Source of the DNA: a virus
Virus record (IMG/VR): IMGVR_UViG_3300021964_000006
Coordinates: 1 to 38,802 of that record
Reading direction: 5' to 3' (one strand)
Length of the DNA: 38,802 nucleotides
Made by a program: the position numbers and the translations under genes. Under the pieces are notes generated by a model that saw only the letters and a list, made by a program, of their open reading frames with translations, made no database searches and was not told where the DNA came from. Below are positions 1 to 38,802 of the stretch, one piece after another. Every line of letters starts with the position of its first letter. Within the stretch, counting starts at the first letter, position 1.

Positions 1-95
1 GACAGGTGGTATTCTTTTCATTTTAATTCATATTGCTCTTAAAATGGGTTGATATGGATAGATTAACTACAGTTATTGTATGTTTTTTATTTATA
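1..95. repeat. Left copy of 95-base end overlap (genome closure)
   Basis: These bases are identical to the last 95 bases of the window. The copy covers the 3' end of the small XhlA-like gene (its stop is at 50-52) and the start codon and first codons of the next gene. Because the break lies inside coding sequence and the overlap is exact, I read it as the signature of a circular or circularly permuted molecule. A genuine short terminal repeat is possible but less likely. Confidence 0.9.
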
Positions 96-527
96 TGTTT
101 AATTTGGGTTCATAATGCGTTTTCTGCAGACACTTCTATTAGCTATTCAGGAATGCCTGTACCAAGTGCTATGGCGCCTTCTATTAGTTCTTTCAGTTCT
201 GATATGTGTAAATCCGCTGTTAGTGGTGGCGCAAATACAGGAGTTATATCAATATCTGGTGGAGCAACAGTGACCGATGAGAACTGTGAACGCATTAAGT
301 TGGCTAAGGTCATGAACGACCTAGGCTTAAAAGTAGCTGCAGTTGGGGTATTATGCCAAGATGAACGTGTTTTTGAAGCTATGTTACAAGCAGGATCAGC
401 ATGCCCTATTAATGGCGCAATAGGTGATGCAGCTATGAGAGCATGGTACGAAATTAAACCAGAAGTGTTCGTGAGGTTATATGGCAAAGATTGGACTCCT
501 CCTACTGTCACTTATCCAATGGAGTAA
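54..527 (+). CDS. Secreted conserved phage protein, lysis region
   Basis: This 157-residue protein has a clear N-terminal signal peptide: Arg at position 3, a hydrophobic stretch at about residues 5-18, then a small-residue cleavage zone ending NAFSA. The mature part has a Pro/Ser-rich stretch with repeated PSA/APS, a Gly/Ser segment (SGGA), and a conserved-looking C-terminal half with CERIKLAKVMNDLG and VLCQDERVF and several cysteines. I recall similar proteins beside lysis genes of marine podoviruses, but no function is established. The ATG at 54 was chosen because it lies one base after the stop of the XhlA-like gene once the circle is closed and places the signal peptide at the start. A TTG at 33 would add seven residues. 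It overlaps the next gene by 47 bases. An envelope role at lysis or exclusion is only a guess. Confidence 0.75.
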   Translation: MDRLTTVIVCFLFICLIWVHNAFSADTSISYSGMPVPSAMAPSISSFSSDMCKSAVSGGANTGVISISGGATVTDENCERIKLAKVMNDLGLKVAAVGVLCQDERVFEAMLQAGSACPINGAIGDAAMRAWYEIKPEVFVRLYGKDWTPPTVTYPME

Positions 528-1506
528 TATATATGCGTGGAGTTGTTACTATGATCAAACAGAAGATGGTTGGTATCTTGAAAACAGTATGGTATGCGAC
601 GGCATCGAGGTTAGCGTGGCTCTTGAGAACCATTATTGTGAATGGCACAGACCTAATGATCCGTATTGCACACAGTATCAAGAACCTTTGTGTGTGGATA
701 CTATCGAATATAAAACAGAAGCTTGTCCCCCAAATTATAGTGGAGGACTTCAATACAGTAGATCTTTCATTTGCAAACAAGCGTCTTGGACTGATTGGAC
801 GCTCAATTCTAACAACTGTACTCCTAATCCCCATAGCTGCGTTGAAACATCTGTGTCTAGGACTTTGGAGTGTCCTCAAGGTTATAGTGGTTCGATTACA
901 GAGCAAAGACTAGCGTTATGTCCAGATCCTTACGGAACTCAACAATGGCAAGATTGGGTGCAAATAGAGTCTACTTGCACACAAGACGTAAGCGATCCAG
1001 TCAGTCCAGTATCAATCATATCGCCTGTAAACCCTGTCTCTCCCATTCAAATAGATACTGCAATTGCACCACAAATAGATGTACAGGAGACGATTAACCC
1101 TAGTCAACCAAATGTTGAATCAATCGTCCAAGAAGAATTCAACGAACTTAGTGATGAAGTCGAGACCAGCACTAGCAATGAGACTAATAGCACCAAAGAA
1201 GTAAAAGAAAACAAACAAGATGGGGACAAAGAACAGTCTAAAGATAATGTAGACAATATCGTTGATAATCGCAAAGAGATTGTTCATGGATTTGGATTAG
1301 TCCTTTCACTTGAGATATTAAATAAACCGATGGAGTTTTACCAACCTCCATTAGAAGATCTATTTACCATTATACAGGAGTTCCCAATAAATGCAGATAC
1401 CAGAGAGTTTCAACTTGACCTTCTCAAAAGGAACGATCTCGAAGATTATTATTTTTCTATTTCCGATAATACTTGGGAGCGGATACGCAGGAGTAGTATT
1501 TATTGA
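481..1506 (+). CDS. Secreted cysteine-rich protein with two Cys/Trp repeats
   Basis: The 341-residue product begins with a signal peptide (MAKIGLLLLSLIQW, cleavage near YAWS). Two related Cys/Trp modules follow: CPPNYSGG...RSFIC...W..W......C at about residues 77-113 and CPQGYSGS...RLALC...W..W......C at about 125-165. Paired cysteines suggest disulfide-bonded periplasmic or surface domains. A Pro/Ile linker comes next, then a long charged Asn/Lys/Glu segment (about 215-268), then a C-terminal tail. A purine-rich AGG lies a few bases before the ATG. The 5' end overlaps the previous gene by 47 bases and the 3' end overlaps the next by 116 bases. Its place in the lysis block suggests an envelope function; the molecular role is unknown. 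Confidence 0.7.
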   Translation: MAKIGLLLLSLIQWSNIYAWSCYYDQTEDGWYLENSMVCDGIEVSVALENHYCEWHRPNDPYCTQYQEPLCVDTIEYKTEACPPNYSGGLQYSRSFICKQASWTDWTLNSNNCTPNPHSCVETSVSRTLECPQGYSGSITEQRLALCPDPYGTQQWQDWVQIESTCTQDVSDPVSPVSIISPVNPVSPIQIDTAIAPQIDVQETINPSQPNVESIVQEEFNELSDEVETSTSNETNSTKEVKENKQDGDKEQSKDNVDNIVDNRKEIVHGFGLVLSLEILNKPMEFYQPPLEDLFTIIQEFPINADTREFQLDLLKRNDLEDYYFSISDNTWERIRRSSIY

Positions 1507-1822
1507 GAAGATGAATAAGACAATAGAAGCAACCGGTAAGTTCAAAGTTATTGAGGACGATATTCATACATTACAATTGACTGTCGAGAGTATTAAAGAA
1601 AGACAGTTGGAAGGACTCAATACCAATGTTAGGTTACAAGAAAAGGTTTCTGATGCGTATGTTCTTGCTAAAGAAAGTAGCGCAATTAGTCAATCAACGC
1701 AAAGAGAGCTTAAAGCAACAACAGAAGCAATTAAGTCAGAGGTAGAGACAATGATTAAATCTGTAGAGGATAAGTTAGATGTCATTAAACGTGCAACAAC
1801 GAATCCGTTAGATCGTAGATGA
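1391..1822 (+). CDS. Membrane-anchored coiled-coil protein (spanin-like candidate)
   Basis: The product has 143 residues. A short polar N-terminus is followed by one transmembrane segment at about residues 18-37 (IIIFLFPIILGSGYAGVVFI). A long heptad-like helical region rich in Glu, Lys, Ser and Thr runs from about 45 to 135 and ends with Arg-Arg. This single-TM plus coiled-coil layout resembles inner-membrane spanins, but no matching outer lipoprotein with a lipobox was found. The TM is encoded where the gene overlaps the 3' end of the cysteine-rich gene in another frame. An internal ATG at 1511 would remove the TM. CAGGAG precedes the chosen ATG by about ten bases. Function is inferred from layout and the lysis-gene setting. 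Confidence 0.65.
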   Translation: MQIPESFNLTFSKGTISKIIIFLFPIILGSGYAGVVFIEKMNKTIEATGKFKVIEDDIHTLQLTVESIKERQLEGLNTNVRLQEKVSDAYVLAKESSAISQSTQRELKATTEAIKSEVETMIKSVEDKLDVIKRATTNPLDRR

Positions 1823-2154
1823 AAATAACAGAAGAGAATATACGAGTTATATACGAATGTTTATTACAACTACAACCATTCAAAGAGTGGGATTTACCTC
1901 CATCTAAGGATATAGATTTTGAAGTCAATAATGACAAAGAAATCATGGGAACTTATACTCCTGATCCTCATTGCATTTGCATTTCTAAAGCACGACATTC
2001 TCATTTCGATACTGTTTGCAGAACAATGGCACACGAGATGTGTCACCTTAAAATGTATCTAGATGGTGACGAGTATGAACTGCATAATCGTAAGTTTGAC
2101 ACGTTAGTTAAAAGTATTGCAAAACACTTTGGATTTGACGAAAAAGAGTTATAA
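1819..2154 (+). CDS. SprT-like zinc metallopeptidase-type protein
   Basis: The 111-residue protein carries a zincin signature HEMCH at residues 72-76 (HExxH), with a further His at 89 in the segment ELHNRKF as a possible third zinc ligand. SprT-like domains have this arrangement of a short HExxH helix and a downstream His. The start codon overlaps the preceding stop (ATGA), showing translational coupling. No signal peptide is visible, so it probably acts in the cytoplasm or leaves only after holin opening. It sits between a membrane coiled-coil gene and the holin. SprT-like proteins in cells act on DNA-linked proteins; whether this one is proteolytic is not shown by the sequence alone. Confidence 0.7.
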   Translation: MKITEENIRVIYECLLQLQPFKEWDLPPSKDIDFEVNNDKEIMGTYTPDPHCICISKARHSHFDTVCRTMAHEMCHLKMYLDGDEYELHNRKFDTLVKSIAKHFGFDEKEL

Positions 2155-2176
2155 TATTCATATATAAGGAGTTTTT

Positions 2177-2551
2177 ATGTTAGCAGCTTTATTACCTGCA
2201 GTAACAGAAATAGTTGGAAAGTTTGTAGAAGACAAAGACCAAAAGAATAAGTTAGCACATGAAGTTGCTACACTTGCAGAGAAACAAGCGCATGAGATTG
2301 CAAAAGGTCAATTAGAAATTCTAAAACAAGATGCAAAAGGTAACTGGTTTCAAGCATCATGGAGACCATTAATTGGTTGGGTCGGTGGACTGTCTCTTGC
2401 AATTAACTATCTCATAAGTCCTATATGTGCAGGTTTTGGTGTTCATGTTCCACAAGCAGATATGTCTGTAATGATGCCTTTAATTATATCTATGTTAGGT
2501 ATTGGTGGTATGCGATCATTTGACAAGGTTAAGAAAGTAGATTCTAAATGA
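2177..2551 (+). CDS. Holin, three-TM gene-transfer-release type
   Basis: This 124-residue membrane protein fits the family Holin of 3TMs for gene-transfer release. An amphipathic, charged N-terminal half (about 15-55) precedes the motif NWFQASWRPLIGWVGG at about 56-71, which is characteristic of that family. Hydrophobic stretches follow at about 66-90 and 95-112, with a basic tail (KVKKVDSK). Holins oligomerise in the inner membrane and let the endolysin reach the cell wall. The gene has a good AAGGAG site and overlaps the endolysin start by four bases, the usual holin-endolysin pairing. Confidence 0.85.
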   Translation: MLAALLPAVTEIVGKFVEDKDQKNKLAHEVATLAEKQAHEIAKGQLEILKQDAKGNWFQASWRPLIGWVGGLSLAINYLISPICAGFGVHVPQADMSVMMPLIISMLGIGGMRSFDKVKKVDSK

Positions 2552-2976
2552 GATTATCGCCACATTTCAGTTTAGAAGAGCTAACACACTCAGATACCGC
2601 TACAAGGCTTGGTATAGATAATACTCCTACAGTAGAAGTAATAGACAACTTAACTTTCTTAGCAGGAGAATTAGAATATGTACGAGATATACTTGGGTAT
2701 CCTATGCTTATTAGTAGTGGTTTCCGTTGTTATGCTCTCAATGATCATTTGGGAAGCAAGCGAACTTCTAGCCACACAAAGGGTCTGGCGGTTGACTTTA
2801 TCTGCCCTAGTTTTGGGAATCCCCATAGTGTGTGCGATGCTATCATTATGGCAAACGTAAACTATGACCAAGTTATACTAGAATATGACAGATGGGTTCA
2901 TTTATCTTTTCACCCAGATAACCCACGCAATCAAAAACTTATTATTGACAAAGAGGGAACACGACCCTACGAGTAA
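2548..2976 (+). CDS. Endolysin, M15 D-Ala-D-Ala peptidase type
   Basis: The 142-residue protein matches the peptidase M15 (M15A_3) fold found in phage endolysins. It opens with SPHFSLEELTHS, typical of the family N-terminus. Zinc-ligand motifs are SSHTKGLAVDF (His76, Asp83) and WVHLSF (His118), with SSGFRC at about 56-61 forming part of the substrate cleft. Such enzymes cut the peptide cross-bridges of peptidoglycan. No signal sequence is present, so export would depend on the holin whose gene overlaps it by four bases. Its length is normal for a single-domain M15 endolysin without a binding domain. Confidence 0.9.
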   Translation: MRLSPHFSLEELTHSDTATRLGIDNTPTVEVIDNLTFLAGELEYVRDILGYPMLISSGFRCYALNDHLGSKRTSSHTKGLAVDFICPSFGNPHSVCDAIIMANVNYDQVILEYDRWVHLSFHPDNPRNQKLIIDKEGTRPYE

Positions 2977-2978
2977 TT

Positions 2979-3680
2979 ATGAATAAATCAGTATTAGTAA
3001 TATCTGATCTACACATACCCTACCATCACCAAGACGCACTAGAATTTCTACAGGCGCTAAAAGATAAGTATCAGCCAGATTTGGTTGTTAATATCGGTGA
3101 TGAGCTTGACCACCACGCAATCTCGATGCACGAACATAATCCGGATCTTATGTCTGCAGGAGATGAGTTAAGAGACGCAAGGGTATATGTAAAGCAGTTA
3201 GAAAAGATATTTCCTAAAATGACATTGGTTCATTCTAACCATTCATCTTTAGTGTATAGACGTGCATTAAAGTTTGGATTACCTAAAGACTATCTAAAAA
3301 CATATAACGAGTTTCTAGGTGTAGGTAAAGGTTGGAAATGGGTTGATGATTTAACTATAACATTGTCTGATGGACAACGTTGTTTCTTTACGCATGGTAT
3401 GTCTGCTGACGTACTCAAGGTCGCACAACAGTATGGCATGAGTACAGTGCAAGGCCACTATCATACAAAATTTAGTATTGGATACTATTCTAATCCAGAC
3501 CGTTTATGCTTTGGTATGCAGGTTGGTTGTTTAATAAATCAAAAATCAATGGCGTTTGATTACGCAAAAAACTTTAAATCAAGATTCATTGTAGGTTGTG
3601 GAATGATTATTGATGGTCAACCAAAACTTATGCCTATGGTACTTAACAAGGACGGTAGATGGAACAAGAAGATAACGTAG
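2979..3680 (+). CDS. Calcineurin-like metallophosphoesterase
   Basis: The 233-residue protein has the metal-binding motifs of the metallophosphoesterase superfamily in order: DLH at 10-12, GDELD at 40-44, SNHSS at 86-90 (in place of the usual GNHE), THG at 138-140 and GHYH at 159-162. The GNHE variant keeps the Asn and His but loses the following acidic residue, so the substrate may differ from classical members. The gene starts two bases after the endolysin stop and is probably co-transcribed with the lysis genes. Related phage proteins are often labelled putative phosphoesterase or nuclease; the substrate cannot be told from sequence. Confidence 0.85.
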   Translation: MNKSVLVISDLHIPYHHQDALEFLQALKDKYQPDLVVNIGDELDHHAISMHEHNPDLMSAGDELRDARVYVKQLEKIFPKMTLVHSNHSSLVYRRALKFGLPKDYLKTYNEFLGVGKGWKWVDDLTITLSDGQRCFFTHGMSADVLKVAQQYGMSTVQGHYHTKFSIGYYSNPDRLCFGMQVGCLINQKSMAFDYAKNFKSRFIVGCGMIIDGQPKLMPMVLNKDGRWNKKIT

Positions 3681-3844
3681 AATTACTCGAAACCTTTAAA
3701 GGCGAAACTGTAGAAGATATAGAGTATATGTCTGACGCAAATGCTGATCTTATTAAAATAACATTTAGAAATAAAGAGTCATTTGTTATTACAGGTGACT
3801 TAATGATTTATCTCGGATTACCACAAGATACGGAGTTTCATTAA
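3659..3844 (+). CDS. Small acidic protein, unknown
   Basis: This acidic 61-residue protein begins inside the end of the phosphoesterase gene (22-base overlap). The region from about residue 13 contains GETVEDIEYM and DLIKITFRNK, predicted as alternating beta strands. It resembles the next small protein in order of features (G-x-x-[VI]-E-D-[IV], then a hydrophobic strand), so the two may be diverged duplicates. No known domain is recognised. Confidence 0.6.
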   Translation: MEQEDNVELLETFKGETVEDIEYMSDANADLIKITFRNKESFVITGDLMIYLGLPQDTEFH

Positions 3845-3846
3845 TC

Positions 3847-4008
3847 ATGGACATTCAGAAGATAGCGAAACATATGGAAGGCGCATATATCGAAGACGTG
3901 CAGGTGGTTTATGGCGAGGACGTTCTTATAATAACTATCTCACATAATGGTGACGTATCAACAGTGGAAATGATCGTAGACAGTATATATTTAGAAGTAG
4001 ATGAGTAA
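3847..4008 (+). CDS. Small acidic protein, possible paralog of the preceding one
   Basis: The 53-residue product starts two bases after the previous stop and overlaps the next start by eight bases, as expected in a packed operon. Its central part (EGAYIEDVQVVY then VLIITISHNG) aligns by eye with GETVEDIEYM and LIKITFRNKE of its neighbour. It is acidic and likely a small beta-rich protein. Function is unknown. Confidence 0.6.
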   Translation: MDIQKIAKHMEGAYIEDVQVVYGEDVLIITISHNGDVSTVEMIVDSIYLEVDE

Positions 4009-4207
4009 ACAAAAGATAACCCTCCCTAACGGAGTAGAAACAGATAATTATTCTAAAGACTATATGTTATATTGCGAGGCGTTAAACCTCAGTAAGAAAC
4101 CTTTAGAAAAGAGACGAGAATGGTTAAACAAACTAAGAGACGAAGAACGAGTCAAAGTATTAAAAGAATGGTTGACACTTATTTGGAAGGATCGATCCTC
4201 GTCCTAG
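4001..4207 (+). CDS. Small helical protein, last gene of the rightward transcript
   Basis: The 68-residue protein has a mainly helical, charged C-terminal half (LEKRREWLNKLRDEERVK) and ends with IWKDRSSS. I do not recognise a domain. It is the final rightward gene before the convergent junction with the leftward operon, whose last stop codon is only about 20 bases away. Confidence 0.6.
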   Translation: MSKQKITLPNGVETDNYSKDYMLYCEALNLSKKPLEKRREWLNKLRDEERVKVLKEWLTLIWKDRSSS

Positions 4208-4218
4208 TTTACTTATAT

Positions 4219-4241
4219 AGTCTGTTTATTATATGCAGACT
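4219..4241. terminator. Candidate bidirectional hairpin at convergent operon ends
   Basis: AGTCTG at 4219-4224 and CAGACT at 4236-4241 form a six-base inverted repeat around an 11-base AT-rich loop, exactly where the two transcription units meet. The stem is short and the T-tracts are weak, so it would be a modest terminator at best. It overlaps the 3' end of the leftward secreted peptide gene. The call rests mainly on position. Confidence 0.35.
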
Positions 4242-4372
4242 GTTATACCATTCTTATCTGTAGTACAAACAATAATAGTACCGTCTGGTGTGATTACAGT
4301 TTTCGCAGTTACTTGAAAACTTAAAAATAAACTAAACATAATACTTAGAATCACTGCATCTAACTTACTCAT
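4229..4372 (-). CDS. Small secreted peptide with two cysteines
   Basis: This 47-residue gene has a GAGGAGAG ribosome site before ATG. The product has an N-terminal signal-like segment (AVILSIMFSLFLSFQVTA), then a short mature part of about 24 residues: TVITPDGTIIVCTTDKNG followed by ITVCI. The two cysteines could form one disulfide in the periplasm. It is the last gene of the leftward operon and overlaps the preceding stop by eight bases. Function is unknown; an early-expressed exported micro-protein might alter the host envelope. Confidence 0.6.
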   Translation of the reverse strand: MSKLDAVILSIMFSLFLSFQVTAKTVITPDGTIIVCTTDKNGITVCI

Positions 4373-4544
4373 TATTACTCTCCTCAAAGTTAATGACATT
4401 ATTAGGAAACATCTTGTAGTGTTTGCCTTTCCAAGTATGACTAACTTCTACCCTACAAGTTCCGTCATCTTGATTATAGAATACCACGTCATAATGGTCT
4501 CCGTCAATTATTAGTTTTCTTGTTATCATTCTTACAAATTCCAT
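4365..4544 (-). CDS. Small hypothetical protein
   Basis: The 59-residue protein (starting MEFVRMITRKLIIDGDHYDV) looks beta-rich, with an aromatic and basic stretch HTWKGKHYKMF near residues 36-46. It overlaps the zinc-ribbon-like gene upstream by 41 bases and the secreted peptide gene downstream by eight. A TTAGGAAATGG context gives it a reasonable ribosome site. No domain is recognised. Confidence 0.55.
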   Translation of the reverse strand: MEFVRMITRKLIIDGDHYDVVFYNQDDGTCRVEVSHTWKGKHYKMFPNNVINFEESNNE

Positions 4545-4644
4545 TTCCTAAAAAGTCTCGTCCACACCACCAAACAACATGGAATGTATTTGCAGGTTTT
4601 TTACATTTATGGCAAACCTGATTACCTAGTTTAATCTTCGTCAT
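4504..4644 (-). CDS. Small zinc-ribbon-like protein
   Basis: The 46-residue product has Cys residues in a CHKC (CxxC) knuckle at 11-14, then WWCGRDF at about 25-31 and a further GIC at about 35-37, plus two His residues, a plausible zinc-binding set. The start overlaps the end of the DUF3310 gene by 14 bases (the gene 4631-4912 on the same strand). Such tiny early proteins may bind nucleic acid or a host protein; the target is unknown. Confidence 0.55.
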   Translation of the reverse strand: MTKIKLGNQVCHKCKKPANTFHVVWWCGRDFLGNGICKNDNKKTNN

Positions 4645-4912
4645 GCAATGGATCATCAATCCATTCGTCAGGAGTGACTGGAGATGATTTCTTTTTATCT
4701 AATTCGTCTGCAAGATCTAACGCATACCATGCAATCTTACGCAGTTCTTGTGACCAGTCATCTTTATTACCCAGTCTTTCTGAATACTTCATTAGGTTTC
4801 CTTTAACATAATGCTTATAGTTATCACCTAATTTTGCTTTAATGACATCTATTGTTTCAATACCACCTACTTTGTAATGATCAGGATTTATCATATCTTT
4901 TATAACTTGCAT
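4631..4912 (-). CDS. DUF3310 family protein
   Basis: The 93-residue protein shows the DUF3310 pattern: INPDHYK near the start, GIETIDVIKAKLG, then YVKGNLMKYSERLGNKD, and the helix ELRKIAWYALDLADEL. The family is widespread in phages and usually lies with DNA-metabolism genes; older annotations as nucleotide kinase are not supported by a Walker motif here. The start overlaps the previous stop (TAATG), indicating coupling. The C-terminus is acidic. Confidence 0.85.
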   Translation of the reverse strand: MQVIKDMINPDHYKVGGIETIDVIKAKLGDNYKHYVKGNLMKYSERLGNKDDWSQELRKIAWYALDLADELDKKKSSPVTPDEWIDDPLHDED

Positions 4913-5136
4913 TATTGCTCCTCTATAATTAACATACCGTTACTATACTCACAGGTTATGTTTTTTATTCTAGTATACACAGTTCCTTCTTCATCAACTA
5001 GTGCAAGTAACCTGTTTTTATGACACATTAACCTATTTGGTTCTTTAGGTTGTGATACATAATATTGAAATAATATACCAACAATTAAGAATATCATAAT
5101 TGTAAAGACTAAATAACTCAAGATTTTACTTACCAT
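4912..5136 (-). CDS. Small single-TM protein
   Basis: The 74-residue product has one strong transmembrane helix at about residues 6-26 (LSYLVFTIMIFLIVGILFQ), then a polar domain with Cys38 and Cys62 and a strand-like C-terminus. It probably sits in the inner membrane with the polar part outside or inside the cell; the topology is not decided. It overlaps neighbouring genes on both sides. Function is unknown. Confidence 0.6.
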   Translation of the reverse strand: MVSKILSYLVFTIMIFLIVGILFQYYVSQPKEPNRLMCHKNRLLALVDEEGTVYTRIKNITCEYSNGMLIIEEQ

Positions 5137-5323
5137 AAACTAATTCTCCATTGTTAATGAATTGTAACATCAGGAGTATAATTATACTTGTAATACCTGT
5201 ATTACAAATCTTATTGAAAGGGGATTTATTATGTGGACAACACCTAGTGCAACTGAAATGCGTTTTGGTTTCGAAGTAACCATGTACGTTTGCAACAAGT
5301 AATTGTTGTTTATTAGGCGTCAT
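5126..5323 (-). CDS. Small Cys-rich protein with hydrophobic C-terminal segment
   Basis: The 65-residue protein contains FSCTRCCPHNKSPFNKIC, a cluster of four Cys and one His that could bind zinc, then a hydrophobic stretch (GITSIIILLMLQFI). The ATG overlaps the nuclease stop (ATGA) and the 3' end overlaps the next gene by 11 bases, which supports it as a real operon member. It has no recognised family. Confidence 0.5.
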   Translation of the reverse strand: MTPNKQQLLVANVHGYFETKTHFSCTRCCPHNKSPFNKICNTGITSIIILLMLQFINNGELVYGK

Positions 5324-5835
5324 TTAAAGGCGCCTAGTAATTTTGTTATATCTGTTAATTCATTATCCATAATCACATAGTTGTTTAAGTAACCTAGATT
5401 CTCAACTCTATTAATTTTAAGTATCTTTTCTTTTGTAATCCAACCTAGAATATTTCCATTCTTAGTCTCCGGATATAGCCTGACAGATATATAAACATCT
5501 TTTGGATTTTTATTGTACTGTTCTACCATCTCCAAAGTCCTAGTATGAAACTTCTGAGTTCTGGTTTTTACATCAATAGTAATACCTTTAATTATAAAAT
5601 CATATTGATCTGGTTGCGTATAATGAGTGTCGTCTTCTTTATAAGATATATCATGATCTAATAACCATTGTTTAAAAACCTTCTCACCTAGTTTGCCTTC
5701 AAACATTTTTTGTTGTTTATCATTCAAACTACCATTATGAAAGTCATGTCTATTAGACGTATGAGACCTAGATAAAAAAGCATAATTATGCGCTTCATTA
5801 ATAAGGTCTTGACTGATTGTGATTAAAGGGGAAAT
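5320..5835 (-). CDS. PD-(D/E)XK-like nuclease with apparent ATT start
   Basis: The core of this protein has the nuclease pattern of a conserved Glu (FEGKLGEKVF), then YDFIIKGITIDVKTRT, matching the D...xV-K strand of restriction-endonuclease-like folds. The first conventional start in this frame is TTG at 5727 (135 residues). Upstream of it the frame stays open for 42 further codons to a stop at 5854-5856, and the translation looks like protein (SQDLINEAHNYAFLSR, then SNRHDFHNG). No ATG, GTG or TTG occurs there. GGGGAG at 5842-5847 is six bases from an ATT at 5835, my preferred start, giving about 171 residues. ATA at 5841 and ATT at 5838 are alternatives. An assembly error or frameshift could also explain it. 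Confidence 0.65.
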   Translation of the reverse strand: MSPLITISQDLINEAHNYAFLSRSHTSNRHDFHNGSLNDKQQKMFEGKLGEKVFKQWLLDHDISYKEDDTHYTQPDQYDFIIKGITIDVKTRTQKFHTRTLEMVEQYNKNPKDVYISVRLYPETKNGNILGWITKEKILKINRVENLGYLNNYVIMDNELTDITKLLGAFK

Positions 5836-5837
5836 AA

Positions 5838-6023
5838 TTATCTCCCCATTAACCTATCATATATTTTAGAGTTTTTTCTTACCCAGTTAAAATCTAACTC
5901 GACACTAACCATATTCTTTTTGCGTATTTTATCTGGAGTTGCATTGCCTGTAACTCTACCACTTTTAGGCAAATATTTAAGATTATCTCTATGAACAAAC
6001 CTAATAACTTTAGAAAGGATCAT
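5838..6023 (-). CDS. Small basic hypothetical protein
   Basis: The 61-residue protein is strongly basic (for example KYLPKSGRVTGNATPDKIRK) and has no recognised domain. Its ATG lies within the end of the single-strand-binding-like gene (14-base overlap) and its stop is directly followed by the start zone of the nuclease gene, so it is a coupled operon member. It may bind nucleic acid, on charge alone. Confidence 0.55.
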   Translation of the reverse strand: MILSKVIRFVHRDNLKYLPKSGRVTGNATPDKIRKKNMVSVELDFNWVRKNSKIYDRLMGR

Positions 6024-6312
6024 CTTCTAGTTCATTTAATGAGTCAGAAGGAAACGTTTCTTGTTTAGGTGTTTGTTTCGCACCGTCTTGATAAAAGACT
6101 CTTACGTTACCAAGAATAGGTGTTTGAACACCTTGAGCTTGCTCTTCTTTTGATACTGATTGACTAATAAACCCATTATTCTCATATTGGTCTTTATTGT
6201 CTAGATCAATAAAAGTGGTTAGATCCATGTATGTACCTTTTTCACCTTTATAGAATCTTTCTTTATCAATCTTTGTTACATCTATTCTTACACTTATGCC
6301 TACTCTAGCCAT
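6010..6312 (-). CDS. Single-stranded DNA-binding-like protein
   Basis: The 100-residue protein begins ARVGISVRIDVTKIDKERF, a strand-rich N-terminus, continues with YMDLTTFIDLD and FISQSVSKEE, and ends in the acidic tail NELEDDPF. Bacterial-type SSB proteins end in DDxPF-like tails that recruit partner enzymes, and this tail is a good functional match. The ATG at 6312 is preceded by GGAG at six bases, so a longer upstream start is not needed. Its operon neighbours include an exonuclease and an annealing-type protein, which fits protection of recombination intermediates. The fold assignment is inferred. Confidence 0.7.
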   Translation of the reverse strand: MARVGISVRIDVTKIDKERFYKGEKGTYMDLTTFIDLDNKDQYENNGFISQSVSKEEQAQGVQTPILGNVRVFYQDGAKQTPKQETFPSDSLNELEDDPF

Positions 6313-6322
6313 ACATTTCTCC

Positions 6323-7045
6323 TTAAAAAAATCTAACTTTATTATTCTTACTTCTTTTGAAGTTATAAATATCTTCAATCAATATAAGATAACCTTTAAC
6401 ATCTGTGCAATCCTGAAGTTTGACCGACTGGAATGACAGTTTATTTAAAAACTCAACATGACTATAGTCTGGGTTTTCAAATAATTCCAACATTGCATAT
6501 ACAAAATATCTACGCTTATAACCTTCGTAGTATTCTCTAACCATGCAAATTTTTTCTGCGTTTTTAACAGCTAAATCATAATCTAAAATCTTAAATACAC
6601 CATCATTAAAATCGGTGTTTTTTGATCCAGACATTCTAGATCTGTTAGTTAAAATAGCATTTGTTTCATTATGACCAAAACCGTATTTACGCTTAAAGTC
6701 ACGATACTTAATATAGTCCTCAAGACCTAATTCGCAATAACCTTGCATATACTCTTCTGCAGTCCAGTTTTTAGAATTAGTGTTTAATCTATGCACATCA
6801 TCAAGGTTAAGATTTCTAACTTTAATATAATACACATCTTTTTTTAATTCTTTTGCAGCTTCAAACCGATGCTGTCCGTCAATAATTTGATTATTGCTAT
6901 TTACTATGATTGGAACTTCTATATATTTTTCTGACATAGACTCAGTAAGTCTTTTTAAATGCAGTTTGTTTATATTTCTATTACCATTCATATGTTTAAA
7001 CATAGAATAATCATTGGTCTTTAAGACTTGATTTACTTCTTTCAT
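6323..7045 (-). CDS. ParB/sulfiredoxin-fold-like protein
   Basis: The 240-residue protein carries the ParB N-terminal signature: a strand VPIIVNSNNQIIDGQHRFEAAK at about 44-65 (split here as IIDGQHR plus FEAAKEL), followed by YYIKVRNLN. GQHR replaces the common G-x-R-R/H box. The remainder is helical, with no clear partition HTH. In phages such proteins bind or cut DNA or act as transcription cofactors; chromosome partitioning is unlikely here because no ParA is present. GGAG lies seven bases before the start. Confidence 0.75.
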   Translation of the reverse strand: MKEVNQVLKTNDYSMFKHMNGNRNINKLHLKRLTESMSEKYIEVPIIVNSNNQIIDGQHRFEAAKELKKDVYYIKVRNLNLDDVHRLNTNSKNWTAEEYMQGYCELGLEDYIKYRDFKRKYGFGHNETNAILTNRSRMSGSKNTDFNDGVFKILDYDLAVKNAEKICMVREYYEGYKRRYFVYAMLELFENPDYSHVEFLNKLSFQSVKLQDCTDVKGYLILIEDIYNFKRSKNNKVRFF

Positions 7046-7047
7046 AC

Positions 7048-7605
7048 TTATTTCTCCTTAATGTATTTTGGTTTTCTAGACCATCGTTTAGGTTCTTTAT
7101 CTTGTTGCAAACATTCCATAAACTCTAAAGCATATGGAGTGTACCAATCGATAAAGTCTTTATCATAGTTGACCAGTTCAGTATGTGTTTCATTCGGTGT
7201 CCATACGAAGAAATAACAAGCGTCAGTTTTCGTACAGCACATTTGAAGTTGCATCTGAAACCAATATCGTTCTGGTATACCATCATAAATCTGTTGTGTG
7301 AACGGGCATTTAATCTCTACAGGAAGACCTCTAAGATACGCATCTGGTGATGCACCAAAAGGTAAACTATCATGTACGACTAACTTATTACCTGATTCAC
7401 ATATTTCTGATTGTTCTAACTCGAAACGAGAGAGAGCGATATGTTCATTTGCAGAACCATACGCTGTCATCTGATTTCCCTCAAATGGAGGTTCTCTAAA
7501 TGTAAGTTGCCTCCATAACTTTTTACGCTCATATATCGCACCCCATGCTCTAGATGCAGTGATGATATTATGTCGTCTATTATCTTTAAGATGTTCTGAG
7601 TTCAT
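7048..7605 (-). CDS. YqaJ/lambda-exonuclease-type recombinase nuclease
   Basis: The 185-residue protein has the motifs of the YqaJ-like viral recombinase family: an ITASRAWGAI opening, the helix GSANEHIALSRFE with Glu54, then GASPDAYL (Asp88), PVEIKCPF (Glu97, Lys99) and YWFQMQLQMCC. These form the PD-(D/E)XK metal site of 5'-3' exonucleases that resect DNA ends. The ATG at 7605 is preferred over a TTG at 7611. It overlaps the upstream annealing-type gene by 20 bases; paired exonuclease plus annealing genes form a Red-like recombination module. Confidence 0.85.
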   Translation of the reverse strand: MNSEHLKDNRRHNIITASRAWGAIYERKKLWRQLTFREPPFEGNQMTAYGSANEHIALSRFELEQSEICESGNKLVVHDSLPFGASPDAYLRGLPVEIKCPFTQQIYDGIPERYWFQMQLQMCCTKTDACYFFVWTPNETHTELVNYDKDFIDWYTPYALEFMECLQQDKEPKRWSRKPKYIKEK

Positions 7606-8089
7606 TTGCAAAATCTCGTAAATGTTCTTTTTCAGATGGGTTCATTCTAAAGAAGAATTCTTTAAGGTTACCTTCTTGATGTGCTTTTACCATACCATCT
7701 TTAAGTTCTTTTTCTTTCTCTTTAGATAACGGTTCTATCTTAACTTCTTGTTGTGCAATTGCATTACCAACTTCTTCTGCAGATGCAACAGATGTATCTA
7801 TACCAATTCCAAAGTTACCAAGCGCACGACCAATTGCGCTTGTCTCACAGTTCTCGATATAAGAAGTCTTGTTGATGAATGTAGAACCTTCTTTCTCATA
7901 CGCATGACCTACTGCAACAATTTGATTGTTTACTACGATCTGCGCTCTAAAGACACAAGTACCCATTTCATTAGATAACATCTCTGTAAGAATAGACGCA
8001 TCTTTATAGTTTTCTCTAAAGAATCTAATACGTTCATTAACCTCAACGTACTCTTTACCTTTAATATTTACTGATTTTAGTTTAGTCAT
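7586..8089 (-). CDS. ssDNA-annealing-type recombination protein (ERF/Rad52-like)
   Basis: The 167-residue protein has an N-terminal strand-rich part (VNIKGKEYVEVNERIRFF) and the motif SYIENCETSAIGRALGNFGI at 77-96. The C-ETSAIGRAL-x-x-x-GI pattern is common in phage ERF/Sak-type annealing proteins. The C-terminal third is Glu/Lys-rich. The ATG at 8089 has GGAG seven bases upstream. Its immediate partner is the YqaJ-type exonuclease, and the pair would anneal complementary strands after resection. The exact superfamily (ERF versus Rad52-like) is uncertain. Confidence 0.75.
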   Translation of the reverse strand: MTKLKSVNIKGKEYVEVNERIRFFRENYKDASILTEMLSNEMGTCVFRAQIVVNNQIVAVGHAYEKEGSTFINKTSYIENCETSAIGRALGNFGIGIDTSVASAEEVGNAIAQQEVKIEPLSKEKEKELKDGMVKAHQEGNLKEFFFRMNPSEKEHLRDFANELRTS

Positions 8090-8195
8090 TAGACTTCTCC
8101 TGTTGTTCTTCTTCTTGTAATTTTGCAAGAGCTGCATCATTATCATCTTGGAATTCTTGACTCCATTCCTGTAATATTTCTATAAACTTATCCAT
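8082..8195 (-). CDS. Micro-protein, acidic
   Basis: The gene encodes 37 residues (MDKFIEILQEWSQEFQDDND then a Glu/Gln-rich tail), predicted as one acidic helix. A G-rich GGGGG stretch lies about eight bases upstream. The start lies in the end of the small membrane protein gene and the stop overlaps the annealing-type gene start by eight bases. Coupled packing is the main evidence that it is translated. Confidence 0.45.
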   Translation of the reverse strand: MDKFIEILQEWSQEFQDDNDAALAKLQEEEQQEKSND

Positions 8196-8311
8196 ACTAA
8201 GACCCCCAATCCAATAATACATACACCGTACACAATTAGATCTTGACGGTCTTTGCGTTTCATTTCTTTTTGATAATCGTGACGTTCTCTCCAATGATTA
8301 AACTCTTCCAT
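8180..8311 (-). CDS. Small membrane protein with basic N-terminus
   Basis: This 43-residue gene has AAGGAGAATAGGT before the ATG. The product has a charged helix with basic KEMKRKDRQD and then a C-terminal hydrophobic segment (LIVYGVCIIGLGVLVWISL). It is probably a single-TM tail-anchored protein. It lies between two small early genes. Function is unknown. Confidence 0.55.
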   Translation of the reverse strand: MEEFNHWRERHDYQKEMKRKDRQDLIVYGVCIIGLGVLVWISL

Positions 8312-8313
8312 AC

Positions 8314-8511
8314 CTATTCTCCTTGTAAGTATTTAATATATGTTTCTGCGTGATCTTCTGTATCAAACGATTCTAAGTATAGACCATTTTCAAAGACCAT
8401 GTAAATTTTTTCTTCGTCATCATATTTAATGTCGAATACTGCAGGTGGTTGTTTCTCTAACCACCCGTCATAATCAGTCAACCAACTATCGTATGTTAGT
8501 TTAGTTGCCAT
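8314..8511 (-). CDS. Small acidic hypothetical protein
   Basis: The 65-residue acidic protein has a strand-rich centre (AVFDIKYDDEEKIYMVFENG) and a final helix ETYIKYLQ. AAGGAGG lies close before the ATG. It overlaps the end of the first leftward gene by 11 bases. No domain is recognised. Confidence 0.6.
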   Translation of the reverse strand: MATKLTYDSWLTDYDGWLEKQPPAVFDIKYDDEEKIYMVFENGLYLESFDTEDHAETYIKYLQGE

Positions 8512-8671
8512 AGTAAACCTCCTTGTGGATCTTCCATTCTTTATATGCTTCTAAGGTTTTCTTAGGAACTGCTAATGGGTTGTTGTCGATGAATTTAGAT
8601 AGTTCATACATATCCATACCCATCATGTCCATTTCTTGTTTTAGCACTGTCATTGCGCCTTTGATTCTCAT
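8501..8671 (-). CDS. First gene of leftward operon, small helical protein
   Basis: The 56-residue product begins MRIKGAMTVLKQEMDMMGMD and continues with YELSKFIDNNP and KKTLEAYKEWK, so it should be mostly helical. A strong AAGGAGAAGAG precedes the ATG. As the first gene after the leftward promoter it is likely made very early. There is no recognised domain; a host-interaction role is a guess. Confidence 0.55.
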   Translation of the reverse strand: MRIKGAMTVLKQEMDMMGMDMYELSKFIDNNPLAVPKKTLEAYKEWKIHKEVYYGN

Positions 8672-8705
8672 AACTCTTCTCCTTATTTATTTAACCTACA
8701 CAGAT

Positions 8706-8734
8706 ATATTACTACACATAAAAATTAATTGCAA
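8706..8734 (-). promoter_or_regulatory. Leftward early promoter (sigma-70 type)
   Basis: Read on the minus strand, TTGCAA at 8734-8729 and TAATAT at 8711-8706 are separated by 17 bases, near the sigma-70 consensus. The first leftward ATG lies at 8671, about 35 bases downstream of the -10 box. Confidence 0.6.
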
Positions 8735-8774
8735 CCCCATTATTAAATTTTTTTATAAATATTTTAATAAATAG

Positions 8775-8803
8775 TTATTGACTTTAAATTAAGATCGTAT
8801 AAT
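8775..8803 (+). promoter_or_regulatory. Rightward early promoter (sigma-70 type)
   Basis: A perfect TATAAT lies at 8798-8803. TTATTG at 8775-8780 is 17 bases upstream; the better-looking TTGACT at 8778-8783 is only 14 away. The Cro-like gene begins at 8835 with AGGAGA before it. The -10 box is clear but the -35 choice is uncertain. Confidence 0.55.
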
Positions 8804-8806
8804 ATG

Positions 8807-8817
8807 GACACATTGTC
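8807..8817. promoter_or_regulatory. Candidate operator at rightward start site
   Basis: GACA and TGTC flank CAT, forming a small dyad (8807-8817) at the expected transcription start of the rightward promoter, just ahead of the Cro-like gene. Position suits autorepression. I found no convincing second copy at the leftward promoter, so confidence is low. Confidence 0.25.
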
Positions 8818-8834
8818 AACTCAGGAGAAAAAGA

Positions 8835-9062
8835 ATGAAGTTTAAAGACGCAATAAAATTATTTAATAATAGTGCGAGGGAAATGGGAGAGACTCTAGGT
8901 GTCTCCCAACCTGCAGTTCAGTATTGGAAAAAGACTGGACAGATTCCTAAAGTTCGTCAACAACAGATCGAGTTACTTAAAAAAAATTCTGGTGATAAAG
9001 AATACTGGAGTGATGGTAAGAAAGTTAGTAAGTCTGTATTTTATAAATTAATGAACTGGTAG
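8835..9062 (+). CDS. Cro-like HTH transcription regulator
   Basis: The 75-residue protein resembles small Cro-type DNA-binding proteins: FNNSAREMGETLGVSQPAVQ is a helix-turn-helix, followed by YWKKTGQIPKVRQQQIE, the usual post-HTH segment of the P22-type Cro family. It is the first gene of the rightward transcript, adjacent to the divergent promoters, so it likely represses one or both of them. No CI-type repressor or integrase is present, so a full lysogeny switch is not supported. Confidence 0.75.
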   Translation: MKFKDAIKLFNNSAREMGETLGVSQPAVQYWKKTGQIPKVRQQQIELLKKNSGDKEYWSDGKKVSKSVFYKLMNW

Positions 9063-9066
9063 GTCT

Positions 9067-9228
9067 ATGAAATGGTATGAGTATATTGTGATAGATGATG
9101 ATGGTGTTCCTATTCGTCAATTCACTAACATAAAACTTGCAAAAGAATATACTCGACTAAGACCTGAATTTAAAATATTAAAGGTATCTCATGATTGGAT
9201 TGAGGAAGTTGGGGAGTGTTTATTTTGA
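9067..9228 (+). CDS. Small hypothetical protein
   Basis: The 53-residue protein, starting KWYEYIVIDDDGVPIRQF, has mixed strand and helix character (KLAKEYTRLRPEF). It lies between the Cro-like gene and the replication gene and its stop overlaps the likely TTG start of the latter (TTGA). There is no recognised domain. Confidence 0.55.
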   Translation: MKWYEYIVIDDDGVPIRQFTNIKLAKEYTRLRPEFKILKVSHDWIEEVGECLF

Positions 9229-9818
9229 GAATTAGAAACTGGGATAAATTTCAACACTATAAGCGTATGCACAGTAAATACAAAAAACAAATGACATGGT
9301 TAAAACTTTATGGAGGTGATATATTAAATGATCCTGAATGGTTTGATTTAACTGATTCTAACAAAGCAATTTATATAGAACTGTTATGTCTTGCTAGTCA
9401 GTTTGAAGGTAATTTGCCACCAATGAAAACAATTACATTTAGATTAAGGAGATCAGAAGATGAGATTAGTAATGCGTTAAAAGACTTATCTCACTGGATA
9501 GAACAAGGTGTATATACAGTGTATATACCAGAAGAAGAAAAAGAAAAGAATAAGAAAAGAGGTTCGTCAAAGAGATTTGATGATTTTTGGAAATCTTTAT
9601 TGCCTAACAGAAGAACTAAAAAAGTAGTTTGTCAGGAAAAGTGGGAGACTCATAATCTAGATGAGAAAGCAGATCTCATAATAAAATGGATTAAGAAAAT
9701 GAACCTGACAAAAGAATGGAAAGAGGGATATAATCCAGGCCCTGAAGTTATAATAAATCAAAAGAGATGGGAGGACGATGTGATTCGCATTGATAACTAT
9801 AGAGGTAAAACGTTATGA
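9225..9818 (+). CDS. Phage replication protein (initiator-like)
   Basis: From a TTG start with GGGGAG eight bases upstream, the gene encodes 197 residues. The N-terminal domain (RIRNWDKFQHYK, WLKLYGGDILNDPEWFDL, then TITFRLRRSEDEISNAL) has the winged-helix pattern of phage replication initiators. A charged linker around residue 105 leads to FDDFWKSLLPNRRTKK and the end motif INQKRWEDD, which is common in replication or helicase-loading proteins. A GTG at 9216 would add three residues. It overlaps the helicase gene by four bases, as initiator-helicase pairs often do. Confidence 0.7.
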   Translation: MRIRNWDKFQHYKRMHSKYKKQMTWLKLYGGDILNDPEWFDLTDSNKAIYIELLCLASQFEGNLPPMKTITFRLRRSEDEISNALKDLSHWIEQGVYTVYIPEEEKEKNKKRGSSKRFDDFWKSLLPNRRTKKVVCQEKWETHNLDEKADLIIKWIKKMNLTKEWKEGYNPGPEVIINQKRWEDDVIRIDNYRGKTL

Positions 9819-10729
9819 ATGTTGGGGAGATGAATGTTGAACAGATGATGGAGCGTATAGTTGTTACTAAAGATCAAATTGATGAAGCAACTGGAGATTA
9901 TATTGTCACTGACTACAAAGTAAAATCTACAGATGGGTATCTCGAACAACTAAAAAAGTATTATAAGGAAGATAGAGGTGCTGGTTATTCTTTGCCTTGG
10001 TCTAAACTTGAAAGTAATTTTGGTATTAGAAAAGGAGAGCTTACAGTTTTTACTGGAGTATCCGGTCATGGTAAAAGCATGATGTTATCTCAAATAAGTT
10101 TGTACTTAATGCACATGACTAAAGTTCTTATAGCAAGTATGGAGATGAAACCGGTACTTACTCTTTCACGCATGATTCAGCAAAGATTAGGTGATCCAAA
10201 TCCAACTGAAAAATATCTAGAAGAGTTTTGTCAATATTATCAAGACAAATTATACATATATGACCAACAAGGAGTGACCAATTCTCAAGATATGTTCGCA
10301 ATGTTAGCTTATGGAAAGCTTGTACTTGATGTTGATGTTTTCGTAATTGATAGCCTCATGAAAATTTCTGACGTGGCTGAAGATAATTACGAACAGCAAA
10401 AAGTTTTTATTGATCGACTTGCATCATATTGCAGAGATTTAGACATTCATGTATTTTTAGTTTGTCATACAAGAAAAATGTCAGATGAACATCAAACTCC
10501 AGATGCAACAAACATTATGGGATCAAGTCACATAAGAAATTTGAGTGACAATATAGTTTTATGCTTTAGAGATCGAAGTGTAAGCGAAAGAATAGAGGAA
10601 GGAGATGAGGACGCAAAAGATTTACCAAACGCTTATTTGTATGTTCAAAAACAAAGAAACTATACTTGGGAAGGTAGACTACCATTATGGTTTAATGAAA
10701 AATCTTTAACTTATAAGGAGACGAGATGA
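9815..10729 (+). CDS. DnaB-like replicative helicase, RecA-fold
   Basis: The 304-residue protein carries Walker A GVSGHGKS at 81-88 and a Walker B region VDVFVIDS at about 173-180. It also has VFLVCHTRK (the sensor-like His and Arg segment) and GSSHIRNLSDNIV, matching the C-terminal ATPase of DnaB/Twinkle-type helicases. The usual DnaB N-terminal domain is absent; about 70 residues precede the RecA fold. It would unwind the origin region, loaded by the upstream initiator-like protein. No phage polymerase or primase gene is visible, so host enzymes would be needed. Its stop overlaps the next start. Confidence 0.85.
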   Translation: MNVGEMNVEQMMERIVVTKDQIDEATGDYIVTDYKVKSTDGYLEQLKKYYKEDRGAGYSLPWSKLESNFGIRKGELTVFTGVSGHGKSMMLSQISLYLMHMTKVLIASMEMKPVLTLSRMIQQRLGDPNPTEKYLEEFCQYYQDKLYIYDQQGVTNSQDMFAMLAYGKLVLDVDVFVIDSLMKISDVAEDNYEQQKVFIDRLASYCRDLDIHVFLVCHTRKMSDEHQTPDATNIMGSSHIRNLSDNIVLCFRDRSVSERIEEGDEDAKDLPNAYLYVQKQRNYTWEGRLPLWFNEKSLTYKETR

Positions 10730-10884
10730 GTATAAATGATGTAGTGCAAAAATTAGTAAAAGAATTTAATGCAGACACATATCGCATTAAAGATAAAAAT
10801 GGTGTTGTAATAAAGTTTGTTAAGAATGGTATAAATATGGAGGTGCAAAGTGAAACTAAAAAAAACACTTCATGTAACAGATAA
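10726..10884 (+). CDS. Small hypothetical protein
   Basis: The 52-residue protein has a helix (INDVVQKLVKEFNAD) and a strand pair (TYRIKDKNGVVIKFVKNG). The start overlaps the helicase stop by four bases with AAGGAG upstream, and the 3' end overlaps the NinB-like gene by 35 bases. There is no recognised family. Confidence 0.5.
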   Translation: MSINDVVQKLVKEFNADTYRIKDKNGVVIKFVKNGINMEVQSETKKNTSCNR

Positions 10885-11203
10885 AAGTGACTACTTACAA
10901 GTTGCACTTACAATGGTTACATCTTTAGATGAGGGAGTCTATGACATGATTATTATGGACAAAGATTTTGCAAGAAGTCATGATCAGAACAGTTTGTTAT
11001 GGGGAGTAATTTATAAAGGACTTTCTGATACTACAGGCTATTCACCTGAGGAGTTACATGATTTATGTAGATCCAGATGGTTGGTTGATGAAGAAGGTGA
11101 GTTAATGTCTACTGCAAGTTTAACCAAGAAAGAGTTTAACGATTACATTGACAAAATTATTAACTGGTCTAAATCGTTAGGAATTAAACTTGAAAAAGTC
11201 TGA
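10850..11203 (+). CDS. NinB-like recombination protein
   Basis: The 117-residue protein starts at GTG with GGAGG six bases upstream. It has an N-terminal strand region, then the signature RSHDQNSLLWGVIYKGLSD, SPEELHDLCRSRWL, and STASLTKKEFNDYIDKII with a final WSKSLGI. This order (S-x-x-Q-N, helix, then STA/SKL segment) is that of NinB-type proteins of lambdoid phages, which bind single-stranded DNA and take part in recombination. It lies beside a Ref-like nuclease gene. Confidence 0.65.
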   Translation: MKLKKTLHVTDKSDYLQVALTMVTSLDEGVYDMIIMDKDFARSHDQNSLLWGVIYKGLSDTTGYSPEELHDLCRSRWLVDEEGELMSTASLTKKEFNDYIDKIINWSKSLGIKLEKV

Positions 11204-11468
11204 AAAGGAATATCTTGAAAAACTTGTTGAATTTGGTTGTGTTGCTTGTAGAAAAGTTCATGGTGTATATACTCAACCAGCTATTCATCATATACGAGCA
11301 GGTATGGGAATCGGGCAACGGAACAGTACGGAAAATTGTTTGCCACTTTGCCCTTCACACCATCAGACTGGCGGTTATGGTGTTGCATTTCATGCCGGAA
11401 AAAAAGCATTTGAAGAAAAATATGGAACAGAACTAGAACTTTTAGATTGGTTGAAAGAGAGGTTGTGA
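11190..11468 (+). CDS. Ref-like HNH-type nuclease
   Basis: The 92-residue product, from a TTG start with AGGA upstream, contains CVACRKVHGV (CxxC), then AIHHIRAGMGIGQR, LPLCPSHHQTG and FHAGKKAFEEKYGTE ending in LLDWL. This Cys-Cys/His-His layout matches P1 Ref (RecA-dependent nuclease) and similar HNH proteins of phage recombination regions. P1 Ref enhances recombination with host RecA; that activity is known for the relative, not shown here. The next gene overlaps the stop by three bases. Confidence 0.75.
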   Translation: MKKSEKEYLEKLVEFGCVACRKVHGVYTQPAIHHIRAGMGIGQRNSTENCLPLCPSHHQTGGYGVAFHAGKKAFEEKYGTELELLDWLKERL

Positions 11469-11662
11469 TGTTTGAATTTTGTTTGATTGTTTATTTAACA
11501 ATGGAAGAACCAAAATATATCGGTAACTTTGAAAGTTGTGCAGTTGCTAATTTGTATGTAGAAGAGTATTATAAAGATGCACCATACACTGTATGTTTGC
11601 ATGAAGATTACATTGTATTGCCTGATAATTTTGTAAGGAGAGAGGTAAATTATGAGCGATAA
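11468..11662 (+). CDS. Small acidic hypothetical protein
   Basis: The 64-residue protein starts in an ATGA overlap with the nuclease stop. It reads MFEFCLIVYLTMEEPKYIGN and continues with a helix (CAVANLYVEEYYKD), so an alpha/beta fold is possible. No domain is recognised. It overlaps the glycosyltransferase start by 11 bases. Confidence 0.55.
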   Translation: MFEFCLIVYLTMEEPKYIGNFESCAVANLYVEEYYKDAPYTVCLHEDYIVLPDNFVRREVNYER

Positions 11663-12911
11663 TTATTTTAAAAACGAAGGTAACATTAACAAAGTTGAGA
11701 ATTTAGATCTGTTCGGAGGTAATGAACAGTTTGATTCTAGTTTAACTAAAACTCAAACTTACTTAACAAATCAAGCATATGAATGGGAAGGTATGTTGGA
11801 ATATGATAATGTATTTCAAGAAGGCCCTGAATATTCTATTACATTAAAGTTTAGAAATGAACAAGATTTTTTAAAGTGTAAAGATGAAATAAGATCTAAA
11901 CTATATAACGGAGAAGTGTTTCTTAATGGGACACAAGACAAGAAGTTTAAACAAGCATGGTATCCACTAAGAGAACAACCTAGTGATCATGTATATATCT
12001 CAACTAATCCTAAGAATCCTAGATTTCCAATCTACATTGTTAGTAAAGGTAGATACGAAAACAATCCAACAAGTCGTGCATTAATGGAAATGAATGTCCC
12101 ATTTCGTGTAGTCGTGGAAGAACCAGAGTTTGATGATTATGCAAAACTTGTAGGGGAAGAACGTTTACTGGTATTACCTGAAAAATATAAACAAGAATAC
12201 GATACATTTTGGGACGACAAAGATGGTCGAGTAGGGCCAGGAGCTGCAAGAAACTTTGCATGGGATCATTCTATAGGAGAGGGTCATGACTGGCATTGGG
12301 TCATGGACGATAACATAGGACACTTCTATAGATTTAATAAGAACGTTAGATCTCCTGTAAAAGACGGAACATTGTTTTATGCGTGTGAAGATTTTGTATT
12401 ACGATATGAAAACATTGCACAAGCAGGGCCTAACTACACAACTTTTTGTCCTCCTGCAGAGGGTAGACCACCAATTATGATGAACACAAGAATCTACAGT
12501 TGTCTGTTAATTAGAAATGATATGCCTTATAGATGGAGAGGTAGATATAATGAGGACACTGATCTATCATTAAGAATGTTGAAAGATGGTTTGTGTACAG
12601 TACAGTTTAATTTCTTATTACAAGGGAAGATGGGTACACAACAATTAAAAGGTGGTAACACTGAAGAATTTTATGCAAACGAAGGTACAAAAAACAAGTC
12701 TCAAATGTTAGAAGATATGCACCCAGACGTTGCAAGTGTTGTATACAAGTTTGGTAGGTGGCATCATCATGTAGATTACACCCCATTTAAAAACAACAAA
12801 CTAAAAAGAAAAGAAGGTATAATCATTCCAGATAGTAACGATAACTATGATATTATCAAGATAACTAAGGAAGAATATGGGAAAAGGATCAGCACCAAGG
12901 CCAATTCCTGA
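11652..12911 (+). CDS. Putative TET-associated-type glycosyltransferase
   Basis: The 419-residue protein has an N-terminal region (1-120) with YSITLKFRNEQDFLKCKDE, a small accessory domain seen in several phage DNA enzymes. A glycosyltransferase-A-like domain follows: FPIYIVSKGRYENNPTSRAL (125-144), VVEEPEFDDYAKLVG (154-168), GPGAARNFAWDHS (195-207) and HWVMDDNIGHF (215-225), where Asp219-Asp220 fit the DxD-type metal site. RYNEDTDLSL at about 296-305 is a second acidic motif. This resembles TAGT proteins that modify hydroxymethylated or other hypermodified bases in phage DNA. No TET dioxygenase or dCMP hydroxymethylase is beside it. The target could be DNA, protein or cell surface sugar. Confidence 0.7.
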   Translation: MSDNYFKNEGNINKVENLDLFGGNEQFDSSLTKTQTYLTNQAYEWEGMLEYDNVFQEGPEYSITLKFRNEQDFLKCKDEIRSKLYNGEVFLNGTQDKKFKQAWYPLREQPSDHVYISTNPKNPRFPIYIVSKGRYENNPTSRALMEMNVPFRVVVEEPEFDDYAKLVGEERLLVLPEKYKQEYDTFWDDKDGRVGPGAARNFAWDHSIGEGHDWHWVMDDNIGHFYRFNKNVRSPVKDGTLFYACEDFVLRYENIAQAGPNYTTFCPPAEGRPPIMMNTRIYSCLLIRNDMPYRWRGRYNEDTDLSLRMLKDGLCTVQFNFLLQGKMGTQQLKGGNTEEFYANEGTKNKSQMLEDMHPDVASVVYKFGRWHHHVDYTPFKNNKLKRKEGIIIPDSNDNYDIIKITKEEYGKRISTKANS

Positions 12912-12999
12912 TCCTAAGAGGTTCGAAGAGAACTGGGACAGGATATTTAAAAAGAATGAAGACAAATCTAAATCAACAGACAAGAAAAAGACTGACTGA
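12877..12999 (+). CDS. Conserved small phage protein (MGKGSAPRP type)
   Basis: The 40-residue product begins MGKGSAPRPIPDPKRF, followed by EENWDRIFKK and a Lys-rich tail. This short start plus NWDxIF pattern recurs in many phages, though its role is unknown. It overlaps the glycosyltransferase end by 35 bases and the next gene by 44. Confidence 0.65.
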   Translation: MGKGSAPRPIPDPKRFEENWDRIFKKNEDKSKSTDKKKTD

Positions 13000-13270
13000 A
13001 TTAGGTTATACAATAGAACTAATGGAACGATGGTGTCCGTTCTCTAAAAGAAAACACGACGGGTTTGGCTTTGCAGACTTTATTGCAATCAAACGAGACG
13101 AAGTATTATTAGTACAAGTAACATCTAAAAGTAATATGTCTTCAAGGCGCAAAAAGATAACAGAGCATGAAAATGTTGGTGTTGTTCGTGAGTCAGGTAT
13201 GAGAATAGAATTATGGGGATTTTATAAAGAGGGAAACAGATGGCAAGTCAAGATAGAAGATTTGTCGTAA
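12956..13270 (+). CDS. Possible Holliday-junction-resolvase/PD-(D/E)XK-like protein
   Basis: The 104-residue protein contains HDGFGFADFIAIKRDEVLL followed by VQVTSKSNMSSRRKKI. This has the D...strand...Q-V-T-S shape of nuclease-fold proteins, but the usual E-x-K is replaced by Q-V-T, so activity is uncertain. The chosen ATG overlaps the previous gene by 44 bases; an internal ATG at 13022 would lose the start of the fold. It precedes the Q-like gene. Confidence 0.5.
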   Translation: MKTNLNQQTRKRLTELGYTIELMERWCPFSKRKHDGFGFADFIAIKRDEVLLVQVTSKSNMSSRRKKITEHENVGVVRESGMRIELWGFYKEGNRWQVKIEDLS

Positions 13271-13298
13271 ATTGTATTCAACATTTCAGGATATGTAA

Positions 13299-13616
13299 AT
13301 GCAATACGAATTATTAATGGACTACATGGATATGTGGAAACGATATATGAAACACGATAACCACAAACTTGGGTTTCCATCACGAAGTATAGGTATAAAT
13401 AACTCATCATCTACATCATTTGATGATATGATAGAGGAAGCAGATAACGAAATAGTAAGAACAATAAGCGCAGTAGTAGACTCACTAGACAATGAACAAC
13501 GTAAAGCAATATGGGCAAGATGGTTAGGAACAAAGAAACCTATGTATTATGAATTAAAACTACAACTTGCAATAGATAATTTATTAACCATTGTAGGACG
13601 TAGATTAGATTTGTGA
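13299..13616 (+). CDS. Q-like late antiterminator candidate
   Basis: The 105-residue protein has an N-terminal helix (LLMDYMDMWKRYMKHDNHKL), a GFPSRSIGINNSSS turn, an acidic helix (FDDMIEEADNEI), and a C-terminal helical domain (VVDSLDNEQRKAIWARWLG then a basic end). This pattern, with the R-K-A-I-x-x-x-W-L region resembling sigma region 4 or phage Q, is seen in small phage antiterminators. Position is the stronger argument: it is the last early gene and its stop runs directly into a promoter, leader RNA and intrinsic terminator. AGGA precedes the ATG by eight bases. The assignment is inferential. Confidence 0.45.
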   Translation: MQYELLMDYMDMWKRYMKHDNHKLGFPSRSIGINNSSSTSFDDMIEEADNEIVRTISAVVDSLDNEQRKAIWARWLGTKKPMYYELKLQLAIDNLLTIVGRRLDL

Positions 13617-13645
13617 TTGACTTAAAATCGTTTTTCCTGTATAAT
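13617..13645 (+). promoter_or_regulatory. Late promoter, near-consensus sigma-70
   Basis: TTGACT at 13617-13622 and TATAAT at 13640-13645 have a 17-base spacer, the best sigma-70 match seen in the window. It begins right after the Q-like stop codon and points to the leader RNA and structural genes. Confidence 0.85.
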
Positions 13646-13651
13646 TTAGTC

Positions 13652-13752
13652 TTGGTAGGAGAACTCAGCATATAGATTCCATGACGAGGATCTCTCTCTC
13701 TTCTCAATCTCCTCGTCAGTCTCCAGAAAGACCCACTTCGGTGGGTTTTTTC
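13652..13752 (+). ncRNA. Leader or small RNA between late promoter and terminator
   Basis: A transcript from the promoter at 13617-13645 to the terminator at 13731-13751 would be about 100 nt. It contains a perfect 9-base-pair stem, TGACGAGGA at 13682-13690 with TCCTCGTCA at 13710-13718. The 19-base loop is a pyrimidine-rich TCTC repeat. The layout matches lambda 6S RNA downstream of pR', although sequence identity is not claimed. The CU-rich loop could also bind purine-rich ribosome sites. Ends are estimates. Confidence 0.6.
13731..13751 (+). terminator. Intrinsic terminator after leader RNA
   Basis: ACCCAC at 13731-13736, a TTCG loop, and GTGGGT at 13741-13746 form a strong short stem followed by six Ts and more T-rich sequence. 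It would stop most transcripts from the late promoter unless RNA polymerase is modified. It is the only strong terminator between the late promoter and the packaging genes. Confidence 0.85.
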
Positions 13753-13769
13753 TTTTAAAAGGATTAATT

Positions 13770-13826
13770 ATGGCAGGTTGCAAAGGTAAAAAAGGTCGTA
13801 AAGGTTACGGAAAAAAAGGTAAATAA
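13770..13826 (+). CDS. 18-residue basic Lys/Gly peptide
   Basis: AAAGGA precedes the ATG. The product, MAGCKGKKGRKGYGKKGK, is nearly all Lys, Gly and Arg plus one Cys, so it could bind nucleic acid or negatively charged partners. It is the first gene after the leader terminator and the next gene starts two bases later. Such short basic genes are easy to miss; translation is supported by the ribosome site and operon position only. Confidence 0.5.
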   Translation: MAGCKGKKGRKGYGKKGK

Positions 13827-13828
13827 TT

Positions 13829-13996
13829 ATGGCAAAGGGATTGTATGCAAACATTCACGCTAAAAGAAAACGTATTAAGGCTGGATCTGGAGAGCGTATG
13901 CGTACTGCAGGAGCAAAAGGCGCACCAACTGCAAAACAATTCAAACAAGCCGCAAAAACTGCCAAACCTCAGAGATCTACTAAAAAACGTAAGTGA
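13829..13996 (+). CDS. Conserved small basic protein of podoviruses
   Basis: The 55-residue protein begins MAKGLYANIHAKRKRIKAGS, then ERMRTAGAKGAPTAKQF and a Lys-rich tail ending STKKRK. I recall this MAKGLYANIHAKR start with a Lys-rich end in many podoviruses, with no set function. It is highly basic and could bind DNA or RNA in the virion or cell. It lies two bases after the 18-residue peptide gene. Confidence 0.75.
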   Translation: MAKGLYANIHAKRKRIKAGSGERMRTAGAKGAPTAKQFKQAAKTAKPQRSTKKRK

Positions 13997-14032
13997 TTGT
14001 GTATGAATGACAGTCTGGGCAAATAAAGTTAA

Positions 14033-14197
14033 ATGGTAGACGATAGTCCTTGTAACGGTATATGTCGTATGAAAGATAACAGATGTATATCATGTCATAG
14101 AGATTTCGAGGATCTAGCACAATGGTTATATATGTCTAGAGAAGCTAGACTAGAACGAATGGAACAACTTAAACGAGAACGAAATGGCAACTCTTGA
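14033..14197 (+). CDS. DUF1289-type small Cys protein
   Basis: The 54-residue protein has the DUF1289 pattern SPCNGICRMKDNRCISCHRDF with Cys7, Cys11, Cys18 and Cys21, then EDLAQWLYMSREARLERM. These four cysteines probably bind zinc or an iron-sulfur centre. DUF1289 proteins are common in proteobacteria, so this one may be a host-derived acquisition. It overlaps the next gene by 14 bases. Confidence 0.8.
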   Translation: MVDDSPCNGICRMKDNRCISCHRDFEDLAQWLYMSREARLERMEQLKRERNGNS

Positions 14198-14636
14198 GGA
14201 ATTATTACAACAAGCACTAATGAGTGATGATGAAAAGATGACACTTGCACTTTCTGGTTACTATGCTAATCAGGCAGGAAAAGGCGGTACATCTTTTGGT
14301 AATCCAGAATATACTCAAGCGATGCAATATCAAGACATGGTTCGTAATATGAATCAACCTAAAGAAGTGTTGAATTTTAATGATATACCATTAGATCAAG
14401 ATCCATTTCAAGAATATGGTGGTAGAATATCTACTGGTATACCTATGGGATACGGAGAAAGTCTTAACTTAGGTTTATCTGCAAACGCATTTAATAATCC
14501 ATATGAGAAACAATCATTAACACCAACTGGTGTAGATGCAACTTATCAGTCAGGTAATACCGGTTACGGAGTAAGTTACGAACAATTATCACCAGATCAA
14601 AAGAAATTATTGTTTAGTATATTTAGAGAGTTTTAA
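14184..14636 (+). CDS. Hypothetical protein upstream of terminase
   Basis: The 150-residue protein has a helical start (MATLEELLQQALMSDDEK), a long Gly, Asn, Tyr and Gln-rich middle, and a final amphipathic helix (SPDQKKLLFSIFREF). The middle looks disordered. It overlaps the DUF1289 gene by 14 bases. It could be a virion or assembly protein; no family is recognised. Confidence 0.6.
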   Translation: MATLEELLQQALMSDDEKMTLALSGYYANQAGKGGTSFGNPEYTQAMQYQDMVRNMNQPKEVLNFNDIPLDQDPFQEYGGRISTGIPMGYGESLNLGLSANAFNNPYEKQSLTPTGVDATYQSGNTGYGVSYEQLSPDQKKLLFSIFREF

Positions 14637-14676
14637 TATATAATAAGGAAAGTAATGACCCATTTGGAGTTACGAT

Positions 14677-15003
14677 ATGACAGACAGAACAGACGCACAA
14701 AAACAACAATTAGAAAACGCTAGAGAGAAGGCTCGAGAAGTCAACAAGGGAAATAATTATTCTAGTAAAAACAATAGGTTACTGAATGATACTCTGAAGC
14801 GTATAATCACACAAGATGATGCAAAACGTGCAAGAAGAATCATGGAAGCATTAGTTGCAAAAGCAGAAGATGGTGACACTAAAGCAATAGATATGGTCTT
14901 AGATCGAGTAGAAGGTAAAGTCGTTCAAGAGAATAAACTATCTGGAGACAGTGAACAACCATTAATTGTTAATGTAGTTACAGGAATTGATGACGAAGGT
15001 TGA
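14677..15003 (+). CDS. terS: Terminase small subunit (TerS)
   Basis: The 108-residue protein is helical and charged (KQQLENAREKAREVN, NRLLNDTLKRI, RRIMEALVAKAEDGDTKAID), ending with VVTGIDDEG. The pattern AKAEDGDTKAIDMVLDRVEGK is that of DNA-recognition small terminase subunits such as the DUF5681-like group. Its gene directly precedes and overlaps the large terminase start by 14 bases. TTTGGAG precedes its ATG. The subunit would select the packaging site. Confidence 0.75.
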   Translation: MTDRTDAQKQQLENAREKAREVNKGNNYSSKNNRLLNDTLKRIITQDDAKRARRIMEALVAKAEDGDTKAIDMVLDRVEGKVVQENKLSGDSEQPLIVNVVTGIDDEG

Positions 15004-16258
15004 TAAAAACACTGGTTACAAACCAAGAGAACATCAAAAATTAATCCATAAGGCGATTAAAGAACATCGTTTTACGGTGGTAGTTGCTCATCGCAGGTTT
15101 GGAAAGACAGTTAGTGCAATTAACCAGTTAATACATAGTGCATCTAAATGCAAAAAGAAGAATCCTAGATTTGCATACATTGCACCAACATATTCACAAG
15201 CAAAACGTATTGCGTTCGATTATTTAAAAGAATACACAAGACCATTAGATGCAATAGTAAACGTTGCAGAACTCAGGGTAGACTTTCTAGATGGACGAAG
15301 AATATCTTTGTATGGTGCTGACAATATTGACTCTCTTCGTGGTATATATCTCGATGGTGTCATAGTTGATGAGATCGGTGATTGTAATCCATCGTTGTTT
15401 AGTGAAGTATTAAGACCTGCACTTGCAGATCGACAAGGTTGGTGTATGTTTATTGGTACACCTAAAGGTGCAAACCACTTCAAGACGTTAAGAGATCGTG
15501 CAGAAAAAGGTGAAGACAACTGGAAACTGTTAGAGTTTAAAGCATCAGAGACAGGAGTCTTACCAGAAACTGAATTAAAGTCTGCATTCAATGAGATGGG
15601 TTCTGATAAATACAATCAAGAATTTGAGTGTAACTTTAGTGCAGCTGTAGAAGGTTCATATTATGGTCAGATCATGAATGAACTAACGTTACAGAACAGA
15701 ATAACAGATATACCATACGATGGTCTTGCAAAGACATTTTGTGCATGGGATTTAGGTATGGGAGATTCTACTGCAATCTGGGTATGTCAGACAGTAGGTA
15801 AAGAGATCAGGTTAATTGACTTTGAAGAGAATCATGGTGTTGGTCTAGATTACTATGTAAGTTGGTTGCAAGGAAAAGGATATAACACTGCAGAACAATT
15901 ACTACCACATGATGTGGAGGTAAGAGAGTTAGGAACAGGTAAGTCTCGTAAAGAGATGTTAATGGAATCAGGATTACAAATTACAGTAGTTCCTAAACTA
16001 GGTATAGACGATGGTATTCAGTCAGTAAGAAGAATATTACCTCGTTGTTGGTTCGATATAAAAACAAGACAGGGTATAGATGCACTACGCAACTATAGAC
16101 GTGAATACGATGAGAAACGTGACGTATTTTACAATAAACCTGTACATGACTGGTGTTCTCACGCATCAGATGCTTTCAGATACCTTGCAGTTGGGTTAGA
16201 TGAAGGTACTGAGGAATGGAACAGACCATTACAAATAAACAATTCATGGGTAGTTTAA
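14990..16258 (+). CDS. terL: Terminase large subunit (TerL)
   Basis: The 422-residue protein has a packaging ATPase domain with Walker A AHRRFGKT at 33-40, YIAPTYSQAKRIAF at 63-76 and Walker B VIVDE at 124-128. The C-terminal nuclease domain has AWDLGMGDSTAIW (an acidic metal ligand) in the middle and DWCSHASDAFRYLA near the end with the final Asp. It pumps and cuts DNA with TerS at the portal. The ATG at 14990, with AGGA four bases upstream, is preferred over a TTG one codon earlier. The portal gene follows at the next base. Confidence 0.95.
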   Translation: MTKVDKNTGYKPREHQKLIHKAIKEHRFTVVVAHRRFGKTVSAINQLIHSASKCKKKNPRFAYIAPTYSQAKRIAFDYLKEYTRPLDAIVNVAELRVDFLDGRRISLYGADNIDSLRGIYLDGVIVDEIGDCNPSLFSEVLRPALADRQGWCMFIGTPKGANHFKTLRDRAEKGEDNWKLLEFKASETGVLPETELKSAFNEMGSDKYNQEFECNFSAAVEGSYYGQIMNELTLQNRITDIPYDGLAKTFCAWDLGMGDSTAIWVCQTVGKEIRLIDFEENHGVGLDYYVSWLQGKGYNTAEQLLPHDVEVRELGTGKSRKEMLMESGLQITVVPKLGIDDGIQSVRRILPRCWFDIKTRQGIDALRNYRREYDEKRDVFYNKPVHDWCSHASDAFRYLAVGLDEGTEEWNRPLQINNSWVV

Positions 16259-18364
16259 ATGGCAGATGACAATAAATTAAAGAGTATTCTAGACTCAGAG
16301 ATAGATGACGCAATTGGTTATTTAGAAACTGAGACGACTGACGAAAGACAGAAGGCATTAGAATATTATCTAGGCGAACCTTACGGTAACGAGGTAGAAG
16401 GCAAGTCTCAAATTATTACAAGAGAAGTAGCAGAAGTAGTAGACGGCGCGCTTCCTCAATTGCTTAGACCATTTACCACATCTGACGATTCTGTTGTATT
16501 CGAAGCAGTAAATCAAGGTGACGAAGAGAAAGCAGAACAAGCAACACTATATGTAAACCATATATTCAATAAAGACAACAATGGTTTTGAGATCATGCAC
16601 GATTGGTTTAAAGACGCATTGTTACAAAAAGTTGGTGTAGTTAAAGCATACTGGGAAGACAAGACAGATGTAACTAAAGAAAAGTATTATGGTCTTAATG
16701 ATGACGAACTTGCGATGGTTATGCAAGACCCAGAAGTAGAAGTAGTAGAACAAGACACAACAATTGTTCAAGAAGCGCAGTTTGATCCAATGACAGGTAT
16801 GCAAATATCACCTGCAATGTCTGCACACGATATCAAAGTAAAACGTACTGTAAATGGTGGTAAAGTTGTTGTAGAAAATGTACCACCGGAAGAATTCTTA
16901 ATTAGTAAACGAGCAAGATCTATTGCAGATTCTCCTTTTGTTGCACATCGTAAGATGGTAACTCGTGGTGAATTGATTGCAATGGGTTATGATGAAGACA
17001 CAGTATATTCTCTACCTACAGGTGACGCATTAGAGTTCTCTCCAGAAAGAATTGCACGTTATACAAGAGGTGAACAACCTTCTGATATGGACTCAGACGA
17101 TGAGACTATGCAATTAGTTGAATATTATGAGTGTTATCTGAAGACAGATTACGATGGCGATGGTATCGCAGAGCATAGAAGAGTATGTTACGCAGGTACA
17201 GAAATACTACATAACGAAGAATGTGATTATGTTCCATTCCATTCATTATGTCCTATTCCTATTCCTCATAAATTTTATGGTCATTCACTTGCAGATCGTG
17301 CAATGGATATACAATTAATTAAGTCTACAATTACACGTCAAATGTTAGACAATTTATATCTAACAAACAATTACAGAGTAGGCGCAGTAGAAGGTCAGGT
17401 TAATTTAGATGACTTACTAACGTCAACTGCAGGCGGTGTGGTTCGTATGAAGAACCCAAATGCTATTGTTCCAATGACAGTACAAAGTAATGCAGCTCAA
17501 TCATTCCCAATGTTGCAATACTTAGATGAAATACAAGCAAAACGGAGTGGTGTAAGTGACACACAACAAGGTTTAAATCCAGATATATTACAAAACGTAA
17601 CTGCAACTGCAATCAGTGCAATGCAATCTGCATCTCAAGGTAAGTTAGAGTTAATATCTCGTATCTTTGCAGACACCGGTGTATCAAGTCTATTTAAAGG
17701 TATTTTACAACTTGTATGTAAGTACCAACAAAAAGAAAGAATTGTTCGTGTAAACAATAAATACATTCCATTTGACCCAAGAGAATGGTCACATGAATAC
17801 AATATCTCTGTTAATGTTGGATTAGGAACAGGCTCCAAGCAAGAACAGTTAGCAACCATGCAGATGATCCTCGATAAACAAGAGCAGATTATAACCCAGT
17901 ATGGATTGTCTAATCCTCTAGTCAATCTTAAACAATACAGAGATACTCTTGCAAAATTTGTGCAAATGGCAGGATTCAAAGATGACAGTCAGTTCTTAAT
18001 GGAAGTGTCAGAAGAACAAGCACAAATGTTAGCACAACAACAAGCACAGGCAGGACAGTCTAACCCACAAGTAGAGGCTGCACAAGCACTTGCACAAGTT
18101 GAACGTGAAAAAGCACAATTAAGAGCGCAAACAGATAGTGCGAAACTACAGTTAGATCGTGAAACAATGCAGTTAGAAAATGAACGTAAAGCATTAGAAT
18201 TACAACAAAAAGAAGTACAACAAACTGCAGATCTTGCGTTAAAAGAGTTAAAGATTAGACTTGATGCAGACAATGATGACAAGAAAACGAAGACAGATCA
18301 AACTAAAATGATTATGGAAGCGTTAGATAAGATCAATAATATTGCAACAAGAGGTATGCAGTAA
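16259..18364 (+). CDS. Portal protein (head-tail connector)
   Basis: The 701-residue protein matches large podovirus portals: DDAIGYLETETTDERQKALEY at the start, VDGALPQLLRPFTTSDD, FKDALLQKVGVVKAYWED, VPPEEFLISKRARSI, the crown and stem region near FHSLCPIPIPHKFYGHS, and SGVSDTQQGLNPD. The last 120 residues are a Gln/Ala/Glu-rich coiled coil, likely the barrel. It forms the dodecameric vertex through which DNA is packaged and ejected. It begins at the base after the terminase stop and overlaps the next start by one base. Confidence 0.95.
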   Translation: MADDNKLKSILDSEIDDAIGYLETETTDERQKALEYYLGEPYGNEVEGKSQIITREVAEVVDGALPQLLRPFTTSDDSVVFEAVNQGDEEKAEQATLYVNHIFNKDNNGFEIMHDWFKDALLQKVGVVKAYWEDKTDVTKEKYYGLNDDELAMVMQDPEVEVVEQDTTIVQEAQFDPMTGMQISPAMSAHDIKVKRTVNGGKVVVENVPPEEFLISKRARSIADSPFVAHRKMVTRGELIAMGYDEDTVYSLPTGDALEFSPERIARYTRGEQPSDMDSDDETMQLVEYYECYLKTDYDGDGIAEHRRVCYAGTEILHNEECDYVPFHSLCPIPIPHKFYGHSLADRAMDIQLIKSTITRQMLDNLYLTNNYRVGAVEGQVNLDDLLTSTAGGVVRMKNPNAIVPMTVQSNAAQSFPMLQYLDEIQAKRSGVSDTQQGLNPDILQNVTATAISAMQSASQGKLELISRIFADTGVSSLFKGILQLVCKYQQKERIVRVNNKYIPFDPREWSHEYNISVNVGLGTGSKQEQLATMQMILDKQEQIITQYGLSNPLVNLKQYRDTLAKFVQMAGFKDDSQFLMEVSEEQAQMLAQQQAQAGQSNPQVEAAQALAQVEREKAQLRAQTDSAKLQLDRETMQLENERKALELQQKEVQQTADLALKELKIRLDADNDDKKTKTDQTKMIMEALDKINNIATRGMQ

Positions 18365-18900
18365 TGTTAATTGACTTAGGATTGCAAAGAAAAGCACCTA
18401 ATATTGTAGTTGCTCCTCAACCTGCAGTGGATAGAGATGCTATTCTAGGATTAATTCCAAGTCAATATGATGGTTTAAAGCAAGTTAGAGATACTGATTA
18501 CTACTATGGTAACAATCGTATGTATGAACCATACACAATAACATCTAGTCCTTCATATTACGGAGGATACTACGGTGCAGGTAAAGGTGGTGGTTCTAAT
18601 CGTGCAGAAGGCACTTTAGAAGTAGGTGACCAAGCATTTAGACCTGTTGATGTAGATGTTACAGGATTTAGTAAAACAAAAGGTGACAATGACATATATT
18701 CATATGACCCATCTATGGCATATGTGTTATCTCAGACACCAAAACCTAAACCAGTACAAACACCAAATGTTACATCATTTTTATCATCACCAACTGCAAA
18801 CACTTATGTAGGTAGTTATGGCACAGATAGATTTACACAAGGAAATGGATTACTAGGATTTGACTTTGGTCTACCTAGTGGAAAATCTGCAAATGAATAA
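18364..18900 (+). CDS. Hypothetical structural-module protein
   Basis: The 178-residue protein is Gly, Tyr and Ser-rich (YYGGYYGAGKGGGSN) with a Pro/Gln middle (QTPKPKPVQTPN), so it is probably disordered and could be a virion component. The start overlaps the portal stop (TAATG). There is no recognised domain. Confidence 0.6.
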   Translation: MLIDLGLQRKAPNIVVAPQPAVDRDAILGLIPSQYDGLKQVRDTDYYYGNNRMYEPYTITSSPSYYGGYYGAGKGGGSNRAEGTLEVGDQAFRPVDVDVTGFSKTKGDNDIYSYDPSMAYVLSQTPKPKPVQTPNVTSFLSSPTANTYVGSYGTDRFTQGNGLLGFDFGLPSGKSANE

Positions 18901-19123
18901 ACAAGACATAATAAAAGGCATTTTAGAAACACCAGAATTTCAAGACATAATCAACGAGTTAAGAGAAAACCAACTCAACGGTATTAGATACTCTACACCA
19001 TCTGATAAAGATGCTAGAGAAACCTTTTACATGAGATTACAAGTCTTAGACGAAATCATGAACTATCTTGAATCTATCGCTAAAGACAGCGAGATTAAAG
19101 ATAAAGCATGGAAGATATTATAG
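18893..19123 (+). CDS. Small helical hypothetical protein
   Basis: The 76-residue protein from ATG at 18893 is helical (NKQDIIKGILETPEFQDII, then TFYMRLQVLDEIMNYLESIA). The start overlaps the previous stop by eight bases. It lies between the portal and scaffold genes, so it may help capsid assembly. No family is recognised. Confidence 0.6.
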   Translation: MNKQDIIKGILETPEFQDIINELRENQLNGIRYSTPSDKDARETFYMRLQVLDEIMNYLESIAKDSEIKDKAWKIL

Positions 19124-19173
19124 ACTTTTCTATAATGGTAACCTCTACCTAAGAGGAACATTAAGGAAATACA

Positions 19174-20184
19174 ATGAGTGAAGAAACCATGACTCCTGAA
19201 CAAGGAAGTGGAGAACTAACTGTACGAGATGCAGCTACTGCGTTTGAAGGCATCTTATCAGCAGGTGAGGACTCTACAGAGCAACCAGAAACTGTTGATC
19301 AAGAAGTTGAAGAAACAGTAGAAGAAGATGTATCAGAAGATGAAGATGAAGTTGTAACTGAAGATACTGAACTCCAAGATGAAGGTGATGAAGAAACCGA
19401 AGTCGAAGAAGAGGAACTCGAAGAAGAAACTCAACGCTTTACAGTAAAAGCTGCAGGCGAAGAGAAAGAAGTGACCCTCGATGAATTGATGCAAGGTTAT
19501 CAACTTGGTGCAGACTATACTAAAAAGACTCAAGAAGTCGCAGAGCAACGCAAAGCTGTAGAAGCAGAACGTAATGCGATACTAGAGGCAAAACAAGTTA
19601 GGGATCAATACGCTCAACGGTTAAACGCAATGGAACAGTTCTTGATACAAACTCAAGACAGACCAGAAGATTTAGCCGCAATGAAGGAAAACGACCCAAT
19701 AGGATATGCAGTTAAAGTCGCAGAACTTACTGAGAAAAAAGAACAGTTGGATAAAGTTCGTGTTGAACAACAACGCATTGCACAACAGCAACAAGCGGAG
19801 TATCAACAACAACTTCAACAACGAGCTCACGAGGAAGCGCAAAAACTTTCACAAGTCCTACCAGAGTTTTCAGACCCAACCAAAGGCGAACAACTCCGAA
19901 GTGAGATTCGTAACTACGGTAAGAGTGTAGGTTTTTCAGATGAAGAATTAGCAAACGTATACGATTCTCGTCATGTATTAATGCTACACAAAGCGATGCA
20001 ATACGATAAACTTCAAAAATCTAAACCGTCAGTAACCAAAAAGGTTGCACAAGCACCTAAGATGGTTAAGTCAGGTACTAAAATTAAAGAGGGTAATCGT
20101 GATGTTCGCAAACGACAAATGAATAAGCTTAAGCAATCTGGCAAAGTCAGAGACGCCGCGGCTCTTTTTGAAAACTTTATTTAA
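19174..20184 (+). CDS. Capsid scaffolding protein
   Basis: The 336-residue protein has an acidic Glu-rich N-terminus (about 30-90), a long Gln/Glu coiled-coil middle (about 115-235, for example QQRIAQQQQAEYQQQL), and a basic C-terminus (RDVRKRQMNKLKQSGKVRD). This charge order and its place just before the capsid gene are typical of scaffolds that guide procapsid assembly through a basic C-terminus. AAGGAAAT precedes the ATG. Confidence 0.85.
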   Translation: MSEETMTPEQGSGELTVRDAATAFEGILSAGEDSTEQPETVDQEVEETVEEDVSEDEDEVVTEDTELQDEGDEETEVEEEELEEETQRFTVKAAGEEKEVTLDELMQGYQLGADYTKKTQEVAEQRKAVEAERNAILEAKQVRDQYAQRLNAMEQFLIQTQDRPEDLAAMKENDPIGYAVKVAELTEKKEQLDKVRVEQQRIAQQQQAEYQQQLQQRAHEEAQKLSQVLPEFSDPTKGEQLRSEIRNYGKSVGFSDEELANVYDSRHVLMLHKAMQYDKLQKSKPSVTKKVAQAPKMVKSGTKIKEGNRDVRKRQMNKLKQSGKVRDAAALFENFI

Positions 20185-20201
20185 TAAGGAAGTGAATAAT
20201 C

Positions 20202-21158
20202 ATGGCAACATATAAACAATATGACGTAGCAGGTGATCGTGAAGATCTATCTGATGTCATTTATAACATCTCTCCAACAGACACACCATTTATGTCTTCT
20301 GTTGGTAAAACTAAAGCTACTGCAGTTCTGCATGAATGGCAAGTAGATAGCTTAGCAGCCGCAAACGGTTCTAACGCAGCTGTTGAAGGCGCAGACGCAA
20401 CTTCTGCAACATTATCTCCAACAACACGAGTTGGTAACAGAACTCAGATTTCACAAAAAACTATCCAAATCTCTGGCACTTTAGAGTCAGTTGATAAGGC
20501 TGGTCGTAAATCTGAAAAAGCATATCAATTAAGCAAAGCATCTGCTGAACTTAAACGAGATATGGAAAAAATCCTTTTATCAAACCAAGTTGCAGCTGCA
20601 GGTACAGGTGGTGGTTCACCAACTGCAAGAACTTTAGGTGGTTTACAAGCATGGATCAACACTAACGTATCTTTAGGTACATCTGGTGTTGCAGGTTCTT
20701 TAGGTACTACTGCAAAAGTTGACGGTACTAATCGTGCATTTGATGAAGATCAACTTAAAGAAGTAGTTCGTGAAGCATACACAGCAGGTGGTAACCCATC
20801 AGTTGTTATGTTATCTCCTGCTAAGAAACAAGAGTTCTCTGCATTTGCAGGTATCGCAGAACAAAGATATATGGCTCCAGCAAACAAACAATCTACTATT
20901 GTAGGTGCGGCTGACATTTATCTAAGCGATTTCGGTACATTATCTGTTGTTCCTAACAGATTCATGACTGCAGAAGCAGACTCAGGTGAAGTAGCATTTG
21001 TATTAGACCCAGAATATGCAGCTATTGCATACTTACGCCCATTCCAAACTAACGAATTGGCAAAAGCTGGTGACAGTGAAAAAACACAACTTTTAGTTGA
21101 ATACACACTAGAAGTTAAAAATGAAGCTGCACATGGTCTAATCGGTGACTTAACATAA
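20202..21158 (+). CDS. Major capsid protein, SU10/DUF5309-like
   Basis: The 318-residue protein matches the SU10 major capsid family (DUF5309): DLSDVIYNISPTDTPFMSS near the start, EWQVDSLAAAN, QISQKTIQISGTLE, AELKRDMEKILLSNQ and, near the end, VEYTLEVKNEAAHGLI. It forms the HK97-fold shell. AAGGAAGTGAATAATC lies before the ATG. A terminator follows the gene, so the capsid message is likely made in excess over the tail genes. Confidence 0.95.
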   Translation: MATYKQYDVAGDREDLSDVIYNISPTDTPFMSSVGKTKATAVLHEWQVDSLAAANGSNAAVEGADATSATLSPTTRVGNRTQISQKTIQISGTLESVDKAGRKSEKAYQLSKASAELKRDMEKILLSNQVAAAGTGGGSPTARTLGGLQAWINTNVSLGTSGVAGSLGTTAKVDGTNRAFDEDQLKEVVREAYTAGGNPSVVMLSPAKKQEFSAFAGIAEQRYMAPANKQSTIVGAADIYLSDFGTLSVVPNRFMTAEADSGEVAFVLDPEYAAIAYLRPFQTNELAKAGDSEKTQLLVEYTLEVKNEAAHGLIGDLT

Positions 21159-21165
21159 GGATATT

Positions 21166-21191
21166 GACCCTCTTCGGAGGGTCTCCTTTTT
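21166..21191 (+). terminator. Intrinsic terminator after capsid gene
   Basis: GACCCTC at 21166-21172, a TTCG loop and GAGGGTC at 21177-21183 give a perfect seven-base stem followed by TCCTTTTT. Downstream genes have no clear promoter, so this is likely a partial terminator that sets capsid expression above tail genes. Confidence 0.8.
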
Positions 21192-21200
21192 AGGATTGTT

Positions 21201-21518
21201 ATGGCAAAATTATTAAATAAAGATGAGTTTAAAACACAAACTGCATATAATACAGACGATGGACAGATAGTCATTGCAACAGAACAAGATGTTACAGACA
21301 TTATTGAACAAAACAAAAAAGAATACAACGCAACAAATGGTCGTTGGAAGGAAGATGTACTATCAAACAAGATTGCATCTATCCCAATGACTGTAATCGA
21401 CACATTAAATAAAAAAGGAATCATGAAGGGTTTCGATGTAGTAGATCAAAAGAAATTCAGAGCATGGTTAAACGACCCAGATAACAGATTCTTTAGGACA
21501 CGACAAGGTAGAGTATAA
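21201..21518 (+). CDS. Hypothetical head/tail-joining-region protein
   Basis: The 105-residue protein shows a polar N-terminal half and a basic end with KKFRAWLNDPDNRFFRTRQG. TTAGGA precedes the ATG. It lies between capsid and tail adaptor, where head-completion proteins occur, and its stop overlaps the adaptor start by one base. No family is recognised. Confidence 0.6.
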   Translation: MAKLLNKDEFKTQTAYNTDDGQIVIATEQDVTDIIEQNKKEYNATNGRWKEDVLSNKIASIPMTVIDTLNKKGIMKGFDVVDQKKFRAWLNDPDNRFFRTRQGRV

Positions 21519-22141
21519 TGGCATTTAGTAACTATTCTGATTTAAAAAGCACGATAGCAGATTATCTTGCTCGTAATGACCTTACGACACAGATACCTGA
21601 CTTTATTCGTCTTGCAGAAGAAAGATTGCGTAGAGAGTTAAGAATTAGACAGATGTTAAAAGTTGCAACTGCATCTACTGCATCAGATGATTCAACAGTG
21701 TCATTACCTGCAGACTTTCTCGCAATGAAAGAAATACACATCGACTCTACACCAGTAGGTATATTAACATTTCAAACAACATCAAACTTTTTTAATAACG
21801 CAAGAGTTACAGATAAAGGTAAACCGGTATTTTATACATTACTAGGTAGTGAGTTCCAATTTGCTCCTATACCTGACGCAGTGTATACACTTAGAATGGT
21901 GTATTACTATAAACCTGATTTCTTATCAAATACAAATACATCTAATCTATTTTTAGCTAATTGCCCAGATTTATTGTTGTATGGTGCATTAGCAGAAGCA
22001 GAACCTTATCTCATGAACGATGAAAGAGTCCAAACATGGGCTGCATTGTATGAAAGAGGTTTACAAGCACTAAGAACAAGTGATGATGACAGTGAGTTCC
22101 CATCAGCACCAATGGCAATAACTTTATCTAGAAAACATTAG
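21518..22141 (+). CDS. Tail adaptor (SU10-like)
   Basis: The 207-residue protein reads FSNYSDLKSTIADYLARNDL, IPDFIRLAEERLRRELRIR, LPADFLAMKEIHID and YTLRMVYYYKPDFL. This is the characteristic order of short-tailed phage adaptors that bind the portal and start the tail. The Ser/Asp-rich end (SDDDSEFPSAP) is typical too. It follows directly on the preceding stop. Confidence 0.85.
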   Translation: MAFSNYSDLKSTIADYLARNDLTTQIPDFIRLAEERLRRELRIRQMLKVATASTASDDSTVSLPADFLAMKEIHIDSTPVGILTFQTTSNFFNNARVTDKGKPVFYTLLGSEFQFAPIPDAVYTLRMVYYYKPDFLSNTNTSNLFLANCPDLLLYGALAEAEPYLMNDERVQTWAALYERGLQALRTSDDDSEFPSAPMAITLSRKH

Positions 22142-22150
22142 GAGTAAACA

Positions 22151-22537
22151 ATGGCAGAATTTAGTAATTATTTAGAGAACGCAGTTATCAACGCAGTTCT
22201 CAGAGCAACAACTTATACAAGTCCTACAACGGTCTATGTAGCATTATTCACCACAGATCCCACAGATGCTGATACTGGCTCTGAAGTATCTACAGGTTCA
22301 TATGCAAGAACATCAGTAACATTTAGTGCGCCTTCTAACGGTGTAACAAGTAACTCAGCAGATGTTGAATTCCCACAAGCAACTGCGTCTCAAGGTACAA
22401 TCACGCACATAGGTCTATATGACGCATTAACTAGCGGTAATTTATTATTCCATACTCCGCTTGATGTGCCTAAGACTATTGATTCTGGTGACATTTTTAA
22501 GATCGCTACAGGCAACTTAACAGTAACATTAGCATAA
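22151..22537 (+). CDS. Tail/head decoration protein, Gp80-like fibre domain
   Basis: The 128-residue protein begins AEFSNYLENAVINAVLRATT and has TVYVALFTTDPTDADTGSEV, YARTSVTF, and a beta-rich end with ITHIGLYDALTSGN. This is a common small beta-sandwich protein of phage tail modules, often labelled tail fibre protein. It lies between adaptor and tail fibre genes. Confidence 0.75.
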   Translation: MAEFSNYLENAVINAVLRATTYTSPTTVYVALFTTDPTDADTGSEVSTGSYARTSVTFSAPSNGVTSNSADVEFPQATASQGTITHIGLYDALTSGNLLFHTPLDVPKTIDSGDIFKIATGNLTVTLA

Positions 22538-22553
22538 CGTTTAACGTTAAACG
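22538..22553. repeat. Perfect 16-base palindrome in intergenic gap
   Basis: CGTTTAAC followed by GTTAAACG is a perfect dyad with no spacer, lying immediately after the stop of the small tail protein gene. There is no T-tract, so it is not a normal terminator. It may be a protein-binding or cleavage site. Confidence 0.7.
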
Positions 22554-22567
22554 ATAAAGGATAAACA

Positions 22568-23059
22568 ATGGCATTTGTCATTAAAGACAGAGTAAAAGAG
22601 ACCACAAACACTACCGGAACTGGCACAGTAACACTAGATGGTGCTTCTGACGGTTTTCAGTCTTTTAGTGCAATTGGTGACGGTAATACAACTTATTACA
22701 CTATAGTCAACCAAACAGACTGGGAAGTTGGTATTGGTACATATACTGCAAGTGGTACTACTTTATCTAGAGATACTGTATTAGAGTCTTCTAACTCTGG
22801 TAGCAAAATTAATTTATCAGGATTAAGTGATGTATTTGTTACATATCCTGCAGAAAGAGCCGCAATACAGAACAGTTCAGAACAAGTCGTATCTGCACCT
22901 CACTTAGAAGCAAACAATGGGATCATTGCTCATAACTCAACAATTACATCTAACTATACTGGCCCTAGTGGTCATAATTTATTATCAGTTGGCCCAGTGG
23001 TGGTCGACACAGGAGTAACTGTGTCTGTGCCAGCAGGTCAAAGATGGTTAGTATTATAG
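22568..23059 (+). CDS. Virion-attached beta-rich structural protein
   Basis: The 163-residue protein has an N-terminal domain common to phage tail modules: RVKETTNTTGTGTVTLDGAS, FSAIGDGNTTYYTIVNQTD, WEVGIGTYTASGTTLSRD and DVFVTYPAERAAI. The last part is a beta-rich GPVVVDTGVTVSVPAGQRW. Such proteins usually connect fibres to the tail. It is followed directly by the first large fibre gene. Confidence 0.75.
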   Translation: MAFVIKDRVKETTNTTGTGTVTLDGASDGFQSFSAIGDGNTTYYTIVNQTDWEVGIGTYTASGTTLSRDTVLESSNSGSKINLSGLSDVFVTYPAERAAIQNSSEQVVSAPHLEANNGIIAHNSTITSNYTGPSGHNLLSVGPVVVDTGVTVSVPAGQRWLVL

Positions 23060-23066
23060 GATTATT

Positions 23067-24413
23067 ATGACAAGTAAGATTAATGCAATTACAACTGGAT
23101 CAGGTGGCATAGAGGTCACAGGTGATTCTAGTGGTGAAATAGAATTACAAGCAGATGGTTCTACCATTGCAACTATTACATCTAGTGGTTTATCTTTAAC
23201 AGGAACTTTACCAATCGCAGATGGCGGAACAGGTCAATCTACTGCAAGTGATGCAAGAGCTGCATTAGGATTAGAAATAGGAACAGATGTTCAATCATAT
23301 GATGCGAATACTGCAAAATACAACGACACTACTGCAAACTTTACTGGAACATTACAAACAAGCGGTAATCAAGTAGCAACACAGAATGCTTTAGGTGTAC
23401 GCAATCTTATCATCAATGGTGATATGAGGATTGACCAAAGGAATGCTGGAGCGAGTGTTAGTTCTAATAATTCATACGCTGTAGACAGATTAAGAAATGT
23501 ATTTACTTCTAGTGGTTCTTTTACAGCTCAACAATCAACTACTGCTCCTGATAATTTTACTAATTCAGTTGTATGGACAGTTGGTTCAGCAGCTTCTGCA
23601 ACATCATCACAAGTTGCTAATATGCAGTATAGATTAGAAGGTAATACACTGTATCAATTAGGACTTGGTACATCAGCTGCTAAAACGATGACATTATCAT
23701 TTTGGGTTCGCTCTAGTGTGACTGGTACTTATTGTGCTGCTTTTATTAATAGTGCTGCTGATAGAGCTTACGTTGCAGAATACTCAATTTCTTCTGCTGA
23801 CACATGGGAACAAAAATCTATTACTCTTACTGGTGACACTTCTGGAACATGGTTAACTACAAATGGTATTGGATTAAGAATACAGTTTGATTTAGGTTCT
23901 GGTTCTGATTATAACGCAACTGCTAATACATGGGTGGGAGCGAATGATTTTAGAACAACAAACCAAACAGATTTTATAAACAATGCTGGTGCTACATTCT
24001 ACATCACAGGTGTCCAACTAGAAGTAGGTGACACAGCTACACCATTTGAACACAGACCTTATGATATGGAGTTAGCAAGATGTCAGAGGTATTATTATAA
24101 ATATTTAGAAGGAGCTTCAAAAGGAATTGGTGTTAGTGCAGCTTTTACAGGCACTACTATTTATACTTTTGCAAATCTAAAAATTTCTATGAGAGCAACA
24201 CCTTCTTTAGACCATACTACAGGATTAAACTATTATTTATATTTAGGTAATAATATTGCGGATTCTTTTGATAACTTTAATTTGTGGTCTGAAACTCACA
24301 GTGAAGCAGTAGGTCTTTTTGCAAACACCAATGTATCACCAACACAAGGTCAAGCTGGTATGATAACATCTCAAAACGCTTCTTCTTATGTAGCATTTAG
24401 TGCGGAGTTATAA
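23067..24413 (+). CDS. Tail fibre protein with carbohydrate-binding-like C-terminus
   Basis: This 448-residue protein has a repetitive N-terminal stalk with TLPIADGGTGQSTASDAR and DVQSYDANTAKYNDTTANF. A domain follows that starts IINGDMRIDQRNAG, contains LSFWVRSSVTGTYC and ends with TGVQLEVGDTATPFEHRPYD, a pattern known from phage fibre tips and sugar-binding beta-sandwiches. The last 100 residues are less regular. It probably binds the host surface. Its AKYND...NFTGT stalk is shared with the next large fibre gene. Confidence 0.8.
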   Translation: MTSKINAITTGSGGIEVTGDSSGEIELQADGSTIATITSSGLSLTGTLPIADGGTGQSTASDARAALGLEIGTDVQSYDANTAKYNDTTANFTGTLQTSGNQVATQNALGVRNLIINGDMRIDQRNAGASVSSNNSYAVDRLRNVFTSSGSFTAQQSTTAPDNFTNSVVWTVGSAASATSSQVANMQYRLEGNTLYQLGLGTSAAKTMTLSFWVRSSVTGTYCAAFINSAADRAYVAEYSISSADTWEQKSITLTGDTSGTWLTTNGIGLRIQFDLGSGSDYNATANTWVGANDFRTTNQTDFINNAGATFYITGVQLEVGDTATPFEHRPYDMELARCQRYYYKYLEGASKGIGVSAAFTGTTIYTFANLKISMRATPSLDHTTGLNYYLYLGNNIADSFDNFNLWSETHSEAVGLFANTNVSPTQGQAGMITSQNASSYVAFSAEL

Positions 24414-24414
24414 T

Positions 24415-24585
24415 ATGACAATAAGATATAAATTAGTAAACAATCCAATTACCAATACAACTGGCTCTATTAACAAAATTACAGAAGGGCGAATTGTATG
24501 TATACCACTAGACGAAGCTAATACAGACTACCAAGAATATCTAGAATGGGTAGCAGAAGGTAACACACCAGAGGAAGCAGAATAA
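24415..24585 (+). CDS. Small fibre-associated protein
   Basis: The 56-residue protein starts one base after the fibre stop and contains PLDEANTDYQEYLEWVAEGN. A similar Y-Q-x-Y-L-E-W segment occurs in the small protein at 32464-32616, so the two are likely related. Small proteins next to fibres often act as chaperones; this is inferred. Confidence 0.6.
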   Translation: MTIRYKLVNNPITNTTGSINKITEGRIVCIPLDEANTDYQEYLEWVAEGNTPEEAE

Positions 24586-25874
24586 TGGCAAAGATTACGA
24601 TTAAAGGCGATACATCAGGTGAGGTAGATATAACTGTCCCTGCTATTGCAGGATCAACGACATATAATCTATCTACATCAGGTGGTAATGTATTATCTGA
24701 TAATGATATTGGAACAACAGTTCAAGCACATGATGCAAATATTGCTAAATATAATGATTCAGTTGCAAACTTTACTGGCACATTTCAACATAATGGAAAT
24801 CCAGTCGCAACACAGTCTTATGTAGACACAGAAGTTGGTGCAATATCAGTAACACCAACACAAGTATCAGATCAAGTAAATACATCTACTGGATACTTTG
24901 ACCTACCTGCAGGAACTACTGCACAAAGACCTGCAAGTCCTGCATCTGGAATGATCAGACATAACACAACTACAGGTTCTCCTGAATGGTACGATAACGG
25001 TTCTGGAAGTTGGATCAATTTTAATGCTTCTGCTCCGTACAATGTAGATTTTTTAGTTGTTGCAGGTGGTGGTTCTGGTGGTGCTCATGCAGGGTCTGGT
25101 GCAGGTGCAGGGGGGTATAGAACATCTTATGGAACAGGAAATATATCAGGTGGAGGTGGTGCAGTAGAGTCTGCATTACAATTTACACCTAGCACTGTTT
25201 ATACAATTACTGTAGGAGGTGGTGGAGCTGCAGTAGGAAACGCAAATGGTAATAGTGGTGCAAATTCATCTATATCTGGTTCAGGTATATCCACAATCAC
25301 ATCAATAGGTGGTGCAGGTGGACGAGGCGGTGCATCACAAGGAGCAGGTTTTGCAGGAGGTTCTGGCTCTGGTGGATCTGCAGCTTCTGGAACATTAAGC
25401 CCTGCAGGAGGTGCAGGAACATCTGGTCAAGGTTACGCAGGTGGTGCAAACAACGCAAACTGGGGAACTGGTGGAGGCGGTGGTGCAGGTGCAGTAGGTA
25501 ACAATGGTTCAGGTTCTTCTGCAGGTAATGGTGGTGCAGGACAAGCATCATCTATTAGTGGATCATCTGTAACTCGTGCTGGTGGTGGTGGTGGTTCTGG
25601 ACAAACTGGGCCTGCTGGTTATGGTGGTGCAGGCGGTGGTGGTAATGGTAACGGCAATAATGCTTTAGGCTCTGAAAGCGGTGGAGCAAACACTGGTGGT
25701 GGTGGAGGTGGTAGACACAGTTCTGCAGGAGCTGCAGGTGCAGGTGGTTCAGGTGTAGTTATTCTTCGTATACCTACTGCAAGTTACTCAGGAACACAGT
25801 CAGGTGCATCTGTAACTACAAGCGGATCAGACACTATTCTTACATTTAATTCATCAGGCACTTACACAGGATAA
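24585..25874 (+). CDS. Gly-rich tail fibre/adhesin
   Basis: The 429-residue protein has an N-terminal stalk with VQAHDANIAKYNDSVANF (related to the previous fibre), a module TTAQRPASPASGMIRHNTTT, then a long poly-Gly region from about 150 to 385 (for example GGGGAGAVGNNG) starting VDFLVVAGGGSGG. A short cap follows, PTASYSGTQSGASVTTSGSD. Poly-Gly layouts like this form receptor-binding tips in gp38-type adhesins. It overlaps the previous stop by one base. Confidence 0.8.
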   Translation: MAKITIKGDTSGEVDITVPAIAGSTTYNLSTSGGNVLSDNDIGTTVQAHDANIAKYNDSVANFTGTFQHNGNPVATQSYVDTEVGAISVTPTQVSDQVNTSTGYFDLPAGTTAQRPASPASGMIRHNTTTGSPEWYDNGSGSWINFNASAPYNVDFLVVAGGGSGGAHAGSGAGAGGYRTSYGTGNISGGGGAVESALQFTPSTVYTITVGGGGAAVGNANGNSGANSSISGSGISTITSIGGAGGRGGASQGAGFAGGSGSGGSAASGTLSPAGGAGTSGQGYAGGANNANWGTGGGGGAGAVGNNGSGSSAGNGGAGQASSISGSSVTRAGGGGGSGQTGPAGYGGAGGGGNGNGNNALGSESGGANTGGGGGGRHSSAGAAGAGGSGVVILRIPTASYSGTQSGASVTTSGSDTILTFNSSGTYTG

Positions 25875-25877
25875 AGT

Positions 25878-27431
25878 ATGGCAACAATAATTAACGGCAC
25901 AACAGGTATTGATAAAATACAAGATGAAGTAGTCATTACTGGTACTGGTGGGGTTACTGTACCTTCTGGCACTACTGCAGAAAGACCATCAAGTCCATCA
26001 ACTGGTATGTTGAGATTTAATACCGATAAGAACATTTTAGAGCAATATAATGGAACAGTATGGAGAGAAGGTTATTCTCCTGCTCCAGAAATTACATCTG
26101 TATCACCTACTGACTTTGATGGTGAATCTGGAACTACTATTACAATTAATGGTAATTATTTTAGTTCAGGTGCAGTAGTACAATTTAAGAAAACTGGCGG
26201 AAGTTATGCAAATGGCACAAATATATCATTTATAAACTCAAACCAAATAACTGCAGATACTCCAGAAAATTACGATCTAACAGAATCTCCAGTATCAGTA
26301 AAAATTGTTCAAGATTCAGGTAGTGATGAATCATTAGATGCAATTACAATGGGTGCTGCTCCTGTATGGTCAACAGCATCTGGAACATTATCAACAGTTA
26401 ATGAAGGTTCTGCAGTAAGCACATCTGTAACAGCAACAGATGATGGTTCTATTGCATCGTATACAGTAACAGCAGGTGCATTACCAAGTGGGGTTACATT
26501 AAATACATCAACAGGTGCAATCACAGGAACTGCTCCATCTGTAACATCTAATACAGTTTATAACTTTACAATTACAGCAACAGATAATGTAGGCAATACA
26601 ACAGATAGAGCATTTAGCATTACAGTAAATAATATTAACTATACTGTTAGTTACCTAATGATTGCAGGTGGTGGTTGTGGTGGAGGTGGAGGTGGTTCTC
26701 CTGTAAATATGACTGGCGGTGGTGGTGCAGGTGGTTTACGAACAGGAACACAATTACTCACATTGGGTACTACATATAGTTTTACAGTCGGAGGTGGTGC
26801 TTATGGAACATCTACAACAAGAGGTGGAAATACAACTGGATTTGGATTAACCTGTATTGGTGGTGGAATGGCATTTTATTCAGGAACAGGTTCAAGTGGG
26901 GGTTCTGGAGGCGGTTCTGGTTGTGGTGCTGGAGCCACTTATGGAGCAGGAACTTCAGGACAAGGAAATAGAGGTGGAACAAGCCCACTGCAAAACAATA
27001 ACTGTGGTGGTGGCGGAGGAGCTTCTGCCGTAGGTGGAGCAGCTGCACCAACTACAGGTGGCGGTGGTGCTGGTGGAACAGGAGCTGCTTCTTCTATTAC
27101 AGGCTCTACTGTTTATTATGCTGGTGGAGGCGGTGGTGGTACTCGTTATAATTACCCTGCAGGAGCAGGAAGCACTGGTGGTGGAACAGCAGGTGAAAAT
27201 GTTCATGGAGTTCAACCTGCTACTCCTAGTGCAAACTTGGGTGCAGGTGGCGGTGGTTTTGGATTTAATGGTGGAGCAACAGTACCAAGCAATAGCGGTG
27301 GCTCTGGTGTGGTAATACTTTCTATACCAACTGCAAGTTATTCAGGAACATATACAGGAACTGTTACTGTTACAACATCAGGTTCTAATACGATATTAAA
27401 ATTTAGAGGCTCAGGTTCTTATACCGCATAA
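25878..27431 (+). CDS. Gly-rich tail fibre with IPT/TIG and Ig-like domains
   Basis: The 517-residue protein has the GTTAERPSSPSTGMLRFNTD module, an IPT/TIG-like domain (PEITSVSPTDFDGESGTTIT), then a cadherin/Ig-like domain (TVTAGALPSGVTLNTSTGAI with TATDNVGNTTDRAFSITV). A poly-Gly region begins LMIAGGGCGGGGGG at about 260. Its C-terminal cap, PTASYSGTYTGTVTVTTSGS, is nearly the same as the cap of the previous fibre. It should be a surface-exposed adhesin. Confidence 0.8.
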   Translation: MATIINGTTGIDKIQDEVVITGTGGVTVPSGTTAERPSSPSTGMLRFNTDKNILEQYNGTVWREGYSPAPEITSVSPTDFDGESGTTITINGNYFSSGAVVQFKKTGGSYANGTNISFINSNQITADTPENYDLTESPVSVKIVQDSGSDESLDAITMGAAPVWSTASGTLSTVNEGSAVSTSVTATDDGSIASYTVTAGALPSGVTLNTSTGAITGTAPSVTSNTVYNFTITATDNVGNTTDRAFSITVNNINYTVSYLMIAGGGCGGGGGGSPVNMTGGGGAGGLRTGTQLLTLGTTYSFTVGGGAYGTSTTRGGNTTGFGLTCIGGGMAFYSGTGSSGGSGGGSGCGAGATYGAGTSGQGNRGGTSPLQNNNCGGGGGASAVGGAAAPTTGGGGAGGTGAASSITGSTVYYAGGGGGGTRYNYPAGAGSTGGGTAGENVHGVQPATPSANLGAGGGGFGFNGGATVPSNSGGSGVVILSIPTASYSGTYTGTVTVTTSGSNTILKFRGSGSYTA

Positions 27432-27682
27432 TGGACATTAAAGATTTACTAAATTTATATTATATTGATGGTGAATATAGGTTTGGAATAGACACTGTTA
27501 TGGAGACATTATGTCCAAATTGTTTGTATTCAGTCAGCACTGAAAATGGTAATTTTGATATTGTTGAATGGAATGATAATAACGAAGTTGAAAAACCTTC
27601 ATCTCAACAAATAAGAGATGAGTATATAAGACAACAAACAATTAAAGAAATTTTAGATAAATATATTATAGAGGAAAATTAG
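27431..27682 (+). CDS. Small fibre-region protein (XkdW-like possibility)
   Basis: The 83-residue acidic protein has NGNFDIVEWNDNNEVEKPSS and a helical C-terminus (IRDEYIRQQTIKEILDKYI). The pattern resembles small XkdW-type tail chaperone proteins. It starts at the last base of the fibre stop codon. The function is inferred from position. Confidence 0.55.
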   Translation: MDIKDLLNLYYIDGEYRFGIDTVMETLCPNCLYSVSTENGNFDIVEWNDNNEVEKPSSQQIRDEYIRQQTIKEILDKYIIEEN

Positions 27683-27683
27683 T

Positions 27684-28070
27684 ATGTCGCATTTTGCAAA
27701 AGTTCAAGATGGTATTGTTGCTGAAGTTATAGTTGCAGAACCAGAATTTTTTGAAACATTTGTTGATGATTCAGCAGGTGAATGGATACAAACATCTTAC
27801 AATACAATGGGTGGAAATCATTACACAATGCAAGAAGATGGAACAAGAATTTTATCTGAAGATCAATCTAAAGCATTAAGAAAAAATTATGCAGGTATTG
27901 GTTTTACATATGACCATATCAGAGATGCTTTTATTCCTCCAAAACCTTTTGAGTCATGGACATTAAATGAAGATACTTGTTTATGGGAAGCACCAGTTGC
28001 AATGCCTGATGACGGTCAAATGTATCTATGGAATGAAGAAAACCAAAACTGGACATTAGTAACTGAATAA
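27684..28070 (+). CDS. Conserved virion-module protein
   Basis: The 128-residue protein begins MSHFAKVQDGIVAEVIVAEP and contains WIQTSYNTMGGNHYT, SKALRKNYAGIGFTYDHIRD and FESWTLNEDTCLWEAPV. This set of motifs is widespread in marine T4-like and other phages and is beta-rich. Its role is not established; it is probably a tail or fibre component. Confidence 0.75.
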   Translation: MSHFAKVQDGIVAEVIVAEPEFFETFVDDSAGEWIQTSYNTMGGNHYTMQEDGTRILSEDQSKALRKNYAGIGFTYDHIRDAFIPPKPFESWTLNEDTCLWEAPVAMPDDGQMYLWNEENQNWTLVTE

Positions 28071-28723
28071 TGTTTGGATTAGCCTCATTTTCACAAGCAC
28101 CTTTATCATCACTAGGTAGTTCTACAAAATTTGGTGTAGGTAATGTAAATGCAATAGCATCTACAACTGCATCATATAATAGAATTAGAACATTTGATGG
28201 CTCAATATCTGCAAACGGTCTTGTATCGTCTAATGCAATTAGAGTCAGAACATCTAACGGTAATATTAATGGTGTTGGAAATGCAGATGTTACATACATC
28301 AGGATCAGAGATCATAATGCTTCTATTAATGGTACTGCATTTGTAAGAACTGATGGTTTATCACTGGCATTTGCATCAGGAGCAATATTTAGTAATGTTT
28401 CAGTTACTACTGACGGAACAAGGGTTAGAACATATGCAGGATCAATCAATGGACAAGGAAGTGCTAGTGCATTAGGCGGTTTAATCTATTCTGGTGATGG
28501 TCAGGTTCATGCAACAGGAACAGTAGTAGCATTACCAAGTGCAGTATGGTGGGCAAATGCTGATACAGAAGGTAATGGGACAATAACTGCATCAGGTATA
28601 GTATTAGGTGAAGAATGGGGTGATAGTTCTACAGGAACTGAAACTTGGACAGATTCATCTACAGGTAGTGAAATATGGGTGGAAGATCCACCTGAATCAA
28701 ACACATGGTTAAGACAAGGATAA
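28070..28723 (+). CDS. Repetitive beta-rich fibre protein
   Basis: The 217-residue protein has a repeat of about 20-25 residues (IRTFDGSISANG, IRVRTSNGNINGVG, IRIRDHNASINGT, RVRTYAGSINGQG) that would form a beta-helix or stack. The end is Trp/Thr/Ser-rich (GTETWTDSSTGSEIW). It overlaps the previous stop by one base. A fibre shaft or tip role is likely. Confidence 0.7.
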   Translation: MFGLASFSQAPLSSLGSSTKFGVGNVNAIASTTASYNRIRTFDGSISANGLVSSNAIRVRTSNGNINGVGNADVTYIRIRDHNASINGTAFVRTDGLSLAFASGAIFSNVSVTTDGTRVRTYAGSINGQGSASALGGLIYSGDGQVHATGTVVALPSAVWWANADTEGNGTITASGIVLGEEWGDSSTGTETWTDSSTGSEIWVEDPPESNTWLRQG

Positions 28724-28726
28724 TAC

Positions 28727-29521
28727 ATGGCAAAAACAAAGCTCTCAGAATATAATTCTACTGCTAGCAGCAATACTGATATAGACGGTATCAATATTAA
28801 TGAAGGCTGTACGCCTTCTGGGATTAATAATGCTATTCGTGAGGTAATGGCTCATTTAAAAGACTTTCAAGCAGGAACTGTTACAGGCAACTCATTAGCA
28901 ATTGCATCTGGTGGTACAGGTGCAGAAAATGCAACTACTGCACGAACAAATCTTGGAGCTGCAAAGTCTGGTGCTAACTCCGACATTACATCTTTAACTG
29001 GACTAACAACTGCATTATCAACTGCACAAGGTGGTACAGGCGTAACCAGTATATCTGCATTGGTAACATCACTAGGTTTAGATACAACCAGTGATGCACA
29101 ATTTGATTCATTAGGTATAGGCACAACTGCATCAGGAACAACTGGTGAGATTCGTGCAACAGGAAACATTACTGCATATTATTCAGATGACAGATTAAAA
29201 ACAAAGCATGGCAACATTACAGAAGCTCTTAAAAAAATTAATACATTAAATGGATTCTATTATAGTGCTAACGCAACTGCACAAGCATTAGGATATGAAC
29301 CTAAAAAAGAAGTCGGTGTATCTGCACAAGAAGTCAATGCAATTATGCCTGAAGTTATTTCACCTGCTCCAATAGATGAACAATATCTTACTGTAGACTA
29401 TGCAAGATTAGTTCCATTATTAGTAGAAGGCATCAAAGAATTAAGTACAAAGGTTAAACATTTAGAGAAAGAGTTAGAAGCACATAAAGCTGTAGAACAT
29501 TGTTCTTGCGAGGAGAAGTAA
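28727..29521 (+). CDS. Tail fibre with peptidase S74 intramolecular chaperone
   Basis: The 264-residue protein has an N-terminal tail-attachment-like segment (CTPSGINNAIREVMAHLKDF), stalk repeats (GGTGAENATTARTNLGA, GGTGVTS), then an S74 chaperone domain from about 150: YYSDDRLKTKHGNITEALKK, LNGFYYS, EVGVSAQEVNAIMPEV and DYARLVPLLVEGIKEL. In this family the Ser of the SDDRLK box (Ser153) takes part in self-cleavage after fibre trimerisation. A coiled coil and a Cys-rich tail (CSCEEK) end the protein. Confidence 0.85.
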   Translation: MAKTKLSEYNSTASSNTDIDGININEGCTPSGINNAIREVMAHLKDFQAGTVTGNSLAIASGGTGAENATTARTNLGAAKSGANSDITSLTGLTTALSTAQGGTGVTSISALVTSLGLDTTSDAQFDSLGIGTTASGTTGEIRATGNITAYYSDDRLKTKHGNITEALKKINTLNGFYYSANATAQALGYEPKKEVGVSAQEVNAIMPEVISPAPIDEQYLTVDYARLVPLLVEGIKELSTKVKHLEKELEAHKAVEHCSCEEK

Positions 29522-29522
29522 T

Positions 29523-30707
29523 ATGACATTACAGGCTAGTGGAACAATCAGCCTTAATGATGTAAACCTAGAACTAAAAAACGCATCATTAACTACTATA
29601 TCTGTTGGTGATTCTGTATCACGCAGTTTAGCACAAAGAGCAACTGGATCAGTATCATTCTCTAACTTTTATGGTAGAAACTTTGATCTTAGAGGTCAAC
29701 AAGCATTTACTACAACTGGACTACATTCATGGACTTGTCCTTCTAAAGTTAATTCTGTACACGCAGTATGTGTTGGAGGTGGCGGAGGAGGTGCAGGATC
29801 TGGTGATGGTGGTAACGGTGGAGGCGGTGGAGGTCTTGGTTGGAAAAACAACATCGCAGTCACTGCAGGTCAAACATATTATGTATATGTAGGCATAGGT
29901 GGCAGTCCAAACAGTATTGTTGATGGTGTAGGTAGTTTATTTATTACTACAGATGCTTTTACTATTTCATCATTTTCAGTTAGTTCTAATGTAGTTACTA
30001 TCAATACTAACAACAATCATAGTTTTACTACAGGTGATACAGTTAGTGTAGATTGCTCATTTAGAGAAATTAACGGTACATTTACGATTACTGTGGTTGA
30101 CGCAAACACATTCACTTACTCTAAGACATTCCAAAACTATGGTAATACAAGTATTACAGGTGTATGTTTCGAAGGTAACATTGTTGTTCGAGGTGGTGGT
30201 GGTGATTCAGGTCTAACTACATTTGGTGGTTTTTCATCTCCTTGGGACACTATGGTAGGTGGTACATACAACGGTGATGGCGGTGGTAACGGATCTACAC
30301 AAGCAGGTCGAGATGCTTCTACTGCAGGAGGTGGTGGAGGAGCAGGTGGTTATGATGGTAACGGTGGTTCTCAAACTGGTGGCGCAGGTGGTAACGGTGC
30401 AGCTTCTAACTATCGTGGTGGCGGTGGTGGAGGTGTAGGTCTATACGGTGAAGGTGCATCAGGTGCAAATGTAGGTGCATACGCAGGTGGAGGATACGGA
30501 GGATCAGGTGGTGGTCGAGGTGGCACACATGACTGTAATACAGGAACTTGTGGACTAGGTGGTTCATACGGAGGTGGTGGCGGAGGTCACGACTCATATA
30601 GTGCAGCTTCTGGTTATCAAGGTGCAGTAAGACTAATTTGGGGTGAAACAAGATCATTTCCCACAACACTAACAGCAGATGTAACAGCAGGTGAGGTATA
30701 TAGTTAA
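29523..30707 (+). CDS. Third Gly-rich fibre/adhesin
   Basis: The 394-residue protein has an N-terminal head (LQASGTISLNDVNLELKNAS and GSVSFSNFYGRN), then a short beta part (WTCPSKVNSVHAVCVGGGGG) and two poly-Gly regions separated by an inserted non-Gly domain (about 140-225). A final Gly-rich run includes GGTHDCNTGTCGLGGSYGGG. The head type LNDVN...FYG is common in marine phage tail proteins. It is likely surface-exposed and adhesive. Confidence 0.8.
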   Translation: MTLQASGTISLNDVNLELKNASLTTISVGDSVSRSLAQRATGSVSFSNFYGRNFDLRGQQAFTTTGLHSWTCPSKVNSVHAVCVGGGGGGAGSGDGGNGGGGGGLGWKNNIAVTAGQTYYVYVGIGGSPNSIVDGVGSLFITTDAFTISSFSVSSNVVTINTNNNHSFTTGDTVSVDCSFREINGTFTITVVDANTFTYSKTFQNYGNTSITGVCFEGNIVVRGGGGDSGLTTFGGFSSPWDTMVGGTYNGDGGGNGSTQAGRDASTAGGGGGAGGYDGNGGSQTGGAGGNGAASNYRGGGGGGVGLYGEGASGANVGAYAGGGYGGSGGGRGGTHDCNTGTCGLGGSYGGGGGGHDSYSAASGYQGAVRLIWGETRSFPTTLTADVTAGEVYS

Positions 30708-32134
30708 TGGCAAATACAAGGCTACAATTTCAGGAATGGTTGCCAGATCAACCAGCAATTGCAGGACAGTTATTAGAAGCTAAAAATGTATACCCAGTAT
30801 CTATTGGCTATGCACCTTTTAATAGTTCAGAAAACTACTCTAATGCAGCTAGTGAAAACTTAAACTCTGTATTTGTAGGTAAGTTTGGTGACGAAGTTAA
30901 ATTGTTCGCAGGTGGTGAAACTAAATTATTTCAGTTTGATTCTACAAACCTAAATATGATTGATGTGTCTAAAACAGGTGGATACTCTAGTGTTCATTAC
31001 TGGAAATACACACAATTTGGTAATACTGTATTAGCGACAAATAATTCACAACCTATACAAGCATGGACAATAGGCACATCTTCTGCTTTTGCAGATTTAT
31101 CTGCATCTGCACCAACTGCTAAATATGTTACAGTTGTTAGAGACTTTGTGGTTGCAGCTAACATAGGAAGCTCAGAACCATCAAAAGTTCAATGGAGCGA
31201 CATAAACGATGAGACAAATTGGGTCTCAGGAACTACGTCTCAATCAGATTATCAGCTTATTGCTGATGGCGGAAATATTACTGGTTTGACAGGTGGAGAA
31301 TTTGGTTTAGTTTTCCTAGAGAAATCTATAGCCAGAATGACATATGTAGGATCGCCTTTATTTTTCCAGTTCGATGTAATTTCAAGAGGATTAGGTTGTT
31401 TTGCAGGTAATAGTATTGCACAGTATGGCGCAACATCATTCTTTCTTGCAGACGATGGTTTTTATATGTGCGATGGCAACACTGTGACTGGTATTGGTGT
31501 TGAGAAAGTAGATAGATATTTCTTTAATGACTGTGACCTTACAGATTTAGATACTATGTCTGCAGCTATAGATCCTATTAAGAAATTAGTGGTATGGAAC
31601 TATGCTAATGTGGACGGTGGTCGTAGTATTCTGGTATATAACTTTAAAATGAACAAATGGTCTAGAGTAGATACAGATACTACAGTAGTAGGTAATGCAG
31701 CTACATCTGGTACAACATTAGAAGGATTGGCAATATTATACCCAAACATCGAATCTATACCTGCATCACTAGATGATCGACTATGGGTTGGTGGTAAGTT
31801 CTTATTTGCAGGTGCAAAAGATGATCGTATTGTAACATTTACAGGAAACACATATAACTCAGAAATTATTACATCTGATATAGAAACTGGATACAACTCA
31901 GTAGTAAGTTTAATTAGGCCACAAATTGACAATGGTTCTGCAGATATTGCAGTTGCATCTAGAAGAGAGTTAAATGACAACATTCAGTTTGGATCTTTAG
32001 TATCTACAACACAAGAAGGTCGTGCAAACTTTAGAAGTGCAGGTCGTTATCACAGATTTAAAATACAACCTACAGGTAACTGGACTAATGCAATAAGCAT
32101 TGATGTTGATGTTAAAACACAAGGTAACAGATAA
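30707..32134 (+). CDS. Tail nozzle/hub-like protein (SU10/P22 gp10-like)
   Basis: The 475-residue protein has the pattern QEWLPDQPAIAGQLLEAKNV and PVSIGYAPFNSSENYS near the start. Middle motifs include FVVAANIGSSEPSKVQWSDI, SDYQLIADGGNITGL and FLADDGFYMCDGN with RYFFNDC. This matches beta-propeller nozzle proteins of short-tailed phages that close the tail end. It overlaps the preceding stop and the next start by one base each. Confidence 0.8.
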   Translation: MANTRLQFQEWLPDQPAIAGQLLEAKNVYPVSIGYAPFNSSENYSNAASENLNSVFVGKFGDEVKLFAGGETKLFQFDSTNLNMIDVSKTGGYSSVHYWKYTQFGNTVLATNNSQPIQAWTIGTSSAFADLSASAPTAKYVTVVRDFVVAANIGSSEPSKVQWSDINDETNWVSGTTSQSDYQLIADGGNITGLTGGEFGLVFLEKSIARMTYVGSPLFFQFDVISRGLGCFAGNSIAQYGATSFFLADDGFYMCDGNTVTGIGVEKVDRYFFNDCDLTDLDTMSAAIDPIKKLVVWNYANVDGGRSILVYNFKMNKWSRVDTDTTVVGNAATSGTTLEGLAILYPNIESIPASLDDRLWVGGKFLFAGAKDDRIVTFTGNTYNSEIITSDIETGYNSVVSLIRPQIDNGSADIAVASRRELNDNIQFGSLVSTTQEGRANFRSAGRYHRFKIQPTGNWTNAISIDVDVKTQGNR

Positions 32135-32460
32135 TGGGTGTTAGTAGATATAGACGATTACAACCACAGTATGCAGATACTCGTGAAATTGCAGAAATCA
32201 CAAATCAAATACTAAGTGGTAAAACTAATAACACAGGCGAAATGGAGTTAAACGATAGTGCAACTTCTACAACAATTAATGATGAACGAGCAGGTTTTAA
32301 TTCATTTATATTGTTTATGCCTTTAACTGACCATGCAGCCGTAGAAGTTCCTTATATGTATGTTAGCACAAGAAATAAAGGTAGTTTTACAATTACACAT
32401 AGGAATCATGGCGGTGGTCATGTAAACGATTTGCAGTTTATGTATGTTATAATAGGGTAG
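32134..32460 (+). CDS. Small structural protein
   Basis: The 108-residue protein has REIAEITNQILSGKTNNTG and a beta-rich rest (SFILFMPLTDHAAVEVPYMY). Similar small proteins lie beside nozzle genes in related phages. It could be a fibre-attachment or tail component. Confidence 0.65.
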   Translation: MGVSRYRRLQPQYADTREIAEITNQILSGKTNNTGEMELNDSATSTTINDERAGFNSFILFMPLTDHAAVEVPYMYVSTRNKGSFTITHRNHGGGHVNDLQFMYVIIG

Positions 32461-32463
32461 GTT

Positions 32464-32616
32464 ATGGATAATATTGTACAGTATTTTACAAGAGAAAACA
32501 AAGACGGTGAATTAGTCATTACTAAAAATATGACTAATGGAACTTCTTATATGTTCAATGTTAATGATGACCCTGATGAATACCAACTATACTTGGAATG
32601 GCAAACAAAACAATAA
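32464..32616 (+). CDS. Small fibre-associated protein, relative of 24415-24585 product
   Basis: The 50-residue protein contains DDPDEYQLYLEWQTKQ at its end, similar to the TDYQEYLEW segment of the small protein after the first fibre gene. It overlaps the oxygenase-like gene start by 19 bases. Its relation to fibres is inferred. Confidence 0.55.
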   Translation: MDNIVQYFTRENKDGELVITKNMTNGTSYMFNVNDDPDEYQLYLEWQTKQ

Positions 32617-33083
32617 TAGATAATTTTCTAGATCATGGTGATTTTGAAGCCATGAAGATGTTGTTTACTGACAATCCATACTTTTCTTGGTTTTATCAGA
32701 ATGGTAAAGAGTATGCAAATGACAATTTTTTTCAATTTACGCATATATTTTATAATAACCACAATCCTAATAGTCCACATTTTAAAGAACTAAAACCTTT
32801 TTTAGATAAGTTGCAAGTCAACGCACTTATAAGAATTAAAGCAAATCTAACAGGTAGAGAAGATAGTATTCGGTTAGGTGATTTTCATACAGACTCGTTG
32901 TTCAAATGCAATACAGCAGTATGGTATCTAAATACCAATAATGGTAAAACTGTATTTGAAGACGGAGATGAAGTAGAAAGTGTTGCAAATAGAATGGTCA
33001 TATTTCCATCTAAAGAAAAACACACAGCAACTACACATACAGATGAAAAGGCTAGGATTGTAATTAACTTTAATTACTTATAA
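32598..33083 (+). CDS. 2-oxoglutarate/Fe(II) oxygenase-like protein
   Basis: The 161-residue protein has the Fe-binding pattern DFHTD (His97, Asp99) and a distal His142 (KEKHTATTH), with Arg153 about 11 residues later to bind 2-oxoglutarate. The strand AVWYLNTNNG lies between, as in double-stranded beta-helix oxygenases. It lies in the tail region rather than with nucleotide metabolism, overlapping its neighbours at both ends. The substrate could be a virion or host protein, DNA, or a small molecule. Confidence 0.75.
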   Translation: MANKTIIDNFLDHGDFEAMKMLFTDNPYFSWFYQNGKEYANDNFFQFTHIFYNNHNPNSPHFKELKPFLDKLQVNALIRIKANLTGREDSIRLGDFHTDSLFKCNTAVWYLNTNNGKTVFEDGDEVESVANRMVIFPSKEKHTATTHTDEKARIVINFNYL

Positions 33084-33493
33084 TGGAAACTAACCTATTC
33101 ATAGTACCTACAACACATATACATCAATTCTGGCATCTTGCTGAAAAACATTTACAAAGAGCTATAGAAACCGGTAATGGTGAATTTACTATAGATCAGT
33201 TAAGACAATTCGTAGCACAAGGTAGTTCTGTATTACTGCTTGTTATGAATGGTGATAAATGTGAATGTGCATTTACTGTCCAATGGATAAACTATCCTAA
33301 TGACAGAGTTGCATATATTACATATATCGGTGGTATTACAAATCAAAAATGTTGGGATCAATTCTTGACATGGGTAAAAAATAACGGTGGGACTAAAGTT
33401 CAAGGTTCTACTGCAAAAGAAGGCATCGTCAGATTATGGCGAAAGAAGTTTAAATTAGAACCTCAATATACGTTAATGGAGTTAAAATTATGA
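33083..33493 (+). CDS. GNAT-fold-like protein
   Basis: The 136-residue protein has a helix-strand order like GNAT acetyltransferases: FWHLAEKHLQRAIETGNG, SSVLLLVMNGDKCECAFTV, RVAYITYIGGI, and CWDQFLTWVKNNGGTKVQG. The acetyl-CoA Q/R-x-x-G-x-A/G loop is not clear, so catalysis is uncertain. Similar genes occur near internal virion genes in podoviruses. It overlaps the next gene by four bases. Confidence 0.55.
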   Translation: METNLFIVPTTHIHQFWHLAEKHLQRAIETGNGEFTIDQLRQFVAQGSSVLLLVMNGDKCECAFTVQWINYPNDRVAYITYIGGITNQKCWDQFLTWVKNNGGTKVQGSTAKEGIVRLWRKKFKLEPQYTLMELKL

Positions 33494-34299
33494 TACACGA
33501 TTATTTCCCAGAGTTAGATGGTAACCAATCCATTGACAATGGTAAAATGGGCAGACAATTATTTAAAGGCGGTGGCGGAGGCGGAACTCAAAAAACGTCT
33601 AATGAATTAGACCCAACTGTTAGGCCATTCGTTGAGTACGGCTTACAAGAAGCAAAATCGCTTTACCAAACAGATACTCCAACATATTACCCATATCAAA
33701 CTTATGTAGACCCATCTGCACAAACTAAATCTGCATTGCAGGCTGCACAAAATAGAGCTCAGGCAGGTTCTCCATTACTACCAGCTGCACAACAACAAAT
33801 GCAGAATACAATACAGGGTGGTAATTTAGGTATGAACCCATATTTCAGTCAAGCACTACAAGGAGCTGCAGGTGTTGCTACTACGCAATTCCAAGACGCA
33901 TTAAAAAATATTGCGTCACAAAGTTCACAAGCAGGTCGTTACGGATCAGGAGCAATGGCAGATTTACAATCTCGTGCATCTAAAAATCTTGCAGATTCTT
34001 TAATTAACAAAGCAGGTGAATTAGCTTATACTAATTATGCAAACGAAAGATCTGCACAAGAACGTGCAATTGCAAATGCTCCACAAATGGCAATGGCTGA
34101 CTACGCAGATATACAGCAATTAATGAACGTAGGGCAAACTGCAGAAGATTACCAAAGACAAGCACTTGAAGCAGATATTGCAAGATATGAATTTGGTGAA
34201 AACTTACCATACACCAAACTACAATCTTATCTATCTGCAGCTTATGGTGCGCCTATGGGTCAAGTATCAACGACTACATCATCAGGAGGAGGTAAGTAA
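33490..34299 (+). CDS. Internal virion/DNA-ejection-like protein
   Basis: The 269-residue protein has a Gly linker (FKGGGGGGTQK), then a helical Ala/Gln-rich body (QNRAQAGSPLLPAAQQQMQN, AAGVATTQFQDALKNIA, SGAMADLQSRASKNLADSL) and a Thr/Ser/Gly tail. Such Ala/Gln-rich helical proteins in this position are ejected with DNA in P22- and T7-like phages. It is the first of four probable internal virion genes. Confidence 0.75.
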   Translation: MIHDYFPELDGNQSIDNGKMGRQLFKGGGGGGTQKTSNELDPTVRPFVEYGLQEAKSLYQTDTPTYYPYQTYVDPSAQTKSALQAAQNRAQAGSPLLPAAQQQMQNTIQGGNLGMNPYFSQALQGAAGVATTQFQDALKNIASQSSQAGRYGSGAMADLQSRASKNLADSLINKAGELAYTNYANERSAQERAIANAPQMAMADYADIQQLMNVGQTAEDYQRQALEADIARYEFGENLPYTKLQSYLSAAYGAPMGQVSTTTSSGGGK

Positions 34300-34958
34300 T
34301 GGCACACGTTTTAATAGGTGCAGGTATCGGTGCAGCTACATCTCTTGCAACTGGAGGTGATCCAGTAAAAGGTGCATTGTTAGGGGGTGTTACCGGTGGT
34401 GCATTTGGTGGCGCAGAAGGCGGTTTATTAGAAGGCACAACATCTGCAGTAAACGCAACTACTCCACAATTAGGTGGACAAGTATTAAGTGGTGCAACTA
34501 CTGGTGCAGTAGGTGGTGCAACTGCAGGAGGTGTCGCAGGTGCAACTGCAAGTCCATACGCATTTGGTAATAACGCATTAGAAGTTGCAGGAAGCACAAT
34601 GAATCCTGCATTAATTGGTTCATCTGCTGGTGGTCAAATACCTATGACTGGATTTGATCGTGCAATTGATACAATTACACCTGCAGGTGGTTATGATGGC
34701 CCATCAATACTAGACAAAATATCAAAGAATACAGGATTTGATGATATGTCTACTATGGATAAAGTTGGTTTAGGTCTTATGAGTGCAGACGCATTTACTC
34801 CACAAGAACAAGCTCAACAAATGATAGACAGACCTGCTCCAATCAACCCAGGCAAACCATTGAATACAAATCAAACAGAAACGGGTATGTTAGATGTAAA
34901 CGTTCCTAGTGGTTTTCTTGATGATGTAAGAAAACGTCAACTCTTTTTTGGACAATAA
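34299..34958 (+). CDS. Gly-zipper internal virion protein
   Basis: The 219-residue protein has a Gly/Ala-rich N-terminal half with GAGIGAATSLATGGDPVKGA and GAVGGATAGGVAGA, a glycine-zipper pattern that inserts in membranes. A more polar part follows, ending FLDDVRKRQLFFGQ. It could help form the channel for DNA entry. Confidence 0.7.
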   Translation: MAHVLIGAGIGAATSLATGGDPVKGALLGGVTGGAFGGAEGGLLEGTTSAVNATTPQLGGQVLSGATTGAVGGATAGGVAGATASPYAFGNNALEVAGSTMNPALIGSSAGGQIPMTGFDRAIDTITPAGGYDGPSILDKISKNTGFDDMSTMDKVGLGLMSADAFTPQEQAQQMIDRPAPINPGKPLNTNQTETGMLDVNVPSGFLDDVRKRQLFFGQ

Positions 34959-34967
34959 GGATAAGTA

Positions 34968-36440
34968 ATGGGAATATTAGATAAATTAATTCCAAAGAAC
35001 ACTAACATCTTTGGTGCAACTACTCCAACATATCTATCAGGTATTGTTGACAAAGACCAATTAGATCTTGCAAACAAACAGTCTTTATTTCAAGGATTAC
35101 TAGGAACTGCATTAGGTTACATTGCACAACCTAAAAATCAAAATTACGGAAGTTCATTACCTTATCTTGCAAAGAGTTATATGCAAGGTATGCAGATGGC
35201 ACAATCACCATATGACCGTTTAGAGCGTGATGTTGTTATGAAAGAGAAGTTTGATCAGATGGCGTTAGACAAGCAACGTGAGAAAGATCGTAAGAATCTA
35301 ATTGCAAATATGTATACTACTATTCCTGCAGAAACTATCACTACATCTACATATCAACCAATAGATCAGGTAGGCCCTGGCGGTGAACGTGCAATTGCAC
35401 CTAGTTACGCACCATCTCAAACAACAGAAGTGACAGTAACGCCAGAACAAAAAATTCTCAACCAACAAAAACTGATGGATTTTGCATTACAGTATCCAGA
35501 TCAAGGTGGTAAGTTTGTTGACACTATTACTAAACTTGATGCGTTAAACAGACCACAAGGTACAGTTCAGTTATCTATGGAAGAGAAGTTAAAACGTAAA
35601 CTACCATTAACTATTGAATACCAAATGAACAAAGAAGGTACAATATCTGCAATCTCAGGAACAGAGCAAAAACCTATTGATTATGGTGTTGAAAGAAATG
35701 CAAGAGCTGCAATATTAGGATATGACACATTTAATCTTGCACCACCAGATGTAAAAGCAAAAATTCAAAAAGACATAGACACTGCAAAAGAAACAAATGC
35801 TCAATTAATGGGTGGTGTTCCTGTGGAGAAAAAAGGTGGTGATCTTGCACAAACTAAATTATTTGAAAGTGGCGAAAGACTAATTAGTTTAAATAGAATT
35901 TCTAGTTTATATGATCCATCATTCCTGACATACAAAGGTGATATTAATTATGCAGTTTTAGCTAAGAAAGATAAACTTGGACAATTAGATCCTAACTCAC
36001 CAGAAGGTCAATGGTTTGTTCGTGCAACACAATTTAAACAACAAGCAGGTCAAGACCTTAACGCATATATTAATGAAGTTACTGGTGCGGCTATTGGTAC
36101 TGGTGAAGAAGAAAGAAGGATCAGAAAAGGTACTCCAGACCCAGAAAAAGATGGCCCAGTTCGTTATGAAGCAAAACTTAAAAACACAATGAAAGTGTTG
36201 AGAATGTCAGAGGCTCGTGCAAGGTACATTGCGAAAAACAAAAACTTTAGCATGGAAGATATTCCAATTATTGATGAATTTGGTAATCCAACTAATGATA
36301 TGCCTAAGATTATTAAAGAACGAGGTATGGAGTTAGAAAAAGAGCTTTTACCTGAAGGTGAAAAAATTGAAGATAGACCAGATATACAAAACGCAATTAG
36401 AAGACAAGTTGCACAAGAATTTGGTTTAGCACAATACTAA
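34968..36440 (+). CDS. Internal virion protein
   Basis: The 490-residue protein is polar and helical after the first 60 residues, with LLGTALGYIAQPKNQNYGSS near the start, a Thr/Pro-rich stretch (about 125-155) and a charged C-terminal part with NTMKVLRMSEARARYIAKN. Its place between two other large internal virion genes supports the call. No catalytic motif was seen. Confidence 0.7.
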   Translation: MGILDKLIPKNTNIFGATTPTYLSGIVDKDQLDLANKQSLFQGLLGTALGYIAQPKNQNYGSSLPYLAKSYMQGMQMAQSPYDRLERDVVMKEKFDQMALDKQREKDRKNLIANMYTTIPAETITTSTYQPIDQVGPGGERAIAPSYAPSQTTEVTVTPEQKILNQQKLMDFALQYPDQGGKFVDTITKLDALNRPQGTVQLSMEEKLKRKLPLTIEYQMNKEGTISAISGTEQKPIDYGVERNARAAILGYDTFNLAPPDVKAKIQKDIDTAKETNAQLMGGVPVEKKGGDLAQTKLFESGERLISLNRISSLYDPSFLTYKGDINYAVLAKKDKLGQLDPNSPEGQWFVRATQFKQQAGQDLNAYINEVTGAAIGTGEEERRIRKGTPDPEKDGPVRYEAKLKNTMKVLRMSEARARYIAKNKNFSMEDIPIIDEFGNPTNDMPKIIKERGMELEKELLPEGEKIEDRPDIQNAIRRQVAQEFGLAQY

Positions 36441-36452
36441 AAAGGAAAATAA

Positions 36453-38531
36453 ATGGCACAAGATTATCTTGATGATTTAATCAACCCAGAACTAGGACGT
36501 AAACAAAGTGCAACTTCTGGCAGTGTAGAACAAGCAAACTTTGGTAAAAGAGTCTCTGAGCCAAAGATAGAAGAAGAGTCAGGTGAACTTACACAAGGAC
36601 TTGGATCATCATTTCTTGCAGGTGTGCCTATTAATAAACAAGATGCAATTAGTTACTTATCTAAAAGAACTGGGTTACCTGTAACAAGGTTTGTTATTAC
36701 ATCGGAGGGGAATATCGCATATAAAGGTGATGATGGTAAATTCTATCCTGCAGTAAACCAAGCAGGTTATTATGCACCAGACATTGCACAAGGTATTGGA
36801 GATGTTTTTGCAGGGGCAATTGGTTCTCGATTTGGGCCATTTGGTGCGTCTGCGTTTACAGGAACTTCTTCTGCACTATTAGAAGAAGGTCGACAAGCGT
36901 GGGGTAGAGAATTAGCAGATTCTGAAACTAAAGATAGATTTAGAACTGGTGCATCTTTTGTGCTTGGTGCAGGTGGGGAGTTATTACCAACTGCATATAA
37001 AGCTTATAAAGGGTCTAGTCTTGTAAGAGATATTGATGAGTTAAACGAAAAAGACTTATTGAATATTCTAAAGATGTCAAAAAAATATGACGTACCATTA
37101 ACTACTGCAGAAGCGACAGACTTATCATCTTTAAAAGCAAAACAATTTGTCGCATCTCAAGCTACACAAACATCTAAGCAGTTTGACAAGTTTTATAAGA
37201 TGAGAAGAGATAAAGTAGAAGATGCAGTTAATAAATACCTTGATAGCATATCAGTGCAAAAAGAAACATACTTGGGTGGTAAAACAGGTATTGAAACTAT
37301 TACTAATAGAAAAGAACAATTAAAAAACGCAAGAAGAGAAGCAACAGAACCGTTGTATACAGAAGCATTAAAAGACGCACAACCTGTAGATACCAAAGAC
37401 ATTGTTAAGAAATTAGACGCAATGATTGATATATCAAAAGGTAGAGAAACTCAAGTATTGCAAAAAATAAAGAATGACTTCTACAGAAACGTAGAGCAAG
37501 TAAAACTTGATGTTAATGGCAACCCTATAAAAGATAAGTTTGGTAAGCCTGTAGTTGAAAATGTTCGTGTATTAGATGATCGACCACAAGCGTTACAAAG
37601 ACTTAAAATGGAATTAGATACATATTTAAGAAGTGAAGACGTTGTAGGTCTTGACTCTGTTATTCAGGGTGAGATTAAGGGAGTTAGAAACGATCTTAAA
37701 AACGCAGTAAGACAAGATAATGATTTATACAAACAAGCAGATTCAAAATATGCAGAGTTATCTAAACCTATTGACGAACTAGAAGAGTCAAAAGTAGGTG
37801 ATATTGTCAAACGTATGAAAGGTTATGACAGGGATAAGTTTATAGATAAGTTGTTTAAAGACTCAGATCCTATATCTATTAAGTACGCAAAAGAACAAAT
37901 GGAGAAAGTTAATCCAGAAGCATGGAACGAAGTAACACGAGGTTGGTTGCAAAGAAACTGGGAAACTGCAAGTAAACAGTTTAGAGCGCAAAAAGACGCA
38001 CCAATAGACGCAGGATTATCTTGGAGAAACTTATTATTAGGTGATCAAAAAAGTCAAAGAACATTAAAAGCTGCATTAAGTCCAGAACAATATCAAACGT
38101 TAGTTGAGCTATCTACAGTCTTAGAGTATGCAGGTAAGGTTAAAAAGGTAGACTCTGGTACTGCATTTAACACAGAAATGATAGCAGAGTTTAAAAAATC
38201 TGGTTGGGATATTGCAGATATTGATTTTGCACAACCTGCAAAAACATTTATAAGAGCATTAAAAGAGAAAAAATTTAGAGATAATCTTGATCAGTTTACT
38301 AATCTTGTATTAGATCCTAAAAAACTAGACCAACTAAAAGAGTTGCAAAAAGTACCAAAAGATACACCTGCATATATTGGTGGTGTCATGAACATTCTTT
38401 TACAAGCAGGACAAAGGGAAGTAACTTCTCCGTCTCTAGGTAGTGAGATGTATTCATTACAAGAAAGACAAGAGAAAGAAGAAGCAAAAAATCAAGGTGC
38501 AAATTATCTAAATGATATTTTAGGATTATGA
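36453..38531 (+). CDS. Large internal virion/ejection protein
   Basis: The 692-residue protein is the last large virion gene. After a polar start it has a hydrophobic Gly/Ala part at about 105-190 (including GIGDVFAGAIGSRFGPFGAS and SFVLGAGGELLPTAYKAY), which may insert in the membrane. A long helical charged region follows (190-690). Large proteins of this kind form the transient channel through the cell envelope in podoviruses. AAAAGGAAAAT precedes the ATG. Confidence 0.75.
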   Translation: MAQDYLDDLINPELGRKQSATSGSVEQANFGKRVSEPKIEEESGELTQGLGSSFLAGVPINKQDAISYLSKRTGLPVTRFVITSEGNIAYKGDDGKFYPAVNQAGYYAPDIAQGIGDVFAGAIGSRFGPFGASAFTGTSSALLEEGRQAWGRELADSETKDRFRTGASFVLGAGGELLPTAYKAYKGSSLVRDIDELNEKDLLNILKMSKKYDVPLTTAEATDLSSLKAKQFVASQATQTSKQFDKFYKMRRDKVEDAVNKYLDSISVQKETYLGGKTGIETITNRKEQLKNARREATEPLYTEALKDAQPVDTKDIVKKLDAMIDISKGRETQVLQKIKNDFYRNVEQVKLDVNGNPIKDKFGKPVVENVRVLDDRPQALQRLKMELDTYLRSEDVVGLDSVIQGEIKGVRNDLKNAVRQDNDLYKQADSKYAELSKPIDELEESKVGDIVKRMKGYDRDKFIDKLFKDSDPISIKYAKEQMEKVNPEAWNEVTRGWLQRNWETASKQFRAQKDAPIDAGLSWRNLLLGDQKSQRTLKAALSPEQYQTLVELSTVLEYAGKVKKVDSGTAFNTEMIAEFKKSGWDIADIDFAQPAKTFIRALKEKKFRDNLDQFTNLVLDPKKLDQLKELQKVPKDTPAYIGGVMNILLQAGQREVTSPSLGSEMYSLQERQEKEEAKNQGANYLNDILGL

Positions 38532-38532
38532 T

Positions 38533-38595
38533 ATGGCACGATTTAAACTTACCGCCTATAAACTTATACAACGCACCAAAAAGAAAGGACAATGA
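38533..38595 (+). CDS. 20-residue basic peptide
   Basis: MARFKLTAYKLIQRTKKKGQ is a very short basic product whose ATG follows the preceding stop by one base; AGGA lies upstream. Its stop overlaps the next ATG (ATGA). Translation is plausible from spacing but is not proved. Confidence 0.4.
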   Translation: MARFKLTAYKLIQRTKKKGQ

Positions 38596-38759
38596 TGGAA
38601 ATGGATCACACCGAAGCTAGACTCAATACGCATGAAGCTATATGTAAAGAAAGATATGAGTCTATCTGTGCTAGACTAACACGATTAGAAAGAATTATGA
38701 TTGGTATGACAGGTGGTATTCTTTTCATTTTAATTCATATTGCTCTTAAAATGGGTTGA
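38592..38759 (+). CDS. XhlA-like small membrane/coiled-coil protein
   Basis: The 55-residue product has a short charged coiled-coil helix (NTHEAICKERYESICARLTR then LERIM) followed by a C-terminal transmembrane helix (GGILFILIHIALKMG). This is the layout of haemolysin XhlA and similar lysis-associated proteins. Its start overlaps the upstream stop. It spans the closure point: its last 52 bases are repeated at 1-52, and the next gene starts at 54. Confidence 0.75.
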   Translation: MMEMDHTEARLNTHEAICKERYESICARLTRLERIMIGMTGGILFILIHIALKMG

Positions 38760-38802
38760 TATGGATAGATTAACTACAGTTATTGTATGTTTTTTATTTA
38801 TA
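38708..38802. repeat. Right copy of 95-base end overlap
   Basis: These bases equal positions 1-95. The stretch holds the end of the XhlA-like gene and, from 38761, the first 42 bases of a second, partial copy of the secreted-protein gene that starts at 54. The unique circular length is therefore about 38,707 bases. Confidence 0.9.

Follow-up and report, generated by a model that had tools for sequence, protein, structure and literature searches.

We find that the 38,802-nt stretch of DNA analysed here (the window), from a short-tailed aquatic phage, very probably carries a Q-type late switch, in which a putative 105-aa antiterminator would act on a strong promoter and a terminator placed ahead of the late genes. 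The locus appears to be an aquatic form of a type of control that is already known, a small branch that is apparently undescribed, and we found no paper describing the module in phages of the OM43 type or their relatives. An order of Q gene, pR', leader and tR' is the best reading of the locus because homologues of the protein are annotated as Q, the layout is like that of phage 21, and the arrangement recurs in relatives, including some whose protein gene lies away from the promoter. The argument is strongest in that protein, promoter and terminator occur together, and weakest on the DNA binding site and on a pause element in this particular phage. The features of the locus and its surroundings are collected in Table 1.

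Table 1. Features of the putative late switch and of the early and late regions around it in the window.
Feature	Position	Strand	Basis or remarks
Cro-like regulator, first gene of the rightward early operon whose last gene is the Q-type gene	8835..9062	+	P22_Cro, E = 1.5e-5, below its cut-off
Putative 105-aa Q-type antiterminator gene	13299..13616	+	ORF, homologue family, predicted structure; TGA stop at 13614-13616
Late promoter, pR'-like, TTGACT-17-TATAAT	13617..13645	+	11/12 consensus positions; recurs in relatives; -35 at 13617-13622, -10 at 13640-13645
Start of transcribed region, TTGGTAGGAGAACTCAGC	13652..13669	+	Diverged copy of the relatives' TTGGGATA..GCGYC; candidate sigma-dependent pause element
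9-bp leader hairpin, lineage-specific	13682..13718	+	MFE fold (ViennaRNA); arms 13682-13690 and 13710-13718
Intrinsic terminator, tR'-like, TTCG loop and T-run	13726..13756	+	ViennaRNA fold, -14.0 kcal/mol; hairpin core ACCCAC-TTCG-GTGGGT at 13731-13746, T-run at 13746-13756
First late ORF, 18-aa basic peptide (MAGCKGKKGRKGYGKKGK)	13770..13826	+	Sequence
Small-terminase-like gene and large terminase; packaging genes begin	14677..16258	+	TerS-like 14677, TerL 14987
Portal, scaffold, capsid, tail and internal genes	16259..38759	+	SU10-type portal 16259, SU10-type MCP 20202

The original prediction had described a small helical gene followed at once by a consensus-like promoter, a leader of about 100 nt with a 9-bp stem, and a terminator with six base pairs, a TTCG loop and a T-run, with all packaging and structural genes beyond it. 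These elements were recovered at the locus: the 105-aa ORF is confirmed and its AlphaFold model is all-helical, the -35 box abuts the stop codon and stands 17 nt from the -10 box, the terminator folds as described, and the packaging and structural genes all lie downstream on the + strand. Transcription is predicted to start at about 13652, some 75 nt before the terminator stem and 100 nt before the end of the T-run. The leader thus has the length and, in the ViennaRNA fold, the stem that had been described, but the stem is lineage-specific; it is found in L005 with a G-C pair changed to A-T and is missing from the leaders of distant relatives.

Chance pairing of promoter and terminator is rare. 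In the window only one promoter of at least 10/12 on either strand has a terminator within 250 nt downstream, and it is the late promoter. In 40 dinucleotide shuffles, pairs with a promoter of at least 11/12 did not occur, and those with at least 10/12 occurred 0.15 times per shuffle. There is no further + strand promoter match of at least 10/12 between 13645 and 27432. Peptides similar to the 18-aa product of the first late ORF are encoded right 3' of the terminator in L002, L089, G013 and G005.

A repeat is common to both ends of the window, which makes it probable that the genome is complete and either circular or terminally redundant. Given such a genome, the + strand late genes run from 13770 through 38759 to about 4207, with the lysis-type genes past the circular junction (holin at 2177, peptidase M15 at 2548) coming last. 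The divergent early operons meet at the Cro-like gene (8671-9062), where no repressor was recognised, and NinB- and Ref-like genes follow it; the phage has an early region like that of lambda and no recognised lysogeny genes. The earlier remark that no lysogeny genes are visible is consistent with our scan of part of the window ORFs, in which we recognised the Cro-like gene and neither a repressor nor an integrase. Within the late operon, a strong terminator (GACCCTCTTCGGAGGGTC, T-rich) lies at 21166-21190, directly 3' of the major capsid gene, and readthrough would be expected there under a Q-type switch; in G033 a promoter-like -10 and a hairpin likewise follow the capsid gene (34900-34945). 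Separately, the window encodes a TET-associated glycosyltransferase domain beside the early genes (11652-12911; PF20691, E = 4e-39) and a 2OG-Fe(II) oxygenase-like protein in the late region (32598-33083), genes that may possibly serve DNA base modification.

Relatives of the 105-aa protein number well over 100 in viral contigs. In annotated phages (tblastn) they include, at 41-45% identity, Venkman gp37, labelled “antitermination-like protein” (45%), and a ctXG6705 protein labelled “phage antitermination protein Q” (42%); for both homologues there are labels only, and no regulatory module is described. Venkman infects one marine Methylophilales host (OM43), and its short tail has been seen (PMC8163748). 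The bacterial and archaeal genome collection that we searched held no relative and hence no prophage carrier. Pfam gave no match for the window protein, and hence none to any lambda-Q-type model, and neither this protein nor the family alignment gave anything significant in Pfam, PHROGs or PDB sequence searches. With PF06530, which is the Pfam Q family, the best relatives score 16.4-16.6 bits, under the curated cut-off of 26 bits, and other relatives weakly match Sigma70_r4_2 (L201, E = 0.00096). Compared directly, our family alignment A4 is collinear with 13 PF06530-type proteins that include phage 21 Q, the match being weak (Prob 18%, P = 0.0013); this comparison set consisted of named phages, a scan of viral contigs having yielded only identical E. 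coli copies.

The predicted structure points to phage 21 Q (21Q). Two AlphaFold models agree on an N-terminal helix, a long flexible loop and sigma-region-4-type helices; in the window protein (pLDDT 81) the loop, at residues 20-40, is flexible or disordered and lies between helix 1 and a sigma-R4-like helical core. Foldseek matches in the PDB were mostly sigma region 4 domains, with no E-value better than 1 and TMt up to 0.64, and the 21Q structure was not among them. In 21Q, helices 3-6 have a sigma-region-4 fold, the second helix and its flanking loops form a ring in the RNA exit channel, and W26 and V27 are reported contacts to the beta-prime dock of RNA polymerase (PMC6606751). Helix 1 of the present family has an invariant W13 and M17 and an aromatic residue at position 16 in 25 of 26 sequences; when aligned by eye, W13-x-x-aromatic16-M17 falls on W23..W26-V27 of 21Q, which would put the aromatic-hydrophobic pair in the same place. 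The check proposed with the original prediction, Q-family profiles and a predicted structure, thus gave a profile score below the PF06530 cut-off and a sigma-R4-like predicted fold, as in 21Q. Judging from sequence and model, there is a good probability that the protein works like 21Q, and a relationship by descent is likely, if not proven.

The likeness to phage 21 extends to the layout. In the annotated phage 21 record, the Q stop is followed 7 nt on by the -35 box. Next come the repeats to which Q binds and the -10 box; a pause element occupies +2 to +8, with the terminator immediately after it. Our module shares with phage 21 (21Q, 162 aa; pR'21, tR'21) the order of Q gene, strong promoter with its -35 after the stop, terminator and late genes; its early transcribed sequence may hold a -10-like or pause region as well. 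It differs in its smaller proteins (105-108 aa, below the PF06530 cut-off), in leaders of about 40-85 nt ahead of the hairpin where phage 21 has almost none, and in that no TGAGCA-type direct repeat is recognised. Its early transcribed motif is TTGGGATA..GCGYC, and its carrier phages lack a recognised repressor or integrase. The switch was originally taken to be lambda-like, and it does share with lambda Q/pR'/tR' and its 6S leader a constitutive promoter, a leader, a terminator and, putatively here, late expression that depends on the protein. A Q-type late switch is supported by homologues, layout and recurrence; the protein, however, has no sequence relation that we found to lambda Q and is predicted to be of the 21Q type, and the two have different folds (PMC6606751). 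AlpA of Pseudomonas aeruginosa and GafZ of the Caulobacter gene transfer agent offer a further parallel. Both are antiterminators that use an element within or close to the promoter to act on a terminator further downstream, and both are described as not homologous to Q proteins (PMC7969949, PMC11150451).

At least ten other diverged lineages have the module. In L002, L005, L007, L020, L037, L089 and L091/L095, a strong promoter lies no more than about 20 nt past the protein stop, and a short leader, a terminator (here covering a terminator-like hairpin with a T-run) and the late genes come next. EBPR podovirus 1, which is GC-rich, has an identical order with a longer gap of about 45 nt, and the complete module of ctXG6705 has a 12/12 promoter that overlaps the stop codon. 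Scans that found the module elsewhere detected none in Venkman, where gp37 is not adjacent to one. The promoters match 10-12 of the 12 consensus positions in most lineages, and a terminator of varying sequence is kept between promoter and late genes in every lineage compared.

We also scanned viral contigs with DNA patterns only, using the promoter plus TTGGGATA (the motif at +1 to +11) and no protein information. The scan returned 80 loci, with 30 distinct proteins among them and many of the contigs closely related. Where the flank was sufficient, a terminator was present at 46/46 of these partly redundant loci with a family gene just upstream versus 4/29 without (Fisher 5e-16), and the TGA stop codon is part of TTGACA in 37 scan loci. 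Of the four exceptions, which have a terminator and no family gene, three belong to a single lineage, where the promoter stands ahead of a small-terminase-like gene. In four short contigs (L185, L191, L198 and L202), the promoter and early element stand before a small-terminase-like gene and downstream of an unrelated 131-aa ORF, and no Q-type gene lies within the contig; these phages probably encode the protein elsewhere, as G020 does.

In several larger related contigs the protein gene lies apart from the module, and promoter, element and terminator still precede the first late gene. The module lies 1.9 kb downstream of the protein gene in G013 and 0.75 kb from it in G005, which has a weak -35; in G020 and in G033 (again with a weak -35) the protein gene is on the opposite strand, about 7 kb and about 8 kb away. 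The protein must act in trans, since its gene can lie elsewhere, even on the opposite strand, in genomes whose late genes are preceded by the module.

For the Q-type switch we propose the following course of events. Throughout infection, the host's RNA polymerase, carrying its main sigma factor, would start at the late promoter and, without the protein, would halt at the terminator (13731-13756), about 100 nt on. As polymerase lingers at the beginning of the transcribed region, the 105-residue protein, supplied by the rightward early operon, would bind at or near the late promoter and then join the polymerase. Its flexible loop (residues ~20-40) may thread into the RNA exit channel in a nozzle mechanism, as in phage 21 Q, and the modified polymerase would ignore the terminator and read the late genes.

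Candidate loading signals lie just past the transcription start. In several relatives the early transcribed region consists of TTGGGATA followed by GCGYC, and the window's own copy (TTGGTAGGAGAACTCAGC, TTGGTAGG) matches this element in part. An exact TGGGA occurs in the early transcribed region of 5/11 lineages (P = 8e-9), and a CGYC a little further on is found in 7/11 (P = 3e-8), both P values being indicative since some modules belonged to the set in which the motif was first noticed. Polymerase may pause at this element. Inspecting the aligned promoters by eye, including the -35/-10 spacer, we saw no convincing direct repeats for Q binding. It is conceivable, though rather unlikely, that the proteins form a minimal antiterminator family of their own. 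Such a family would be loaded through TTGGGATA..GCGYC, as DNA or nascent RNA, instead of a site in the -35/-10 spacer, and its members would control in trans the late genes of many aquatic phages without visible lysogeny genes. Many leaders of L167-L246 (for example L201, L212, L091 and L037) also carry a C/T-rich TCTCCGTA or CTCCGTT just 5' of the terminator.

The sigma-R4-like fold could instead belong to a late activator that recruits polymerase, with the terminator limiting early readthrough or leaking, and we consider this improbable. Such folds are common among RinA/ArpU-like activators, and BFVD matches include proteins named as transcriptional activators. One relative, L024, weakly matches the transcriptional activator phrog_248 (E = 0.037), with phrog_79, which is Q-like, slightly behind (0.068); this is the sole trace of a RinA/ArpU-type profile that we met. 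However, promoters as close to consensus as those of most lineages should need no activator, the terminator is kept in every compared lineage despite its differing sequence, and the homologues are annotated as Q.

It is very improbable that the leader RNA is itself the switch, as an attenuator, riboswitch or processive RNA antiterminator, and that the adjacent protein is unrelated to it. The conserved early transcribed sequence, the TCTCCGTA-type motif in many leaders and the structured leader of a sister clade (below) would suit such a switch, but Rfam gave no match for the window and four related loci, leader structure differs between lineages, and the promoter module and protein family co-occur too strictly. 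Two specific candidates were rejected: a conserved leader hairpin, as the 9-bp stem is confined to the window clade and TGGG/CCCA pairing occurs in some lineages only, and a leader-peptide attenuator, as neither L005 nor the freshwater group has an equivalent of the 25-codon ORF that spans the window leader from 13681 on. Although intrinsic terminators leak, and lambda 6S-like RNAs arise in this way, an incidental layout in which a strong constitutive late promoter and a weak terminator yield a small RNA with no protein-dependent readthrough is most improbable given that protein, promoter and terminator recur together in many lineages from GC-poor to GC-rich.

A Q-type switch at this locus would provide an account of late-gene control for a large group of aquatic phages, with relatives infecting OM43-type Methylophilales, and would place a lambda-type late switch in phages without recognised lysogeny genes. 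The very small Q protein, with its defined promoter, early transcribed element and terminator, is suited to structural and in vitro work, and the pattern of promoter plus element is a DNA signature by which late operons can be located in viral contigs.

Lastly, a set of sister phages, with TerL about 66% identical to that of the window, has a different and highly conserved late leader (L094, 5304-5485; L096; L097, 1300-1482; L098, 3634-3817; L099; L101-L104). No Q-type gene occurs in the upstream stretch covered (about 1 to 7 kb), and these phages may possibly use an RNA-based late switch or one with another protein. Their promoter is TTGAC[A/G]-17-TATAGT, with a terminator-like hairpin about 25 nt past the start. 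An RNA of about 110 nt follows, which has no match in Rfam and is structured, with one compensatory pair change from GAGGC/GCCTC to GAGGT/ACCTC.
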